A DNA stretch of 64,000 nt from Methylobacterium terrae (lineage in GTDB: Bacteria; Pseudomonadota; Alphaproteobacteria; Rhizobiales; Beijerinckiaceae), in contig NZ_CP029553.1 in NCBI RefSeq assembly GCF_003173755.1, forward strand, positions 2,000,501 through 2,064,500, written 5' to 3'. The notes under the pieces were generated by a model, which was not told the origin of the DNA, searched no databases, and saw only the letters and a program-made list of their open reading frames with translations. The position numbers and the translations under genes were made by a program. Below, piece after piece: positions 1-64,000 of the stretch (positions are counted from its first letter, which is position 1; each line of letters begins with the position of its first letter).

Positions 1-1
1 C

Positions 2-1834
2 GCGCTCGGGGCCCGCGGCACCCGCTTCGCCGTGATGTTCACGGCCGGCTACGCCGAGGTGGACGCGGCCGGGGCCGAGAGCCAAGCCGCCCTCGTCGCC
101 ACCGCGCGGCGGCACGGGATGCGGCTCCTGGGACCCAACTGCCTCGGCCTGTTCAACGCGGCGACCGGCTTCTACCCGATCTTCTCCGCCTCGCTGGAGG
201 GCGGCCTGCCGCTGCCGGGGCGAATCGGCATCGCCAGCCAGTCGGGCGCCTACGGCACCCACCTGTTCACCGCCTGCCGCAACCGCACCATCGGCACCGC
301 GATGCTGGTCACCACCGGCAACGAGGCCGACCTCTCGGTCGCCGACGCGATCGGCTGGATGACCCGGGACGACGACCTCGACGTGATCATGGCCTACGTC
401 GAGGGCGTCTCGGCCGGACCGGCCTTCGCGGGGGCGCTCGCGGCGGCGCGGCGGGCGAGGAAGCCCGTGATCGTGATGAAGGTCGGGCGCAGCGCGATCG
501 GCAGCGCGGCGGCGCAGTCGCACACCGCCTCGATCGCCGGCAACGACGCGATCTTCTCCGCGGTGCTGGCCGAGCACGGCGCGATCCGGGCCCGCTCGAC
601 GGAGGAACTGATCGACGTCGCCTACGCGGCGACCCGGCGGATCTACCCGGTGCCGAACACCCTCGGGGTCATCACCATCTCAGGCGGCGCCGGAGTGCTG
701 ATCTCGGACGCCGCCGAGGCCGCGGGCCTCCCGATGCCCGAGATGCCGGCGGAGGCGCAAAGCCGCCTGAAGGCGGTCCTGCCCTTCGCCTCGCCCCGCA
801 ACCCGGTCGATTGCACCGCGCAGGCCTTCAACGACCTGTCGCTGATCGGCCGCTTCACCGAATCGATGATCGCCGACGGGGGCTATTCCTCGATCCTCGC
901 CTTCTTCACCCAGATCGGCGGCGCGCCCAGCATGGCGCCGGCGATCCGCGCCCAGCTCAACGCCGTCAAGGCGCGCCACCCCGACCGGCTCTACGCCCTC
1001 TCGGTGCTGGCCTCCGAGGAGCGCAACCGCGAATACGAGGCCGACGGCTACCTGCTCTACGAGGACCCGGCCCGGGCGGTGGTGGCGCTCGAGGCGATGG
1101 GGCGCTTCGGGACGAGCTTCTCGGAGCCCGAGCCGGCCGCGCCGCCGGTGAGGGAGGCGGTCGCGCTGCCGGAGGCGACCCCGAGCGAGGCCGAGGCGAA
1201 GCGCCTGCTGGCCTCCGCCGGCATCGCGACGGTGCCGGAGGCCGTCTGCACGGACGAGACGGCGGCGGTCGCGGCGGCCGAGGCGTTCGGCTTCCCGGTC
1301 GTGATGAAGATCCTGTCGCCGGACATCCTGCACAAGACCGAGATCGGCGGCGTGCTGCTCGACGTGGCGGATGCCGAGGCGGTCCGGCGCGGCTACGCCA
1401 CGCTGCTCGAGCGCGCCGCCCGCCACGCGCCGTCGGCCCGGATCGAGGGCGTGCTGGTGGCGCGCCAGGTCAAGGGCGCGGTCGAGTGCATCCTCGGCAT
1501 CCAGCAGGACCCGGTCTTCGGCCCGGTGGCGATGGTCGGCCTCGGCGGGGTCTTCGTGGAAGTCCTGCGCGACGTGGTCTTCCGCCGCTGCCCGTTCGGC
1601 GAGGACGTGGCCGAGGCGATGATCCGCTCGATCAAGGCGGCGCCGCTCCTCACCGGCGCCCGCGGCCGGCCGCCCTGCGATATCGCAGGCCTCGCCCGGA
1701 TGCTGTCGCGCCTCTCGGTGCTCGCCGCGGCGGCGGGGCCGCGCCTGCGCTCCATCGACCTCAACCCGGTCTTCGCCCTGCCGGAGGGCGCCTTCGCGGC
1801 CGATGCGGTGATCGAGGTGGGGGAGGCGGAGTGA
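2..1834 (+). CDS. Acyl-CoA synthetase (NDP-forming), 5' end outside window
   Basis: NDP-forming acyl-CoA synthetase (acetate-CoA ligase family), which makes an acyl-CoA from a carboxylic acid, CoA and ATP. The reading frame is open from base 2, ahead of the first ATG at 32, so the start and most of the CoA-binding domain lie upstream. The visible part keeps the end of the CoA-binding fold (LLGPNCLGLFN near residue 46), the succinyl-CoA-ligase-like middle domains (GIASQSGAYGTH) and a C-terminal ATP-grasp domain from about residue 400 (FPVVMKILSPDILHKTEIGG). It heads a same-strand run of thiolase, hydratase and dehydrogenase genes, which suggests it activates the substrate of that pathway. The exact substrate cannot be told. 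Confidence 0.9.
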   Translation, partial: ALGARGTRFAVMFTAGYAEVDAAGAESQAALVATARRHGMRLLGPNCLGLFNAATGFYPIFSASLEGGLPLPGRIGIASQSGAYGTHLFTACRNRTIGTAMLVTTGNEADLSVADAIGWMTRDDDLDVIMAYVEGVSAGPAFAGALAAARRARKPVIVMKVGRSAIGSAAAQSHTASIAGNDAIFSAVLAEHGAIRARSTEELIDVAYAATRRIYPVPNTLGVITISGGAGVLISDAAEAAGLPMPEMPAEAQSRLKAVLPFASPRNPVDCTAQAFNDLSLIGRFTESMIADGGYSSILAFFTQIGGAPSMAPAIRAQLNAVKARHPDRLYALSVLASEERNREYEADGYLLYEDPARAVVALEAMGRFGTSFSEPEPAAPPVREAVALPEATPSEAEAKRLLASAGIATVPEAVCTDETAAVAAAEAFGFPVVMKILSPDILHKTEIGGVLLDVADAEAVRRGYATLLERAARHAPSARIEGVLVARQVKGAVECILGIQQDPVFGPVAMVGLGGVFVEVLRDVVFRRCPFGEDVAEAMIRSIKAAPLLTGARGRPPCDIAGLARMLSRLSVLAAAAGPRLRSIDLNPVFALPEGAFAADAVIEVGEAE

Positions 1835-1858
1835 TGGTGAGTCGGATGAGCGGCTTCG

Positions 1859-1907
1859 GGGCGAAGCTCCTGACCTCTCCCCCCTCTGCGGGGGAGGGTT
1901 CAGGAGC
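1859..1907. repeat. GC-rich hairpin repeat between acyl-CoA operon genes
   Basis: An imperfect inverted repeat (TCCTGACC ... GGTTCAGGA, with inner CTCCCCC ... GGGGGAG) lies in the 100-bp gap between the synthetase and the thiolase. It resembles the GC-rich hairpin repeats at 14.6-14.9 kb and 48.6 kb. It could be an interspersed repeat or an intra-operon RNA hairpin. Confidence 0.5.
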
Positions 1908-1934
1908 GCGCGCCTCTCTCGTGGCAGTCACCCC

Positions 1935-3458
1935 ATGACCGACCCCGCCCGCATTCCCGTCGTCGTCGGCATCGGCGAGGTCGCCGACCGGCCCGACGCG
2001 CCCGGCCGCGGCTCCGTCGGCCCCGAGCCCGCCGCCCTGATGGCCGAGGCCCTGGCCCGCGCCGACGCGGATGCCGGCGGCGGCTGGCTCGCCCGCGTCG
2101 CCTCCCTCGACGTGATCAACGCGGTGTCCTGGCCCTACGCCGACCTGCCGGCCCGCGTCGCCGACCTGATCGGCCACCGCCCGGCCCGGCTCGCCTACGG
2201 CCCGGTCGGCGGCGAGACGCCGGTGCGGTTCCTGCACGAGGCGGCGCTCAGGATCGCCCGCGGCGAGGTGGAGGTGGCGGCCCTGTGCAGCGGCGAGGCC
2301 GAGCACAGCGCGGGCGCCGCGCGCCGCGCCGGCCTCAAGCCCGAGCGCGACGCCGTCCCGCCCTGGACCGCGCCGGATCCGGCCTGGACCAACCCGCGGG
2401 CGCGCGACTACCTGCACCCTCAGGCCCTGCGCCACGGGCTGTCGCAGCCGGTCTTCGTCTACCCGCTCTACGAGACGGCCCTCCAGGCCGCCTGGGGACA
2501 GACCCCGCGCCAGGGCCGCGACGAATCGGCGGCCCTGTGGTCGGCGATGTCGCGGGTCGCCGGCGCGAACCCGAACGGCTGGCTGCGCCGCCCCTTCGCG
2601 GCGGAGGAGATCGCCACGCCCTCGCCCGCCAACCGGCCGATCGCCTGGCCCTACCCGAAGCTGATGGTGGCCAACCCCGTGGTGAACCAGGGCGCGGGCC
2701 TGATCGTGACGAGCCTCGCGCTCGCCCGCGCCGCCGGGATCCCCGAGCACCGCGTGGTCCCGATCGGCCCCGGCGCCGCGGCGGCCGAGCCGCGCGACTG
2801 GCTCGCCCGCGACCGCTTCGACCACGCGCCGGCGCAGGACGCGGTGCTGGCCGAAACCCTGCGCCGGGCAGGCTTCGCGCCCCCGGACCTCGCGGCGGTC
2901 GAACTCTACAGCTGCTTTCCCTGCGTGCCCAAGATGGCGCGCCGCAGCCTCGGGCTCCCCGCCGACGCGGTGCCGACGGTGGCCGGCGGGCTGACCTTCT
3001 TCGGCGCGCCGCTCAACGGCTACATGGCGCATGCCGCCTGCGCGATGGTCCGCGCCTTGCGCGAGGCGCCGGGCGCGGCCGGCCTCCTCTACGGCCAGGG
3101 CGAGTTCGTCACCAAGCACCACGCCCTGGTGCTGGGCGGCCGGCCGCGCGCGCCCGCCGACGCGCCGGTCTCGGTCCAGGACGAGGCGGATCGCCGCCGC
3201 GGGCCGGTGCCGCCGGTCGTCGAGGCGGCGACGGGCCGCGCGACGCTCGAGACCCACACCGTGCTGTTCGACCGCGAGGGCGCCCCCGAGCGCGGCGTCG
3301 TCGTGCTGCGCCAGGGCGGCGCGCGCCTGCTCGCCCGGGTGCCCGCCGCCGACCGCGGGACGCTCGGCCGCCTCACCGACCTCGACCGCTCGCCCGTCGG
3401 AGGCGAGGGCCGGTTGCGCACGGCCCCCGACGGGCTCCTCGAATGGGAGGCCGCGTGA
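1935..3458 (+). CDS. Thiolase-like protein (acetyl-CoA acetyltransferase family)
   Basis: A 507-residue thiolase-superfamily protein of the lipid-transfer/SCP-x type. Visible marks are the N-terminal VVVGIGEV strand, the ALCSGEAEHSA segment that replaces the usual nucleophile region, LYSCFPCVPKMAR, and the C-terminal GAPLNGYMAHAACAMV block. The classic CxG pair of degradative thiolases is not obvious, so a condensing or retro-aldol role is as likely as plain thiolysis. The ATG at 1935 follows the repeat-containing gap. Its stop TGA overlaps the next ATG by one base (TGATG), which indicates translational coupling to the enoyl-CoA hydratase. Confidence 0.85.
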   Translation: MTDPARIPVVVGIGEVADRPDAPGRGSVGPEPAALMAEALARADADAGGGWLARVASLDVINAVSWPYADLPARVADLIGHRPARLAYGPVGGETPVRFLHEAALRIARGEVEVAALCSGEAEHSAGAARRAGLKPERDAVPPWTAPDPAWTNPRARDYLHPQALRHGLSQPVFVYPLYETALQAAWGQTPRQGRDESAALWSAMSRVAGANPNGWLRRPFAAEEIATPSPANRPIAWPYPKLMVANPVVNQGAGLIVTSLALARAAGIPEHRVVPIGPGAAAAEPRDWLARDRFDHAPAQDAVLAETLRRAGFAPPDLAAVELYSCFPCVPKMARRSLGLPADAVPTVAGGLTFFGAPLNGYMAHAACAMVRALREAPGAAGLLYGQGEFVTKHHALVLGGRPRAPADAPVSVQDEADRRRGPVPPVVEAATGRATLETHTVLFDREGAPERGVVVLRQGGARLLARVPAADRGTLGRLTDLDRSPVGGEGRLRTAPDGLLEWEAA

Positions 3459-4231
3459 TGGCGGACCCGATCCGCGTCGCGCGCGCCGGCGACCACGTCG
3501 CGGTCGTGATCCTGGACCGGCCGCAGGCCCGCAACGCCGTCGATCCGGCGCTCGCCCGTGCCCTCGCGCGGGCGGTGGTCGAGACCGAAGCCGACGACGC
3601 GGTCCGCGCGGTGGTGCTCGCCGGCGAGGGCCCGGTCTTCTGCGCCGGGGCCGACCTGACGGTGATCGCGGCGGGGCGGGCCGACGATCTCTGGACGGAG
3701 GCGGGCGGCTTCGCGGGCTTCGTGCACGCGCCGCGGGCCAAGCCCTGGATCGCCGCAGTCGAGGGCCCGGCGCTCGCCGGCGGCTGCGAGATCGCGCTGG
3801 CCTGCGACCTGATCGTCGCCGGCGAGGGGGCGAGCTTCGGCCTGCCGGAGGTGACCCGCGGCCTCGTCGCGGCGGCGGGCGGGCTCTACCGGCTGCCGCG
3901 GGCGCTGCCTCAGCGAATCGCCCTCGAGCTGATCCTGACCGGCGGGCGGCTCGAAGCCGCCCGCGCCCACGCGCTCGGCCTCGTCAACCGGCTGGCGCCC
4001 CAGGGCCGCGCCCGGGACGAGGCGCTGGCGCTGGCGCGCGTCATCGCCGGCAACGCGCCGCTCGCCGTGCGCGAGAGCTTAGGCGTCGCGCGCCTCGCAC
4101 CCGATTCCAACGAGGCGGGCTTGCGCGAAGCGAGCGCCGCCGCCCGGGCACGGGTGCAGGCCTCGGAGGATTACCGCGAGGGCCCGCGGGCCTTCGTCGA
4201 GAAGCGCCCGCCGCGCTGGACGGGGCGGTGA
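3458..4231 (+). CDS. Enoyl-CoA hydratase/isomerase family protein
   Basis: A 257-residue crotonase-fold protein. The crotonase marks are the N-terminal VAVVILDRPQARNAV, the oxyanion-hole loop AGEGPVFCAGADL, and the AGGCEIALACDLIVA helix followed by FGLPEV. The C-terminal FVEKRPPRW is typical of the family. The ATG at 3458 shares a base with the stop of the upstream thiolase. In this operon it should hydrate a 2-enoyl-CoA to a 3-hydroxyacyl-CoA before the downstream dehydrogenase, though some family members do other reactions. Confidence 0.92.
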   Translation: MADPIRVARAGDHVAVVILDRPQARNAVDPALARALARAVVETEADDAVRAVVLAGEGPVFCAGADLTVIAAGRADDLWTEAGGFAGFVHAPRAKPWIAAVEGPALAGGCEIALACDLIVAGEGASFGLPEVTRGLVAAAGGLYRLPRALPQRIALELILTGGRLEAARAHALGLVNRLAPQGRARDEALALARVIAGNAPLAVRESLGVARLAPDSNEAGLREASAAARARVQASEDYREGPRAFVEKRPPRWTGR

Positions 4232-4248
4232 GAACAGGGAGACACCCC

Positions 4249-5163
4249 ATGGGCCTACTGGACGGCAAGGTCGCGCTCGTCACCGGAGCCGGTGGCGGCA
4301 TCGGGCGGGAGATCGCGCTCGCCATGGCGCTCGCCGGCGCCCGGGTGGTCGTCAACGACGTCGGCGCGAGCCTCAGCGGGCTCGGCGAGACCTCGGCGAC
4401 CCCGGGCGAGCAGACCCGCGCCATCATCGAGCAGCGCGGCGGCCAGGCGGTCGTCAACACCGATACCGTCGCCGAATGGGACGCGGCGCAACGCATCGTC
4501 GCGACCGCCCTCGACGCGTTCGGCCGCCTCGACATCGTGGTCAACAATGCCGGCATCCTGCGCGACCAGATCTTCCACAAGATGACGCCGGAGGAATGGC
4601 TTTCCGTCATCAACGTCCACCTCAACGGCAGCTTCTTCGTCTCCCGCGCCGCCGCCGAGACCTTCCGGAAACAAGGCTCGGGCGCCTACGTCCACATGAC
4701 CTCGACCTCCGGCCTGATCGGCAATCTCGGCCAGGCGAACTATTCCGCCGCCAAGCTCGGCGTCGCCGCCCTGTCGAAGTCGATCGCCCTCGACATGGGC
4801 CGCTTCGGCGTGCGCTCGAACTGCATCGCCCCCTTCGCCTGGAGCCGCATGACGAGCTCGATCCCCGCCGAGACCCCGGAGCAGAAGGCTCGCGTCGCCA
4901 AGCTCCAGGCGATGGGCCCGGAGAAGAACGCCCCGCTCGCCGTCTTCCTCGCCTCCGACGAGGCCGGCCACGTCACCGGCCAGATCTTCGCCGCCCGCCA
5001 CAACGAATTGTTCGTCTTCAACCATCCCCGCCCGGTGCGCGGCGTGCACCGGGGCGAGGGCTGGACGCCGGAGACCATCGCCGAGCACGGGATGCCGGCG
5101 CTCTCGGGCCACCTCGCCCCCCTCGACCGCAGCCCCGACGTGTTTTCCTGGGACCCGGTGTGA
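4249..5163 (+). CDS. SDR family dehydrogenase (3-hydroxyacyl-CoA type)
   Basis: A 304-residue classical short-chain dehydrogenase. It has the NAD-binding TGAGGGIG motif near residue 12, NNAG near residue 99, a catalytic Ser in the HMTSTSGLIG segment, and the YSAAK pair near residue 165. The insert around residue 45 and the C-terminal extension (HNELFVFNHPRPVRG) resemble the 3-hydroxyacyl-CoA dehydrogenase domains of peroxisomal multifunctional enzymes. ATG 4249 has a GGGAGA ribosome site 17 bases after the hydratase stop. It probably oxidises the 3-hydroxyacyl-CoA made by its neighbour. Confidence 0.88.
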   Translation: MGLLDGKVALVTGAGGGIGREIALAMALAGARVVVNDVGASLSGLGETSATPGEQTRAIIEQRGGQAVVNTDTVAEWDAAQRIVATALDAFGRLDIVVNNAGILRDQIFHKMTPEEWLSVINVHLNGSFFVSRAAAETFRKQGSGAYVHMTSTSGLIGNLGQANYSAAKLGVAALSKSIALDMGRFGVRSNCIAPFAWSRMTSSIPAETPEQKARVAKLQAMGPEKNAPLAVFLASDEAGHVTGQIFAARHNELFVFNHPRPVRGVHRGEGWTPETIAEHGMPALSGHLAPLDRSPDVFSWDPV

Positions 5164-5165
5164 CC

Positions 5166-6332
5166 ATGACGATCAACGGACGCGCCTACATCGCGGGGGC
5201 CTACGAGCACCCGGCCCGCAAGGCCCCGGACAAGTCCGTGGCCCAGCTCCACGCCGAGGCCGCCGCCGGCGCGCTCGCCGATGCCGGGCTGACGAAGGAC
5301 GACGTCGACGGCTATTTCTGCGCCGGCGACGCGCCGGGCCTCGGGCCGCTGGCGATGGCCGACTACCTGAACCTCAGGGTGCGCCACCTCGACAGCACCG
5401 ATATCGGCGGCGCCTCCTACATCGCCCACGTGGCCCACGCCGCGCAGGCCATCGCGATGGGGACGTGCAACGTCGCGCTGATCACGCTCGCCGGCCGGCC
5501 GCGCAGCGCCGGGCATTCCGGCACCGCGGCCCGGCCCGTCATCGCCGATGCGCCGGACAGCCCGTGGGAGACGCCGTTCGGCCCGACCACGGTCAACCTC
5601 TACGCGATGTGTGCCCGCCGCCACATGCACGCGTTCGGCACGACGGCCGAGCAGCTCGCCTGGATCAAGGTCGCGGCCTCGCACCACGCGCAGCACAACC
5701 CGAACGCCATGCTGCGCGACGTGGTGAGCGTCGAGGACGTGCTGGCCTCGCCGATGGTCGCCGATCCGCTGCACCGGCTCGATTGCTGCGTCGTCAGCGA
5801 CGGCGGCGGGGCGCTGGTGGTGGTGCGGCCCGAGATCGCCCGCACCCTGAAGCGCCCGCGCGTGCGGGTGATGGGGGCGGGCGAGGCGCAAAAAGGCCAG
5901 CTCGGCGGCGCGGTCGACCTGACGTACTCGGCGGCGCGGATCTCCGGGCCGGCGGCCTTCGCGGAGGCCGGGGTGACCCCGGCCGACATCCGGTACGCCT
6001 CGATCTACGACAGCTTCACCATCACGGTGCTGATGCAGCTCGAGGATCTCGGCTTCTGCGAGAAGGGGCAGGGCGGGCGCTTCGTCGCCGACGGCAACCT
6101 GATCTCGGGGACCGGAAAGCTGCCGTTCAACACCGATGGCGGCGGGCTGTGCAACAACCACCCGGCCAACCGGGGCGGCATCACCAAGGTGATCGAGGCG
6201 GTGCGCCAGTTGCGGGAAGAGGCGCATCCGGCGGTCCAGGTGAGGAATTGCGGCCTCGCCGTGGCGACCGGCATCGGCGGCCTGCTCGGCAGCCGCCACG
6301 GCGCCGCGACCCTGGTGCTCGGGAGGGAGTGA
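5166..6332 (+). CDS. Second thiolase-like protein (acetyl-CoA acetyltransferase family)
   Basis: A 388-residue thiolase-superfamily protein of the SCP-x/lipid-transfer group, distinct from the one at 1935. It starts MTINGRAYIAGAYEHP. It contains DVDGYFCAGDAPG, a CNVALITLAG strand in the thiolase core, a CVVSDGGGALVVV segment, and C-terminal NTDGGGLCNNHPANRGG, which carries the catalytic His of this family (NHP). ATG 5166 lies two bases after the SDR stop. This type is often found with a DUF35 partner, which is exactly what follows, so the pair likely acts as a complex. Confidence 0.88.
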   Translation: MTINGRAYIAGAYEHPARKAPDKSVAQLHAEAAAGALADAGLTKDDVDGYFCAGDAPGLGPLAMADYLNLRVRHLDSTDIGGASYIAHVAHAAQAIAMGTCNVALITLAGRPRSAGHSGTAARPVIADAPDSPWETPFGPTTVNLYAMCARRHMHAFGTTAEQLAWIKVAASHHAQHNPNAMLRDVVSVEDVLASPMVADPLHRLDCCVVSDGGGALVVVRPEIARTLKRPRVRVMGAGEAQKGQLGGAVDLTYSAARISGPAAFAEAGVTPADIRYASIYDSFTITVLMQLEDLGFCEKGQGGRFVADGNLISGTGKLPFNTDGGGLCNNHPANRGGITKVIEAVRQLREEAHPAVQVRNCGLAVATGIGGLLGSRHGAATLVLGRE

Positions 6333-6338
6333 GACGTG

Positions 6339-6788
6339 ATGACCGGGATTTCCTCGACCCGCATCTCCTTGCGCGACGGCGACTGGCCCGATCCGCCGGC
6401 GAGCCCCGAATCCGCGCCCTTCGTGGCGGCGGCGCGCGAGGGCCGGTTCCTGCTGCGCCGCTGCACGGCCTGCGGCAAGGCGCACTGGTACCCGCGCTCC
6501 CTGTGCCCGTTCTGCCTCGGCGAGACCGCCTGGGAGGAGGCCTCGGGGAACGGCACGATCTACAGCTACACGGTGCTCGCCCGCGAGGACCCGGCCCGCA
6601 CGATCGCCTACGTCACGCTGGCGGAAGGGCCGACGATGCTGACGAGCCTGGTCGAGTGCGATCCGCGAGCCCTGGCGATCGGCCAGCCGGTGCGCCTCGT
6701 CTTCGCGCGCTCGCGCGACGGCACGCCGGTGCCGTGCTTCCGGCCGGTCGAGGCCGACGAAGCGCCGGGGTCGGAACCGCCATCGTAG
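6339..6788 (+). CDS. Zn-ribbon/OB-fold DUF35 protein, thiolase partner
   Basis: A 149-residue DUF35-type protein. A rubredoxin-like zinc ribbon (CTACGKAHWYPRSLCPFC, about residues 42-59) is followed by an OB-fold starting near ASGNGTIYSYTVL. In archaeal and bacterial systems these proteins bridge thiolase-type enzymes and their acyl-CoA partners. GTG 6336 and ATG 6339 are adjacent in-frame start choices; ATG is preferred. It is the last gene of the acyl-CoA operon and lies six bases after the thiolase. Confidence 0.85.
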   Translation: MTGISSTRISLRDGDWPDPPASPESAPFVAAAREGRFLLRRCTACGKAHWYPRSLCPFCLGETAWEEASGNGTIYSYTVLAREDPARTIAYVTLAEGPTMLTSLVECDPRALAIGQPVRLVFARSRDGTPVPCFRPVEADEAPGSEPPS

Positions 6789-7045
6789 ATCGGCGTCCCG
6801 GGCCGCGCGATCGTTCGGGGCGGGCGGCCCCCGCGGCACGCCCGTGCGCGCGGCCCTCCGTTGCCGGGCCACCGGACGGGGCTGCGGCCCCTCCCGGACC
6901 ACGCCGCTTCGCCCTTCCGGCATGGCGACGGGAGCACGCGCCGCTTCCGGCAGGGCAGCCGAATTCTGCCGAAGGGTAAGTTTGTAACCGATCATTAACA
7001 AAAGTAATTTATCTTATAAGAATAAACTCTCATTTGAGTCGTGAC
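6789..7045. promoter_or_regulatory. Intergenic promoter region of chemoreceptor gene
   Basis: This 257-bp gap has no credible gene. Its last 60 bases are strongly AT-rich against the background (GTAACCGATCATTAACAA, then TTATCTTATAAGAATAAAC), which fits the promoter of the downstream chemoreceptor. No perfect -35/-10 pair can be assigned. Confidence 0.45.
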
Positions 7046-9049
7046 ATGCTGCGCAAGTCGACCGTCCGCACCCGCCTGTATTTCGGCTTCGGGTCACTGG
7101 TAATGATTGCCGCAGGTCTGGGTGGCTTCTCGATCTACCAGCAGGCCGGCCTCGCCGAGCAGTACGAACGGCGGGCATTGCTCGACGACCTGTCGCGCTC
7201 CGCCCTCGCCGTGATCGTGTCGACGAAGACGATGGCGGGTCAGGCGGAGCAGTACCGCCTCGCGCCGCGGCCCGAGCTGATCGCCGAGATCGAGGCGGAG
7301 CGCCGGTCGATCGAGGAATCGGGCGATCGGATGGCCAGGCGGGCGATCGCCGAGGACCGCCGCCGGCTCTACGGCGAGATCCGCGACCAGGCCCGCGACC
7401 TGAAGCCCGACATGCAGCGCCTGGAGGCGACGGGGCGCAGCATGGCGGAGGCCAAGAGCACGCTGTTCAAGGGCGGCGACGAGCTGACCCGCGCGACCGG
7501 CGCGCTCGTGGCCGAGATGCGGGCTCGCGCCAGCGACGCGCAGGTGCTCCAGGCCGCCATGACCGAGAGCGCCATGCTGCTGGTGCGGGTCGCCAACTGG
7601 CGCTTCCTGGCGACGCAGGACCCGAACGGCCCGGCGACCTTCGCGACCAATGCCGGCAAGGCGGACACCGCCCTGAAGGCCCTGCGCGGGCTCGATACCG
7701 CCGGCGCCTTCGCGTCGTCGATCCGCGCGACCGAGCAGGCGCTGGCGGCCTACGTCACCGCGTTCCAGGCCTACAACGCGGCCTCGGGCGAGAGCCAGAA
7801 GGTCTACGATGCCGGCCTCAAGCCGCGCCTGACGGCCATCGACCAAGCCACCAAGACCGTGCGGGCCAAGGTGGAGACCGTGGTGGCCGAGATCGCCGCC
7901 GCCACCGAGGGGATGACGGCCCGGACGCGGACGATCCAGTTCGTCCTGATCGCCGTCGCCCTGTCCCTCGGCACCGGCCTCGCCTTGCTGATCGCCCGCA
8001 GCATCATCGGGCCGATCGGCGGCATGACCGCGGCGATGAAGCGGCTGGCGGACGGCGATACCGACCTCGCCGTGCCCTCCCGCGATTCCCGCGACGAGAT
8101 GGGCGAGATGGCCCAGGCCGTGGAGGTGTTCCGGCAGAACGCCATCGCCCGGGTCGCCCTGGAGGCGGAGCAGCGCGAGGAGCAATCCGCCCGCCAGCGC
8201 CGCGCCGACCGGGTCGACCAGCTGGTCCGGGGCTTCCAGCACAAGGTGGCGGGCTCGCTCGAGATCGTCACCTCGGCCGCGACCGAGCTCGACGCCACGG
8301 CCCGCACCATGACGGGCGTCGCCGACACCACCAGCGCCCAGGCGCAGGCCTCCAGCGCCACCGCCGATCAGACCTCGGCCAGCGTGCAGATGGTCGCGGC
8401 CGCCGCCGAGGAGATGGTGTCCTCGCTCCAGGAGATCGAGCGGCAGGTCCTGCGCTCGAACGAGGTCGCCGGGAACGCCGCCCGCGAGGCCGCGGCGACC
8501 GACGCCGCCATGACGAGCCTGAGCGCGGCCGCCACGCAGATCGGCGCCGCCGTCGCGACGATCACCGCCATCGCCGATCAGACCAACCTGCTCGCCCTCA
8601 ACGCCACCATCGAGGCGGCCCGCGCCGGCGCGGCGGGGCGCGGCTTCGCGGTGGTGGCCGCCGAGGTGAAGGAGCTCGCGGCCCAGACCTCCCGGGCGAC
8701 CGTGGAGATCGGCGGGCAGATCACGGCGATCCAGGCCGCCACCGGCCAGGCGGCGGGCGCCATCGGGCAGATCAGCCAGACGATCGCGGCGATGAACGAG
8801 ATCAGCGGCATGATCGCCGCGACGGTGACGGAGCAGACCGCCGCGACGACCGAGATCTCGCGCAACGCCTCGCAGGCGGCCCGGGGCACCCAGGACGTGT
8901 CCGCGTCGATGACCGGCGTGCTCGGCTCGGCGGGCGAGACCGGCAGCGCCGCCTCGCAGGTGCTGATGGCGGCCGCCGAGCTCGCGACGCAGTCGCTCAA
9001 CGTCAAGCAGGAGGTCGACGGCTTCCTGCACGACATCCAGGCGGCCTGA
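7046..9049 (+). CDS. Methyl-accepting chemotaxis protein
   Basis: A 667-residue transmembrane chemoreceptor. An N-terminal membrane segment (about residues 12-33) is followed by a mostly helical periplasmic region, a second membrane segment near residues 296-320 ([19 protein letters not shown]), a HAMP linker ([20 protein letters not shown]), and the cytoplasmic signalling domain. The conserved hairpin tip [20 protein letters not shown] is near residue 507. The four-helix periplasmic region suggests a small-molecule ligand, not identifiable here. ATG 7046 is chosen; an in-frame TTG at 7034 is possible. No che genes are adjacent, so it is an orphan receptor working with a distant array. Confidence 0.93.
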
Positions 9050-9103
9050 CGCCGCGATCACCGTGCGGTCGCGCCGGACGGTCGCGATCCAGGAGCCGCT
9101 CCC

Positions 9104-9337
9104 TCACTCCGCCGGCGGCTCCGACAGGTACCCGGCGTCGCGCAGCGCCGCCTCGACCGCCTCGCACAGCGCCTCGTCCGGGTCGTCGTTGACGGCCGGC
9201 GGGGGCGCGAGCGGCACCATCGGCGCAAACCGCATGGCCGCGTCCGGCGGGGCGGCCATCACCGTCTCCTCCGGCCCCGCCTCGCGGTCGTCGGGCAGCC
9301 TGTGCGGGCGCAGGGTCGCGATCAGCCGACCGATCAT
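9104..9337 (-). CDS. Small hypothetical protein, 77 aa
   Basis: A 77-residue acidic, Ala/Pro-rich protein starting MIGRLIATLRPHRLPDD, with a C-terminal helix DEALCEAVEAALRDAGYLSEP. No signal peptide or membrane segment is visible. A GAGGGA ribosome site lies about 9 bases before the ATG at 9337. It sits alone between the chemoreceptor (convergent) and an SDR gene (divergent). No family is recognised; it may be a lineage-specific protein. Confidence 0.5.
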   Translation of the reverse strand: MIGRLIATLRPHRLPDDREAGPEETVMAAPPDAAMRFAPMVPLAPPPAVNDDPDEALCEAVEAALRDAGYLSEPPAE

Positions 9338-9490
9338 GCGGGTTCCCTCATATCCTCCGACAGCCCGGGCGCCGGCCTCTCCGGGGCCGGCGTGCAGGGA
9401 ACGTGCGCGGGAGCGGTTTCGATCCGCGCCGCCCCTTCCCGCCGGCGCGCCCGCCACCATCTCGGGGCTCTCGCGAGATTTCCGAGGAGC

Positions 9491-10426
9491 ATGCGGATGC
9501 CCTGGACCCCTTCCATGATCCCGCCGCAGGTCGGACGCCGCGCCCTCGTCACCGGGGCGACGAGCGGCATCGGCTACGAGGCGGCCCTCGCGCTCGCGGG
9601 CGCCGGGGCCGGGATCGTGCTCGCCGCCCGGGACGCGGGCAAGGCCGAGCGCATGGCGGCGGCAATCCGGCGGGCGCATCCGGCGGCCTCCGTCGAGATC
9701 CGCGCCCTCGACACCGCCCGCCTCGCCTCGGTGCGGGCCTTCGCGGAGGGCTGGCGCTCGGAGGGGCGGCCGATCGACATCCTGCTCCTCAATGCCGGCA
9801 TCGCCGCGGTGCCGCGGCGCGAGGAGACCGAGGACGGGTTCGAGCGCCAGCTCGCCACCAACTATCTCGGCCACTTCGCCCTGACCGGTCTGCTGCTGCC
9901 GAGCCTGCGGCGCGAGCCCGGCGCGGCGCCGGCCCGGGTCGTCGCAGTGGCGAGCATCGCCCACCGCTCGGGACGCATCGCCTTCGACGACCTGCAGCTG
10001 CGCCGCGCCTACGGGCCGCAATCGGCCTACCGGCAGACCAAGCTCGCGATGCTGATGTTCGCCCTCGAGCTCGACCGCCGCCTGCGCGCCGCTCGCTCGC
10101 CCGTGCGGTCGATCGCGGCCCATCCCGGCGTGGCGGCCACCGCCATCGCCCGGCGCGGCGACCGGGCCGGGCCGCTGGCGGAGCGCATCGGCGCCGGTCT
10201 CCTCGGCCTCCTCGGCCAGTCGGCGGCGCGGGGCGCCCTGCCCCTGCTCTACGCCGCCACGGCGCCGGAGGCGGAGGGCGGCCACTATTACGGCCCGGAC
10301 GGCCTGTGGGAGATCCGCGGCCACCCCGCCCCCGCGAAGGTCGAGCCCCATGCCGGCGACCCCGCTTCGGCGGCGCGGCTCTGGGCCCTGTCCGAGACGC
10401 TGACCGACGTGACCTACCCGCTCTGA
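9491..10426 (+). CDS. SDR family NAD(P)-dependent oxidoreductase
   Basis: A 311-residue short-chain dehydrogenase of the retinol-dehydrogenase/WWOX-like type. It shows TGATSGIGYEAA near residue 19, LLLNAGIA near residue 98, a VASIAHRSG serine segment and the YRQTK catalytic pair near residue 180. The C-terminal part (AATAPEAEGGHYYGPDGLWE) is typical of these 300-residue enzymes. ATG 9491 has a GAGGAG site directly upstream; ATG 9497 is an alternative. It ends 9 bases before a convergent gene. The substrate is not deducible. Confidence 0.88.
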   Translation: MRMPWTPSMIPPQVGRRALVTGATSGIGYEAALALAGAGAGIVLAARDAGKAERMAAAIRRAHPAASVEIRALDTARLASVRAFAEGWRSEGRPIDILLLNAGIAAVPRREETEDGFERQLATNYLGHFALTGLLLPSLRREPGAAPARVVAVASIAHRSGRIAFDDLQLRRAYGPQSAYRQTKLAMLMFALELDRRLRAARSPVRSIAAHPGVAATAIARRGDRAGPLAERIGAGLLGLLGQSAARGALPLLYAATAPEAEGGHYYGPDGLWEIRGHPAPAKVEPHAGDPASAARLWALSETLTDVTYPL

Positions 10427-10435
10427 GAGCGCGTC

Positions 10436-10900
10436 CTACTCGTCGTCCTCGTCGAGCGACGGGACTTGAACCACCGACGGGGCTTGAACAACCGACGGCA
10501 CTTGGACGACGTGCCCGACGGGACGCGCCGCGGGCACCATCGCGGGAGCCTCCGCCACCTGCGGGCGCGACGGCATCATGCCGGCCGCGAAGGCGACGAA
10601 GCCGGCGGCGTCGCGAACATCCTCGGGCTGGCGCGGATCGCGGGAGATCAGCGCGGCCTCGCGCTGCAGCCGCGCGTTGCAGGTCGCCGTCGGCATGCCG
10701 CCCCGGGGCGTGCAGGCATCGTGCCGGGCGCAGGCCGCGTCGAGGGCGTCGATCGGCGGCAGCGGCGCGTTGTTGCCCGGGCCGCAGTAATTGCCGTGGA
10801 TGAGGAGTGCCGGCGGGCGGCCGGACTGGGCGAGAGCCGGCACGGCGAGGCCGCAGGCGAGGACGAGCGGGACGGCCACGGTCATCGTCAGCAAGCGCAT
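10436..10900 (-). CDS. Secreted phospholipase A2-like protein
   Basis: A 154-residue exported protein. A clear signal peptide (MRLLTMTVAVPLVLACGLAVPALAQ) is followed by IHGNYCGPGNN, then LDAACARHDACTP. The GxYCGPGN calcium-loop-like motif and the ACxxHDxC helix are the hallmarks of secreted phospholipase A2, with His-Asp as the catalytic pair. The tail from about residue 120 repeats VVQVPSVVQAPSVVQVPS and ends in an acidic LDEDDE. A periplasmic or extracellular phospholipase-like role is inferred. The protein is shorter than animal PLA2 plus tail, and the activity is unproven. Confidence 0.7.
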   Translation of the reverse strand: MRLLTMTVAVPLVLACGLAVPALAQSGRPPALLIHGNYCGPGNNAPLPPIDALDAACARHDACTPRGGMPTATCNARLQREAALISRDPRQPEDVRDAAGFVAFAAGMMPSRPQVAEAPAMVPAARPVGHVVQVPSVVQAPSVVQVPSLDEDDE

Positions 10901-11135
10901 CGATCTGATCCCTTCCGATTGCCCCGGCGAGCCAACGGCACTGCACAAACGCGGTTCCCGCCTTGCGTCCAACCGTCCCGCTTCGGGACGGGCGTCAGCC
11001 CTGGGCTGCTCGGGGACGAGATCACCGCGAGGTCACCGGGCGCGAGACCGCGTGAACCCGCGGCCCGCCCCGGTGTTGGGGGATCGACGAGGGCGGAGGC
11101 TTGCCGGAGCCGCCCGGGCGCGAAATGTAGGACCG

Positions 11136-11375
11136 ATGATCGCATCCGATTCCGATACGCCCCGGTTCGGCGGACCCTCCTCCCGCGAGCCGTCGGACGG
11201 CGGCCCGACCCTCGACGCGGCGAGCCGGGAACGGCTCGGCCGCTACCTCCAGGCCCTGTACGAACCCGTGCTCGACGAGGGGCTCGACCCGCGCCTCGCC
11301 GAGCTCCTGACGCAGCTCGACCGCGACCGGGCCGAGCGGGAGGGCGGTCCCCCGCCCGGGAGGCCGGACCACTGA
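11136..11375 (+). CDS. NepR-like anti-sigma factor (orphan)
   Basis: A 79-residue protein whose C-terminal half (LGRYLQALYEPVLDEGLDPRL, then AELLTQLDR) matches the two-helix NepR motif. NepR family proteins bind the general stress sigma factor EcfG and are removed by the response regulator PhyR in alphaproteobacteria. The N-terminal 25 residues are disordered and polar. ATG 11136 fits the only sensible reading. Neither phyR nor ecfG lies in the window, so this is an orphan paralogue. Methylobacteria often carry several stress sigma factors, which makes a partner elsewhere likely. Confidence 0.65.
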   Translation: MIASDSDTPRFGGPSSREPSDGGPTLDAASRERLGRYLQALYEPVLDEGLDPRLAELLTQLDRDRAEREGGPPPGRPDH

Positions 11376-11457
11376 CGCGACCCCGCGCCGCGCCCGCTCC
11401 GCTGCCCTAGAATCCCCGGTTCGAGGATCGCGGGATCCACCGGATGGGCGAGGACGC

Positions 11458-12720
11458 ATGGGTCGCTGGGCGTGGATGGGACGGCGTGTCGTCCGGCAAG
11501 TCTGGTTCCGGGCGGCGCTGATCAGCCTGTTCGGGGTCGGGCTCGCGGTCGTCGCCGCGCTCGTCGGGCCGTTCCTGCCCGGGGACGTGCACGGCCGGCT
11601 CGGGCAGGACGCCGTCGGGACGATCCTGCAGATCATGGCGTCCAGCATGCTGGCGGTGACGACGTTCTCGCTCACCGCGATGGTCAGCGCCTACGGCTCC
11701 GCGACCCAGCTCGCGACGCCGCGGGCGACGCAGCTCCTGATCGGCGACCCGACCTCGCAGAACGCGCTCTCGACCTTCCTGGGCGCCTTCGTGTTCTCGG
11801 TCGTCGGCATCATCGGGCTGCAATCGAGCGTCTACGGCGACAGCGGGCGCGTCGTCCTGTTCTGCGGCACGGTGCTGGTCGTCGCCGTGGTGGTCGTCAC
11901 GCTCCTGCGCTGGATCGGCCACATCACCGGCTTCGGGCGGATGGGCGACGTGATCGACCGCGTCGAGGAGGCCGCCGCCGAGGCGATGCGGGCCTTCTCC
12001 GCCGATCCGCGCCTCGGCGGACGGCCGGCGGTCCCGGTGCCCGCCGGCGCGACGCCGGTTTTCTCCGGGGAGACCGGCTACGTCACCCATATCGACATCG
12101 CCTCCCTCGGCGCGGCCGCGGCGCATCACGGGCTCGTGCTCCACGTCGCCGCGCTGCCGGGCACCCTCGTCCATCCGACCCGGCCGCTGCTCCACGTCGC
12201 GGGCGATGCCGGGGAGGCGGGCGAGACGGTGGCCGAAACCCTCGCCGAAACCCTCGCCGAAACCTTGGCGAAGGCCTTCGCGATCGAGCGGCACCGGCGC
12301 TTCGACCAGGATCCGCGCCTCGGCCTGATCGCGCTCTCGGAGATCGCCAGCCGCGCCCTCTCCCCGGCCACCAACGATCCCGGCACCGCGATCGAGGTGC
12401 TGAACGCCCTCCTGCGGGTGCTCCTGCACCTGCCGCCCGACGAGCCGGAGGGCGCGGAGCTGGCCGAGCGGCCTCCGGTCCACGTGCCCCGCCCGACGCT
12501 CGACGACATGCTGACCGACGCCTTCCGGCCGCTGATCCGCGAGGGGCTGGGGGAGATCGAGGTGACGATCCGGCTGGCCAAGACGCTGCAGGCCCTGCGC
12601 GCCGCGCGGCCCTACGCGGCGCCGTCGGTCGCCCGCGTGGTCGAGCGCCTGGACCGGGCCGCCCGGGAGACGATCGCCGATGCGGCCGACCTCGCCGATT
12701 ACGAGGCGGCTCAGCGGTAG
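11458..12720 (+). CDS. DUF2254 family membrane protein
   Basis: A 420-residue DUF2254 protein. N-terminal membrane helices (FRAALISLFGVGLAVVAALV, then the ASSMLAVTTFSLTAMVSAYG block and VFSVVGIIGLQSSVYG) are followed by a fourth hydrophobic segment, VVLFCGTVLVVAVVVVTLL, and a large soluble C-terminal half. The function of the family is unknown. The soluble region contains three tandem copies of AETL (residues about 257-268), encoded by a 12-base repeat. Its 3' end overlaps the convergent ABC transporter gene by 10 bases. Confidence 0.85.
   Translation: MGRWAWMGRRVVRQVWFRAALISLFGVGLAVVAALVGPFLPGDVHGRLGQDAVGTILQIMASSMLAVTTFSLTAMVSAYGSATQLATPRATQLLIGDPTSQNALSTFLGAFVFSVVGIIGLQSSVYGDSGRVVLFCGTVLVVAVVVVTLLRWIGHITGFGRMGDVIDRVEEAAAEAMRAFSADPRLGGRPAVPVPAGATPVFSGETGYVTHIDIASLGAAAAHHGLVLHVAALPGTLVHPTRPLLHVAGDAGEAGETVAETLAETLAETLAKAFAIERHRRFDQDPRLGLIALSEIASRALSPATNDPGTAIEVLNALLRVLLHLPPDEPEGAELAERPPVHVPRPTLDDMLTDAFRPLIREGLGEIEVTIRLAKTLQALRAARPYAAPSVARVVERLDRAARETIADAADLADYEAAQR
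12231..12272 (+). repeat. 12-base tandem repeat inside the DUF2254 gene
   Basis: Three near-identical copies of GCCGAAACCCTC, the third ending in TTG, encode AET-LAET-LAET-L. The repeat keeps the frame and lengthens a helix in the cytoplasmic part. It is likely a slippage-prone site. Confidence 0.75.
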
Positions 12721-14570
12721 CCCGCCGCCTGAAGCTCGAACAGCTCGGCGTAGCGCCCGGCCCGCGCCACCAGCGCGGCATGCGTCCCCTCCTCCAGCAC
12801 GCGGCCCCCGGCCAGGACCACGATCCGGTCGGCCCGGCGCACGGTGGAGAAGCGGTGCGAGATGAGGAGCGCGGTGCGCCCGGCCGCGAGGTCGGCGAAG
12901 CGGCGGAACACCTCGGCCTCGGCCCCGGCATCGAGGGCCGCCGTCGGCTCGTCGAGGACGAGAACCGCCGCGTCGCGCCGATAGGCCCGGGCGATCGCCA
13001 CCTTCTGCCACTCGCCGCCCGACAATTCGACCCCGTCCTCGAAGCGCCGGCCGAGGCGCTGGTCGTAAGATGCCGGGAGCCGCTCGATCACCGCGTCGGC
13101 GAGGGCCCGCCGCGCCGCGAGCGCGATCCCGTCCCGGTCCTCCCGCGCCTCGATCCGGCCGACCGCGATGTTGTCGCCGGCCGTGAAGTCGAACCGCATG
13201 AAGTCCTGGAAGATCACGCCGATCCGGGCGCGCAGGGAGTCGAGGTCGTACTCGGCGAGGTCGCGGCCGTCGAGCAGGATGCGGCCCTCGGTCGGCGCGT
13301 AGAGCCGGGCGAGCAGCTTGACGACCGTGGTCTTGCCGGCGCCGTTCTCGCCCACCAGCGCCACCACCTCGCCGGCCCGGATGCGCAGGGACAGGTGGCG
13401 CACCGCCCAGCGCTCCTCGCCCGGATAGCGGTAGCCGACATCCTCGAACACGAAGCCCTCGCGCAGGCGCTCCGGCACGGGCAAGGCGCCGGGCCGCGAG
13501 CGGATGGTCGGCGCGATGGTGAAGAACGAGAACAGGTCGTCGAGGTACTGCGCCTGGCCGAGGAGCTGGGACGCGCCGAGCAGCAGCCCCTCGACGAGGC
13601 CGCGCAGGCGCAGGAAAGCCCCGCCCAGGAAGGTGAGGTCGCCGACGGTGAGCGTGCCGGCGAGCGCTTCGCCCGCGATGACGAGGTAGGCGGCGTAGTA
13701 GGCGAGCGTGCCGAGGGTCGCGAAGGCGCCGCCGGCGAGCGCCCGGTGGCGGGCGAGCTCCCGGTTCTCGGCGAGCAGCCGGGCGGCGAGGTCGCGAAAC
13801 CGCTCGGCGAGGTGGTGGGCGAGGCCGAACAGCTTGACCTCCTTGGCGCTGTGCGCGTCGGCGCCGAGGTAGCGCAGGTAGTCGGTCTCGCGCCGGTCCG
13901 GGCTGCGGCGCCAGGCGAGGCGGTAGCCGCGGGCGTTGAAGTGCAGCTCGTTGAGGAAGGCCGGGATCAGGGCGAGCACCAGGAGCAGCACCAGCCCGGG
14001 CAGCATCGTGCCGACGGCGACCGCGAGCGTGATCGCGGTGACGAGGTCCTGGAGCTGGCCGAGCAGCTGGCCGATCAGGTTCGAGCGCCACGCCACCTGG
14101 CGCCGGGCCCGCTCCAGCCGGTCCTGCACCGCGCTGTCCTCGAACTGCGCGAGGTCGAGGGAGGCGGCATGGGTCATCAGCCGCAGGGTCGTGGCGTTGC
14201 CGACCTTCTCGGCCAGCACCCCGTCGACGTACGAGGTCGCCCGCCCGAGCAGGTCCGAGACGACCGCGAGGGCAAGCTCGATCCCGACGAGGAACCCGAT
14301 GTGGTGCAGCCGCGGATCGGACAGCCAGCCGGCCTCCGGCGGCGGTCCCCCCCGCCCCGCCACCACGGCATCGACCACGAGCTTGGCGACGTAGAGCATC
14401 AGGGCCGGCAGCCCGGCGCGCGTGAGGCGCAAGGCGAGGCTGGCGGCGGTGAGCCGCGGATCGGCCGCGACGGCGAGGCGGAACAGAGCGGGCAGGTGGC
14501 GCAAGGGCCCGAGCCGGGTGCTCGCGGCGCGGCGCAAGGCGGAGAGGCGGCTGTCGGAGGGGGCGTCCAT
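12711..14570 (-). CDS. ABC transporter, fused permease and ATP-binding protein
   Basis: A 619-residue half-transporter with an N-terminal six-helix membrane domain (about residues 40-340) and a C-terminal nucleotide-binding domain. The ATPase shows Walker A GENGAGKTT, the signature LSGGEWQKVAIARA and Walker B AVLVLDEPTAALD, followed by the ISHRFSTVRRADRIVVL H-loop. Such proteins work as dimers exporting lipids, peptides or drugs; the cargo is not clear. It is convergent with the DUF2254 gene, with a 10-base overlap. Upstream lies a large palindromic repeat element, so its promoter must lie in or before that element. Confidence 0.9.
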   Translation of the reverse strand: MDAPSDSRLSALRRAASTRLGPLRHLPALFRLAVAADPRLTAASLALRLTRAGLPALMLYVAKLVVDAVVAGRGGPPPEAGWLSDPRLHHIGFLVGIELALAVVSDLLGRATSYVDGVLAEKVGNATTLRLMTHAASLDLAQFEDSAVQDRLERARRQVAWRSNLIGQLLGQLQDLVTAITLAVAVGTMLPGLVLLLVLALIPAFLNELHFNARGYRLAWRRSPDRRETDYLRYLGADAHSAKEVKLFGLAHHLAERFRDLAARLLAENRELARHRALAGGAFATLGTLAYYAAYLVIAGEALAGTLTVGDLTFLGGAFLRLRGLVEGLLLGASQLLGQAQYLDDLFSFFTIAPTIRSRPGALPVPERLREGFVFEDVGYRYPGEERWAVRHLSLRIRAGEVVALVGENGAGKTTVVKLLARLYAPTEGRILLDGRDLAEYDLDSLRARIGVIFQDFMRFDFTAGDNIAVGRIEAREDRDGIALAARRALADAVIERLPASYDQRLGRRFEDGVELSGGEWQKVAIARAYRRDAAVLVLDEPTAALDAGAEAEVFRRFADLAAGRTALLISHRFSTVRRADRIVVLAGGRVLEEGTHAALVARAGRYAELFELQAAGYR

Positions 14571-14624
14571 GGGGGAGATATAGGCGGGTGGGAGCGTCCG
14601 GCTGCGCTGGCCTCAACCCTCCCC

Positions 14625-14906
14625 CCTCTGTGCAGAGCTGTCCGGGGAAAAGAATGGCACGGGTTCCCTCCTCTCCCCGCGGGCGGGGAGAGGCTTTCGC
14701 CCCCCTTGCCTGGGGTGAAAGGAGCGCAGGCGGAGCCGGAGCGAGGGTGAGGGGGTCTCGACGAGTGAGACTCTTCCGGAGCCACCCCCTCACCCTCGCC
14801 CTGCGGGCTCCTTGAGCACCCGACAAGGGTACTCAAGCCTCTCCCCGCCCGCGGGGAGAGGGGAGACTCGCGTCTTTTCATTTCCCCGGACAGCCCTGCA
14901 CAGAGG
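14625..14906. repeat. 282-bp nested palindromic repeat element
   Basis: Three nested pairs of inverted arms are visible. The outer 26-base arms are 14625-14650 and 14881-14906, one mismatch, core CTGTCCGGGGAAA. The middle 25-base arms are 14670-14694 and 14837-14861, perfect, each itself palindromic around CTCTCCCCGCGGGCGGGGAG. The inner 16-base arms are 14741-14756 and 14784-14799, perfect, GCGAGGGTGAGGGGGT. No protein is encoded. A shorter relative lies at 48583-48683. The layout resembles REP/BIME or MITE-like elements. Confidence 0.75.
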
Positions 14907-15045
14907 GCGGGTCTCGCACGAGCGTTCAGCCCTGGTCGCGGAGGGGATGCGGCCGCGGAGCGTGAGCACGCGCCTCGGGAACTTCACCGTTCCCACCGCG
15001 TCGACTCCCCGACACAGCTTCACCGCCCCAAAAGGGACCCGATCC

Positions 15046-15315
15046 ATGGCCAACCGCCTCCTCACCCCGATCCTGGCCCTCGCCCTCCTCGGCCCCCTCC
15101 CCGCCCTCGCCCAAACCCCGCCGAGCGAGACCGGCACCGGCGGCGGCCCGGCCTCGACGATCCGGGCGCCGAACACCAGCGCCGTCGGCCAGACCGTGCC
15201 GAAGCCCGGCAGCCTGGGTCCCGACGAGACCGGCACCGTCACCCCCCGCAACCGCCAGGAGGAGAAGCGCGAGGACCAGATCATGAAGGGCATCTGCATC
15301 GGCTGCTCGAAGTAG
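15046..15315 (+). CDS. Small secreted protein with C-terminal CxxC
   Basis: An 89-residue protein with a signal peptide ([23 protein letters not shown]) and a Gly/Thr/Pro-rich mature part. It ends in a charged helix ([15 protein letters not shown]) and ICIGCSK, a CxxC pair at the C-terminus. The CxxC could bind metal or form a disulfide in the periplasm. No known family is recalled with certainty. ATG 15046 is the only start giving a clean signal peptide. It lies just after the palindromic repeat element and before ilvD. Confidence 0.7.
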
Positions 15316-15409
15316 CGGCTCGAAGCGGGCCTGCCCTGCATTCAGGGACTTGCGGCGGGCGGGGTGGTGGCGGCATGACCCGAGGGGAAACGACCCTCGA
15401 AGAGTTCCA

Positions 15410-17239
15410 ATGCCCGCCTACCGTTCCCGCACCACCACCCACGGCCGCAACATGGCCGGCGCCCGCGGCCTGTGGCGCGCCACCGGCATGAAGGACGCCG
15501 ATTTCGGCAAGCCGATCATCGCGGTGGTGAACTCGTTCACGCAGTTCGTGCCCGGCCACGTCCACCTGAAGGACCTCGGCCAGCTCGTGGCGCGCGAGAT
15601 CGAGGCGGCGGGCGGCGTCGCCAAGGAGTTCAACACCATCGCGGTCGACGACGGCATCGCGATGGGGCACGACGGCATGCTCTACTCGCTGCCGTCCCGC
15701 GACCTGATCGCCGATTCGGTCGAGTACATGGTCAACGCGCATTGCGCCGACGCCATGGTGTGCATCTCGAACTGCGACAAGATCACCCCCGGCATGCTGA
15801 TGGCGGCGCTCCGCCTCAACATCCCGGTGGTGTTCGTCTCCGGCGGGCCGATGGAGGCCGGCAAGGTCCACCTCTCGACCGGGATCAGGAAGGTCGACCT
15901 CGTCGACGCGATGATCGCCGCCGCCGACGACCGCGTTACCGACGAGGACGTGCAGGTGATCGAGCGCTCGGCCTGCCCGACCTGCGGCTCGTGCTCGGGC
16001 ATGTTCACGGCCAATTCCATGAACTGCCTCACCGAGGCGCTCGGGCTCTCGCTGCCCGGCAACGGCTCGGTGCTGGCGACCCACGCCGACCGCAAGCGCC
16101 TGTTCGTCGAGGCCGGCCACCTCATCGTCGACCTCGCCCGGCGCCACTACGAGCAGGACGATGCCTCGGTCCTGCCGCGGGCGATCGCCTCGATGACGGC
16201 GTTCGAGAACGCCATGACCCTCGACATCGCCATGGGCGGCTCGACCAACACGGTGCTGCACCTGCTCGCCGCCGCCTACGAGGGCGAGGTGCCCTTCACC
16301 ATGGCCGACATCGACCGGCTGTCGCGCCGGGTGCCGGTCCTGTGCAAGGTCGCGCCGGCGGTGGCCAACGTCCACATGGAGGACGTGCACCGCGCCGGCG
16401 GCATCATGGCGATCCTCGGCGAGCTCGACCGGGCGGGGCTCATCGACGCGCAAGTCGGCAACGTCGCCGCCGGCACCCTCAAGGAGGCGCTGGCGCGCTG
16501 GGACGTGCGCCAGACCGGCAGCGAGAGCGTGCGCGAGTTCTACCGCGCGGCCCCCGGCGGCGTGCCGACCCAGGTCGCGTTCTCTCAGGCCTCGCGCTTC
16601 GACGAGCTCGACCTCGACCGCGAGGGCGGGGTGGTGCGCGACGCCGCCCACGCCTACTCGCAGGATGGCGGCCTGGCAGTCCTGTACGGCAACCTCGCCG
16701 AGGACGGCTGCATCGTGAAGACCGCCGGCGTCGATGCCAGCATCCTGACCTTCTCGGGTCCCGCCCACGTCTTCGAGAGCCAGGACGCGGCGGTGGACGG
16801 CATCTTGGGGGGCAAGGTCCAGGCCGGCGAGGTGGTGCTGATCCGCTACGAGGGCCCCCGCGGCGGCCCCGGCATGCAGGAGATGCTGTATCCGACGAGC
16901 TACCTGAAGTCGAAGGGCCTCGGAAAGGCTTGCGCGCTCGTCACCGACGGGCGCTTCTCGGGCGGCTCCTCGGGCCTGTCGATCGGCCACGTCTCGCCGG
17001 AAGCGGCGGAAGGCGGGTTGATCGGCCTCGTCGAGCCCGGCGACCGGATCGAGATCGACATCCCGAACCGGCGCATCCACCTCGCGGTCGATGCGGCCGA
17101 GATCGAGCGCCGCCGCGCCGCGCAAGTCGCGAAGGGCTGGCAGCCCGCCGAGCCCCGGAAGCGCAAGGTGAGCGCGGCGCTTCGCGCCTTTGCCAGCATG
17201 ACCACCAGCGCCGCCCACGGGGCCGTGCGGAAGATCTGA
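15410..17239 (+). CDS. ilvD: Dihydroxy-acid dehydratase
   Basis: A 609-residue IlvD that converts 2,3-dihydroxy-3-methylvalerate and 2,3-dihydroxyisovalerate to the 2-keto acids of isoleucine and valine synthesis. Conserved blocks are [56 protein letters not shown] (cluster cysteines) and [18 protein letters not shown] near the C-terminus. The length is close to the E. coli enzyme (616 residues). ATG 15410 gives the canonical [20 protein letters not shown] start; more upstream codons would add an unrelated extension. The YcaQ-like gene follows after 19 bases and may share the transcript. Confidence 0.96.
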
Positions 17240-17258
17240 GCCGCAAGGATCTAACCTA

Positions 17259-18410
17259 ATGGGGATCGTGCGGCTGACGCCTCCGGAAGCCCGCCGGGTC
17301 GCCCTGGCGGCGCAGGGGTTTCACGCCGCACGCCCCGCGGCGGTCGGTCCCCGGCACCTCGCCGCCACGATCGACCGGCTCGGCCTGCACCAGATCGACA
17401 GCGTCAACGTCCTGGTGCGGGCGCATTACCTCCCGGCCTTCTCGCGGCTCGGCGCCTACGACACGGCCCTCCTCGACCGCCGCGCCTGGGGGCCGAAGCG
17501 CGATCGGCGGCTGTTCGAGTACTGGGCGCACGAATGCTCGCTCCTGCCGCTTAGCCTGCACCCGCTGCTGCGCTGGCGTATGGCACGGGCCGACCGGGGG
17601 CAGGCCGGCTATACCGGCATGCGGGTCTTCGCGGGCGAGCGCCGGGCGGAGGCGATGGCGCTGCTCGCGCGCCTGCGCGACGAGGGTCCGATGGCGGCCT
17701 CCGACCTCCAGACCGGCCGGGCCGGCTGGTGGGCCTGGAGCGAGCCCAAGCGCATGCTCGAATGGCTGTTCTACGCCGGCCACGTCACCACGGCGACGCG
17801 GCGGCGCAGCTTCGAGCGGGTCTACGACCTCCCCGAGCGGGTGATCCCGCCGGACATTTTCTCCCTGCCCGACGTGCCGGAGGCGGAGGCGCAGGCCCAG
17901 CTGGTCGCCCTCTCCGCCCGGGCCCTCGGGATCGCCACGGCCGCGGAACTGCGCGACTATTTCCGCCTCGGGCCCGCCGACGCCGCGGCGGCCATCGCCC
18001 GGCTGGTGGAGGAAGGCACCCTGCTCCCGACGGAGGTCCCCGGCTGGCCCCCCGCCTACCTCCACCGCGACGCCAAGATCCCCCGCCGCGTCTCGGCCCA
18101 AGCCCTGCTCGCCCCCTTCGACCCCCTGGTCTGGGAGCGCGCCCGCACCGAGCGCCTGTTCGGCTTCCGCTACCGCATCGAGATCTACACCCCGGCGGCG
18201 CAGCGGCAGTACGGGTATTACGTGCTGCCGTTTTTGTATGGGGAGGAGTTGGTGGGGCGGGTGGATTTGAAGGCGGATCGGGCGGGGGGGCGGCTCCTGT
18301 TGCATGCGGTGCATTGGGAGCCGGGGGTGATGGAGGGGGCGCGGGAGGCGTTGGGAGTGGAGTTGGGGGCTTTGGCGGCCTGGTTGGGGTTGGGAGAGGC
18401 GACAAACTAA
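17259..18410 (+). CDS. YcaQ/AlkX-like DNA glycosylase (winged-helix HTH_42)
   Basis: A 383-residue winged-helix protein of the HTH_42 family. Characterised members (YcaQ/AlkX, AlkZ) remove alkylated bases and unhook DNA crosslinks. The N-terminal GLHQIDSVNVLVRAHYLPAFSRLG carries the Q-Phi-D catalytic motif (QID near residue 45), followed by FEYWAHECSLLPLSLHPLLRWRM. An AAGGA site precedes ATG 17259, 19 bases after ilvD. The last 170 bases turn unusually G- and T-rich (TTGGGAGTGGAGTTGGGGGC) just before an AT-rich island, as if at an edge of exchanged DNA. The protein end still looks intact. Confidence 0.82.
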   Translation: MGIVRLTPPEARRVALAAQGFHAARPAAVGPRHLAATIDRLGLHQIDSVNVLVRAHYLPAFSRLGAYDTALLDRRAWGPKRDRRLFEYWAHECSLLPLSLHPLLRWRMARADRGQAGYTGMRVFAGERRAEAMALLARLRDEGPMAASDLQTGRAGWWAWSEPKRMLEWLFYAGHVTTATRRRSFERVYDLPERVIPPDIFSLPDVPEAEAQAQLVALSARALGIATAAELRDYFRLGPADAAAAIARLVEEGTLLPTEVPGWPPAYLHRDAKIPRRVSAQALLAPFDPLVWERARTERLFGFRYRIEIYTPAAQRQYGYYVLPFLYGEELVGRVDLKADRAGGRLLLHAVHWEPGVMEGAREALGVELGALAAWLGLGEATN

Positions 18411-18508
18411 ACTTCAATTTATATGTTGTTCGGCTGATGCATTGAGCGGGCACGGCTCATTTGCAAAAAGTTATTATACTTGTTAAGTAAAAGTCTACAA
18501 TAATAAAT

Positions 18509-18535
18509 AAAATGATATTTATTGAATATCATTTT
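18509..18535 (-). terminator. AT-rich hairpin at the 3' end of the split gene
   Basis: A perfect 11-base inverted repeat (AAAATGATATT, 5-base loop, AATATCATTTT) overlaps the final codons and stop of the minus-strand gene and is followed by an AT-only stretch. It is weakly paired because it lacks G and C, so terminator activity is uncertain. Confidence 0.4.
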
Positions 18536-19124
18536 CTAAGAAATCAAATATTACTATGTTCATAGACAACATACTCCCATCTTCAAGACACTGCAGCTCA
18601 ATAAATCCTGCACGCTCGAAAATATACCATATATTACGCTCCGCACGAGATAGCCATAGCTGGAGCGCTAATAGACGCCGCATCATAAAACGGCAATCCT
18701 CTTCGCCCAAGTCGCCAGGCCACGCACCTTCATGAAAAAGCCTATGAATAAAATAATCACGCTTTCCTTTTATCCATTTCAAATATTTAACATCTTTTTC
18801 TGAAATATCATGGAGTTCCAGTATTTTTATAAGGCTGCCCAGAGTAGATCCTTACAAAATTTCTCTTTTTTCTAGATAATTATACCACTTCGTAGCATTT
18901 TCGCCAATTTTATCCCTCAATTTAATGCGGTCACATACATTCATCGCCGTAATCAGTATGTCTTCAAATTTTCCGACAGCTAGATATGCGCCAGACATTT
19001 CTTGACAATACCGGAAACGCGCAAATTCGAGATCCGACATTTTCGCTATAATTTCGATCTGCTTTGCTTTTGTTAAATTCGGAGAGAACATGTAGAACCC
19101 CTTATATTTCTTGAAATAGGTCAC
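18519..19124 (-). pseudogene. Hypothetical gene split by an in-frame TAA
   Basis: Two reading frames, 18852-19124 (90 codons) and 18519-18782 (87 codons), are in the same phase and separated only by a TAA at 18852-18854. The codons after the stop continue as protein-like sequence (GSTLGSLIKILELHDISEKD) straight into the second part (YLKWIKGKRDYFIHRLFHEG). The intact product would be about 200 residues, a soluble helical protein. A single C-to-T change (CAA to TAA) would explain the stop. The start is GTG 19124 or ATG 19091. No function is known. The base use is AT-rich and foreign. Confidence 0.72.
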
Positions 19125-19344
19125 ATACAGCTGAGATCAAGGCGAACGATTGCAAAATTACGCCCTGTGTTTATAGCAGAGAGGAAATGGCGGCTCAATG
19201 AATTAAATGTGCGACATGTGGGGGCAAGTCTTTTCATCCACGTTACAATTTCACAGCTCTCCAAAGCACGAAAATTTGCACAATTATATCTAGTATAATA
19301 TTAATCAATAATTATCATGAAAGTCCAAGATTGACTGCACGCAA

Positions 19345-20265
19345 TCAGAAACCTAAGTTTTGCAAACGTATGACTTGACTCGCCCGTTCCCCGTCCTCCT
19401 CCGTGATCTCCCGAAGAGTACGTTGGGAAATCGCAATGAATATATTTTTTAGATCAGAAAATGCTTCGTCAGTGTACTCATCCCTTTTTGCCCGAAGACG
19501 GTTCATAATCGCCATAATTGCCTTGATATAAAGAAGCGGATTACAAAGATCATCGATATCTTCCCATCCAGTAGAAAATCCTTGCCGATGGCACATCCTG
19601 TCCATTCGACGATCGCATTCGCCTTTACAGACCGCATATACATGAATATTTTGATCAAATTTACGGCCGTCTGACGCTTCAGTGCGCTTTGATGCAGTCA
19701 CGATGACGCCAGAAAACGGACCTAACATACTCTTTGATAACAGGTCTTCATCACAAACTTTGCATCGTAACTCAACATGCTTATCGAGAAGCTTCTGAAT
19801 CGGTTTGCTTCGACGATAGCTGTCAGGAAAGTATCTCAGCGCCAACTTGGATGAACCAGTGGTTACAAACCTCTGCTCGATTTTTCTTCCATCAATTAAC
19901 TCGTAAGCCGAGATATCGCCATTTGCGTGAAGCGATTTGAACCGTTCGATTAAACCACTGGACGGCACAGTTGAATAAAAACCAATAAATCCATCTGCCC
20001 TATGCTGCCTTATACGGTCTGTTATATTCTGTTCGTCGCCTGGACCAACAGATTTGTTGCTTTTTGCATAATGCTTACAACTGACTAGCCAGACAAACTT
20101 TTTTGTATTTATCTTTCCGTTTAGCTGTTCGCTGATGACGATATCGCGCCCCGCGTCAACACCTCGCCCTGGACCTACATCGATTGTAAATCCACTCTCA
20201 GCGAAATAATCTCTTGCAAACAGCTCCCACGTATCACCATCCAATATCTCCGTCCAATCTATCAT
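19345..20265 (-). CDS. Mrr-like restriction-endonuclease-fold protein
   Basis: A 306-residue protein with an N-terminal PD-(D/E)xK-type domain: WELFARDYFAESGF, then GRGVDAGRDIVIS with the metal-binding Asp, and VWLVSCKHYAKS with the catalytic Lys. Cys stands where Glu or Gln is usual, giving SCK. The rest of the fold (ITDRIRQHRADGFIGFYSTV, then GLIERF) fits Mrr-type nucleases. The C-terminal half has CKVC and CKGECDRRMDRMC, possibly zinc-binding. No methyltransferase or helicase is nearby, so it may be a standalone methyl-dependent or anti-phage nuclease. The AT-rich codon use marks it as acquired. Confidence 0.68.
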   Translation of the reverse strand: MIDWTEILDGDTWELFARDYFAESGFTIDVGPGRGVDAGRDIVISEQLNGKINTKKFVWLVSCKHYAKSNKSVGPGDEQNITDRIRQHRADGFIGFYSTVPSSGLIERFKSLHANGDISAYELIDGRKIEQRFVTTGSSKLALRYFPDSYRRSKPIQKLLDKHVELRCKVCDEDLLSKSMLGPFSGVIVTASKRTEASDGRKFDQNIHVYAVCKGECDRRMDRMCHRQGFSTGWEDIDDLCNPLLYIKAIMAIMNRLRAKRDEYTDEAFSDLKNIFIAISQRTLREITEEDGERASQVIRLQNLGF

Positions 20266-20394
20266 CAGGCCTGCTCCAAAAAACTGAAATCATTCATATA
20301 ATATATGAATTAGATTTATTACACCCGTACATAATTTTTGAGCCGCAATCGAACTTTGCAACCAACCGGCGTGCGCCAATATAACATCGCCATA

Positions 20395-23931
<3,537 letters not shown>

Positions 23932-24081
23932 GGCGACTCACTCCTACTGAGCGCGCCAGGATTCCCGGTGGCGGCCGAGGAGTCACGGTCCGGCGCGCCT
24001 CACCGGGCCGAAAATCGCTGGGGATTCACCGCGGAATCGGCGGAACCCACCCGGACGTGGCCGCACGGCAACGCCCGGCCG

Positions 24082-24186
24082 TCAGTGCATCGGCGAGAGC
24101 GCCACCGCCCACAGGACGACGGCGCCGGTGAGCAGGCCCATCGACGCGACCTCCGTGACAGCCAGCAGGATCTTGCGTATGTTCAT
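24082..24186 (-). CDS. Small single-pass membrane protein, 34 aa
   Basis: A 34-residue peptide, MNIRKILLAVTEVASMGLL followed by TGAVVLWAVALSPMH, forms a single hydrophobic helix with a basic N-terminus. An AGAGGA site lies 7 bases before the ATG. It sits upstream of dnaE on the same strand, but the dnaE start has its own ribosome site. The function is unknown. It is short, so it could be chance, but the start signal and amphipathic layout favour a real gene. Confidence 0.45.
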   Translation of the reverse strand: MNIRKILLAVTEVASMGLLTGAVVLWAVALSPMH

Positions 24187-24452
24187 GGTCTGTCCTCTTG
24201 GACCACCCCTTGCGACGGCCCGATGTTTGTTCTTGTTTTGTTCCGTGTCAAAGGGGTGGCGGGCCGGATCCGGGCAAGGTGGTGAACGGTTGGTTGACGG
24301 GGTGGGCACCGGCCGGGCTCGATGGATCCGGGGGGTATGATGCGGGCGCGTTGCGGCTCGGTCGCCCACGGCCTATTGAGGCACAACCTTGACGGTGATC
24401 CGCCGGTCCGCCGGCAGTCGTCGTTTTTCGTTCTTCAAGCACGAGGTGGCGC

Positions 24453-25820
24453 ATGGCGCGCGACGTGTCCGACGCGACCCCGCTCAGCGCGCGGTCCGAG
24501 CTGATCGAGTGGTTCGCAGCCGGCGAGAAGCCGCACGACGCCTTCGCCATCGGGACCGAGCACGAGAAGGTTCCTTTCTACCGCGCCGATCACGCGCCGG
24601 TGCCCTACGAGGGCGAGCGCGGGATCAAGGCCCTGCTCGACGGCCTGCAGGCGATCACCGGCTGGGAGACGATCGAGGATGCGGGCCGGGTGATCGGCCT
24701 GTCGGCGGTCGAGGGCGGGGGCGCGATCTCGCTCGAGCCCGGCGGCCAGTTCGAGCTCTCGGGCGCGCCGCTGCCGGACGTGCACGCCACCGCCCACGAG
24801 CTGACCCAGCACCTCGACGCGGTGGCCCGAGCCGCCGACCCCCTCGGCATCGGCTTCCTCACCCTCGGCATGAGCCCGAAATGGACGCGGGAGGAAACTC
24901 CCGTGATGCCGAAGAGCCGCTACCGCATCATGAAGGGCTACATGCCCAAGGTCGGCTCGCTCGGCCTCGACATGATGCTGCGCACCGCCACCGTGCAGGT
25001 GAACCTCGACTTCTCGTCCGAGGCCGACATGGTGACGAAGATGCGGGTCGGCCTCGCCCTGCAGCCGGTCGCGACCGCGCTCTTCGCCCACTCGCCCTTC
25101 ACCGACGGCCGGCCGAACGGCTTCCTGTCGCGCCGCTCCGAGATCTGGCGCGACACCGATCCGAACCGCACCGGCATGCTGCCCTTCGCGTTCGACGAGG
25201 GGTTCGGGTACGAGGCCTACGCCGACTGGCTCCTCGACGTGCCGATGTACTTCGTGAAGCGCGGCGAGACCTACCACGACGTCAGCGGCGCCTCGTTCCG
25301 CGACCTGATGGAGGGGCGGCTCTCCGCCCTGCCGGGCGAGCGCGCCACCGTCTCCGACTGGGCCAACCACGCCTCGACCGCCTTCCCCGAAGTGCGGCTG
25401 AAGCGCTTCCTCGAGATGCGGGGCGCCGATGTGGGGGACGCCAACATGATCGCCGCGCAGGCGGCGTTCTGGGCCGGGCTGTACTACGATTCCGCCGCCC
25501 TCGACGGCGCCTGGCAGCTCGTGCGCGAGCTCTCGGCCGAGGAGCGCGAGACGATGCGGGCCGAGGCGCCGCGCCTCGGGCTCGACGCGCCGGCGGGCAA
25601 CCGGCGCCTGCGGGACCTCGCCCGCGACGCGCTCGCGCTGGCCGAGGCCGGCCTGAAGGCACGGGCGCGCCGCGACGCGCAGGGGCGCGACGAGACGCTC
25701 TACCTCGCGCCGCTCCAGGCCATCGCCGCCTCGCGCAGCCGGGCCGAGGACCTGCTCGCGCTCTATCACGGTCCGTGGAACGGCTCGGTCGACCCGGCCT
25801 TCGGCGCCTGCGCGTTCTGA
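24453..25820 (+). CDS. gshA: Glutamate-cysteine ligase
   Basis: A 455-residue class 3 (plant/proteobacterial type) glutamate-cysteine ligase, the first step of glutathione synthesis. Conserved parts are FAIGTEHEKVPFYRADH, EGGGAISLEPGGQFELSGAP, SRYRIMKGYMPKVGSLGLDM, TATVQVNLDFSSEADM, and the C-terminal GAFEV-like core. A 25-base-long hairpin follows the stop. In methylotrophic alphaproteobacteria glutathione also serves formaldehyde and dichloromethane handling, but nothing here shows that link. It is monocistronic. Confidence 0.93.
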   Translation: MARDVSDATPLSARSELIEWFAAGEKPHDAFAIGTEHEKVPFYRADHAPVPYEGERGIKALLDGLQAITGWETIEDAGRVIGLSAVEGGGAISLEPGGQFELSGAPLPDVHATAHELTQHLDAVARAADPLGIGFLTLGMSPKWTREETPVMPKSRYRIMKGYMPKVGSLGLDMMLRTATVQVNLDFSSEADMVTKMRVGLALQPVATALFAHSPFTDGRPNGFLSRRSEIWRDTDPNRTGMLPFAFDEGFGYEAYADWLLDVPMYFVKRGETYHDVSGASFRDLMEGRLSALPGERATVSDWANHASTAFPEVRLKRFLEMRGADVGDANMIAAQAAFWAGLYYDSAALDGAWQLVRELSAEERETMRAEAPRLGLDAPAGNRRLRDLARDALALAEAGLKARARRDAQGRDETLYLAPLQAIAASRSRAEDLLALYHGPWNGSVDPAFGACAF

Positions 25821-25835
25821 CGCGGCCCGAAAGGC

Positions 25836-25864
25836 GAGCGTGAGCCGCGATCCGGCTCACGCTC
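25836..25864 (+). terminator. Hairpin after gshA
   Basis: A perfect 12-base stem (GAGCGTGAGCCG / CGGCTCACGCTC) with a 5-base loop lies 15 bases after the stop codon. There is no clear T-run, so it may be an mRNA-end stabiliser or a weak terminator. Confidence 0.55.
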
Positions 25865-25941
25865 AAGCTTATCTGCCCGATCGCCGCAATCCATCCGGGC
25901 GCGACCGGAGTACCCGCGCCGGGTGAGCGTAGCCGATACGG

Positions 25942-25958
25942 ATTGACGGTCCGTCAAT
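25942..25958. promoter_or_regulatory. 17-bp inverted repeat upstream of the Gly/Tyr-rich gene
   Basis: ATTGACGG-T-CCGTCAAT is a perfect inverted repeat about 88 bases before the start codon at 26046. It also contains a TTGACG that could act as a -35 box. It may be an operator for a dimeric regulator. Confidence 0.5.
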
Positions 25959-26045
25959 CTGCTCTGAATCCTGGAACAGATCCCGGCCTTTGGTCGTTCT
26001 TGAGGCCTACGGGGCACGTTCCCAGACTGATCGGAGCAATCCAGT

Positions 26046-26477
26046 ATGTCTCGCATCACCACCCTCGCCGTCATCGCCGGCGCCGGCGCCGCCCTGACCG
26101 CCGGCACCGTCGGCGCCCAGGCCGCCCCGCTCCCGGCGGCGACCTCGGCCGCGATCGCCGGCTCGGGCGCGACCGTCGACCAGGTGCGCTGGCGCGGCGG
26201 CGGCTACTACGGCGGCGGCTACCGCGGCTATCGCGGCTACGGCTATCGCCGCGGCATCGGCGCCGGCGGCGCGCTGGCGGCCGGCGCGGCGCTCGGCATC
26301 ATCGGCGGCGCGATCGCGGCCGGCTCGGCCTCGTCCTACGGCTACGGCTACCCGGCCTACGGCGGCTATTACGGCGGCGGCTACGCCCCGGTCGGCGGCT
26401 ACGGCTACGGCTACGGCTATCCGTCCTACGGCTACAGCTACCCGGCCTACGGCGGCTACTACGGCTACGGCTACTGA
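26046..26477 (+). CDS. Secreted Gly/Tyr-rich repeat protein
   Basis: A 143-residue protein with a signal peptide (MSRITTLAVIAGAGAALTAGTVGAQA). A hydrophobic Gly/Ala segment (GAGGALAAGAALGIIGGAIAAG) is flanked by Gly-Tyr repeats (YGGYYGGGYAPVGGYGYGYG). Low-complexity Gly/Tyr proteins of this type are common in Methylobacterium and Bradyrhizobium and are thought to be surface-associated, but the role is unproven. A strong intrinsic terminator follows, so the gene is a single transcription unit. Confidence 0.8.
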   Translation: MSRITTLAVIAGAGAALTAGTVGAQAAPLPAATSAAIAGSGATVDQVRWRGGGYYGGGYRGYRGYGYRRGIGAGGALAAGAALGIIGGAIAAGSASSYGYGYPAYGGYYGGGYAPVGGYGYGYGYPSYGYSYPAYGGYYGYGY

Positions 26478-26506
26478 GATCGGCCGTACCGGCTGAGCTG
26501 ACGGAG

Positions 26507-26542
26507 GCCCGGCGCGGGATGTCCCGCGCCGGGCTTTCCTTT
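26507..26542 (+). terminator. Intrinsic terminator of the Gly/Tyr-rich gene
   Basis: A perfect 13-base stem (GCCCGGCGCGGGA / TCCCGCGCCGGGC) with a 2-base loop is followed by TTTCCTTT, 30 bases after the stop codon. Confidence 0.85.
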
Positions 26543-26604
26543 GACCGGGCTTCCTCGTCCGCCGCGGATGTGCTCAACCGGCGGGCGACCCGCTTGAGAC
26601 CGCC

Positions 26605-26868
26605 ATGCGACACCGAGACCTCGACCTGCGCGGGCTCAAATGCCCCCTGCCGGTGCTGCGCACCGCCAAGGCCCTGCGCGACCTGCCGCCCGGCGCGGGC
26701 CTGTCGGTGCGCTGCACCGACCCGATGGCCGCCATCGACATCCCCAACCTGCTGCGCGAGCGCGGCGACCATCTCGACCGGATGATCCGGGAGGACGGGA
26801 TGCTGACCTTCGAGATCCGTCGCGGCGCCGATGCGGCCGGAACGACGGCAGAGGAGAGCGCCGCGTGA
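26605..26868 (+). CDS. TusA/SirA-like sulfurtransferase
   Basis: An 87-residue sulfur carrier of the TusA family. The N-terminal LDLRGLKCPLPVLRTAKAL carries the catalytic Cys of the CPxP motif (residue about 13). The betaalpha fold continues with SVRCTDPMAAIDIPNLLRE. It likely relays persulfide sulfur for tRNA thiolation or molybdenum cofactor work. It ends with the TGA that overlaps the GTG start of the NUDIX gene (GTGA), so the two are co-translated. Confidence 0.88.
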   Translation: MRHRDLDLRGLKCPLPVLRTAKALRDLPPGAGLSVRCTDPMAAIDIPNLLRERGDHLDRMIREDGMLTFEIRRGADAAGTTAEESAA

Positions 26869-27467
26869 GCCGAGACGAGACCCCGCCGCGCATCGAGGGC
26901 ACCCGCACGGTCTACGAGGGCTGGGCGCGCTACCTCGTCGCCGAGGTGCGGATGCCGGACGGCAGCCGCATCGGCCGCGAGGTCGAGGACCACGGGCCCG
27001 CCGTCGCCGTGCTGCCCTACGACCCCGAGCGCCGGGTCGCCCTGCTGGTGCGGCAGTTCCGCACGCCGCCCTGCTTCGTCGACGGCACGGCGTCGGTGCT
27101 GGAGGCGCCCGCGGGCCTGCGCGAGGAGGACGACCCGGAGGCCTGCGCCCGGCGCGAGGCCTTCGAGGAGGCGGGCCTGCGCCTGTCGCGGCTCGAGCCC
27201 GCCGGCCGGGTCTGGTCGCTGCCCGGCCTCTCGACCGAGCGGATGGACCTGTTCCTCGCCCCCTACCGGGCCGTCGACCGGACCGGCGCCGGCGGGGGCC
27301 TGGCGGAGGAGCACGAGAGCGTCGAGGTGGTGGAGCTGGCCCTCTCCGACCTCGCCGGCATGGCCGAGCGCGGCGAGGTCGCCGACATGAAGACGCTCTG
27401 CCTCGTCCAGACCCTTCGCCTGCGGCACCCGGAGCTGTTCGCCGAGGCGTCCGAAAGGCGGACTTGA
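26865..27467 (+). CDS. NUDIX hydrolase (ADP-ribose/GDP-mannose pyrophosphatase type)
   Basis: A 200-residue NUDIX protein of the NudF/NudK type. It cleaves nucleoside diphosphate sugars such as ADP-ribose or GDP-mannose. The Nudix box is GLREEDDPEACARREAFEEA followed by GL, with the metal-binding REAFEE. The N-terminal strands VYEGWARYLVAEVRMPDGS and GPAVAVLPYDPERRVALLV are as in the family, and the C-terminus ends TLCLVQTLRLRHPELF. GTG 26865 is set by the 4-base overlap with the TusA-like gene. Confidence 0.88.
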   Translation: MSRDETPPRIEGTRTVYEGWARYLVAEVRMPDGSRIGREVEDHGPAVAVLPYDPERRVALLVRQFRTPPCFVDGTASVLEAPAGLREEDDPEACARREAFEEAGLRLSRLEPAGRVWSLPGLSTERMDLFLAPYRAVDRTGAGGGLAEEHESVEVVELALSDLAGMAERGEVADMKTLCLVQTLRLRHPELFAEASERRT

Positions 27468-27631
27468 GGGGGAGCGGCAATCTCCCCCATCCTGTCCCGC
27501 ATCCTGAACGGGTGGTGTACAAGCCCCACCGTTCACGGGTTCGTGATCGGGGCTGGCGTCCTGTTCACCAGCTGTTAACTTTAGGCGGTTCCGATAGCCC
27601 TCCGTCGTAGGGGCCTCGACAGGAGACGCCG

Positions 27632-27961
27632 ATGTTCAACATTGGACCCTTCCACCGCCCGACCGGCCAGCCGGCCGGGTTCACCACCCCGCTCCTCCCG
27701 CTGGAGCCCGAGCCCTTGGACTGTCTCCTGGACGCCGCGCCGGGCCGCCGGCACGAGCCGTCGGCGGCCCCGGCGGAGCCGAGCATGGCACGCCACGCCG
27801 TCTCGATGCTGGTCCTGCTCTGCCTCACCCTGGCGGTGCATTCGGCGGTCGGCTGGTGGACGCTCCCCGGCAAGGCGCCGATCCTGGCCCCCTCCGCCCG
27901 GACCGCACCGGCGATCCAGGGGCCGATGATCCATCTCTCGAGCGTCCGCTCGCCGTCCTGA
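27632..27961 (+). CDS. Hypothetical protein with one membrane segment
   Basis: A 109-residue protein. A Pro-rich N-terminal half (FTTPLLPLEPEPLDCLLDAA) is followed by one hydrophobic helix (ARHAVSMLVLLCLTLAVHSAVGW, first 20 residues the likely membrane part) and a short tail. CAGGAGA lies 8 bases before ATG 27632. No family is recognised. It may be an inner-membrane small protein. Confidence 0.55.
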   Translation: MFNIGPFHRPTGQPAGFTTPLLPLEPEPLDCLLDAAPGRRHEPSAAPAEPSMARHAVSMLVLLCLTLAVHSAVGWWTLPGKAPILAPSARTAPAIQGPMIHLSSVRSPS

Positions 27962-28236
27962 CCCGGCGCGCGCCGCGCCGATCGAACCTCACGGCCCCCT
28001 GCGGCATTCTTCCCGGCGATCGTGAGCCGGCAAGGCCGGACCCCGGAGCGGGCCGGCACGTTGGCGCCCCGCGAAGAGACTGCGGGATGCCGCTCCTCGC
28101 CCGGCTGTACTTTGGTCATGATCGTGTCGAAAGCCCGGCGGTTTCGCGTCCCTCCCTCTTGCGCGCTGCCGCCGAGTCGTTAACGTCACGTTCAACCACA
28201 GAAAATCAGTCGTGATTCGCGCAAGGGAGCCAGCGC

Positions 28237-28395
28237 ATGTCTCAGATCATTCGCGTCAAGCCCACGCAGGACGGCACCTACACGGTCTATCGCGGCACGC
28301 TGATGCTCGTCAGCGGCCTCACCCGTGCGCAGGCCGAGAGCTACGAGGCCTCGCTCGCCCAGAACGAGCGCAAGCCCGACGAATCGATCCACTGA
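28237..28395 (+). CDS. Small conserved-looking protein, 52 aa
   Basis: A 52-residue protein reading MSQIIRVKPTQDGTYTVYRG, then TLMLVSGLTRAQAESYEASL, then AQNERKPDESIH. The codon use is host-like, AAGGGAG lies 7 bases before the ATG, and the protein reads as a compact beta-beta-alpha fold (two strands and a helix with a GLTRAQAE turn). It is too short to be flagged by length alone. A stem-loop (GCGCGCCGC / GCGGCGCGT) follows the stop. The function is unknown. Confidence 0.65.
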   Translation: MSQIIRVKPTQDGTYTVYRGTLMLVSGLTRAQAESYEASLAQNERKPDESIH

Positions 28396-28827
28396 GCGTC
28401 GCGCGCCGCAGGGCGGCGCGTGCTCCCGCGGCCGGCCCGTCGGCCGCTGCCGACGACGCGCCGACGCCGTCGGTTCGAAGTCCGGTCGGCCCGATTCGCG
28501 AGGGCCGCCCCCGTTCAGTCGCCGGACGACGTCGCGGCCGGTCTCGACCGGCCCGGCCCATGGTCGTCACGGCGGAGATTCCGGGCCGGGCAGGCGGCGG
28601 AAACGCCCGCCTTCCAGACGATCAGGCCCCGCGTACATGGTCCTTGAAGATCTGAGAGCCTGTCCTGATCGAGCAGGCTGAATCGACATCCTCCATCATC
28701 CCGGGTTCCGCTGCGCAGCCCCCGGATGACGGGGAGAGTTGTCGGAACGTGTGCCAGATCGACCGACCCGTCCAGTCGAACAGGACCTGAGCCCCGGGAC
28801 GCCGGACGAGGCGTCCGCCTCGTCCCG
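28396..28827. other. Gene-free gap with interspersed repeat
   Basis: 432 bases contain no convincing gene. They hold a GC stem-loop just after the small gene, likely a terminator, and at 28694-28714 a copy of an interspersed repeat starting CATCATCCCGGGTTCCGCTG, also found at 48683. Confidence 0.6.
28694..28744. repeat. Interspersed repeat copy (CATCATCCCGGGTTCC family), copy A
   Basis: A 21-base exact match to 48683-48703, followed in both copies by a GC-rich CCCCGG stretch, ATGACG or GTGACG, then GGAG(A/G)GTTGTCG. Looser relatives occur at about 35650 and 43182. It is non-coding and lies between convergent genes. Confidence 0.65.
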
Positions 28828-29616
28828 TCACCGCCCGGTCCAGAGCGGCGGGCGCTTGCCGAGGAACGCCTCCATCCCCTCGCGGAAATCGGCGCTGGTG
28901 TAGCATTGCAGGATCAGGTCGTCCCCGGCCTCCGTGGGGGCGTCGTCGCGCACGCGGCGCAGGCCCTCCTTGGTGGCCGCGAGCGTCAGCGGCGCGTGGC
29001 CGGCGACCAGCCGGGCGAGGTCGGTCGCCCGCGCGGCGAGGGCATCGGCATCCTCCACCACTTCGCTCACCAGCCCGATCGCCCGCGCCTCCTCGGCCTC
29101 GACCAGGCGGGCGGTGAAGATCATCTCCTTGACCCGGGCGGCGCCGACCAGCGCCGAGAGCCGGCGCAGGTTGGCGACCGAGAGGCAGTTGCCGAGGGTG
29201 CGGGCGATCGGGAAACCGAATCGCGCGTCGCGCGTGGCGATCCGCAGGTCGCACGCCGCGGCGATCGCCGCGCCCCCGCCGGTGCAGGCCCCGGCGACCG
29301 CCGCGATCGTCGGCTTGGCGCAAGCCTCCAGCGCACCGAGCACGCGGTCCATGAAGCGCTCGTAAGCCAGCGCGTCCTCCGCGGTGGAGAAGGCGCGGAA
29401 CTGCGCGATGTCGGTGCCGGCCGCGAAGGCGCGCCCGCCCGCCCCCTGGATCACCACCGCGCGGATCGCCGGATCGGCGTCGACCGCGCGGCTGAGGTCG
29501 TGCAGGCGCTCGTACATCGCGAAGGTCAGGGCGTTGCGCGCCTGCGGCCGGTTGAGGGTGATGCGGGCGATGCCCTCGGCATCGACCGCGTAGAGCAGTT
29601 CGTCGGTATCGGTCAT
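28828..29616 (-). CDS. Enoyl-CoA hydratase family protein
   Basis: A 262-residue crotonase-fold protein, different from the one at 3458. It has IARITLNRPQARNALTFAM, the oxyanion loop GAGGRAFAAGTDIAQF, and ACTGGGAAIAAACDLRIATR. It ends FLGKRPPLWTGR. It is monocistronic. The C-terminal form and the AAGTDI active-site loop fit a hydratase or isomerase of unknown CoA substrate. Confidence 0.9.
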   Translation of the reverse strand: MTDTDELLYAVDAEGIARITLNRPQARNALTFAMYERLHDLSRAVDADPAIRAVVIQGAGGRAFAAGTDIAQFRAFSTAEDALAYERFMDRVLGALEACAKPTIAAVAGACTGGGAAIAAACDLRIATRDARFGFPIARTLGNCLSVANLRRLSALVGAARVKEMIFTARLVEAEEARAIGLVSEVVEDADALAARATDLARLVAGHAPLTLAATKEGLRRVRDDAPTEAGDDLILQCYTSADFREGMEAFLGKRPPLWTGR

Positions 29617-29753
29617 GGCGGAGGTCCGGATGCGGCGTGCGGCCCATCGTAACGTCCACGCTTCTCCCCGTCTCCCGGTGACCCACCGTCGCGCGAAAGG
29701 AGCGCGGAGGGCTCCCTGACGTTGATGGGCACCATCACGAACGGAGACGAGGC

Positions 29754-30119
29754 GTGAGCAAGCAGGCTGATTCGCGCGAGGAGACCTACGCGGCCTTCCG
29801 CGAGGCGGTGAACATGACGCCCGGCGAGCTGGAGAAGTGGCTCGACACCGAGGAGAGCCGGTCGGTCGGCTGGAGCGACGGGGCGAAGAAGGAGAGCCCG
29901 AAGGGCGGCGAATCGGTCGGCCACCACCAGGGGCGCCGGATCGTCGAGATCAAGCACACCAAGAAGGCCGACCTCACCGACGACGACTACGCCGACATGC
30001 GCAAGGTGGTGGGGTACGTCAAACGCCACCTCGCCCAGGGCGGGCCGAAGGACGACGTGAAGACCTCGCGCTGGCGCCACTCGCTCATGAACTGGGGCCA
30101 CGATCCGCTCAAGGATTGA
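29754..30119 (+). CDS. DUF3140 domain protein
   Basis: A 121-residue DUF3140 protein: an N-terminal AAFREAVNMTPGELEKWLDT helix, RRIVEIKHTKKADLTDDDYA, MRKVVGYVKRHLAQ, and C-terminal WRHSLMNWGHDPLKD. The family is a small DNA-binding-like fold found widely in soil bacteria, with no fixed function. The start is GTG 29754 after a GGAGACGAGGC site. A stem-loop (GCCACCG / CGGTGGC) lies 10 bases past the stop. Confidence 0.85.
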   Translation: MSKQADSREETYAAFREAVNMTPGELEKWLDTEESRSVGWSDGAKKESPKGGESVGHHQGRRIVEIKHTKKADLTDDDYADMRKVVGYVKRHLAQGGPKDDVKTSRWRHSLMNWGHDPLKD

Positions 30120-30128
30120 GGCAAACCC

Positions 30129-30147
30129 GCCACCGCGACACGGTGGC
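30129..30147 (+). terminator. Stem-loop after the DUF3140 gene
   Basis: GCCACCG, 5-base loop, CGGTGGC, immediately after the stop codon. There is no T-run, so it is weak support. Confidence 0.35.
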
Positions 30148-30377
30148 GCGGGCTGGAGCGCAAGTTTCTCCCGCGCCGCCACTCTCCCGAGAACTGTTTC
30201 CGCCGCGCCGCCCATTGGCGAAACGAACCATGCTGCCGCCGCAGTTCGGCCCGGATCTTGCTGATCCTCGCGGGTACCTCAACGTCTTCGCATCGCCGCC
30301 GCGATGTGGCTGAGTGGGGTCAAGCATAAGCGGCCGAGCCGGGAATCGGCCGGGACCAGGCAGGATGGGGGTCCGGG

Positions 30378-31649
30378 ATGGTGGGAGCGGGTGTGCGGCG
30401 CGGCCGGGCATGGGCCGGCGCGCGGGCGGGCGTCGTTGCCGGCACGGGGATGATGCTGGCCTGCCTCGGGCTCGCCGGAGTGACCGGCGCCCTCACCCCG
30501 GCCCTCGGGAGCCTGTCGCGCAATCTCGGGACGGCCCTTGCCACCGAGACGCCCCTTGCGCCCGAGGCCGAGGGGCCGCCGACCCGCATCACGCTCGGCC
30601 CCGGCGGGCGCGACGTGCGGCTGTGGGGCGACCTCAACGACGGCGCGGCGGAGCGCCTGCGCCGCCTGCTCGACGCGAATCCGGGCGTGACGCGGCTGCA
30701 CCTGACGAGCGACGGCGGCCTCGTCGACGAGGGCGCGGCGATCGGCGAGCTCGTGGCGGAGCGGGGCCTGTCGACCTACGTGCCGGATTACTGCGTGTCG
30801 GCCTGCACGCTCGCCTTCGTGCGCGGGCGCGAGCGGATCATCCTGGCCGACAGCCGGCTCGGCTTCCACGCCCCCTACGAGCCGGGCGCCTTCGGCGCGA
30901 TGATCCCGGTCGACGCGAGCGAGGAGCGCGGCCGCTACCTCGCCGCCGGGCTCGAACCCGCCTTCGTCGACCAGGCCCTCGCGACCCCCTCCCGCGACAT
31001 CTGGATCCCGGACGCGGACCGCCTGCGCGCCGCCGGCGCCGTCACCCGGGTGGTCGATCCCGGCGCCCTGCCGGATTCGACCCTCGACGACGACGATTCG
31101 CTGGGCGGTGCCCGGGCGGCGGCCCTGCGCGCCGTCGACCTGCTCGCCGCCTTCGCGGCGCACCGGCCGGGGGTGCTCGACGGCATCGCCGCCCGCTACC
31201 GCGAGGGTTACCGGCAGGGCCGCAGCGAGAGCGACGGCCTCGACCTGCTGCGGGCCGGGGCGGCCGACGCGATGCGGGCGGCCTTCGCGGGCGCCGACGA
31301 TGCCACGGTCGCGGCCCTCGGACGCCTCGTCCTCGACGCCCTGGGACTGGGCGGCGGCGAGGCGGCGTGCCGCGCCATTGGGCAGGACGGCGACCTCCTG
31401 ACGGCGTCCGAGGCGCTGCCGGACGGCCGGGGCGCCGCCCGGATGCGGGTCCTCCTCGACCGGGCGCTCGCCGGGCCGGCCGGGCCGGCCGCCGTCGCGC
31501 GCCCGCCCGCCCACGCCCTCGACTGCGCCGGCTTGCGCGGGCACCTCGCCGGCCTCCTGGCCCGGGGCGACACCCTGCACCTGCGCGAGGCCCTGCTCGG
31601 CCGCGCCGCCCGGCGCCTGGAGGCCTCGGCCCTGCCCGGGGAGCCGTGA
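30378..31649 (+). CDS. Membrane-anchored ClpP/crotonase-fold protein
   Basis: A 423-residue protein. An N-terminal membrane or signal segment (VVAGTGMMLACLGLAGVTGA) is followed by a ClpP-like domain: LHLTSDGGLVDEGAAIGEL (the glycine-rich oxyanion strand), ERGLSTYVPDYCVSACTLAF with a serine in the CVSACT motif where ClpP-like proteases keep the nucleophile, and RLGFHAPYEP with the His. The C-terminal third is Ala/Leu-rich helical with no known domain. Periplasmic proteins of this class are common in Rhizobiales and uncharacterised. Proteolysis is plausible but not shown. Confidence 0.65.
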   Translation: MVGAGVRRGRAWAGARAGVVAGTGMMLACLGLAGVTGALTPALGSLSRNLGTALATETPLAPEAEGPPTRITLGPGGRDVRLWGDLNDGAAERLRRLLDANPGVTRLHLTSDGGLVDEGAAIGELVAERGLSTYVPDYCVSACTLAFVRGRERIILADSRLGFHAPYEPGAFGAMIPVDASEERGRYLAAGLEPAFVDQALATPSRDIWIPDADRLRAAGAVTRVVDPGALPDSTLDDDDSLGGARAAALRAVDLLAAFAAHRPGVLDGIAARYREGYRQGRSESDGLDLLRAGAADAMRAAFAGADDATVAALGRLVLDALGLGGGEAACRAIGQDGDLLTASEALPDGRGAARMRVLLDRALAGPAGPAAVARPPAHALDCAGLRGHLAGLLARGDTLHLREALLGRAARRLEASALPGEP

Positions 31650-31730
31650 GGGTGCGACCGATCCGCCCCTGACCCGGACGGCGGCGCGGGCCCCGCTGCC
31701 GGCCGCGGCCGCCGGCCTAGATCCCGGGTC

Positions 31731-32861
31731 ATGCGCCCCTCTCCCGTCATGACCCGTGCCGCCGGCCTCGACGCGCTCGCCGCCTTCCTGGCCGGCCCCG
31801 GTGCCGACTACGCCGCCGCCCGCAACACCGATCGCGGCCCGGCCGCGCCGCCGACGACCTCGGCCCTCTCGCCCTACCTGCGCCGCCGCCTCCTGACCGA
31901 GGAGGAGGTCGCCCGCGAGGCGATCCGGGCGCTCGGCGAGCGCGGGGCGGAGAAGTTCGTCTCGGAGGTCGTCTGGCGCACCTACTTCAAGGGCCACCTC
32001 GAGACCCATCCGGAGGCCTGGACGCGTTGCCTCGCCGGGCACGAGGCGGCGCAGGCGCGCCTCGCCGCCGAGCCGCCTCTGCGCCGGATCCACGCCCGGG
32101 CGGTGGCCGGGGAGACCGGGATCGACGGCTTCGACGCCTGGGCCGCGCAGCTCGTCGCGGAGGGCTGGCTGCACAACCACGCCCGGATGTGGTTTTCCTC
32201 GATCTGGATCTTCACCCTGCGGCTGCCCTGGGAGCTCGGCGCGGCGTTCTTCCTGCGCCACCTCCTCGACGGCGATCCGGCGAGCAACACCCTGTCCTGG
32301 CGCTGGGTCGCCGGTCTGCACACCCGGGGCAAGGCCTACCTCGCGCGGCGCGACAACGTCCGCGAGTTCACGCAAGGCCGCCACGATCCCGCCGGCCTCG
32401 ACGAGGGAGCCGCCGCCCTTGAGGAGGCGATCCCGCCGCGGGAGGTGCCGCTGGCACCGGCCGATACCGCGCCCGACGGGCCGATCGCGCTGCTCCTGCA
32501 CCTCGACGACCTGAACCCCGAGAGCCTGCCCCTCGGGTGCGCCCGGGTGATGCGGGTCGCCGGCCTCGTCGCCTCGGCCGACGGCGCGAGCGAGCGGGTC
32601 CGTGCGGCGGACGAGGCGGCGATGGCCGACGCGCTCGCCCGGGCGCAAGCGCGGTTCGGCTGCCCGGCCGGGCCGGCGCGGGAGGGCTGGGCGGGCGACC
32701 TGCCGGTGGTCACGCCCTGGGCGCCCGTCGGTCCCTCCGCCGACGCGCTGCCGGCGGGCTGCCGGCGGATCCGGCGCCCCTGGGACGAGCGGGCCTGGCC
32801 GCTGTCGAATCGCGGCTACGCGCGCCTGCGCGGCGCCATCCCCAAGCTGACGGCGCCGTGA
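31731..32861 (+). CDS. Photolyase/cryptochrome FAD-domain protein lacking the N-terminal antenna domain
   Basis: A 376-residue protein that begins directly with the FAD-binding helical domain of the photolyase/cryptochrome family (TSALSPYLRRRLLTEEEVA, then VSEVVWRTYFKGHL, GWLHNHARMWFSSIWIF, HLLDGDPASNTLSWRWVAG). The usual N-terminal Rossmann antenna domain of about 130 residues is absent. Instead about 140 extra residues follow the FAD domain (from IALLLHLDDLNPESLPLG to the end) and read like an alpha/beta domain. That suggests a rearranged or circularly permuted protein. It may repair DNA or sense light. ATG 31731 or the in-frame ATG 31749 can start it. Confidence 0.75.
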   Translation: MRPSPVMTRAAGLDALAAFLAGPGADYAAARNTDRGPAAPPTTSALSPYLRRRLLTEEEVAREAIRALGERGAEKFVSEVVWRTYFKGHLETHPEAWTRCLAGHEAAQARLAAEPPLRRIHARAVAGETGIDGFDAWAAQLVAEGWLHNHARMWFSSIWIFTLRLPWELGAAFFLRHLLDGDPASNTLSWRWVAGLHTRGKAYLARRDNVREFTQGRHDPAGLDEGAAALEEAIPPREVPLAPADTAPDGPIALLLHLDDLNPESLPLGCARVMRVAGLVASADGASERVRAADEAAMADALARAQARFGCPAGPAREGWAGDLPVVTPWAPVGPSADALPAGCRRIRRPWDERAWPLSNRGYARLRGAIPKLTAP

Positions 32862-32892
32862 CGCCGGGGGCGCCCTCCCCCGGGAGACGACG

Positions 32893-34251
32893 TCACTCGG
32901 CCATCAGCCGCGCGAGCACCTGCGCGTAGCGCGCGCCCACCGCCTCGCGGGCGACGTGGCGCCCGCCCGCGACGACCCGGCGGCCCGCCACCCACACCGC
33001 GTCCACCGCCCGCGACCCGGCCGCGAAGATCCAGCCGTCGAGGAGGGCGTCGCCCCGGCGCTCGATCAGCGCCGGGTCGGCCCCGTCGAGGGCGACGCAA
33101 TCGGCCGGCGCCCCGGCCGCGAGCCCGCCCCCATCGGCGGCGAGCGCCCGGCTGCCGCCGGCGAGCGCGGCGTCGAACAGGGACCGCCCGGTCGAGGCGC
33201 CCGGGGAGGCCAGCACGTTGCGCTCGCGGCGCGCGAGGCGCTGGGCGTATTCGAGCTGGCGCAGCTCGTCGGCGGCGCCGATCAGCACGTTCGAATCGGT
33301 GCCGACCCCGTAGCGCCCGCCCGCCGCGACGAAGTCGGGGGCGGGGAAGACGCCGTCGCCGAGGCTCGCCTCGGTCACCGGGCACAGGCCCGCGACCGCA
33401 CCGCTCTTGGCGAAGCGCGCCGTCTCGTCGGTCGTCATGTGGGTGGCGTGGATCAGGCACCAGCGCGCGTCGAGGCCGGCCTCGTCGAGGAGCCACTGCA
33501 CCGGCCGCGCCCCGGACCAGGCCAGGCACTCCTCCACCTCGCGCACCTGCTCGGCGGCGTGGATGTGGACCGGCCCGCCCGCCGCGAGGGCGACCGCGGC
33601 GGAGAGATCGTCCGGCGTCACGGCCCGCAGGCTGTGGGGTGCGACGCCGAGGGCGGCGCCCGGCAGGTCCCGGATCGCGGCGCGGGAGCCCTCGACCATG
33701 CGGGCGAACAGGTCGAGGTCGCCGACGAAGCGGCGCTGGCCTTCCGTCGGCGCGGCGCCGCCGAAATTCGACCAGCGGTAGAGCACCGGCAGCAGGGTGA
33801 GGCGCAGGCCCGTGCGCGAGGCCGCCGCGGCGATCCGCTCCGCCATCTCGGCGACGTTGGCGTAGGCGCGCCCGTCCGGGGCGTGGTGCAGGTAGTGGAA
33901 CTCGCCGACCCGGGTGAAGCCCGCTTCCAGCATCTCCACGTAGGCCTGCGCCGCCACGGCCTCGGCCTCGTCCGGGCTCATCCGCAGGGCGAAGCGATAC
34001 ATCGTCTCGCGCCAGGTCCAGAACGTGTCGGCGGAGGCGCCGCGCCGCTCGGCGAGCCCCGCCATGCCGCGCTGGAAGGCGTGGCTGTGCAGGTTCGGCA
34101 GGCCCGGCACCAGCACAGCCACCCGCGCGTCTCCCGGCTCCGGCGCCCGGCCGGCCTCGACGCCCGAGAACCGCCCCTCCGCCACGGTCAAGCGGACGTC
34201 GGACTGCCAGCCCGTCGGCGTCAGGGCCTGGGCGGCGTGCAGCACGGTCAT
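32893..34251 (-). CDS. hutF: Formimidoylglutamate deiminase
   Basis: A 452-residue amidohydrolase converting N-formimidoyl-L-glutamate to N-formylglutamate in the five-step histidine pathway. It has [19 protein letters not shown] with the metal-binding Hx[43 protein letters not shown] and GTDSNVLIG. The start at 34251 gives the typical [14 protein letters not shown]; a longer N-terminus would be unlike the family. It is transcribed divergently from hutI, with paired operator-like repeats between them. hutH and hutG are not in the window. Confidence 0.93.
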
Positions 34252-34303
34252 CGGCGCGTCTCCTGCGTCGTGGGGGGCCGGGCGGTCCATCCTCGCCCGT
34301 TCC

Positions 34304-34337
34304 TGTCTATACAAGTCCGATCTATCATGTCTATACA
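34304..34337. promoter_or_regulatory. Paired TGTCTATACA operators in the hutF-hutI divergent promoter
   Basis: The 10-base motif TGTCTATACA occurs at 34304-34313 and 34328-34337, both in the 127-bp gap between divergent hutF and hutI. Its complement TGTATAGACA has the TGTNTAGACA-like look of GntR-family (HutC) sites. The starts are 24 bases apart. No hutC gene is seen in the window. Confidence 0.65.
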
Positions 34338-34378
34338 TAAGCGCGAATCGAACAGGGGCGCGAGCGAGGGGCGCGAGC

Positions 34379-35605
34379 ATGAGCGAGACACCCGAGAACC
34401 CGGTCCGGGTCTGGCGCAACGTCCGGCTCGCCACCTTCGCGCCCGGGCTTGCCGGCCTCGGCGCGGTGGAGAAGGGTGCGCTCGCGATCCGCGACGGCCG
34501 CATCGCGTTCGCGGGCGCGGAAGCCGACCTGCCGGCGGCGGCGCTCAGAGGGGCCGAGACCATCGACGGCGAGGGCCGCTGGATCACCCCGGGGCTGATC
34601 GACTGCCACACCCACCTCGTCTGGGCCGGCGACCGGGCGCACGAATTCGAGCTGCGCTTGCGCGGCGCCTCCTACGAGGAGGTGGCGCGGGCCGGCGGCG
34701 GCATCGTCTCCTCGGTCGGCGCCCTGCGCCGGGCGAGCGAGGACGAGCTGGTGCGCCAGACCCTGCCGCGCCTCGACGCGCTCGTCGCCGAGGGCGTCAC
34801 CACGCTCGAGGTGAAGTCGGGCTACGGCCTCGACCTGCCGAGCGAGCGCAAGGCGCTCCGCGCCGCCCGGCGGCTCGCCGAACTGCGGCCGGTCTCGATC
34901 CGCACCACCTTCCTCGGCGCCCACGCCCTGCCGCCGGAGGCCGGCGGCGACAAGGACCGGTACATCGCGGAGGTGGCCGACACGATGCTGCCGGCGCTGG
35001 CCGCGGACCACCTCGTCGACGCGGTCGACGCGTTCTGCGAGGGCATCGCGTTCTCGCCCGGGCAGGTCGCGCGGGTGTTCGACCGGGCGCGGTCCCTGGG
35101 CCTGCCGGTGAAGCTCCACGCCGACCAGCTCTCGAATCTCGGCGGTGCGGCGCTCGCCGCCCGCTACGACGCCCTCTCGGCCGACCACCTCGAGCACACC
35201 GACGAGGCCGGGGCCGCCGCGATGGCGCGGAGCGGCACCGTCGCGGTGCTGCTGCCGGGCGCCTACTACTTCATCCGCGAGACCAAGCTGCCGCCGGTGG
35301 AGCTGTTTCGCCGGCACGGCGTGCCGATGGCGGTCGCCACCGACGCCAATCCCGGCACCTCGCCGCTGACCTCGCTGCTGCTGGCCACGAACATGGCCGC
35401 GACCCTGTTCCGCCTCACCGTCGACGAGTGCCTGGCCGGCGTCACCCGCGAGGCCGCCCGCGCCCTCGGGATCCTCTCCGAGGTCGGCACGCTCGAGCCC
35501 GGCAAGCGCGCCGACCTCGCGGTGTGGTCGGTCGAGCGGCCGGCCGAGCTCGTCTACCGGATGGGGTTCAACCCGCTCCATGCCCGGATCCGGGCCGTCT
35601 CCTGA
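34379..35605 (+). CDS. hutI: Imidazolonepropionase
   Basis: A 408-residue amidohydrolase that opens imidazolone-propionate to formiminoglutamate. The marks are [18 protein letters not shown] with the HxH pair, [58 protein letters not shown], and [23 protein letters not shown] 34379 lies in the divergent promoter region beside the paired boxes. hutU follows on the same strand after 144 bases, so they probably act as one unit. Confidence 0.95.
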
Positions 35606-35749
35606 GAGCCGTTCGACCGGCCCGACAGACCTCGCACCCGCCGGGTCGTTCCGGGCTCCGCGGCGCGGCCCCGGAACGACCAGGAGGGTTCGACTTCTTC
35701 CGGTGTCGCCAACGCACTTCCTGAATCACTTCATCGTCCGGAGCCTTCC

Positions 35750-37417
35750 ATGACCCGCATCGACAACGCCCGCATCGTCCGCAGCCCCCACGGCACCGCC
35801 CTCACCGCCAAGAGCTGGCTCACCGAGGCGCCGCTCAGGATGCTGATGAACAACCTCGACCCCGACGTCGCCGAGCGGCCGGGCGAGCTCGTCGTCTATG
35901 GCGGCATCGGCCGGGCGGCGCGGGACTGGGCGAGCTTCGACCGCATCGTGGCGGCGTTGCGCGACCTCGACGACGACCAGACCCTGCTGGTGCAATCGGG
36001 CAAGCCGGTGGGCGTGTTCCGCACCCATCCGGACGCCCCGCGGGTGCTGATCGCCAACTCGAACCTCGTGCCGCACTGGGCGACCTGGGAGCACTTCCAC
36101 GAGCTCGATCGCAAGGGCCTGATGATGTACGGCCAGATGACGGCCGGGTCCTGGATCTACATCGGCAGCCAGGGCATCGTTCAGGGCACCTACGAGACCT
36201 TCGTGGAGATGGGCCGGCAGCATTACGCCGGCGACCTCGCGGGCCGCTGGATCCTGACGGCGGGTCTCGGGGGCATGGGCGGCGCGCAGACGCTCGCCGC
36301 CACCATGGCGGGCGCCTCGTGCCTCGCCGTCGAGGCGCAGGCCTCGCGCATCGAGTTCCGCCTGCGCACCGGCTACGTCGACGTCCAGGCCCGCGACCTC
36401 GACCACGCCCTCGACCTGATCGAGGAATCCCGCCGGACGAAGACCCCGCGCTCGGTCGCGCTGCTCGGCAACGCCGCGGAGGTCTTCGCCGAGCTCTACG
36501 CCCGCGGCGTGCGCCCCGACTGCGTCACCGACCAGACCTCGGCCCACGATCCCGTCAACGGCTACCTGCCGGCGGGCTGGACGGTCGCCGAGTGGGAAGC
36601 GAAGCGCGAGACCGATCCGGCCGCGGTGGCGGCGGCGGCGAAGCGCTCGATGGCGGTGCACGTGCGGGCGATGCTCGATTTCCACCGCGCCGGCGTGCCG
36701 GTGGTCGATTACGGCAACAACATCCGCCAGATGGCGCTCGAGGAGGGCGTCGAGGACGCCTTCGCCTTCCCGGGATTCGTGCCGGCCTATATCCGCCCGC
36801 TCTTCTGCCGCGGCGTCGGGCCGTTCCGCTGGTGCGCGCTGTCGGGCGACCCGGAGGACATCTACCGCACCGACGCCAAGGTGAAGGAGCTGCTTCCCGA
36901 CAACCACCACCTCCACCGCTGGCTCGACATGGCGCGGGAGAAGATCCGGTTCCAGGGCCTGCCGGCGCGGATCTGCTGGGTGGGCCTCGGCGACCGCCAC
37001 CGTCTCGGCCTCGCCTTCAACGAGATGGTGCGCAACGGCGAATTGAAGGCGCCGATCGTCATCGGCCGCGACCACCTCGATTCCGGCTCGGTCGCCTCGC
37101 CGAACCGCGAGACGGAGGCCATGCGCGACGGCTCCGACGCGGTCTCGGACTGGCCGCTCCTCAACGCGCTCCTCAACACCGCGTCGGGCGCCACCTGGGT
37201 CTCGCTGCACCACGGCGGCGGGGTCGGGATGGGCTTCTCGCAGCATTCCGGCATGGTGATCGTGTGCGACGGCAGCGAGGCCGCCGACCGGCGCCTGGAG
37301 CGGGTCCTGTGGAACGACCCCGCGACCGGCGTGATGCGCCACGCGGATGCCGGCTACGAGGATGCGGCGGCCTGCGCCCGGGAGCACGGGCTGGATCTGC
37401 CGAGCCTCGGCGCCTGA
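35750..37417 (+). CDS. hutU: Urocanate hydratase
   Basis: A 555-residue NAD-dependent hydratase that turns urocanate into imidazolone-propionate. The family's [47 protein letters not shown], and [17 protein letters not shown] blocks are all present, with FSQHSGMV near the C-terminus. It is full length. With hutF and hutI it makes three of the five steps; the histidine ammonia-lyase (hutH) must be elsewhere. Confidence 0.96.
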
Positions 37418-37483
37418 CGCCGCCGCAGATCACGGTTGCCACCGACGCCCGGGGATGGAAGTCTCGGGCGTACGGTCGAGCAA

Positions 37484-37517
37484 CGACATGCGGGTGGGAA
37501 CGACTTGCGGGTGGGAA
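37484..37517 (+). repeat. 17-base tandem duplication before the TetR gene
   Basis: CGAC(A/T)TGCGGGTGGGAA is repeated twice back to back (37484-37500 and 37501-37517). The second copy ends at the first base of the proposed ATG start at 37517. It could be an autoregulatory site or a slippage duplication. Confidence 0.6.
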
Positions 37518-38164
37518 TGCGGGAGAGGGCATCGACGACCAGTCCGGGTCGGCCGCCGGCGGCCGCGCTCGAGGCCCGCGAGGCCCACCTCCTCGACACC
37601 GCCACCGCCGAGTTCCTCGAGCACGGCTACGGCGCGGCGAGCCTGTCGCGCATCGCCCGCACCGCCCGGGTCTCGTCGAAGACGATCTACGCCCGCTACG
37701 CCGACAAGGCGGACCTGTTCCTGGCCTGCGTGCAGCGCCTCACCGCCTCCTCGAAGACCGACATCGCGGGGCTGATGCGCGACGCCGACGCCGATCCGGC
37801 CCGGATCCTCACCGCCGTCGGGACGCGGCTGGCGCGGCACTGGGTCTCGCCGCGCGAGCTCGGCCTCTACCGCCTCGCCATCGCGGAGAACCAGCGCGTC
37901 CCGGAACTCGCCGAGGTCTTTCGCTGCAACGCCGCCCGCTACCACGACCTGATCGAGGCGTACTTCCGGACCCTTGCGGCGTGCGCGATCCTCGAGATCG
38001 ACGATTTCGGCGAGGCGGTCGACCATTTCATCCAGCTGACACGCAGCGGCATCCGCGACCAGGCCCTGCTCGGCCGCATCACGCCGGACGAGGCCCTCGA
38101 ACGGGTCGTCGCGCGGGGCGTGCGGGTGTTCCTGCGCGCCTACGGACACCGCACGCGATCCTGA
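37517..38164 (+). CDS. TetR/AcrR family transcriptional regulator
   Basis: A 215-residue TetR-type repressor. The N-terminal HTH (ATAEFLEHGYGAASLSRIAR, then VSSKTIYARYADKADLFLAC) is about residues 25-70. The ligand-binding C-terminal half includes REAHLL, LARHWVSPRELGLYRLAIAE and the usual YFRTLAA helices. It could regulate hut genes or a gene elsewhere; the hut boxes look more GntR-like, so a link is not clear. GTG 37511 is an alternative start. It is monocistronic. Confidence 0.85.
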   Translation: MRERASTTSPGRPPAAALEAREAHLLDTATAEFLEHGYGAASLSRIARTARVSSKTIYARYADKADLFLACVQRLTASSKTDIAGLMRDADADPARILTAVGTRLARHWVSPRELGLYRLAIAENQRVPELAEVFRCNAARYHDLIEAYFRTLAACAILEIDDFGEAVDHFIQLTRSGIRDQALLGRITPDEALERVVARGVRVFLRAYGHRTRS

Positions 38165-38243
38165 GACGCCGCATCCGCCGCCTCGTGAACGCTGCATCCG
38201 CCGAAACCAGCGTGGTTTCCGGATGTTTCCCGCCTCTCTGCAG

Positions 38244-38382
38244 GCGATGCATAGGAGTTATACGCTGCATCGCAATAAAAATGCTGCGGCATACGGGGTA
38301 TCATGCTAAATCCACCTCGACCCCTGAGTTTCGAGACCCAGAGGATACTCCAAGGCGCGCTCCTCGTGGGCGCGCCTTTTTT
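38244..38382 (+). ncRNA. Putative small RNA ahead of an intrinsic terminator
   Basis: A strong plus-strand terminator at 38352-38382 has no gene directly before it, because the TetR gene ends 190 bases upstream. The space holds further pairing: GCGATGCA ... TGCATCGC at 38244-38273 (8-base perfect arms) and ATAC-GGG-GTAT near 38290. The AT-rich patch CAATAAAAATGCTG lies between. No protein of sensible length is encoded. A structured RNA of about 100-140 nt is an inference; it may instead be a late terminator of the TetR transcript. Confidence 0.35.
38352..38382 (+). terminator. Intrinsic terminator, plus strand
   Basis: A 9-base perfect stem AAGGCGCGC / GCGCGCCTT with a 9-base loop, followed by a run of six T (the first two inside the stem). 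Confidence 0.8.
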
Positions 38383-38422
38383 AATCTATATCAATCTTTA
38401 CTGCACGGTGGTGTGGACGCAC

Positions 38423-38451
38423 AAAAAGGGCCCCGGCGCGAGCCGGGACCC
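38423..38451 (-). terminator. Intrinsic terminator of the porin gene
   Basis: On the minus strand GGGTCCCGGC, loop TCGC, GCCGGGGCCC (one G-T pair) is followed by TTTTT, 49 bases after the porin stop. Confidence 0.85.
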
Positions 38452-38499
38452 TGACGACATCCTCCGTCGGCGGCCCCTCCGAGGGGCCGCCTCCACGAT

Positions 38500-40137
38500 C
38501 TAGAAGTCGCGCTGGACGCGCATGCGGACCTGGAACGTGTCGGCGTAGTTGGTGGTCGGCAGCACCGCGCCGGCGGCGTTCACCGGCAGGCCGGCGCCGT
38601 TCACGCCGGCCGCGACGGCGCCCGGCGCCTTGTTGACGTCGATGACGCGACCGCCGCCCTTGAGGTCGACGCGGGTGTAGAGACCCTCGAGACCGATATC
38701 GAGGTCCTTCACCGGCGACCAGATCAGGTTGGCGCCGGCGACGACCTGGCTGGTGTCGCGAAGCGCCGAGCTGAACAGGAAGGCGCCGGGGCTGTTGACC
38801 GGGTTGCCGAGGCCGTTGAAGTTCAAGCCGCCGAGCAGGTTGCGGCTGGTCTTGCCGAAGGTCATCTCGCCGTAGCTGCCGATGATCGCCGAGCGCCACT
38901 CGGGCGCCCAGTAGTGCAGGTACGACCCGACGACCGTCCAGCTGGTCGACAGCTCCATCTTGCCGGTCAGCGGGTTCACCGCCGCATCGACGAAGAACGG
39001 CGCGAAGTTGCTGCCCTGCGTCACCGCAGCACTCGCCGTGTAGGAGCCGATATACGCCGAGTAGCCGGTGTACATCGAAGCACCCTCGCCGTAGGACCCC
39101 TGCAGGTAGAGGGCGTCGCCGGCGGCGATGAAGGGCAGGTTGAACTTCAGACCACCCTGCACGGCCCAGCCGTACTCGGTGTTGACGCGCGGGGTCACGA
39201 CCGAGCCGGCGGCGATGGTGGCGCCGCCGAAGGTCAGCACGCTCGCGGCGTTGCCGGCGTTCAGCTCGTGCACGGCGGCCGACACCTGCGCCGAGCCCCA
39301 GGCGGCGTCGTAGCGCAGCGCGCCGACGAAGTCGGGCATGCGCGAGGTCTGGCGCAGGTCGTAGAACGCCTCGCCGATCGGCACACCGGCCGCGTTGGTG
39401 GCGACGACCGGGCTCAGGTTGGAGGCGCCGGCGGTGAAGACCGCGAACTGGCTCGCCGCGTTGCCCACGGTGGCGGTGCCGAACAGCGGGTTCTTGCGGA
39501 AGATCGGGTCCTCGACCGAGATCGTCGCCGAGAAGCCCTGGCCGAAGGTCGCGGTATAGGCGAGCAGGTTCGTCGAGGCGACGTCCGAGCCTAGCGACGA
39601 GCCGATGATCTCGAAGTCGTGCGAGTAGAAGTCGTAGAACGACGAGGCACGACCAGCGGTGAGGCCGGCGAACTGGATGAAGGCCTTGTCGACGTTCACG
39701 TATTGCTGGGCGCGGCCGAACGTGTCGACGCCGAGCGCCGGGAAGGCGTTCCCGATGCGCTGCTGCGTGCCCGAGTTCAGGTAGGCGCCGGTGCGGGAGG
39801 CGAGCTCGAACCGGACGAAGGCGCGCAGGGTGCCGTAGGCGGTCTGCGTGCGGGCATCGAGGTTCAGGCGGCCGAGGCCGCGATAGCCCATCAGGTCGCC
39901 GTTGTTGCCGCCGCGCTGATAGGACTGCGAGTAGCCGGCCTCGAAGCGGGCGCGGCCGGAGACGCGCAGGCAGGTATCGGTACCGGGAACGAAGAAGAAG
40001 CCGGCGCCATAGGCCGAGCAGATGCGAACATACTCGACGGGTACTGCCTTCTTGATCGGCAGATCGGCAGCCTGGGCACCAGCAACAACGGTCAGGCCGG
40101 CGGCCGAACCCAGCAGAAGGCTCTTCACGAGCTTCAT
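38500..40137 (-). CDS. Outer-membrane porin (Porin_2 family)
   Basis: A 545-residue alphaproteobacterial porin. A signal peptide (MKLVKSLLLGSAAGLTVVAG, then AQA) is followed by the conserved ADLPIKKAVPVEYVRICSAYGA and a FFFVPGTDTCLRVSGRARFE block. A long beta-barrel with alternating aromatic residues ends in QVRMRVQRDF, the terminal Phe used by the Bam machinery. A GGAGG site precedes ATG 40137. It is expressed alone: an intrinsic terminator follows, and an AT-rich promoter region lies 240-280 bases upstream. It allows small hydrophilic solutes across the outer membrane. Confidence 0.95.
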   Translation of the reverse strand: MKLVKSLLLGSAAGLTVVAGAQAADLPIKKAVPVEYVRICSAYGAGFFFVPGTDTCLRVSGRARFEAGYSQSYQRGGNNGDLMGYRGLGRLNLDARTQTAYGTLRAFVRFELASRTGAYLNSGTQQRIGNAFPALGVDTFGRAQQYVNVDKAFIQFAGLTAGRASSFYDFYSHDFEIIGSSLGSDVASTNLLAYTATFGQGFSATISVEDPIFRKNPLFGTATVGNAASQFAVFTAGASNLSPVVATNAAGVPIGEAFYDLRQTSRMPDFVGALRYDAAWGSAQVSAAVHELNAGNAASVLTFGGATIAAGSVVTPRVNTEYGWAVQGGLKFNLPFIAAGDALYLQGSYGEGASMYTGYSAYIGSYTASAAVTQGSNFAPFFVDAAVNPLTGKMELSTSWTVVGSYLHYWAPEWRSAIIGSYGEMTFGKTSRNLLGGLNFNGLGNPVNSPGAFLFSSALRDTSQVVAGANLIWSPVKDLDIGLEGLYTRVDLKGGGRVIDVNKAPGAVAAGVNGAGLPVNAAGAVLPTTNYADTFQVRMRVQRDF

Positions 40138-40380
40138 CGAGACCTCCAAAAATCGGATCCGGGCCGAAAAACTGCGCCCCGGATCCAGCCCTGGTCCGAG
40201 GAGCGTCGTTCTTATGCCCGAGAGAACGGGTCGCCGACGTGTGGGCGAACCGAAGCGCCGGGAGCGGCCCGGCACGGGAGGCTTATGTGTTAGCTCTTGG
40301 AGAAGGACAACGCGAAACCGCCATGCTGCGAATATCGCCCAGGTGTTTGCATCTTGCCGTTGCCGAATTGCAACTTTATT

Positions 40381-40408
40381 TCAATACAGTGACAGCTGAA
40401 TCAAGCAA
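40381..40408 (-). promoter_or_regulatory. Candidate porin promoter
   Basis: Reading the minus strand, TTGCTT, a 16-base spacer, then TATTGA gives a plausible housekeeping promoter about 240 bases before the porin ATG, inside an AT-rich patch. The implied leader is long; this is a weak guess. Confidence 0.35.
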
Positions 40409-41665
40409 ATAAACGTGTTAACTCCCGCGTGCTTTGTCGGCTAAGCAGGAATTGCTCGGAATTCAAGCGGGCGATTTTCCTGCCTTTGACGCAATGTGCC
40501 GGTGATTGAAGAATCGATAAGGGACGTGGGTCGGATCCATCAAGAGCATCGTGCAATATTATTCTAAAATATCCTGATTAGTTAAAAATAAAACCCTTGT
40601 TTGATCACATGAAAACGATAATACATAGAAAAATCGCTGAAGTACAGGGTTGAACATGAGATGCTCAGATCGGCGTACTTTGTTCGTCCGATCGAAAGGA
40701 ATGACTACGTTCCTTTTATGACGACCCGCATGGTCCGGCTCTCGATTGATTGCTGCCCCGGCCTGGTGGGGGATCGACGGGCCGCATCCCCCGTCGGGTG
40801 TCGTGTCGGCCGAGGGTGAGATCGGGCCCGATGGATCATCCGCACCCGGCCCCGACCGTCCGTTCGAGTGGCACGGCCGGTTGTCCGCGATGTACGGCTC
40901 CGGCACCCTCTGACAGCATCGCCGCCGTCGTCCCGCTCTGCCGGTGTGTTCTTTCGCGACGTCGCGGGCCTCATCTGGCGCCCGACCATGTTCCCGATGT
41001 GACGAGAGCCGCGCCAGTTGCTCGGTTTGTCGTCCCGGAACGACCCATTCCTGTGAGGCCGGGGGCGAGAAAAGTCCGACAATCCGCCGCGCGGCCTCGT
41101 TCGGCCCACTTTTTCTCTCTCCTGGGCAGCAAGACATCGTGATTTTCCGCGTCTCCCGCCCGCCCGCACCGATCCGCGCCCGGGTGATCCGTCGTGCCGG
41201 CACCGCTCCCGCGTCCGGGGCGTACTTCACGAACGGTTCGCCATGGCGCGAAATCCCGCCCGCCGCAGGTCCCGCCTCGGTTCACGGCCTGACTCTCCGC
41301 CACGCGACCGCTCGTACGATGCGAGGTTTGCCGAGTCGAGATCGCGATCCTCCAGCCCGAAGAGTCCCACAGGAAAGCTTCCACGAGTCACGTCTGGCCC
41401 TTCCGGCTTCCTTCGACAGATGCCGGGGCCGCGTGATTCGTTCCGGCGAGTCCTGTGGACTCTGGTGGATGCCGGTGGACGGTGGCTCGACTCGACTCTT
41501 CTCGGAGACGGCATCGGTCCGATCGGCATGGACTCGGGGCGTGAGTCGCCGTCCGGCTTTTCCCCAGAATGCACCGCTTAGAGTGTTACAGGAATCTTTA
41601 TGGATTTAGGCGCTTCGGCGGCGGCGATTCCTGGAACGCGCCCAAATGCTTAATGGCGGCGCGCC

Positions 41666-41798
41666 GTTCCCGTTGTGCCGAGGATTCGTCCCCGTTGTGC
41701 CGCTTGTCCCGTCCCCGAAGTGCCGTGCCGGCGTTCCCGATCGCACGGCGGCTGTTCCCGAAGTGCCGTCCGACCCTCCCGGCGTTCCCGAAGTGCCG
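41666..41798. repeat. Iteron array (six direct repeats) next to repA
   Basis: Copies of G(T/T)(T/C)CCCG(AA/TT)GTGCCG start at 41666, 41688, 41711, 41733 (degenerate: GTTCCCGATCGCACG), 41754 and 41784. Spacings are 22, 23, 22, 21 and 30 bases, close to two DNA turns. The two right-most copies are identical (GTTCCCGAAGTGCCG). This is the pattern of Rep-binding iterons. They lie 100-240 bases past the 3' end of repA, which reads leftward toward them. Confidence 0.8.
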
Positions 41799-41900
41799 AG
41801 TCCACCCGACTCGTTCACAGGGATTCCGGGGATTTCCCCTCAGGGCCATCCCGTCCGCTCACGCCAGGAGCCGTACATCGGGAACGGGCGGCCCTGTGGA

Positions 41901-42980
41901 TCAGCGTGCGTCGCGCACGAAGCGCTCGGCGAAGCCCAGGAAGGCGCTCTCGTAGTTCTTCGGCTCGCGGGTCGCGTCGCCCTCGAGCCAGTGGTCGAAC
42001 TCGGTCTTCAGGCCGTAGACGTCCCAGCCCGGATGGGCCTTGCGGCACAGGGCGATGGTCTCGTCCGACAGGTGGCGGAAGAGCGGCAGCTCCGCCGACG
42101 CCTTCGGCTTGCGGGTGCGCTTGGGTTTGGCCGCGGGCGCCGCCAGTCCCTCGTCGGTGACGAGGTCGCGCCGGATCATCCGCAGGTGCGGCTCGCCGCG
42201 CTCCTTCTCCTCGAGCCGCAGCACGAAGCCCGGCAGCTCGTCGGCCTTGGCGATCTTGGCGATCTCGAACTTGAAGCGGCGGTAGGTGCCCTCGGCGCCC
42301 GACTTCTCGAACAGGGTCGGCAGGCTGATGGCGAACCCCCCCTCCCCCGCTCCCCCGGCATGCTTGCGGGCGATGCGGTAGAGCCAGCGCTCGCGCCCGC
42401 CGGTGATGCCGAAATAGGCGGGATCGATGGCGAGCACGCCGCCATCCATCAGCACGCCCTCGTAGAACCAGTCCGACAGCGTGATCGACATCCCGCGGCT
42501 GGCATTGGTCTCCTCGTCGATCGTGTCGTCGAACGAGTCGATCCAGCTGAACTGACGCTCCTTGCGCTTGGCCTTCTCGGCCCGGATGTTGGTGCGCACC
42601 GAGGTCGATTGCAGGCGAAACAGCGCGTCGCGCAGGAGCTTGTACTGCCGCCCGCCGGTCTCGCGGCCGATGCCCTTCAGGAGATCGTAGGGCATGAAGT
42701 TGAGCTTGCGCGGGATGTCGTTGCGGCCGCGCTTCTTCATCTCGCAGATCGTCGAGGCGGCCCAGATCAGGATATCGGCATCCCAGATCGTCGCCATGCC
42801 GTAGGCCTGGTTCGGCAGCACCCGCACCCAGACCGAGCCGTCGGGGCTCGTATAGTCGATCTCCTTCAGGCGCTTCTGCTTGGCGATCGAGAAGAACGGC
42901 CGCTCCATCGTCTCCCGCTGGTCGCGGAAGTGCACGAAGGGCACCACCATGTCGATCTGGTCGTTGCGCCGATGGCTCAT
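41901..42980 (-). CDS. repA: Replication initiator protein A (RPA family)
   Basis: A 359-residue plasmid-type initiator of the RPA family (Pfam PF10134). Diagnostic blocks are METMERPFFSIAKQKRLKEI-like opening (ERPFFSIAKQKR near residue 27), YGMATIWDADILIWAASTI, NFMPYDLLKGIGRETGGRQY, LLRDALFRLQSTSVRTNIRA, and SITLSDWFYEGVLMDGG, then RERWLYRIARKHAGG. RPA proteins bind iterons and start plasmid replication. The start is ATG 42980 or GTG 42986. A six-copy iteron array follows the 3' end. The partition genes are about 10 kb away instead of adjacent. The protein looks intact. Confidence 0.88.
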   Translation of the reverse strand: MSHRRNDQIDMVVPFVHFRDQRETMERPFFSIAKQKRLKEIDYTSPDGSVWVRVLPNQAYGMATIWDADILIWAASTICEMKKRGRNDIPRKLNFMPYDLLKGIGRETGGRQYKLLRDALFRLQSTSVRTNIRAEKAKRKERQFSWIDSFDDTIDEETNASRGMSITLSDWFYEGVLMDGGVLAIDPAYFGITGGRERWLYRIARKHAGGAGEGGFAISLPTLFEKSGAEGTYRRFKFEIAKIAKADELPGFVLRLEEKERGEPHLRMIRRDLVTDEGLAAPAAKPKRTRKPKASAELPLFRHLSDETIALCRKAHPGWDVYGLKTEFDHWLEGDATREPKNYESAFLGFAERFVRDAR

Positions 42981-43282
42981 CGTCACGCCCGTCTCACGCC
43001 CGCGGCCGGCCGCCCCGGCTCCCGCCGCGCCGCGCCCGCCCCTGCCGCTCTGCCGTCTCGAATCCCGCTCATGCCGACGAGGCTAGGACCCGCCCGCCTT
43101 CCAAATCGTGGACGCCAATGGGTTTTCGGATCCCGTCCCCGATCCTCTTCAATCGCGGTTAACGTCGAATCCGGGTCGTCCCCGTCATCCACACCCTCGG
43201 GGCGCGGCCCCGGATCGTCCGGAACCTCCCCCGCCCCCGCCCCGTTCTCCCGGCAACAGCCAAGCTCGCCCCGGGACCTCCC

Positions 43283-43687
43283 ATGCGCCTCGTTCTCACC
43301 GCCCTCCTTCTCGCCACCGGCCTCACCGCCGCCCAGGCCCAGGGCACCGTGCGCGGTGCCGAGGACGGCGCGGCGCGGGGCGAGGCGATCGCCGGGCCGG
43401 TGGGGGCGGTGGTGGGCAGCGCGATCGGGGCCGCCGTCGGCACCGCCAACAGCATCCTGGGGATCGACCGGCGCGAGCGCTTCCGCATCTACGCCGCCGG
43501 CGAGCACCGGCCGTCCTTCCGCTACGAGGGCCCGTTGCGCGTCGGCGCGGTCCTGCCGCCCGAGGGCGTGATCTACTACGACGTGCCGCCGGAATTCGCC
43601 CTCAAGGGCTACAATTACACGATCGTCAACGACCATCCGGTGCTGGTCGAGCCCGGCACCCGCCGCGTCGTCGAGGTGATCGACTGA
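43283..43687 (+). CDS. Secreted DUF1236 protein
   Basis: A 134-residue exported protein. The signal peptide MRLVLTALLLATGLTAAQAQ is followed by a Gly/Ala-rich hydrophobic stretch (GPVGAVVGSAIGAAVGTAN), then the DUF1236 fold ending in YNYTIVNDHPVLVEPGTRRV and VEVID. DUF1236 proteins are common in Rhizobiales and of unknown function, probably in the periplasm. ATG 43283 follows a gap that contains a loose copy of the interspersed repeat at 43182. Confidence 0.82.
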   Translation: MRLVLTALLLATGLTAAQAQGTVRGAEDGAARGEAIAGPVGAVVGSAIGAAVGTANSILGIDRRERFRIYAAGEHRPSFRYEGPLRVGAVLPPEGVIYYDVPPEFALKGYNYTIVNDHPVLVEPGTRRVVEVID

Positions 43688-43765
43688 CCGGGACGACGCG
43701 GCGATCGACGGTGACGCGGCGGCGGGGTTCGGGGTAAGAGACGACAGGAAGAACCCCCGTCCGGA

Positions 43766-46078
43766 ATGTCACGAGCCCCCGACCCTCCGAGCGCCGTCTG
43801 CGATCCCGGCCGCCTGGCCGCGCTCGCGGCGCACGCCGTGCTCGACACCCTGCCCGAGCAGGCCTTCGACGACGTCGTGCGGCTGGCCAGCCGCCTGTGC
43901 GACGCGCCGATCGCGCTGGTGAGCCTGGTGGCCGAGGCGCGGCAATGGTTCAAGGCCCGCACCGGCTTTCCCCTCCCCCAGACCGATCTCGACCGCTCGG
44001 TCTGCGCCCACGCCCTGGCGCATCCGGATTCGCTCCTCGTCATCCCGGACCTGACCCGGGATCCCCGCACCCGCGCCAATCCGCTCGTCACCGCCTCGCC
44101 CGGCATCCGCTTCTACGCCGGGGCGCCGCTGCGCACGCCGGAGGGGCACGTGCTCGGCACGCTCTGCGTGATCGACTACGTGTCGCGGCCCGACGGCCTG
44201 ACCGCGACCGAGGCCGGCGACCTGCGGGCGCTGGCGCGCCAGGTGACGGGCCACCTGGCGATGCGCCGGGCCGCCGCCGAGCGCGAGGCGGCGTTGCGGG
44301 CGGTGCAGGCGACCGAGGAGCGCTACCGCCTGGCGGCGCGCGCCACCACCGACGCGATCTGGGACTGGGACTTCGCCACCGACCACGTGCTCTGGAACGA
44401 GGCGCTGGAGGCCGCCTACGGCCATCCCCTCGGCACGGTGGCGCCGACCGGCGCGTGGTGGATAGACCACATCCACCCCGACGACCGCGCTCGGATCGAC
44501 GCCTCGATCCACGCCGTGATCGACGGCACCGGGACGGCCTGGAGCGACGAGTACCGCTTCCGGCGCGCCGACGGCTCCTACGCCCACGTCTTCGACCGCG
44601 GCTCGGTGATCCGGGACGGGACGGGCCGCGCGGTCCGGATGATCGGCGCCATGCTCGACCTGACCGAGCGCAAGCGCGCCGAGGCGGCACGGCGCGAGGC
44701 CGCGCGCCAGCTCGACCTCGAGCGCGGCCTGCTCGAAGCCGTCTTCCGGCAGGCGCCGGTCGGCATCTCGGTCGCCGGTCCGGGCCCGGGCGCGCCGAAC
44801 CTCATCAACGCCCGGGCCGAGGAGTTCCTGGGCCACGGCCTCGGCGGGCCGGCCCTCGCGCGCTACGAGACCTACGGCGCCGTGCACGCCGACGGACGCG
44901 CCTACGCCCCGCACGACTATCCCTCCATGCGGGCCCTGCGGGACGGCGCCGTGGTGAGCGGCGAGGCGATGCGCTACCGCAACGCCGCGACCGGGGCGAT
45001 GCGCCTGCTCGAGGTCTCGAGCGCGCCGGTGCGCGACGAGGACGGGGCGATCCGGGCGGCGGTCACGGTCTTCCTCGACGTGACCGAGCAGCGCCGGGCC
45101 GAGGCCCAGTTGCAGCGCCTCGCCCTCGTCGCCGAGCAGTCGAGCGACTTCATCGCCATCGCGGATGCCGACGGGCGTATCGACTACGTCAACCCGGCCG
45201 GTCGCGCCCTGGTGGGCGTGAGCGAGGGCGCGGCGGGGCCTCTCCACCTCACCGACGTGCTCGTGCCCGAGGACCTGCCCTTCGCGGAAGGCACGATCCT
45301 GCCCGCCATCCGGGCCGGCGGGAGCTGGAGCGGCGAGTACCGCTTTCGCCATCTCGCCACCGGGGCCGTGGTGCCGGTGCGCTACAACCTCTTCGCCCTG
45401 CGCGGCCCCGGGGACGCCTTCGAGGGCTTCGCCGCGGTGAGCCACGACATCTCGGCCCGCAAGGCCGCGGAGGCGCAGCAGGAGATCCTCAACCGCGAGC
45501 TGAGCCACCGGCTCAAGAACACCCTGGCGATGGTGCAGGCGATCGCCGTGCAGACCCTGCGCAACGCCGCCGACCCGGCCGATGCCCGCGAGGCGCTGGT
45601 GGCCCGCCTGGTGGCGCTCGGCAAGGCGCACGACATCCTGCTCACCGGCGAGGGCGAGAGCGCCGACCTGCGGGCGGTGCTCGACGGGGCGCTGACGATC
45701 CACGACGACGGCCGGCCCGGCCGCTTCCGGCTCGCCGGACCGCCGGTGCCCTGCGGGGCGCGGGCGGCCCTGTCGCTCGCCCTGATGGCGCACGAGCTCG
45801 CCACCAACGCGGCGAAGTACGGTGCTCTGCGCAATCCCGACGGCTACGTCACCCTCGACTGGACCGTCGCCGACGCCCCGGCGCCGGTGCTGTCGCTGCG
45901 CTGGCAGGAGCACCGCGGTCCCCGGGTGACGCCGCCCGCCCGCAAGGGCTTCGGCTCGCGCCTGATCGAGCGGGGGATGGCCGGCACCGTCGACGGCGAG
46001 GTGGCGACCCAGTACCTCCCCGAGGGCGTGGTGTGCACGCTGACGGCGCCGCTGGTGGAGCTGCTGACGGGGGAGTGA
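43766..46078 (+). CDS. GAF/PAS sensor histidine kinase (HWE type)
   Basis: A 770-residue soluble sensor kinase. Domains in order are a GAF domain (about 20-165, with LCDAPIALVSLVAEARQWFK and GTLCVIDYVSRPDG), three PAS domains (about 188-300, 325-440 and 450-565; YRLAARATTDAIWDWDF, MRLLEVSSAPVRDEDGAIR and FIAIADADGRIDYVNPAGRA) and a C-terminal HWE/HisKA_2 kinase. The phosphoacceptor helix is NRELSHRLKNTLAMVQAIAV with His in SHRLKN, followed by ELATNAAKYGALRNPDGYVT and GFGSRLIERGM. No membrane segment is seen, so it senses cytoplasmic light, redox or ligand signals. Kinases of this type often feed the general stress pathway, and no response regulator is beside it. Confidence 0.88.
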   Translation: MSRAPDPPSAVCDPGRLAALAAHAVLDTLPEQAFDDVVRLASRLCDAPIALVSLVAEARQWFKARTGFPLPQTDLDRSVCAHALAHPDSLLVIPDLTRDPRTRANPLVTASPGIRFYAGAPLRTPEGHVLGTLCVIDYVSRPDGLTATEAGDLRALARQVTGHLAMRRAAAEREAALRAVQATEERYRLAARATTDAIWDWDFATDHVLWNEALEAAYGHPLGTVAPTGAWWIDHIHPDDRARIDASIHAVIDGTGTAWSDEYRFRRADGSYAHVFDRGSVIRDGTGRAVRMIGAMLDLTERKRAEAARREAARQLDLERGLLEAVFRQAPVGISVAGPGPGAPNLINARAEEFLGHGLGGPALARYETYGAVHADGRAYAPHDYPSMRALRDGAVVSGEAMRYRNAATGAMRLLEVSSAPVRDEDGAIRAAVTVFLDVTEQRRAEAQLQRLALVAEQSSDFIAIADADGRIDYVNPAGRALVGVSEGAAGPLHLTDVLVPEDLPFAEGTILPAIRAGGSWSGEYRFRHLATGAVVPVRYNLFALRGPGDAFEGFAAVSHDISARKAAEAQQEILNRELSHRLKNTLAMVQAIAVQTLRNAADPADAREALVARLVALGKAHDILLTGEGESADLRAVLDGALTIHDDGRPGRFRLAGPPVPCGARAALSLALMAHELATNAAKYGALRNPDGYVTLDWTVADAPAPVLSLRWQEHRGPRVTPPARKGFGSRLIERGMAGTVDGEVATQYLPEGVVCTLTAPLVELLTGE

Positions 46079-46094
46079 GCTGCGCGCCGGCCTG

Positions 46095-48524
46095 TCAGAA
46101 CCGCACCGCCTCGCTTCCGTTCACCGCCCGCACCGTGCCGCCCGGCCGCCCCTTCGTCCCGGTGAGCGCGAGGCGGCGCTCGGCCCCCGGCGCCAGGTGG
46201 AACCAGTTGTCCGAGGAGCGCCCCTCGCCGTCGAGGGCGACGTGGACGGCGAGCGCGTGGCGCGTCGCGGCGACCCGCAGCGCGAACCCGCCTCCCTCCT
46301 CGACGAGGGCGGCGCAGAGGCCGATCTCCCGCGGCGTCGCGTCCCGGCCGGAGGGGAAGTGGAAGGCCTCGGCGAGGAGTGCCCCGTCGCGGCCGGTGAG
46401 CCGCAGATGGGCGAGGGCATGCGCCGCCGGGCCGAAGCGGTAGGCGACCGTCGCGTCGAAGAAGCGGCCGAGGAGCGCGGCCGAGGACAGGGTGACGGTC
46501 TCGCGGGGGCCGAGCGACAGCGCTCGTTCCGCCTTCGCGGCGACCTTGCCGGCGGCATCGGTGAAGGTGAGCGCGAGCGTGGCGTCGAGCGGCCGCCCGG
46601 TCTCGTTCAGGACGTGGGCGTGGAGCCCGTTCAGCCCCTCGTCGGAGAGCAGGGCCTGGACCGGCCGGAAGGCGCGCCTGAGGGCGTACCAGGCCGATTT
46701 CGGCCGGCCGGCGACGTCGACCACGCCCCAGCCCGCCCCCGGCGCGAGGTCGCGCCAGAGCCAGACCAGGCCGCCGGCGGTGACCGAGGCCGGGCGGCGC
46801 CACTCCGAGAAGGCCGCCTCCATCACCTCGGCGACGGCGGCCCGTCCGAGCGTCAGGTAGCGCTCGGGGTCGTCGCGGCGCAGGGCCTCCGGGTCGACGC
46901 CGTAGAGCGCGCCGACGTAGTGGTCGCGCACGCCCTCGAAGTCCCAGTCGGCGCCGCGGTCGCGGGGCACGCCTCCGGCCCAAGCGGGAGCACGGGGGTC
47001 GGTCAGGCCCGCCTCGGTCAAGGAGACCGGCTCCGGCACGTTGGCGAAGGCCAGGCACTCGGAGGCGAAGCGCACCTCGGCCCGGCGGGCATCCTCGAAC
47101 GGCCGGCAATAGGCGCCGACGCCGTAATAGTGGGTCACGCCCGCATTCGTGGAGAACGGCAGGTCGCCGCCCGAGGGCGAGTTCGGCACCACGACGAGGT
47201 CGGGCCGGCGCTCGGCCACGGCCTCCCGCAGCATCGCCTCGACGGCTTGAGCGCGCCAGATCGATTCCGGAAAACCCAGCATCGCGGCCTGCTGCTCGAC
47301 CTCGCTGCCGCCGCCGACGACGCAGAGCGAGGGCGAGGCCTGGAGCCGGTCGAGGAGCCCGGCGATCTCCGCCTCGAGCGCGGCGCGAAAGGCGGGATCG
47401 TCGACGGGGTAGTCGAAATTCGCCAGCATCAGGTCCTGCCAGACCAGGAGGCCGAGCTCGTCGCAGAGGTCGTGGAAGGGTCGCGCCTCGTACAGCATCG
47501 TGCCGCCGACCCGCAGCATGGTCATGCCGGCCTCGACGGCGAGGCCCAGGAGCGGGGCGTAAGATTCGCGGTCGCCCGGCAGCCCGACGATGTCGGGCGG
47601 CGTCCAGCAGGCGCCGCGGCAGAAGACCGGCACGCCGTTGACCGCGAGGCTGAGGCCATCGGCGAAGGGGCGCAGCATCGTGACGGTGCGAAAGCCGACC
47701 CGGCCGAGATCGAAGTCCCGGTCTCCCGCCGCCACCGCGACGGCGTGGAGCCGCGGCTCGCCGTGGGTGTGGGGCCACCACAGGGCGACGCCGGGAAGCG
47801 CCAGCCGGCCCTCGAACCGGCCGGGCGCGGTCTCGGCGAGCGTCGTCTCGCGGCCGTCGCAGCGCAGGACGACGGGGCCGCCCGCATCCGGAAACGTCAG
47901 GCGGACGGCGAGGATCCCGGTTCCGTCCTCGACGCTCGTCCTGAGGTCGATGTCGGTGGGGCAGCCCCCCTCCCCTCTCCGGGTGACCGGGCGATAGGGG
48001 CCGACGGCATCGACGTTCGGGCACCAGCCCGACATGAAGCCGAGCAGCGTCGTGCGGGCGTGGCGCAGCGAGCCGGGGGTGGCGAGCTGGGGCCGCCAGC
48101 GTCCGCGCTTGTGCGGGCGGGCGAGGTCCTGCGCCAGCGAGCGGAACGCGAGGGCGAGGCTGTGGCTGCCGTCGAGATCGACCGGAACCTCGCGGGCGAG
48201 GAACATCGAGCGGCTGGAGAGAAGGAGTGTTCCGTCGAGCCAGACCTCGCAGAGCGTCGCGAGGCCCTCGAAGCGCAGGATCTCGCGGCCCCGGCCCGCG
48301 ATCGTCGTGCGGTACCAGACGTCGGAGCCGTGGAGCGGCGTCGGCTCGCCGTCGGACCAGCGGCCGGCCGTGCGAAGCGCTCCCGCGGCGGTGCCGGGCA
48401 CCGGGGCGGGGATGAAGCCGATGAGGCTTTCCAGACCCTCGGGCCCGGCGCAGGCGCCCGGCGCGGTGACGATCATCTCCCACGGCCCGTCGAGGGTCCG
48501 GTCGGCGGTCCGCAGAAGGGCCAT
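46095..48524 (-). CDS. Glycoside hydrolase family 2, beta-mannosidase-like
   Basis: An 809-residue GH2 protein. The sugar-binding domain (LDGPWEMIVTAPGACAGP start; LHGSDVWYRTTIAGRGREIL) and the TIM-barrel core (GACWTPPDIVGLPGDRESY, MTMLRVGGTMLYEARPFHDL, LGLLVWQDLMLANFDYP) match beta-mannosidases. The acid/base region reads CVVGGGSEVEQQAAML instead of the common WNGNNE, but still keeps a Glu. ATG 48524 is chosen because the upstream extension repeats the non-coding repeat element. The protein is cytoplasmic with no signal peptide. It may release mannose from scavenged glycans; the exact substrate is uncertain. Confidence 0.82.
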   Translation of the reverse strand: MALLRTADRTLDGPWEMIVTAPGACAGPEGLESLIGFIPAPVPGTAAGALRTAGRWSDGEPTPLHGSDVWYRTTIAGRGREILRFEGLATLCEVWLDGTLLLSSRSMFLAREVPVDLDGSHSLALAFRSLAQDLARPHKRGRWRPQLATPGSLRHARTTLLGFMSGWCPNVDAVGPYRPVTRRGEGGCPTDIDLRTSVEDGTGILAVRLTFPDAGGPVVLRCDGRETTLAETAPGRFEGRLALPGVALWWPHTHGEPRLHAVAVAAGDRDFDLGRVGFRTVTMLRPFADGLSLAVNGVPVFCRGACWTPPDIVGLPGDRESYAPLLGLAVEAGMTMLRVGGTMLYEARPFHDLCDELGLLVWQDLMLANFDYPVDDPAFRAALEAEIAGLLDRLQASPSLCVVGGGSEVEQQAAMLGFPESIWRAQAVEAMLREAVAERRPDLVVVPNSPSGGDLPFSTNAGVTHYYGVGAYCRPFEDARRAEVRFASECLAFANVPEPVSLTEAGLTDPRAPAWAGGVPRDRGADWDFEGVRDHYVGALYGVDPEALRRDDPERYLTLGRAAVAEVMEAAFSEWRRPASVTAGGLVWLWRDLAPGAGWGVVDVAGRPKSAWYALRRAFRPVQALLSDEGLNGLHAHVLNETGRPLDATLALTFTDAAGKVAAKAERALSLGPRETVTLSSAALLGRFFDATVAYRFGPAAHALAHLRLTGRDGALLAEAFHFPSGRDATPREIGLCAALVEEGGGFALRVAATRHALAVHVALDGEGRSSDNWFHLAPGAERRLALTGTKGRPGGTVRAVNGSEAVRF

Positions 48525-48582
48525 GCTGTCCTTGGGGGCTGGTTCGTGTGCGCGTCGGCGCTGAAACCCTCCCCGCCATACC

Positions 48583-48683
48583 GCAGGGCTGTCCGGGACA
48601 GTAAAGAGGCGCGGGGCATCTCCTCTCCCCGCGGGCGGGGAGAGGAGATGCCCCACGTCTCGAACGTCCTCGGACAGCCCTGC
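48583..48683. repeat. Palindromic repeat element, second copy
   Basis: Outer arms GCAGGGCTGTCCG (48583-48595) and CGGACAGCCCTGC (48671-48683) are exact inverses. Between them lies a perfect 20-base arm palindrome with a 2-base loop (48613-48632 / 48635-48654), core CTCCTCTCCCCGC. It shares the CTGTCCGGG arm and CCTCTCCCCGCGGGCGGG core with the element at 14625-14906. Confidence 0.72.
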
Positions 48684-48733
48684 ATCATCCCGGGTTCCGC
48701 TGCACGGCCCCGGGGTGACGCGGAGGGTTGTCG
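48683..48733. repeat. Interspersed repeat copy (CATCATCCCGGGTTCC family), copy B
   Basis: Directly abuts the palindromic element. 21 bases are identical to 28694-28714, and the following GC-rich segment and GGAGGGTTGTCG also match loosely. Confidence 0.65.
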
Positions 48734-48752
48734 TTGTGGTCCGGTCACTGGA

Positions 48753-49760
48753 TCAGGCGGACAGACCGCCCTTCACCCCGGCGGCAAGCGCCCGGTCGAG
48801 GGCGTCGAACACCGCCGCGTAGGTCGCCTCGGCGGCGGAGAGGCGCTCGGGCAGCCCGGCGAGCTTGCCGCGGGCGAAGGCGCGGGCGAGCTGGAACTGG
48901 AACGCCTTGGCCTCCTGCGAAAGCCGCGTCGCCGCCTCCGCCGCCTCGCCGAACGCCCCCGCGCCCTCGGCGTCGAGCCAGGCGAGATGGCTGCCGAGCA
49001 GCTCGAAATTCGCCCCGAGCTGGCGCGTGGTGTTGAAGGCGTAGGAGTGGAACGCCGAGAGCGGCCGCTGCACGAAGGCGTCCTCCTTCGCGGCGAGCGC
49101 CGCGCGGAAGGCCGTGACCGGGTTGGATCCCGGCGCCTGCGCGCGGTGGCGGCGCAGCAGCGCGAGCGCCGCCGCGGGACGTTCGGAGCCCGCAAGGCCC
49201 GGACCGCACGGCTTCACGAACTCGGCGTAGGGCAGGAGCTCGCCCTTCGCGAAGAGGCCGTCGTAATCGGCGCCTTCGAGCTGGAAGCGGCCGGCATTGT
49301 GGACGTAGTCGAGCCGGCGCCGCGCGGGATCGAGGGCCAGGATCGCGATCGTGGTCTTCGAGGCCTCGCGCCGGTAGGTGGTGCCGGCGGTGTCGGGCAG
49401 GAAGTAGGCGTTGACCTCGACCAGCACCGGGAGCCCGCGCGCCGCCTGGATCAGGCTGTGGCTCTCCAGGTCCTCGTAGAGCGCGAGTTCCAGGACCTCG
49501 AGGCCGTAGAGCGCCTCAAGGTCGGCCGCCTTCGGCTTGAAGAAGGTGAACTGGTCGCCCTCGAAGTCCTGGCGCAGGGTGAAGCCCAGCATCGCCTCGG
49601 GCTCGAGCCCCCGCAGGTGCAGGAGCTCGATCCAGAGATCGACGTAGCAGTTCGTCTCCGGCCAGATCCGGTCGGGAGCGTGGAGCCTGTGCGGCGTGTG
49701 GGGCACCGCGGACGTCTCCGTCCGCGGCGCCTCAAGCGGGAGAGCGAGGGCTGCCGACAT
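48753..49760 (-). CDS. DUF1839 family protein
   Basis: A 335-residue DUF1839 protein, last of a four-gene operon with a carrier protein, a flavoprotein and an aminoacyl-carrier ligase. Conserved-looking parts are RIWPETNCYVDLWIELLHLR, AMLGFTLRQDFEGDQFTFFK, and FGEAAEAATRLSQEAKAFQF. The Cys of TNCYVDLWIE (near residue 38) and polar residues in VHNAGRFQLEG are candidates for an acyl-transfer active site, similar in idea to BtrH-like acyltransferases. It could move the aminoacyl group from the carrier to a final acceptor; this is inference. It starts 7 bases after the ligase stop. Confidence 0.82.
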   Translation of the reverse strand: MSAALALPLEAPRTETSAVPHTPHRLHAPDRIWPETNCYVDLWIELLHLRGLEPEAMLGFTLRQDFEGDQFTFFKPKAADLEALYGLEVLELALYEDLESHSLIQAARGLPVLVEVNAYFLPDTAGTTYRREASKTTIAILALDPARRRLDYVHNAGRFQLEGADYDGLFAKGELLPYAEFVKPCGPGLAGSERPAAALALLRRHRAQAPGSNPVTAFRAALAAKEDAFVQRPLSAFHSYAFNTTRQLGANFELLGSHLAWLDAEGAGAFGEAAEAATRLSQEAKAFQFQLARAFARGKLAGLPERLSAAEATYAAVFDALDRALAAGVKGGLSA

Positions 49761-49767
49761 CGCGGCC

Positions 49768-50751
49768 TCAGCCGAAGAGCTGGGCGCGCACGTCCGCCGG
49801 CCAGGCGTCGAGGTCGAGGCCGTGGTGGCGCAGCAGCGCGAGGGTGATCCGCTCCAGCCCGAAGCCGACGCAGGCCGTGTGCGCGACCGAGCCGTCTCCC
49901 TGCTCGATGCCCCAGGTCGTGCCGAAATGGTCCTGGTGGTAGTTGAAGCTGAGGCAGGCGGTCGGCTTGTCCTCGCTGTTGACCGGCACGTTCAGCTCGA
50001 ACTTCAGCGCCTGGGCGCGCTGGTTGTTGGCGAGCATCTTGCCGGCGCGGCCGAAGAACGGGTCGTTGGCCGGGTCGATGGCGAGCGGCAGGCCGAGGTC
50101 GCTCATCATCTTGGTGCCGCGGGCCAGCCACAGCTCGCGGAAGGCCAGCACCTGCTCCGGCGTGCCCATGCGGACGTATTCGCGCATGCGGAACAGCTGC
50201 ATCCGGGTCGGCTCCAGCGACGGCTCGTGCCGGAAGCAGTAGGATTGCAGGTCGAACAGCAGCCCGTCCGCGGGCAGCCGGCCGCGAGCGGCGGCGACCG
50301 GGTAGAGCGGGTAGCAGGCCGCCGGCGTCAGCACGATGTCGGTCGCCGCCTGCTTGGCGGTCCAGTCCTCGCCGGCGTCGAGGCAGGCCAGCAGGCGGGC
50401 GTGGTCGGCCTCGTTGCCGCAGAAGCTGTGCACCGTGCCGGCGAGGTGCGGGAAGCCCTTGAGGTAGCCGCTGCGCTCGAAGCTGGAGCGAGCCATGCCG
50501 GGCGGGAAGCGCAAGGCCTCGGCGCCGTCGGCCCCGCCGATGCGCGAGACCAGCCGGTCGAGGGCTTCGACCACGCTCTCGAAGGCGCCGGAGCGGCCGT
50601 AGAGCCCGTCGACCCCGGTGCGGATCAGGAGGCCGCGGTCGAACAGGCGGTCGAGGAACGAGCGCGGCTCGGGCGCGGCGTCGTCGAGCGCCGCGTCGGC
50701 GGCGGGCAGGAGATCGGAGTGGAGACGATCGGAGGAGAGGCTCTGGTCCAT
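49768..50751 (-). CDS. Amino acid:[carrier protein] ligase
   Basis: A 327-residue class-II aminoacyl-tRNA-synthetase-like enzyme that lacks a tRNA-binding domain. In Bradyrhizobium such proteins activate small amino acids with ATP and load them onto a carrier protein's phosphopantetheine arm. The class-II core is seen in [37 protein letters not shown] (motif 2 region with RHEPSLE) and [18 protein letters not shown] (motif 3 with GLER). [14 protein letters not shown] fits the active-site base. Which amino acid is bound cannot be told. Its ATG overlaps the flavoprotein stop (TGATG) and the ACP is two genes upstream. Confidence 0.87.
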
Positions 50752-51986
50752 CACGCGCTCAGGAGCTTGCCGCTGCCCTTCTGCACCAGCAGGAGGTTGG
50801 CGGTGTTGGAGAGGATGCGGTCGTTGCTGATCATCAGCGGGGCCGAGAGGACGTCGCGCAGCTGCCGGCCGAGGCTGAACGGGGTGCCGTTCTTGTAGCC
50901 GGCGATGCCGACCACGCCGAGCGCGCGCTGCACGATCTCGACGGCCTGGGCCGAGACGGTGGTCTTCACGTTGTTGAGCATGATCGAGAAGCCGATCGCG
51001 CTCAAAGCATCCGGGTCGCCCTTGGCGGCCTCGTAGCGGGCGAGCCCGGCGACGACCGTGCTCTTCATCGCCTGGAGCTCGTTGGCGGCTTCCGCCAGGC
51101 GCAAGGCGCCCGGGGGCACCTGGCCCGGCTTCTTGCGCGCCTCGCCCTGCACGAAGGCGCGGGCGCGGTCGACGGCGTAAGCGGCGATGCCGAACCACAC
51201 GCTGCCCCAGAGGAGGTGCGAGGCGGCGAGCATCGACTGGGCGGCGATCTCCGCGAAGGGCTTCTGCAGCACCTGGGCCACGGGCAGGCCCTCGGCCTTG
51301 AGCAGGAAGCCGTCGCTGCAGGTGCCGCGCATGCCGAGCGTATCCCACACGCTGGTGCGCTCGAGGGTGATCTGGTCGGCGAGCAGCGCCACCAGCACCT
51401 GGTCGGAGGTCGCGGCCTCCTTGTGACGGCGGGCGGTCGCCAGGATCAGGTCGGCCTGGGCGCCGTAGGAGATGACGCTGGCCTCCTTCGTCAGGCGGAA
51501 GGTGTCGTGTTCTCCCGTTCCCTCGGCCTCGACCGCGCACAGGCTGTTGCGCAGGTCGCCGCCGATCCCGGCCTCGGTGGTCGAGGAGGCGATCAGCATC
51601 TGCTCGGCGACGATCCGCTCCATCAGGCCGCGATGCCAGGCGCTGTCCTGCCCGTGGGTGACGAGGCTCGCGAGCTTGATGTGGTGCATCGCGAACACCA
51701 TCGCGCAGGCCGAGCAGGCGCGCCCGAGGATGGCGCAGAGCTCGGCGAGCTCGCTCATCGAGGCCCCCTCCCCTCCCAGGGGCTGCGGCACCTGGATGCC
51801 GAGCAGGCGCTCGGCCTTGAGCGCGGCGACCGCCTCGGCGGGAAACCGGCCGTCGCGATCGACCGCGTCGGCGTGGCGGGCGGCGACCTCCGCGACGCGC
51901 TTGGCGCGGGCGTCGAGGGCGCCCGCCGTCGCCGCGACCGGCGCCGCGACCGGCACCGTCGCGGCGACCTCGACGTGCATGTTCAT
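50751..51986 (-). CDS. Acyl-CoA-dehydrogenase-like flavoprotein
   Basis: A 411-residue acyl-CoA dehydrogenase fold protein. It has [75 protein letters not shown], and the C-terminal [20 protein letters not shown]. It is expected to bind FAD. In this operon its substrate is probably an aminoacyl or related acyl group held on the carrier protein, which it could oxidise as PltE-like prolyl-carrier oxidases do. Its ATG overlaps the ACP stop (ATGA) and its stop overlaps the ligase start. Confidence 0.87.
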
Positions 51987-52237
51987 GCGGCCTCCTGCTG
52001 GCTGAGGCCCGCGACGGTGTCCCGGATGATGCGGATGGTCGAGAACGAGCGACGACCGAGCGCGGAATCGGGGAACTCGATCTCGAAGCGCTCCTCGAGG
52101 GCCAGCATCAGCTGCACCGAGCCGAAGGAATCGAGACCCTTCTCGAACAGGTCGTCGTCGTCCGACAGACCGTCGACCACACCCTTGAGCGATTCGAGCG
52201 ACTTCAGCACGTCCCGGATGTCGGAAATTTCGACCAT
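51983..52237 (-). CDS. Acyl carrier protein
   Basis: An 84-residue carrier protein. The phosphopantetheine site is [20 protein letters not shown] (Ser in DSFG, about residue 37). The helices flanking it match ACP folds, and the acidic surface ([10 protein letters not shown]) is typical. It is the first gene of the operon with the flavoprotein, ligase and DUF1839. It is the likely holder of the aminoacyl thioester. The ATG at 52237 follows a GAGGTGGAACC-type site (weak). Confidence 0.88.
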
Positions 52238-52266
52238 GAGGTTCCACCTTCCTGTATGAGACAACG

Positions 52267-52287
52267 CTCTCATTTTGGAGATGAGAG
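52267..52287. promoter_or_regulatory. Inverted repeat upstream of the ACP operon
   Basis: CTCTCAT, 7-base spacer, ATGAGAG lies 30-50 bases before the ACP start codon, flanked by AT-rich sequence (GGTAAATTTTCGGATTTCTA). It may be an operator for a repressor of the operon. Confidence 0.5.
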
Positions 52288-52927
52288 TGCAATGTCAGGT
52301 CTAAACCTTGGTAAATTTTCGGATTTCTATTTTAGAGAAACACCTGCTCCACTGCGGCGCAGGACGCTCGATCCGAGCTGATGTCGACCACTCAACTCGA
52401 TGCGGCTTAACGGCTGGCAAATCGCAGCGCGGAGTCGGGCGAGAGGATTCCGTCAAGCTTACGGATTTCCCCAAAGGAGGCCGAAGCCCGAGGAGTCCGG
52501 AGCCCGAGGAGACCGGAGCCCGGGTCTGTCCGCAGGGCCGAGCCTGAGCCGCTCCGCAGCCGGAGCCTGTGACCTGTGACGGTACCGACCGCGCGGCCGC
52601 GGGATTCTTCTGGTCTCCCCTGTTCGGTGGAGCGGGGTGGCGCCGATCCGGACCCTAGCGCCGGGGGCGCGCGCGATGAAGCGGCCGGCGCAACCCTATT
52701 TCGAGGTAGCCGCATGCCCTTCCGGAGATCCCGCCCCCGCGTCCAGTGGCGTGGTCGGCGCCCCTCCCCCGTCGTCGGCGCGCCCCGTTGGCGCGCCCCG
52801 TTGGCGCGCCGGGCTTGCGCGAGGCTTGCGCCGCCCCCGCGGTGCCGATTGCGAATCGGGGCGCGAACGGGCCAATTGCAGTTTGAGCGCCGAACCGGCG
52901 AATTTTCTGCAAACAGGGCTCGCGAGG
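52288..52927. other. Intergenic region between ACP operon and repA (parA)
   Basis: 640 bases with no supported gene. They hold a GAAGCCCGAGGAGTCCG / GAGCCCGAGGAGACCG direct repeat (52483-52515), two copies of a 13-base GGCGCGCCCCGTT unit with three GGCGCGCC octamers (52777-52810), and inverted half-sites ATTGCAG (about 52873) and CTGCAAAC (about 52908) that match one half of the parS palindrome. This is the likely repA promoter and operator. Confidence 0.55.
52777..52810. repeat. Triple GGCGCGCC spaced by CCGTT
   Basis: Three 8-base palindromes GGCGCGCC, each separated by CCGTT (13-base period), lie about 120 bases before the repA start. It may bind a regulator or be a replicon-control site. 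Confidence 0.6.
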
Positions 52928-54136
52928 ATGAATCAGCACACGCCGCCGCAACCCCCTCCCCCGGTCGCACCCGCCGCGATGATCGGCGCCCACGCGGCGA
53001 CGCTCCGGGCGCAGCTGCAGGCGATCTCCTCCGGGCTGTTCCCGCCCACGGCCGCCAAGGGCCTGCGCCGCTTCACCTCGACGGAGGCCGCCCGCATCAT
53101 CGGCGTGACGGTGTCGCGGCTGCAGCAGCTCGCCGCCGACGGGCTCGGGCCGCAGCCGGAGGTCTCGTCGAACGGCCGGCGCTCCTACAGCCTCGCCGAC
53201 ATCCACGGCCTGCGCGCCTACCTCGACGAGAACACGCGAGGCGGCCGGCGCTACCAGCCGCGGCGGTCTGCGTCCGAGCACCTGCAGGTCGTCGCGGTGG
53301 CGAACTTCAAGGGCGGGTCGGGCAAGACCACCACCACCGCCCACCTCGCCCAGTCGCTGGTCCTGCGCGGCTACCGGGTGCTCGCCATCGACCTCGATCC
53401 ACAGGCCAGCCTCTCGGCCCTGATGGGCGTGCAGCCCGAGCTCGACGTCGGCGCCGACGAGACGCTCTACGGCGCGATCCGGTACGACGGCGCCAAGCCC
53501 CTGCGGGACGTCGTGCGCCCGACCTACTTCACCGGCCTCGACCTCGTGCCGGCCAACCTCGAGCTGATGGAGTTCGAGCACGAGACCCCGCGGGCGCTGA
53601 GCCGGCGCCGGGCCGGCGAGCCGCTGTTCTTCGACCGGGTCGCGCACGCGATCGAGACCGTGGGCGACGCCTACGACGTCGTCGTCATCGATTGCCCGCC
53701 GCAGCTCGGCTACCTGACGCTGTCGGCGCTCTGCGCCGCGACCTCGCTCCTCATCACTGTGCATCCGCAGATGCTCGACGTCGCCTCGATGAGCCAGTTC
53801 CTGGCGATGACCGAGGATCTGCTCGGCGTGGTGGCGGAATCCGGGGGTAAGCTGCAATACGACTGGCTGCGCTACCTCGTGACCCGCTACGAGCAGCAGG
53901 ACGCGCCGCAGACCCGCATCGTCGGCATGCTGCGCACCCTGTTCGAGGACGCGGTGCTGACCGCGCCGATGCTCAAGTCCTCGGCGGTGTCCGATGCCGG
54001 CCTGTCGAAGCAGACCCTCTACGAGATCGGCCGCGAGGGCGTGACCCGCTCGACCTACGACCGGGCGCTCGAATCCCTCGAGGCCGTCAACGGCGAGATC
54101 GAGGGCCTGATCCGCCGTGCCTGGGGCCGGCCATGA
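52928..54136 (+). CDS. repA: Partition protein RepA (ParA type, RepABC family)
   Basis: A 402-residue RepABC-type ParA ATPase. An N-terminal HTH region (GLFPPTAAKGLRRFTSTEAA, then RIIGVTVSRLQQLAADGLGP) precedes the ATPase: deviant Walker A VVAVANFKGGSGKTTTTAHL, Walker A' RVLAIDLDPQASLSALMGVQ, and the VVVIDCPPQLGYLTLSALCA Walker B. It segregates the replicon and represses its own operon. ATG 52928 gives the usual RepA length; upstream in-frame starts would add a Pro/Ala-rich tail unlike the family. It overlaps repB by four bases (ATGA). Confidence 0.92.
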   Translation: MNQHTPPQPPPPVAPAAMIGAHAATLRAQLQAISSGLFPPTAAKGLRRFTSTEAARIIGVTVSRLQQLAADGLGPQPEVSSNGRRSYSLADIHGLRAYLDENTRGGRRYQPRRSASEHLQVVAVANFKGGSGKTTTTAHLAQSLVLRGYRVLAIDLDPQASLSALMGVQPELDVGADETLYGAIRYDGAKPLRDVVRPTYFTGLDLVPANLELMEFEHETPRALSRRRAGEPLFFDRVAHAIETVGDAYDVVVIDCPPQLGYLTLSALCAATSLLITVHPQMLDVASMSQFLAMTEDLLGVVAESGGKLQYDWLRYLVTRYEQQDAPQTRIVGMLRTLFEDAVLTAPMLKSSAVSDAGLSKQTLYEIGREGVTRSTYDRALESLEAVNGEIEGLIRRAWGRP

Positions 54137-55185
54137 GCCGCAAGTCGAACCTCGACGCGCTGTTCGGCGCCCGGCCCGCGCCGAAGCCCGTCGCGGCCCC
54201 GCCGACGCCGGATCCCGAGGCGTTTGCAGCTGCAAACCCCGACACCGCCGAGCCCGAGTTTGCAGCTGCAAACCCGCCCGCCCCGGAGCGCAGCCGCAGC
54301 GGCCCGGTCAGGGCGATGAGCAGCACCCTGCGGGGGCTCGCCGCCCGGGCCGATGCCGCGGCCGAGATCGAGGCCGGCACGGTGGTGGTCGAGATCGAGC
54401 CGGAGCGGATCGACGACTCGTTCATCGCCGACCGGGTGGCCGATGCCCACGATCCCGGCCTGCCCGCCCTGGTCGAGAGCATCCGCGAGAGCGGCCAGCA
54501 GGTGCCGATCCTGGTGCGGCCGCACCCGGACAGCCCGGAGCGCTACCAGGTCGCCTATGGCCGCCGGCGCATCCAGGCGGCGCGACGCCTTGCCCGGCCG
54601 GTCCGCGCCGTGGTGCGCCCGCTCTCGGATGCCGAGCTGGTGGTGGCCCAGGGCAAGGAGAACCTGGAGCGGCAGGACCTCAGCTACATCGAGCGGGCCT
54701 TCTTCGCGCTCCGGCTCGAGGAGCACGGATTCGCCCGCGCCACGATCACCGCCGCGATGGGCGTCGGCAAGGGCGACCTCTCGACCCTGATCTCGGTGGC
54801 CCGCACGGTGCCGGCGGAGATCGTCCGGGCGGTCGGCCCGGCCCCGGCCGCCGGCCGGCCGCGCTGGATGCTGCTCGCCGAGCGGATCAGGGCAGCGCGC
54901 CCGGACCGGATCGCCGGCCTCATCGCCGAGCCGGGCTTCCGCGAAAAGCCGACCAACGAGCGCTTCGCCGCGTTGCTGGGCGCGCTGGCCCCGCCCGGGG
55001 CACCGCGGCCGGCGCCGCAGGTGTGGAGCGACGAGGCCGGCCGCGGCATCGCCCGGATCGAGCGCACGCCCGACCGGGTCGCCCTGTCCTTCGACGATCG
55101 CGCGGAGCCGGGGCTCGCCGACTACGTCCTCGACCGGCTGCCGGAGATCCTGGCCGCCTACCGGGCGGGACGCTCGCGGCCCTGA
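54133..55185 (+). CDS. repB: Partition protein RepB (ParB type, RepABC family)
   Basis: A 350-residue ParB-like centromere-binding protein. The N-terminal part MSRKSNLDALFGARPAPKPV has the RepB-type start. Then SIRESGQQVPILVRPHP, RYQVAYGRRRIQAARRLARP (GRRR motif) and GKENLERQDLSYIERAFFAL, followed by a helix-turn-helix (HGFARATITAAMGVGKGDLS). The segment about residues 30-48 (FAAANPDTAEPEFAAANP) is encoded by two perfect parS palindromes, so the centromere is inside its own gene. The next gene is a small secreted protein; no repC follows. Confidence 0.92.
   Translation: MSRKSNLDALFGARPAPKPVAAPPTPDPEAFAAANPDTAEPEFAAANPPAPERSRSGPVRAMSSTLRGLAARADAAAEIEAGTVVVEIEPERIDDSFIADRVADAHDPGLPALVESIRESGQQVPILVRPHPDSPERYQVAYGRRRIQAARRLARPVRAVVRPLSDAELVVAQGKENLERQDLSYIERAFFALRLEEHGFARATITAAMGVGKGDLSTLISVARTVPAEIVRAVGPAPAAGRPRWMLLAERIRAARPDRIAGLIAEPGFREKPTNERFAALLGALAPPGAPRPAPQVWSDEAGRGIARIERTPDRVALSFDDRAEPGLADYVLDRLPEILAAYRAGRSRP
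54222..54237. promoter_or_regulatory. parS palindrome, copy 1, inside repB
   Basis: GTTTGCAGCTGCAAAC, a perfect 16-base palindrome fitting the RepABC centromere consensus GTTNNNNGCNNNNAAC. It encodes Phe-Ala-Ala-Ala-Asn in repB. Confidence 0.85.
54258..54273. promoter_or_regulatory. parS palindrome, copy 2, inside repB
   Basis: A second identical GTTTGCAGCTGCAAAC, 36 bases after the first (in phase with the repB codons, giving FAAAN again). Confidence 0.85.
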
Positions 55186-55258
55186 GCGGCCGCGATCGGG
55201 GAACCGGAGCGGCGGGCGGGGCATGTCCGGGATGTCCCGCCCGCACCCGAGGCCCGCC

Positions 55259-55462
55259 ATGCGCCGCGCTCTCCTGTTCCTCGCCCTCCTGTCGCCCGCG
55301 ACGGTTCTCGCCCAGGGCGCCCCCGAATCCGCCCCGCCCGACGATCGTCAGGTCTGCGAGACCAAGGCCGACCGGTCCGGCATCACCGGCGACAACCGGG
55401 CGACCTACCTGCGCGAGTGCGAGGCCGGCGAGCGCCTGGTGCGCGGCGACGCTCCCCGCTGA
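55259..55462 (+). CDS. Small secreted protein with two cysteines
   Basis: A 67-residue exported protein. The signal peptide MRRALLFLALLSPATVLAQG is followed by a short mature part with CETKADRSGITGDNRATYL and RECEAGERL. The C-x(n)-GxxR-x(n)-EC layout is PsiF-like (single repeat). ATG 55259 is preferred over the upstream in-frame start, because it begins the signal peptide. The function is unknown, probably periplasmic. Confidence 0.65.
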   Translation: MRRALLFLALLSPATVLAQGAPESAPPDDRQVCETKADRSGITGDNRATYLRECEAGERLVRGDAPR

Positions 55463-55537
55463 GGCGAACGGCGGCCGGTCCGGCGCGTTGGTTCTCCGAA
55501 GGCATTCGCCGCTGAGCACCCGATGACGGAGCACCCG

Positions 55538-55819
55538 ATGACCGACTGGAGGTCCATCGATCGCGCCCCCCAGGACGGGCGCTGGATCATCGCCATCCAC
55601 CGGGACGTGCCGGACCGGCGCGCCGTGATCCGGTGGGATCCCGGGCGGGCCGGGGACGGCCGCCCCTGGCACGTCGCCACCACCGAGTACGGCTACGCGC
55701 CGGACGCGTTCACCCACTGGACGCCGTTTCCGGAGCTGCCGGAGCCGGGGCAGGGAGGCGAGAAGGGAGGCGAGAAGGGAGGCGAGAAGGGAGGCGAGAA
55801 GGGAGGATTGACGGGGTGA
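55538..55819 (+). CDS. Hypothetical protein with (GGEK) repeats at the C-terminus
   Basis: A 93-residue soluble protein: MTDWRSIDRAPQDGRWIIAI, a beta-rich middle (VIRWDPGRAGDGRPWHVATT), HWTPFPELPEPGQ, and four copies of GGEK. The core looks like a phage/prokaryote WxxI..APxDGxxI small domain. A 15-base duplication (GAGCACCCGATGACG) puts a second ATG at 55523; ATG 55538 has a better GGAG site. Its stop overlaps the mgtC GTG (GTGA), so translation is coupled. Confidence 0.65.
   Translation: MTDWRSIDRAPQDGRWIIAIHRDVPDRRAVIRWDPGRAGDGRPWHVATTEYGYAPDAFTHWTPFPELPEPGQGGEKGGEKGGEKGGEKGGLTG
55755..55808 (+). repeat. 12-base tandem repeat encoding GGEK
   Basis: Four head-to-tail copies of GGAGGCGAGAAG plus a partial fifth lie just before the mgtC start codon. 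As well as coding GGEK, each copy offers a ribosome-site-like GGAGG, so the array may also influence mgtC translation. Confidence 0.75.
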
Positions 55820-56292
55820 CGCTGCCCGACGCGACGGCCTTCACCCTCGCGGAGATCGTCGGGCGCCTCGGGGCCGCGACCCTGTGCGGCCTCGCCCTCG
55901 GCCTCGAGCGGGAGTGGCGCGGTAAGGATGCAGGCCTGCGCACCCACGCCCTCGTGGCCCTCAGTTCGGCCGTCATCACGACGTCGGCGCTCAGCCTCTA
56001 CGCCGTGGTGCGCCGGGAAGGGGGCGACGCCGACCCGCTGCGGGTGATCCAGGGCCTGGCGCAAGCGATCGGGTTCATCTCGGCCGGGACGATCTTCGTC
56101 GCCCGGCGCAACGTGAAGAACCTGACCACCGCGGCGAGCCTGTGGTTCGCGGCCTCGTCCGGCATCGTCGCCGGGGCGGCGCAGTTCACGCTGCTCGCCG
56201 TCGCGATGGGGTTCGGCCTGGCGATCCTGATCGTGCTGACGCTGCTCCACCGCTTCGGCCTGGCGCGCGAGGAGGATCGGGACGGGGCTTGA
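55816..56292 (+). CDS. MgtC/SapB family membrane protein
   Basis: A 158-residue MgtC-family protein. TM helices include AATLCGLALGLEREWRGKDA (conserved GLERE..GK..GLRTH), ALVALSSAVITTSALSLY, GLAQAIGFISAGTIFV, and LLAVAMGFGLAILIVLTLL. The family controls ATP synthase activity or magnesium handling in some pathogens; here the job is unknown. GTG 55816 overlaps the upstream stop. GGAGG repeats immediately before it may give strong initiation. Confidence 0.85.
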   Translation: MTLPDATAFTLAEIVGRLGAATLCGLALGLEREWRGKDAGLRTHALVALSSAVITTSALSLYAVVRREGGDADPLRVIQGLAQAIGFISAGTIFVARRNVKNLTTAASLWFAASSGIVAGAAQFTLLAVAMGFGLAILIVLTLLHRFGLAREEDRDGA

Positions 56293-56361
56293 GATCCTCG
56301 GCCGTTCGGTCGGGTGGCCCGACGGTCCGCGCCGTCGGGCACGAGGGGAGGGGCAAAACAG

Positions 56362-56410
56362 GAGCACCGCCGCGATGGCGTCGCGGCGGTGCTCGCCCTC
56401 GGCGAGGGCT
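56362..56410 (+). terminator. Strong hairpin pair after mgtC
   Basis: GAGCACCGCCGCGA / TCGCGGCGGTGCTC is a perfect 14-base stem with a 5-base loop, followed by GCCCTC GGC GAGGGC and TTT. It fits a bidirectional terminator between convergent genes. Confidence 0.65.
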
Positions 56411-56455
56411 TTCCTCCCCAGACTTCGGGCCGCTCTCGAGGGCAGCCTGTTTCGT

Positions 56456-56471
56456 GTCTGTGATCACAGAC
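56456..56471. promoter_or_regulatory. Perfect 16-bp palindrome GTCTGTGATCACAGAC
   Basis: A 16-base exact palindrome, 27 bases before a second palindrome (GCACAATTGTGC at 56498-56509). They lie in the space between convergent gene ends, not an ordinary promoter spot. The role is unknown. Confidence 0.5.
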
Positions 56472-56601
56472 GTACCCGGCGACGCGCCCGCGCACAAGCA
56501 CAATTGTGCGTCATCCGCGGGCACCTGGCATTTTCGTGCTCAGATCGCCGGGAGCGGCACGGAGCGCCGCACCGGCCGGCGGGGGAGGGGGCCTGTTCCC
56601 C

Positions 56602-58935
56602 TCAGATCGGGTGCGCCGAGTGCCCGGTCGGCTCGCGGCGATCCCGCTTCGGTCCTCCCGCCTCCGGCCGGATCCGCACCGGCACCGATTTCGCCGCCGG
56701 CGTCTTCGACTGCACGTCGTGGTGGGAGAGCGCCATCAGGGGGTTCATCTCGGGATAATAGGCGCCCAGGCACCCGTCCGGCAGCGAGAACGGCGTCACC
56801 GTGAGGCCGGTCACGATCCGCTCGATCCCGTCGCCGGCGTCGCCGACGAGGGAGACGACCTGCCCCTCGCTGAGGCCCGCCCGCCGGATCTCGCCGGGGT
56901 TCATCAGGAGCACGTCGCGGGTGCCCTCGATCCCGCGAAGCCGGTCGCTGTAGCCGTAGATCGTGGTGTTGAACTGGTCGTTCGACCGCATGGTGATGAG
57001 CCGGTAGCGGCCGGGCTCGTCGGGAAATCCGGTGGCCGACATCATCGCGGGTGCGGTGAACTCGGCCTTTCCGCTCTCCGTCTTCCAGATCCGCTCGCGG
57101 GCCGAGTTGCCGCGGTAGAAGCCGCCCGGGATCCAGAGCCGGTCGTTGAAGTCGTGGAACTCCTCCGGGTAGGTCTTGGCGATCTCGTCGCGGATCAGGC
57201 CGTAATCGCCGACCCACTCGTCCCACCGGACCTTCGGGTTCGGCGCCAGCGTCGCCTTGGCGAAGCCGGCGACGATCGCGACCTCGGACCGGAGGAAGTC
57301 GCTCGCCGGGGTGCGGCGGCCGAGCGAGCCGTAGATGCAGCTGAACGTGTCCTCCATGGTGACCGCCTGCGGTCCCGACGCCTGGCGGTCCTCCTCGGTG
57401 CGGCCGCGGCAGGGCAGCAGGTAGGCGATCTCGCCGTTGACGAGGTGCGAGCGGTTGAGCTTGGTCGCGACCTGGACGGTGAGGCGCATGCCCGTCCAGG
57501 CCTTCTCCATCCGGTCGTGGTCGGGAATCGCCCGGACGAAGTTGCCGCCGAGGCCGAAGAAGCTGCGGACCGTGCCCGAGAGGATGCCCTCGCTCGCCTC
57601 GACGGTGTTCATGCCCTTGTCGCGCGGCGGCTCGAAGCCGAACTGCGCGGCGATGCGGTCGAGCGGCACCAGCTCCGGCTTCTCCGAGATGCCGACGGTG
57701 CGCTGGCCCTGCACGTTGGAGTGGCCCCGCACCGGCGACACGCCGGTGCCGTCGCGCCCGATATTGCCCTTGAGCAGCAGGAGGTTCACGACCATCGCGA
57801 CGTTCTCGAAGCCGTGGACGTGCTGCGTCAGGCCCATGCCGTAGAAGGCGCAGACCCGCTCGGCCTCGACGTAGACCTGGCCCGCCGCCTCGATGTCGGC
57901 GCGGCCGATCCCGGATTCGCGCTCGATCTCCTCCCAGGACGTCGCCCGGACCTTCGCCTCGAAGGCGTCGAGCCCGGTCGTGTGCTGGGCGATGAAGTCG
58001 ACGTCGAGGACGCGCGTGCCCCTGGCCTTGGCGGCGTCGTCCGCCGCGAAGACGTGCTTGCACAGGCCGAGCATCACCGCGATGTCGCCCCCGGGCCGGA
58101 CCTGGTGGTACTGCGCGCTGATCGGCGTCGCCTTGCGGGTCAGCATCTCGACCGGGCTCTGCGGGTTGGTGAAGCTCTCGAGCCCCCGCTCGCGGACGGG
58201 ATTGAAGGTGATGATCTTCACGCCGCGCTTCGAGGCTTCCTGCAGCGGATGCAGGAAGCGCGGCGAGTTCGAGCCGGTGTTCTGGCCGAAGAAGAACATC
58301 GCGTCGCAGTTCTGCAGGTCGTCGAACACCACCGTGCCGACGCTGGCGCCGATCACCTTCTTGAGCGCGACCGAGGTCGTCTCGTGGCACATGTTGGAGG
58401 AATCGGGCAGGTTGTTGTTGCCGTAGAGCCGGGCGAACAGGGCGTAGAGGTAGGAGGTCTCGAGGCTGGCGCGGCCCGAGGAGTAGAACACCACCGATTT
58501 CGGGTCGAGCAGGCGCAGTTCCGATCCGATCTCGCGGAAGGCCTCGTCCCAGCCGCAGGGCACGTACTTGTCGCTGGCGCGGTCGTAGCGCATCGGGTGG
58601 GTGAGGCGGCCCTGCTGCTCGAGGTCGTAGTCGCTCCAGCCGCGCAGCTCGGTCAGGGTGTGCTTGGAAAAGAAGTCGGGCGTGCAGCGCCGGGTGGTCA
58701 GCTCCCACAGCGTCGCCTTGGCGCCGTTCTCGCAGAACTCGAAGGGATGGTAGTTCGCGGGCTTGGCCCAGGAGCACGAGACGCACATGAAGCCTTTCGG
58801 CTTGTTCTGGCGAAACAGGGTCTCGGTGGCGAGCGGGGTCGCCCATTCCTTGCCGAACACCTCGGCGATGCCGCGCACCGAGCCCCAGCCGCCGGCCGGG
58901 CTGTCGTAGTGGACCGTGTTCTCCTCGACCGACAT
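56602..58935 (-). CDS. FdhF/YdeP-family molybdopterin oxidoreductase
   Basis: A 777-residue bis-MGD enzyme of the YdeP family (formate-dehydrogenase-alpha-like). It has GFMCVSCSWAKPANYHPFEF (cluster-binding Cys), SVVFYSSGRASLETSYLYAL, NNNLPDSSNMCHETTSVALK where the Cys of MCHE can ligand Mo, AMFFFGQNTGSNSPRFLHPL, and GQRTVGISEKPELVPLDRIA. The C-terminal MopB-type barrel (ATGFPDEPGRYRLITMRSND, then QFNTTIYG) is complete. YdeP relates to acid resistance in E. coli. No FdhD or partner subunits are adjacent, so its electron partner is unknown. It may oxidise formate or another carbon compound. Confidence 0.88.
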   Translation of the reverse strand: MSVEENTVHYDSPAGGWGSVRGIAEVFGKEWATPLATETLFRQNKPKGFMCVSCSWAKPANYHPFEFCENGAKATLWELTTRRCTPDFFSKHTLTELRGWSDYDLEQQGRLTHPMRYDRASDKYVPCGWDEAFREIGSELRLLDPKSVVFYSSGRASLETSYLYALFARLYGNNNLPDSSNMCHETTSVALKKVIGASVGTVVFDDLQNCDAMFFFGQNTGSNSPRFLHPLQEASKRGVKIITFNPVRERGLESFTNPQSPVEMLTRKATPISAQYHQVRPGGDIAVMLGLCKHVFAADDAAKARGTRVLDVDFIAQHTTGLDAFEAKVRATSWEEIERESGIGRADIEAAGQVYVEAERVCAFYGMGLTQHVHGFENVAMVVNLLLLKGNIGRDGTGVSPVRGHSNVQGQRTVGISEKPELVPLDRIAAQFGFEPPRDKGMNTVEASEGILSGTVRSFFGLGGNFVRAIPDHDRMEKAWTGMRLTVQVATKLNRSHLVNGEIAYLLPCRGRTEEDRQASGPQAVTMEDTFSCIYGSLGRRTPASDFLRSEVAIVAGFAKATLAPNPKVRWDEWVGDYGLIRDEIAKTYPEEFHDFNDRLWIPGGFYRGNSARERIWKTESGKAEFTAPAMMSATGFPDEPGRYRLITMRSNDQFNTTIYGYSDRLRGIEGTRDVLLMNPGEIRRAGLSEGQVVSLVGDAGDGIERIVTGLTVTPFSLPDGCLGAYYPEMNPLMALSHHDVQSKTPAAKSVPVRIRPEAGGPKRDRREPTGHSAHPI

Positions 58936-59011
58936 GCTGGCTCTCCCGGCGGCGAAGGACGTCCGCCGGGAAGAAACCCACAGGGAGTAGGGAAGTTCGC
59001 CCGACGCTGCG

Positions 59012-59491
59012 TCAGCCGCCCTGGGCGTTGCGCCGCAGCCGGACCAGGATCCGGTCGAGGGCGCCGAGAAAGGCGGAGCGGTCCTTCGGGGAGAACGGCT
59101 TCGGGCCGCCGGTGACCGCGCCGGCCTCGCGCAGGGACTGCATCAGGTCGCGGGTGGCGAGCGCCATGCCGACGGAGGAATCGGTGAAGGCCTTGCCGGT
59201 GGGGCCGAGCACGCTGGCGCCGGCCTTCACGCAGCGGCTCGCCAGCGGCACGTCCGCCGTGACGACGACCGTCCGCGGGCCGGCCCGCTCGGCGATCCAG
59301 TCGTCGGCGGCGTCGAGCTTGTCCGACACGATCACCCGCTCGATCCACGGCTCGCGCGGGACGGTGAGGAAGCTGTTTGACACCACCACGACCTTCACCT
59401 CGGCGTGGGCGCCGTGACGCCCGGCGACGCGGTAGACCTCGTCCTTGACCGGGCAGGCATCGGCGTCGACGTAGATGGTGATCAAGGCCAT
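59012..59491 (-). CDS. YaiI/YqxD family protein (DUF188)
   Basis: A 159-residue YaiI/YqxD protein. [20 protein letters not shown] and [20 protein letters not shown] carry the acidic DxDACPVK motif of the family, which has a PIN-like fold and may be a nuclease. It ends [13 protein letters not shown]. It is common in bacteria and uncharacterised. Confidence 0.9.
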
Positions 59492-59510
59492 GGTGATTCC
59501 GGATCCGGCC

Positions 59511-59702
59511 TCAGCGGCCGGGATTGAGGAACAGGCTGTCGAATTCCGGCGGCGCGTAGTCCCGGCCGGTGATGTCGGTGATGACGACGTGGTCGTGGCC
59601 GTCGGCCTCGAGTTCCTGCGCCTTCTCCAGGGCGCCCTCGGGCGAGGTGCGCTGGTGCGAGAGCGGGCCGTCGGCGGTGTGGGCGGTCACGACGAGATGC
59701 AT
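59511..59702 (-). CDS. Small hypothetical protein, 63 aa
   Basis: A 63-residue protein: [60 protein letters not shown]. It reads as a small beta-alpha-beta fold (two strands and a helix), a common pattern in Rhizobiales for small proteins of unknown role. The ATG at 59702 begins the sensible part; an upstream GTG or ATG would add an unnatural MDPRPRIA. Confidence 0.6.
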
Positions 59703-59929
59703 TGCGATCCTCGGTCGGGGATCCACGCCCTCGCCGCACGATCCGGTGCGGCGGGGCTGAGGACCCGGGGCGATGGCCCTCGAAGAAGGGGAGGGGAGGG
59801 CGGCGGCCCGGCGCTCGATTGGGGGCTGATGCCGGGCCGCCGCTCCCGCCGCCCCGGGGCTGGACCGGCGCGGCCCGGCCAGGGTCGCGGATGAGGGTTA
59901 ACGGTGTGTTGACGGGGTGCGCCGGTCCC

Positions 59930-61078
59930 TCACGCCGCCCTGGCGGCGATCCCGTGCCCGGCCTCCGCCAGGGCCGCCTCGTAGACCGCGACGTAGCGCG
60001 CCGCGACGCCCGACCAGCGGTACTCCGACAGGTCCTCCGCGCCGCGCAGGATCGCGCTGCTCGCCAGGCGGTCGTAGGCCCGGCGGATCGCTGCGGCGGC
60101 CGCGTCGGGATCGGCGAAATCGGCGAGCGTGATCGAGGGGTGGCGCCCCTGGAGCCAGGCGAAGGCGTCGTTCGGGTGGGCGACCGGGACGAGGCCGGCG
60201 CTCAGCGCCTCGATCAGGGCGATGCCGAACCCCTCGTATTCCGAGGCCGAGACGAACAGGCTCGAGCGGCCGATGAGGTCGCGGACCGCCGGGGCGTCGA
60301 GCCCGGTATGCAGCGTGACCGCGCCGGTGAGGCCCATCCGGTCGATCTCGTGGCTCAGCGCCTCGGCGGAGACGTCGGAGGGCACCCCGACGATCCGCAG
60401 CCGCCACGCGGGCCCTTGCGCGTTGAGCGCCCGCATCGTCGCGAGCAGGCGGTCGAGGCGCTTGTTGTGGGCGAAGCGGCCGATCGTCAGGAGGGCGGGC
60501 TGCGGCTCCGGCGAGGCGGCGCCGGCGAACTTGTCGAGGTCGACGCCGTTCTGGATGACCGACACGCTGCCCGGCGCGATGCCCTGGAACAGCCGCGCGT
60601 CGCTCTCGCTGCAGGCGACGACCGCCTCGTAGGCCCGCACGCTCATCCGGGTCGGGCCCTCGAACCAGAGCTTCTTCAGCCGCGAATGCGCGCTGGTGTG
60701 GAAGAAGCCCCCGTGGGTCGTCGCCACCATCGGCCGGCGGTGCAGGGGCTTGGTCAGCGCGAAGGCGTCGAAGAAGAAATCGATGGCGTGGACGTGGACG
60801 AGGTCGGCGTCGCCGAGGTGCCGGAACGCCGCGGGCGCGACCGGGTAGCGGGGCGAGCCGTAGAACGGGATCCGCTCGATCGCGATCCCCTCCAGGGTCT
60901 CCCGCGCCGGCAGCCGCATCTCGGGCGCCGAGAACAGCCGGTCGAGGGTCAGCACCCGGACGCGGTGGCCGAGGCGGGCCTGCTCGCGGGCGAGGTTGGC
61001 GACGAAATCCTCGAGCCCGCCGCGATTGGGCAGGAACTGGCGGACCACGTGCAGGATCGACAGGGGGGCGGCCGGCAT
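59930..61078 (-). CDS. Glycosyltransferase family 4
   Basis: A 382-residue GT-B glycosyltransferase. The N-terminal LSILHVVRQFLPNRGGLEDF carries the GT4 GG(L/V)E motif. The C-terminal nucleotide-binding region is VIQNGVDLDKF, LLTIGRFAHNKRLDRLLATM and ASEYEGFGIALIEALSAGLV, with the conserved EGFGI...E. It transfers a sugar, probably in exopolysaccharide synthesis. It is the last gene of a three-gene run after the GH5 enzyme and flippase (16-base gap). GTG 61087 is another start. Confidence 0.9.
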   Translation of the reverse strand: MPAAPLSILHVVRQFLPNRGGLEDFVANLAREQARLGHRVRVLTLDRLFSAPEMRLPARETLEGIAIERIPFYGSPRYPVAPAAFRHLGDADLVHVHAIDFFFDAFALTKPLHRRPMVATTHGGFFHTSAHSRLKKLWFEGPTRMSVRAYEAVVACSESDARLFQGIAPGSVSVIQNGVDLDKFAGAASPEPQPALLTIGRFAHNKRLDRLLATMRALNAQGPAWRLRIVGVPSDVSAEALSHEIDRMGLTGAVTLHTGLDAPAVRDLIGRSSLFVSASEYEGFGIALIEALSAGLVPVAHPNDAFAWLQGRHPSITLADFADPDAAAAAIRRAYDRLASSAILRGAEDLSEYRWSGVAARYVAVYEAALAEAGHGIAARAA

Positions 61079-61094
61079 CGTCCTCACTCGGATT

Positions 61095-62111
61095 CTAGCG
61101 TTCGCAGGACGGTTGGCCCTGGGCCGCGGCCTGCACCGCGGCCACGACCGGGGCGTTGGCCCCGGAGGGATCGAGCTTCAGGGGGTAGTCCGGCGCCCAC
61201 AATTCGCCCGCGGCCCAGGCGGTCCAGCCGACCCATTGCCCCGGATTGCGGTTGAGGTGGTCGAGCACCGCCCGCAGCCGCTCCGGGCATCCCCGGCGAC
61301 CCGAGGCGCCGATCTCGCCCAGGAAGGCGCGGCGCCCGTTCTGGGCGAGCCAGCCGGTCATCCGCTCGACCGCCTGCAGGGCGTCGGCGCCGCGGCTGCA
61401 CTCGGCATGCGTGCCGGAGAAGTCGGCGTCGAGGTACTGGTGCACCTCGTAGGCGACGTTCTGTCCCGGATCGACGAGCCCGAGCATGATCGCGGCGTTG
61501 TTGCCGGTCGGCAGGTCGGCGGTCCAGCTATGCGCCCCGGTCCAGCCGGAGCCCGGCACCAGCACCATCTGCCGGGCTCCCGCCTCGCGGATCGCCGCGA
61601 GGGCGGCGTTGGCGGCGACGAGCCAGCGGTCGACCGGGATGTCGTGCGGCTCGTTCATCAGCCCGAACACCACCGAGGCGTCGCCGCGGAAGTGCCGCGC
61701 CAGGCGCCGCCAGACATCCGCGAAGGCCTCCGGCGTCACCATCTCGGAATCGACCCGCGCCTTGCCGTGATAGGCGTAGTTGTGCAGGTCGATCACCGTG
61801 CGCATCCCGGCCTGCGTCGCGGCCGAGACCGCGGCCTCGAGGCGGGCGAGCTCCTCCGGGTCGAGGGGCTGGCGCAGGTTCGGCTGCAGCCGCTCCCAGC
61901 GGATCGGCAGCCGCATCGCCGTGAGGCCGAGGGCCGCGAAGCGGCCGATCGTCTGGGCCGAGGGGTAGAGGTAGTCGAAGCCGTAGCGCCCCGGCACGGT
62001 GCCGAACTCGGCCCCGCTGATGTTGACCCCGCGCAGGCATGCGGGCGCGGCCGTGGCGGGGGCGGGCGGGAGAGCCAGGACCAGGCAGGCGAGGGCGAGG
62101 AGGCGGCGCAT
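61095..62111 (-). CDS. Secreted glycoside hydrolase family 5 (cellulase-like)
   Basis: A 338-residue GH5 enzyme with a signal peptide (MRRLLALACLVLALPPAPAT, cut after TAA). Catalytic-site marks are the LMNEPHD acid/base Glu (near residue 148), HQYLDADFSGTHAECSRGAD, and FLGEIGASG for the nucleophile (near residue 270). AMRLPIRWERLQPN and RTVIDLHNYAYH are also typical. It lies 2 bases after the flippase stop and before GT4, so it likely trims or releases the exported polysaccharide in the periplasm. A role in feeding on plant glucans is also possible. Confidence 0.9.
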   Translation of the reverse strand: MRRLLALACLVLALPPAPATAAPACLRGVNISGAEFGTVPGRYGFDYLYPSAQTIGRFAALGLTAMRLPIRWERLQPNLRQPLDPEELARLEAAVSAATQAGMRTVIDLHNYAYHGKARVDSEMVTPEAFADVWRRLARHFRGDASVVFGLMNEPHDIPVDRWLVAANAALAAIREAGARQMVLVPGSGWTGAHSWTADLPTGNNAAIMLGLVDPGQNVAYEVHQYLDADFSGTHAECSRGADALQAVERMTGWLAQNGRRAFLGEIGASGRRGCPERLRAVLDHLNRNPGQWVGWTAWAAGELWAPDYPLKLDPSGANAPVVAAVQAAAQGQPSCER

Positions 62112-62113
62112 CG

Positions 62114-63472
62114 TCACTCGGCCGGCTGTGCGGTGACGGGCCCGGCCGGCGCGAGGCCCCAGGCCCGGCGGGTGAAGAAGGCGGTCGCCCGGCTGTCGAC
62201 GTTCCAGTGCCGGCGCACCCAGCGGGCGAGCACCAGGTTGATGACGATCGTCCAGGCCACGTTCGCCACCGCGACGCCGAGGATGCCGAACGGCACCGCC
62301 ACGAGGCAGAGCAGCACCGCGTAACCCGAGAACAGCACCGCGTTGCTGACGAGGATGTAGCGTTCCCCGCCGCCGATCGTCAGGAGGGAGGCGCCCGGCC
62401 CGAAGAACGCGATCACGACCGAGGACAGGCTGAGCACCATGAGCACCTCGGTGTGGGCGGCGAAGTCGGGCTTGAACAGCGCGAGCGCGAAGGGCGCGCC
62501 GATCGCCATCACGAGCGCTCCCGCCGACGAGATCGCGAAGCTCGCCAGCGACAGCCGGGCGACCAGGCGCTGGGCGCCCTCGCGGTCGCCGGCCTGGAAG
62601 TGGCCCGCGATCATCGGCATGCTGACGGTGTCGATCGCCGCGCAGGGCAGGTTGACCAGCATGGCGTAGCGCAGCGCCACGAAGTAGAACGCCGCCTGCT
62701 CCATGCCGAGCATCGCGCCGACGATCACGGTCTCGAGGAAGGCCGTCACCGCCACCATCACGTTGTTGGCGGTGAACAGCAGGCTCTCGCCGCGCCAGCC
62801 CGGCCCCTTGTGCGGGTGGCGAAAGCCGCCGCGCCAGGCGTCCCAGCCGTGATGCGCGGCGAGGTGGCGGAGCTGGTAGAGCGTCATCGCCAGGAGCAGC
62901 CCGAGCACGATCGACAGGGCCGCCGTGGCGCCGGTGAGCAGGCCCGCGAGCGAGGCGCCCCAGAGCAGCGCCGTGCTGGCGCCGCGCCACACCACCTCCC
63001 GGGGCAGCAGCGCGAGCCAGATCCGGCCGTGGATGCGGAAGTAGCTCTGCAGGTACTCCGAGAGCGCGAACACTGCCGCGAAGGCGCAGGCGAGGTGGAG
63101 CCGGTGATAGGGATCGGGCAGGGATTCCTCGGCGACGAAGACGACCGCGCTCACCCCCAGCATCACGGCGACCGCCGCCGCGAGCCAGCCGAGATTGTAG
63201 CGCACCAGCGCGTCGTTCTCCGGCTTAACGCCGTCCCGCACCCGGTAGTGCTTGAGCACCAGGTTGTGCTGGCCGAGCGCCGCGATCAGGCCGAGCCCGC
63301 TGCCGAGCGAGAACAGGAAGACGTAGACGCCGTACTCGTAGGTGGTGAGGAGGCGGCTCGCGACGAGGAGCAGCACGAAGCCCAGCACCGCGCTGGCGAT
63401 CCGCGCCACGAAGGCCGAGGCGAATTGCTGCGAGCGGGCCGATCGGCGCAGCCGCGCGACGAGTGTCAGCAT
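62114..63472 (-). CDS. Polysaccharide flippase (Wzx/MATE-like)
   Basis: A 452-residue polytopic membrane protein of the polysaccharide-export flippase type. Many hydrophobic helices (FASAFVARIASAVLGFVLLL, VYVFLFSLGSGLGLIAALGQ, FVALRYAMLVNLPCAAIDTV, AIGAPFALALFKPDFAAHTE) are the main evidence. It flips lipid-linked repeat units across the inner membrane. The gene starts the minus-strand polysaccharide operon with GH5 and GT4. ATG 63472. Confidence 0.85.
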   Translation of the reverse strand: MLTLVARLRRSARSQQFASAFVARIASAVLGFVLLLVASRLLTTYEYGVYVFLFSLGSGLGLIAALGQHNLVLKHYRVRDGVKPENDALVRYNLGWLAAAVAVMLGVSAVVFVAEESLPDPYHRLHLACAFAAVFALSEYLQSYFRIHGRIWLALLPREVVWRGASTALLWGASLAGLLTGATAALSIVLGLLLAMTLYQLRHLAAHHGWDAWRGGFRHPHKGPGWRGESLLFTANNVMVAVTAFLETVIVGAMLGMEQAAFYFVALRYAMLVNLPCAAIDTVSMPMIAGHFQAGDREGAQRLVARLSLASFAISSAGALVMAIGAPFALALFKPDFAAHTEVLMVLSLSSVVIAFFGPGASLLTIGGGERYILVSNAVLFSGYAVLLCLVAVPFGILGVAVANVAWTIVINLVLARWVRRHWNVDSRATAFFTRRAWGLAPAGPVTAQPAE

Positions 63473-63828
63473 CGTGTCCGTCGCCTCTCGATGAGCCCGG
63501 GGGCCGGCGCGCCGCGCCCACCTCCGTCTACGGGGTAGCAGCGATCCCCTATCGGGACTTTAACGCGCCGCCCCGCCCCATGGGGGTCCCCGCACAATGA
63601 TCGCCGGTGCAGGCTTAAGTCGATAAGCTTATCCAATCGCTACGACGTTGCCGCGTGTCTGTCGGAATCGTCCAACGCACCGTTAACCCTGGGTGGAATT
63701 AGGGCTGCATCTCGGCCGGGGGCGGGTGCATTCACCGCTCATGGGGCAGGATTCGCCGGCACTTCTTTACCGGTCCCGGCGATGGTCTTGCCTCGACACG
63801 GATTATCCAACCGATGGGGAAGCGTCCC
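63473..63828. promoter_or_regulatory. Divergent promoter region of the polysaccharide locus
   Basis: 356 bases between the leftward flippase and the rightward WecG-like gene. They contain the 12-base palindrome GATAAGCTTATC (63622-63633) in an AT-richer patch and several GTTAACC-like segments. No gene is present. It likely holds promoters for both sides. Confidence 0.5.
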
Positions 63829-64000
63829 ATGCCTGACCGCGCCCTCGACATGGCGCCCGGAGCTGCGAGCATCGACCGGCTCGATCTCGAGGGCGTCAGC
63901 ATCAGCGATCTCACCCGCGACGAGCTCTTCGCGCGCCTGCACGAGGCGCTGGAGCGGCGCACGCAGGTCTGCCTCGGCTTCTGCAACGCCAACATGCTGC
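63829..64000 (+). CDS. WecG/TagA/CpsF-family glycosyltransferase (3' end outside window)
   Basis: A partial gene of 57 codons. MPDRALDMAPGAASIDRLDL, then EGVSISDLTRDELFARLHEA and LERRTQVCLGFCNANML. The pattern LxGVxIxxLTxDExxxxL...xxxxxNANML matches the N-terminus of WecG/TagA/CpsF glycosyltransferases, which add a UDP-sugar to a lipid-linked unit. It diverges from the flippase operon and fits the same polysaccharide pathway. The rest of the gene is not available. Confidence 0.72.
   Translation, partial: MPDRALDMAPGAASIDRLDLEGVSISDLTRDELFARLHEALERRTQVCLGFCNANML

Follow-up and report, generated by a model that had tools for sequence, protein, structure and literature searches.

How does a locus with the parts of a secondary replicon come to lie in the main chromosome of a bacterium, and what does it do there? 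The window, by which we mean the whole 64,000-nucleotide stretch of DNA that was analysed, is the part from 2.00 to 2.06 Mb of a Methylobacterium contig of 6.16 Mb, from the M. terrae genome (G000). The first-pass annotation had described an RPA-type replication initiator with iterons about 10 kb from a RepAB partition pair that lacks repC, and both descriptions are borne out by profile matches and by an array of five iterons (Table 1). As read from the sequence, the locus is best interpreted as the core of a chromid with its origin and centromere, comprising RPA, iterons, RepAB and parS, embedded in the main chromosome. We consider it highly probable that this chromid was fused into the chromosome and persists there as a unit still in use, with its initiator, centromere, motif polarity and dif site kept.

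Table 1. Positions of the features discussed, numbered from the first letter of the window
Feature	Position	Strand	Basis or remark
ilvD (IlvD)	15350..17239		protein identification
dnaE, replicative DNA polymerase III alpha	20395..23931	-	protein identification; outside the collinear block
gshA (GshA)	24453..25820		protein identification
Collinear block, matching pMaq22A-1 across its start (from 7,000 over base 1 to 1,547,262)	32892..64000	.	alignment
Iteron array, 5x CCCG(AA/TT)GTGCCG	41665..41799	+	directly beyond the 3' end of rpa
rpa, replication initiator protein A	41901..42986	-	PF10134, E 3.2e-67, 226.9 bits
repA, RepABC-type ParA	52928..54136	+	TIGR03453, 617 bits, above cut-off; start codon inferred, open frame from 52637
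repB, RepABC-type ParB	54133..55185	+	TIGR03454, 329 bits, above cut-off
parS-type palindrome 1, in repB	54222..54237	.	predicted from sequence
parS-type palindrome 2, in repB, 36 bp downstream of the first	54258..54273	.	predicted from sequence

The RPA of the window is the only match to its profile in the M. terrae genome, stretches read as N aside (17,999 bases in three of 60 sampled windows, which applies to all statements on the whole genome). Iterons of the form CCCG(A/T)(A/T)GTGCCG are found in 2-5 copies at the matching position in all ten close rpa orthologs, this one included, and the same motif has no copies at six more distant RPA loci. The distance between RPA and RepAB varies among relatives, reaching 57 kb in genome G011. 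A profile search for RP-C gave no match in the window or just outside it; the sole match of the genome, at 3,296,899, lies 1.24 Mb from the RepAB pair of the window and adjoins a different RepA with no repB between. The first-pass alternative of an ordinary plasmid with repC just beyond the window therefore does not describe this locus, which stands on a chromosomal contig without an adjacent repC.

Two perfect palindromes within repB, each reading GTTTGCAGCTGCAAAC and identified by what we take to be the parS consensus, provide a putative centromere; GTTNGCNGCNGCNAAC is matched at two genome positions only, namely these two putative parS sites. The pair had not been mentioned in the first-pass annotation. 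The codons of the first site (TTT GCA GCT GCA AAC) are unchanged in 16 of 16 aligned genomes, an identity with a chance of 1.7e-7 per site given the codon usage of 14 window genes, and the second site differs in six of the 16 (TTC for TTT in five, GAT for GCT in one). The first parS inside repB is thus evidently preserved, with its rare codons kept. The three genes are likewise judged to be under purifying selection, because median dN/dS is low for rpa (0.10; 55 pairs from 11 genomes, a set that includes the probably non-orthologous G031 at 61% identity), repA (0.09) and repB (0.22; 91 pairs from 14 genomes for each of the latter two). The value for rpa also speaks against a pseudogene in relatives, which the first-pass annotation had named as a refuting result. 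Plasmid remnants are common in chromosomes, and repC is missing here, so that RPA and RepAB could be leftovers of an old integration whose motif polarity is a fading fossil. This explanation is unlikely, being at odds with the dN/dS values, with the rare codons kept in every aligned genome and with the polarity and spacer data given below.

A comparison bearing on the origin of the locus comes from M. aquaticum 22A, where the free circle pMaq22A-1 (1.57 Mb, with one rrn operon and 12 tRNA genes) was termed a possible second chromosome by its authors (PMC4392154). It carries an orthologous RPA (96.6%) and RepB (78.6%), two parS sites and three iterons, and differs from the window in being a free replicon, not a chromosome-embedded unit. 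Matched pieces of the collinear block are 80-94% identical; there are gaps, the largest at 37.4-41.2 kb, and a short piece at 55.8-56.3 kb matches elsewhere. Synteny with pMaq22A-1 breaks at ~32.9 kb, and the block reaches the right edge of the window. By this comparison the block is the predicted core of a fused second chromosome. That a former plasmid became fused with a chromosome, as suggested earlier, is accordingly supported by dnaA on the same contig and by the free state of the block in M. aquaticum 22A.

The same comparison divides another early claim, that the replicon carries dnaE, ilvD and gshA. All three genes are indeed present in the window, but they are probably not part of the replicon, because they lie to the left of the synteny break and protein searches with DnaE and GshA found no close match to either on pMaq22A-1; dnaE probably belongs to the main-chromosome side. 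It had also been proposed that replication and partition modules of different origin were combined here. This may hold as older history. A meeting of RPA and RepAB modules from unrelated replicons on this very chromosome would fit the RepB of the window, which is closest to RepB proteins from contigs with repC, but it is the least probable of the explanations that we weighed: the two are already paired, 12.8 kb apart, on the free pMaq22A-1, and they co-occur without a repC match on three other contigs (G072:C2, G016:C51 and G011:C2), so that their mixing looks older than the fusion. It is also very unlikely that separate replicons were joined only in silico. A free homologous unit in M. aquaticum 22A would fit such an artefact, but eight assemblies have several RepB loci on the contig that bears parB, and in M. 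terrae the core of the unit and dnaE, ilvD and gshA lie within one window sequence.

The organization of the whole chromosome was considered next to that of the locus. The contig begins at dnaA, for which the first-pass annotation had suggested looking, and the second partition set that it proposed to seek elsewhere in the genome is found on the same contig. Three partition loci are therefore present on the dnaA-bearing molecule: the chromosomal parAB (parB), the RepAB of the window (RepB-A, unit A) and a second RepAB (RepB-B, unit B). The dif sites were first approached with a proteobacterial consensus, which matched only at the mismatch limit; a genus pattern was then derived and used. Three dif sites (at most two mismatches) were found at 1,393,554, 3,252,029 and 5,524,739, and their six-base spacers are all different. 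The FtsK-orienting motifs KOPS (GGGNAGGG), sampled over a fifth of the genome, diverge at the three partition loci and converge at the three dif sites, with 154 forward and 46 reverse motifs in the outward arms and 46 and 144 in the others. All six arms are consistent, and the pattern was equalled by one of 4,000 circular shifts. In a ranking of 5,472 octamers by regional strand polarity, GGGCAGGG and GGGGAGGG took the first two places. With the dif sites fixed, unit A turns best at 2,053,554-2,093,554, and its RepAB lies at 2,054,700; for the parAB unit the best turn is at 4.47-4.55 Mb, 0.11-0.19 Mb off parB, with a score of 66 versus 64 at parB itself. The polarity of units A (0.75) and B (0.79) equals the strength seen in the parAB unit (0.75), which argues against a fading fossil. 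From these patterns the M. terrae chromosome appears to consist of three units, in each of which a partition locus is paired with a dif site of its own.

Similar polarity was observed on pMaq22A-1, where KOPS are distributed 80/20 in one arm and 22/67 in the other, and the single dif found in the 733,990 of 1,571,989 bases covered (47%), at 764,806, lies nearly opposite the locus. In G064, KOPS are consistent in eight of eight arms, two of the four convergence points having been set by hand from the same motif; in its octamer ranking GGGGAGGG is 9th of 3,466 and GGGCAGGG is without signal. G029, which has no RepAB, has its parB away from the KOPS turn. It was tried as a single-unit control and rejected: KOPS are thinly spread there, with 61 in 20 windows, and agree with a lone GATATA dif and an origin at ~4.0 Mb, not at parB.

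The chromosomes examined that have a RepB on the parB contig form a non-random and related set of eight. Partition loci and dif sites strictly alternate in five of these (3, 3, 3, 4 and 5 units), G000 with three of each included, when sites with arm mismatches are left out of the dif counts and ParB_N rows are left out as centromeres. The one-mismatch sites concerned are at 2,514,975, 3,986,435 and 7,732,143 in G030, 4,453,525 in G051 and 463,498 in G029, and counting them would leave G030 and G051 without strict alternation. The ParB_N rows (930,626 and 6,015,270 in G005, 2,885,312 in G011 and 955,781 in G030) were missed by the RepB search and are not chromosomal parB; with them included, G005 and G030 would no longer alternate. 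Alternation fails in the other three chromosomes: G011 has three dif sites for four loci, G064 two for four, and G050 three of each in a non-alternating order. Loci without a recognised dif in G064 and G011 would suit the view of the replicon genes as remnants. In the five alternating chromosomes the 18 dif sites lie near the midpoints between neighbouring loci (mean imbalance 0.148). Alternation, arm balance and spacers were given chance values on the assumption of independent genomes, and these genomes are related.

Spacers were compared for at least 74 sites from 20 chosen genomes with at least two sites each that match CGCATAA-N6-TTATGGAA(C/T), the common spacer GATATA being set aside; matches of the genus pattern were taken from genomes up to G050, and from later ones where individually queried. 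No identical pair of spacers occurs within any of the 20 genomes (permutation P 0.0011, with the kinship of these related genomes ignored, and with sites in draft genomes that may sit on separate replicons), an absence of repeats which again speaks against mere remnants. G099, left out of the set, fits the rule through other contigs (CAAACA, GCTCAA), and its spacers differ too. The commonest spacer is GGTAGG (nine of 74 sites among the matches listed), present at one of the dif sites flanking unit A in M. terrae and at the dif of pMaq22A-1; unit A of G005, G072 and G064 is bordered by dif sites with spacers other than this one.

Directly seen are the genes present, the sequence of parS, the polarity of KOPS, where the dif sites lie and which spacers they have, purifying selection, and the unit in its free state in strain 22A. 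They suggest how the favoured reading, a fused chromid still in use, could work: i) judging by protein family and conservation, RepB would bind the two parS sites in repB and RepA would move them, so that the region is partitioned separately; ii) RPA would bind the iterons and fire forks that meet those of the neighbouring units near the flanking dif sites, a step that we consider somewhat favoured if the fusion is granted; iii) where sister chromosomes are linked, or the centromeres of one molecule are split between daughters, FtsK would track along KOPS to the convergence points and XerCD would recombine each dif with its sister dif; iv) the observed difference between dif spacers within the chromosome would bar XerCD from joining the dif sites of two units and thus cutting the chromosome. 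An overlapping explanation departs from this scheme in the second step alone: the fused centromeres and dif sites work, replication starts from a single DnaA-driven origin, and RPA is idle or otherwise used. It is a possible but rather doubtful alternative. It agrees with the wide spacing of RPA and RepAB in G011, with the failure to recognise an initiator beside the second RepAB among ten open frames tested, and with the skew data, as GC skew, AT skew, skew at four-fold sites and gene orientation gave no usable origin signal under either a one-origin or a multi-origin model, and hence none favouring three origins. Purifying selection on rpa, the joint retention of rpa and iterons in all close orthologs, and the location of dif near the midpoints between partition loci, expected where forks from both meet, argue for an initiator in use.

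Fusions of two units are already known in Agrobacterium, Vibrio and Cupriavidus. In the dicentric fusions of Agrobacterium tumefaciens (a C58 stock, CFBP_2407 and CFBP_2642) both origins fire and the cells depend on XerCD; as in M. terrae, the joined chromosomes keep their partition systems, with dif at KOPS convergence about midway between the origins, but these are linear chromosomes of two units in few strains, whereas Methylobacterium has 3-5 units and several dif sites with differing spacers in several species (PMC12153318). Vibrio cholerae NSCV1 and NSCV2 similarly have two origins and two intact dif sites per molecule, although in two strains and two units, and the authors did not decide which of the origins or dif sites works (PMC5603330). 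Cupriavidus necator KK10 is a natural chromosome-chromid fusion too, in one strain and with the junction at rRNA operons; its abstract is silent on dif and KOPS (PMC8729776). Val et al. 2008 (PMC2533119) gave the rule that the replicons of one cell have unlike dif central regions, with one exception named; their dif sites are on different chromosomes, those of M. terrae on one molecule. On large extrachromosomal replicons KOPS turn at dif likewise, but these are separate replicons, and the main text of that study contains neither the word Methylobacterium nor the word fusion (PMC13342612). Two dif surveys do not name Methylobacterium in their main text, and in the open-access literature we found neither an account of a Methylobacterium chromosome that has several dif sites or centromeres nor any bacterial chromosome reported with 3-5 units.

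The usual description of a bacterial chromosome gives it a single origin and a single centromere, and the published exceptions that we found are sporadic two-unit fusions. The several species with 3-5 centromere-dif units, and a unit that can be compared in its free (M. aquaticum 22A) and joined (M. terrae) states, make it testable whether several working origins are kept on one chromosome over evolutionary time, how several centromeres per molecule are coordinated, and whether divergence of dif spacers prevents fused replicons from being cut apart. KOPS and dif together also allow other genomes to be screened for hidden fusions from sequence alone. We give even chances to the broader proposition that a Methylobacterium lineage has lasting polycentric, multi-origin chromosomes, in which 3-5 former replicons per circle would each replicate and segregate themselves, with private dif spacers as a code.

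The homology of unit A to a free replicon holds for the 31-kb core. Outside this core, the sampled parts of unit A do not follow the order of pMaq22A-1, and the surroundings of the GGTAGG dif in M. terrae do not match those of the dif of pMaq22A-1; 3-kb pieces at two M. terrae dif sites and four others were unmatched to them (among the matches listed, 8 of 87 and 8 of 835). Gene order has been widely shuffled, and pieces of pMaq22A-1 match all three units of M. terrae. In two of the six dif pieces the only shared sequence is a few hundred bases long and located ~26 kb from the dif of pMaq22A-1.

The window covers bases 2,000,501-2,064,500 of a single contig of 6,162,702 bases in a genome that is 99.91% complete, and dnaA, whose presence on the source replicon the first-pass annotation had proposed to check, is located at the start of this contig. 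An RPA initiator with iterons, a repA-repB pair lacking repC, and the genes for DnaE, IlvD and GshA, all claimed in that annotation, were each found in the window. RPA has a single match in the M. terrae genome (G000), and the sole repC match is distant from the window rather than just outside it, as had been considered; it is preceded by a different RepA (55% identical to that of the window) and accompanied by no repB, these whole-genome absences being limited by N stretches (17,999 bases across three of the 60 windows retrieved). The closest named RepB contigs are those of Methylobacterium nonmethylotrophicum, tarhaniae, platani, sp. DB0501, terricola, frigidaeris, variabile, ajmalii, indicum and aquaticum. 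Between rpa and repA are a glycoside hydrolase 2-like gene, a DUF1839 gene, an amino acid--[acyl-carrier-protein] ligase frame, and one further frame, presumably acyl-CoA dehydrogenase-like; this group stays beside repA in all eight named relatives with contig coverage, and on pMaq22A-1. The HWE histidine kinase gene neighbouring rpa has two overlapping partial matches (63% and 73%) in M. aquaticum DSM 16371.

Features of the RPA-RepAB locus (window positions) and of the M. terrae contig (contig positions)
Feature	Position	Strand	Remarks
rpa, RPA initiator	window 41901-42986	minus	
iterons (n=5)	window 41665-41799		beyond rpa 3' end
genes between rpa and repA	window 46095-52292		
repA	ends window 54136		
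repB	ends window 55185		
RepAB-B	690,450		best turning point 622,037-682,037; RepAB scores equal
RepAB-A	2,054,700		best turning point 2,053,554-2,093,554
parB	4,360,200		score 64; best turning point 4,472,029-4,552,029, score 66
parAB-region site	4,361,916		GTTTCACGTGAAAC
repC	3,296,899		
dif	1,393,554		spacer GGTATC; 703/661 kb to neighbouring partition loci
dif	3,252,029		spacer GGTAGG; 1197/1108 kb to neighbouring partition loci
dif	5,524,739		spacer TTAGCA; 1165/1328 kb to neighbouring partition loci

A free counterpart of this locus, pMaq22A-1 of M. aquaticum 22A, comprises 1,571,989 bases, carries a single rrn operon plus 12 tRNA genes, and could be considered a second chromosome according to its authors (PMC4392154). 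It contains orthologs of RPA (96.6%) and RepB (78.6%) located 12.8 kb apart across the record start, three iterons adjoining rpa, and two parS sites 36 bp apart. Window positions 32,892-64,000 are collinear with its start-spanning end, and collinearity ends left of ~32.9 kb, the pMaq22A-1 side having been covered to base 62,000; neither DnaE nor GshA, used as queries, had a close match on pMaq22A-1. The earlier suggestion that modules of different origin were mixed on one replicon together with dnaE, ilvD and gshA thus holds in part: comparison with the free replicon indicates that RPA and RepAB were already paired on the former replicon, and places the three chromosomal genes on the other side of the synteny break. 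pMaq22A-1 may represent the state before fusion or the product of a later fission. A separate segment (window 1892-6774, acetyl-CoA acetyltransferase) matches pMaq22A-1 positions 765,907-770,263, ~1 kb from its dif, and also pMaq22A-2.

Each of the three partition loci on the M. terrae contig has candidate sites of its own. The 5' part of the window's repB contains two RepABC parS-type palindromes, GTTTGCAGCTGCAAAC, 36 bp apart, and the pattern GTTNGCNGCNGCNAAC has no other match in G000. In the first palindrome the codons TTT GCA GCT GCA AAC are invariant in all 16 aligned genomes, a run with a chance of 1.7e-7 per site given the codon usage of 14 window genes; the second varies in six of the 16. 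The palindrome of RepAB-B, the second RepAB at 0.69 Mb, is GTTGCCAGCTGGCAAC, present in five of the seven loci of the B group as taken from the RepB tree (G030 Y included). As the sites of A, B and the chromosomal parAB locus all differ, a single contig holds three partition loci with three different sites. RepAB-B has its own parS-type site, yet no initiator was recognised among 10 neighbouring open frames.

The polarity of the FtsK-orienting motifs (KOPS) GGGNAGGG, tallied in 63 windows that were each 20 kb long and together cover roughly one-fifth of the genome, follows these loci. Among 5,472 octamers ranked by regional strand polarity in G000, GGGCAGGG is first and GGGGAGGG second; in the G064 ranking of 3,466 octamers GGGGAGGG is ninth and GGGCAGGG has no regional polarity signal. 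Outward turns in G000 coincide with RepAB-B, RepAB-A and parAB, and convergence with its three dif sites. With partition loci and dif as borders, outward arms carry 154 forward and 46 reverse motifs and the other arms 46 and 144; all six arms are consistent, which was equalled by 1 in 4,000 circular shifts. Polarity strength is 0.75 for unit A, 0.79 for B and 0.75 for parAB; the best turning points given the dif sites alone are listed in the table. In G064, a second one-contig genome, 8/8 arms agree (P 0.006), in a test that is partly circular as two of four convergence points were hand-placed from the same motif. In G029, a Methylobacterium without RepAB, sparse counts place the KOPS turn at about 4.0 Mb and the chromosomal parB is at 1.10 Mb; because parB lies off the turning point there, its position is not necessarily that of the origin in Methylobacterium.

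The Methylobacterium dif, CGCATAA-N6-TTATGGAA(C/T), is matched at ≤2 mismatches at least once in each of 111 genus genomes, individual sites being among the matches listed, to G050. Strict alternation of partition loci and dif was observed in five of eight chromosome-scale assemblies examined (three units each in G000, G051 and G030, four in G072, five in G005), and not in G050 (three loci and three dif in another order), G011 (four and three) or G064 (four and two), counts that omit weaker dif-like and ParB-like rows. Over the 18 dif of the five alternating chromosomes, the two neighbouring arms have a mean imbalance of 0.148; random placement would give 0.5.

Many dif spacers recur between genomes, and none is repeated within any of 20 tabulated genomes (74 sites); shuffling spacers among genomes gave a mean of 5.9 repeats, and zero in 0.11% of shuffles. 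Val et al. 2008 (PMC2533119) describe spacer differences between separate chromosomes of one cell; in the chromosome-scale assemblies analysed here the same rule applies within one contig. All 12 checked genomes outside the group (≤9 contigs each: G009, G013, G014, G015, G029, G038, G040, G043, G063, G076, G095, G099) have one GATATA-spacer dif on the parB contig, with weaker matches in some, and G014, G043, G063, G095 and G099 have a second contig with a dif of another spacer. The commonest spacer, GGTAGG (9/74 sites), occurs in nine genomes, all belonging to the 15 with type A RepB, and in none of the other five tabulated. It is also the spacer of the pMaq22A-1 dif (764,806), almost opposite the RPA-RepAB locus and single in the 733,990 fetched bases (47%), where motif polarity is 80/20 versus 22/67 in the two arms and turns near dif. 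One dif flanking unit A has this spacer in G000 and in G011, and those in G005, G072 and G064 have others; the sequences around the GGTAGG dif of G000 and of pMaq22A-1 do not match. A repC without a nearby repB match lies 38-83 kb from dif in 4/4 compared assemblies (G000, G064, G011, G005), the spacer differing each time; the lone repC of G000 (3.288-3.308 Mb) has repA upstream.

Median dN/dS is 0.09 for repA, 0.22 for repB and 0.10 for rpa, the latter set containing one probable non-ortholog (G031). Given these low values, and the polarity of A and B equal to that of the parAB unit, we read unit A as working rather than a relic. The position of dif near the midpoint between partition loci favours forks meeting at dif sites; composition skew in G000 gives no signal under either a one-origin or a three-origin model. 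Fused Agrobacterium chromosomes have two active origins, depend on both partition systems for viability and require XerCD (PMC12153318). Given fusion, active multi-origin replication in Methylobacterium seems to us on balance probable. The natural fusions that we found described, in Agrobacterium, Vibrio and Cupriavidus, comprise two units each, and our searches of the open-access literature turned up no Methylobacterium chromosome described as having several centromeres or dif sites.

Type A RepB is present in 15 of 111 genomes including G000, the others being 88-92% identical; RPA is 8-57 kb away on the same contig in ten, whereas the remaining five genomes, which are draft assemblies without exception, have it on a different contig or without resolved placement. 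The RepB tree places the A locus of G050/G051 with repABC-contig loci and not with lineage A loci (support 0.94). In this tree B forms a single clade including one G030 locus, the D loci of G005/G072 cluster with further G011 and G016 contigs (1.00), and the D loci of G064/G011 belong to a different family. Over 75% of its length, D of G072 shares 79-80% DNA identity with plasmids of 543-658 kb from M. radiotolerans and Methylobacterium sp. NMS14P. From these groupings and this plasmid likeness, the chromosome appears to have captured replicons on more than one occasion. The combination of RPA with RepAB resembles an established replicon type of Methylobacterium. The two are also found 2-8 kb apart, with no repC match, on contigs G072:C2, G016:C51 and G011:C2.
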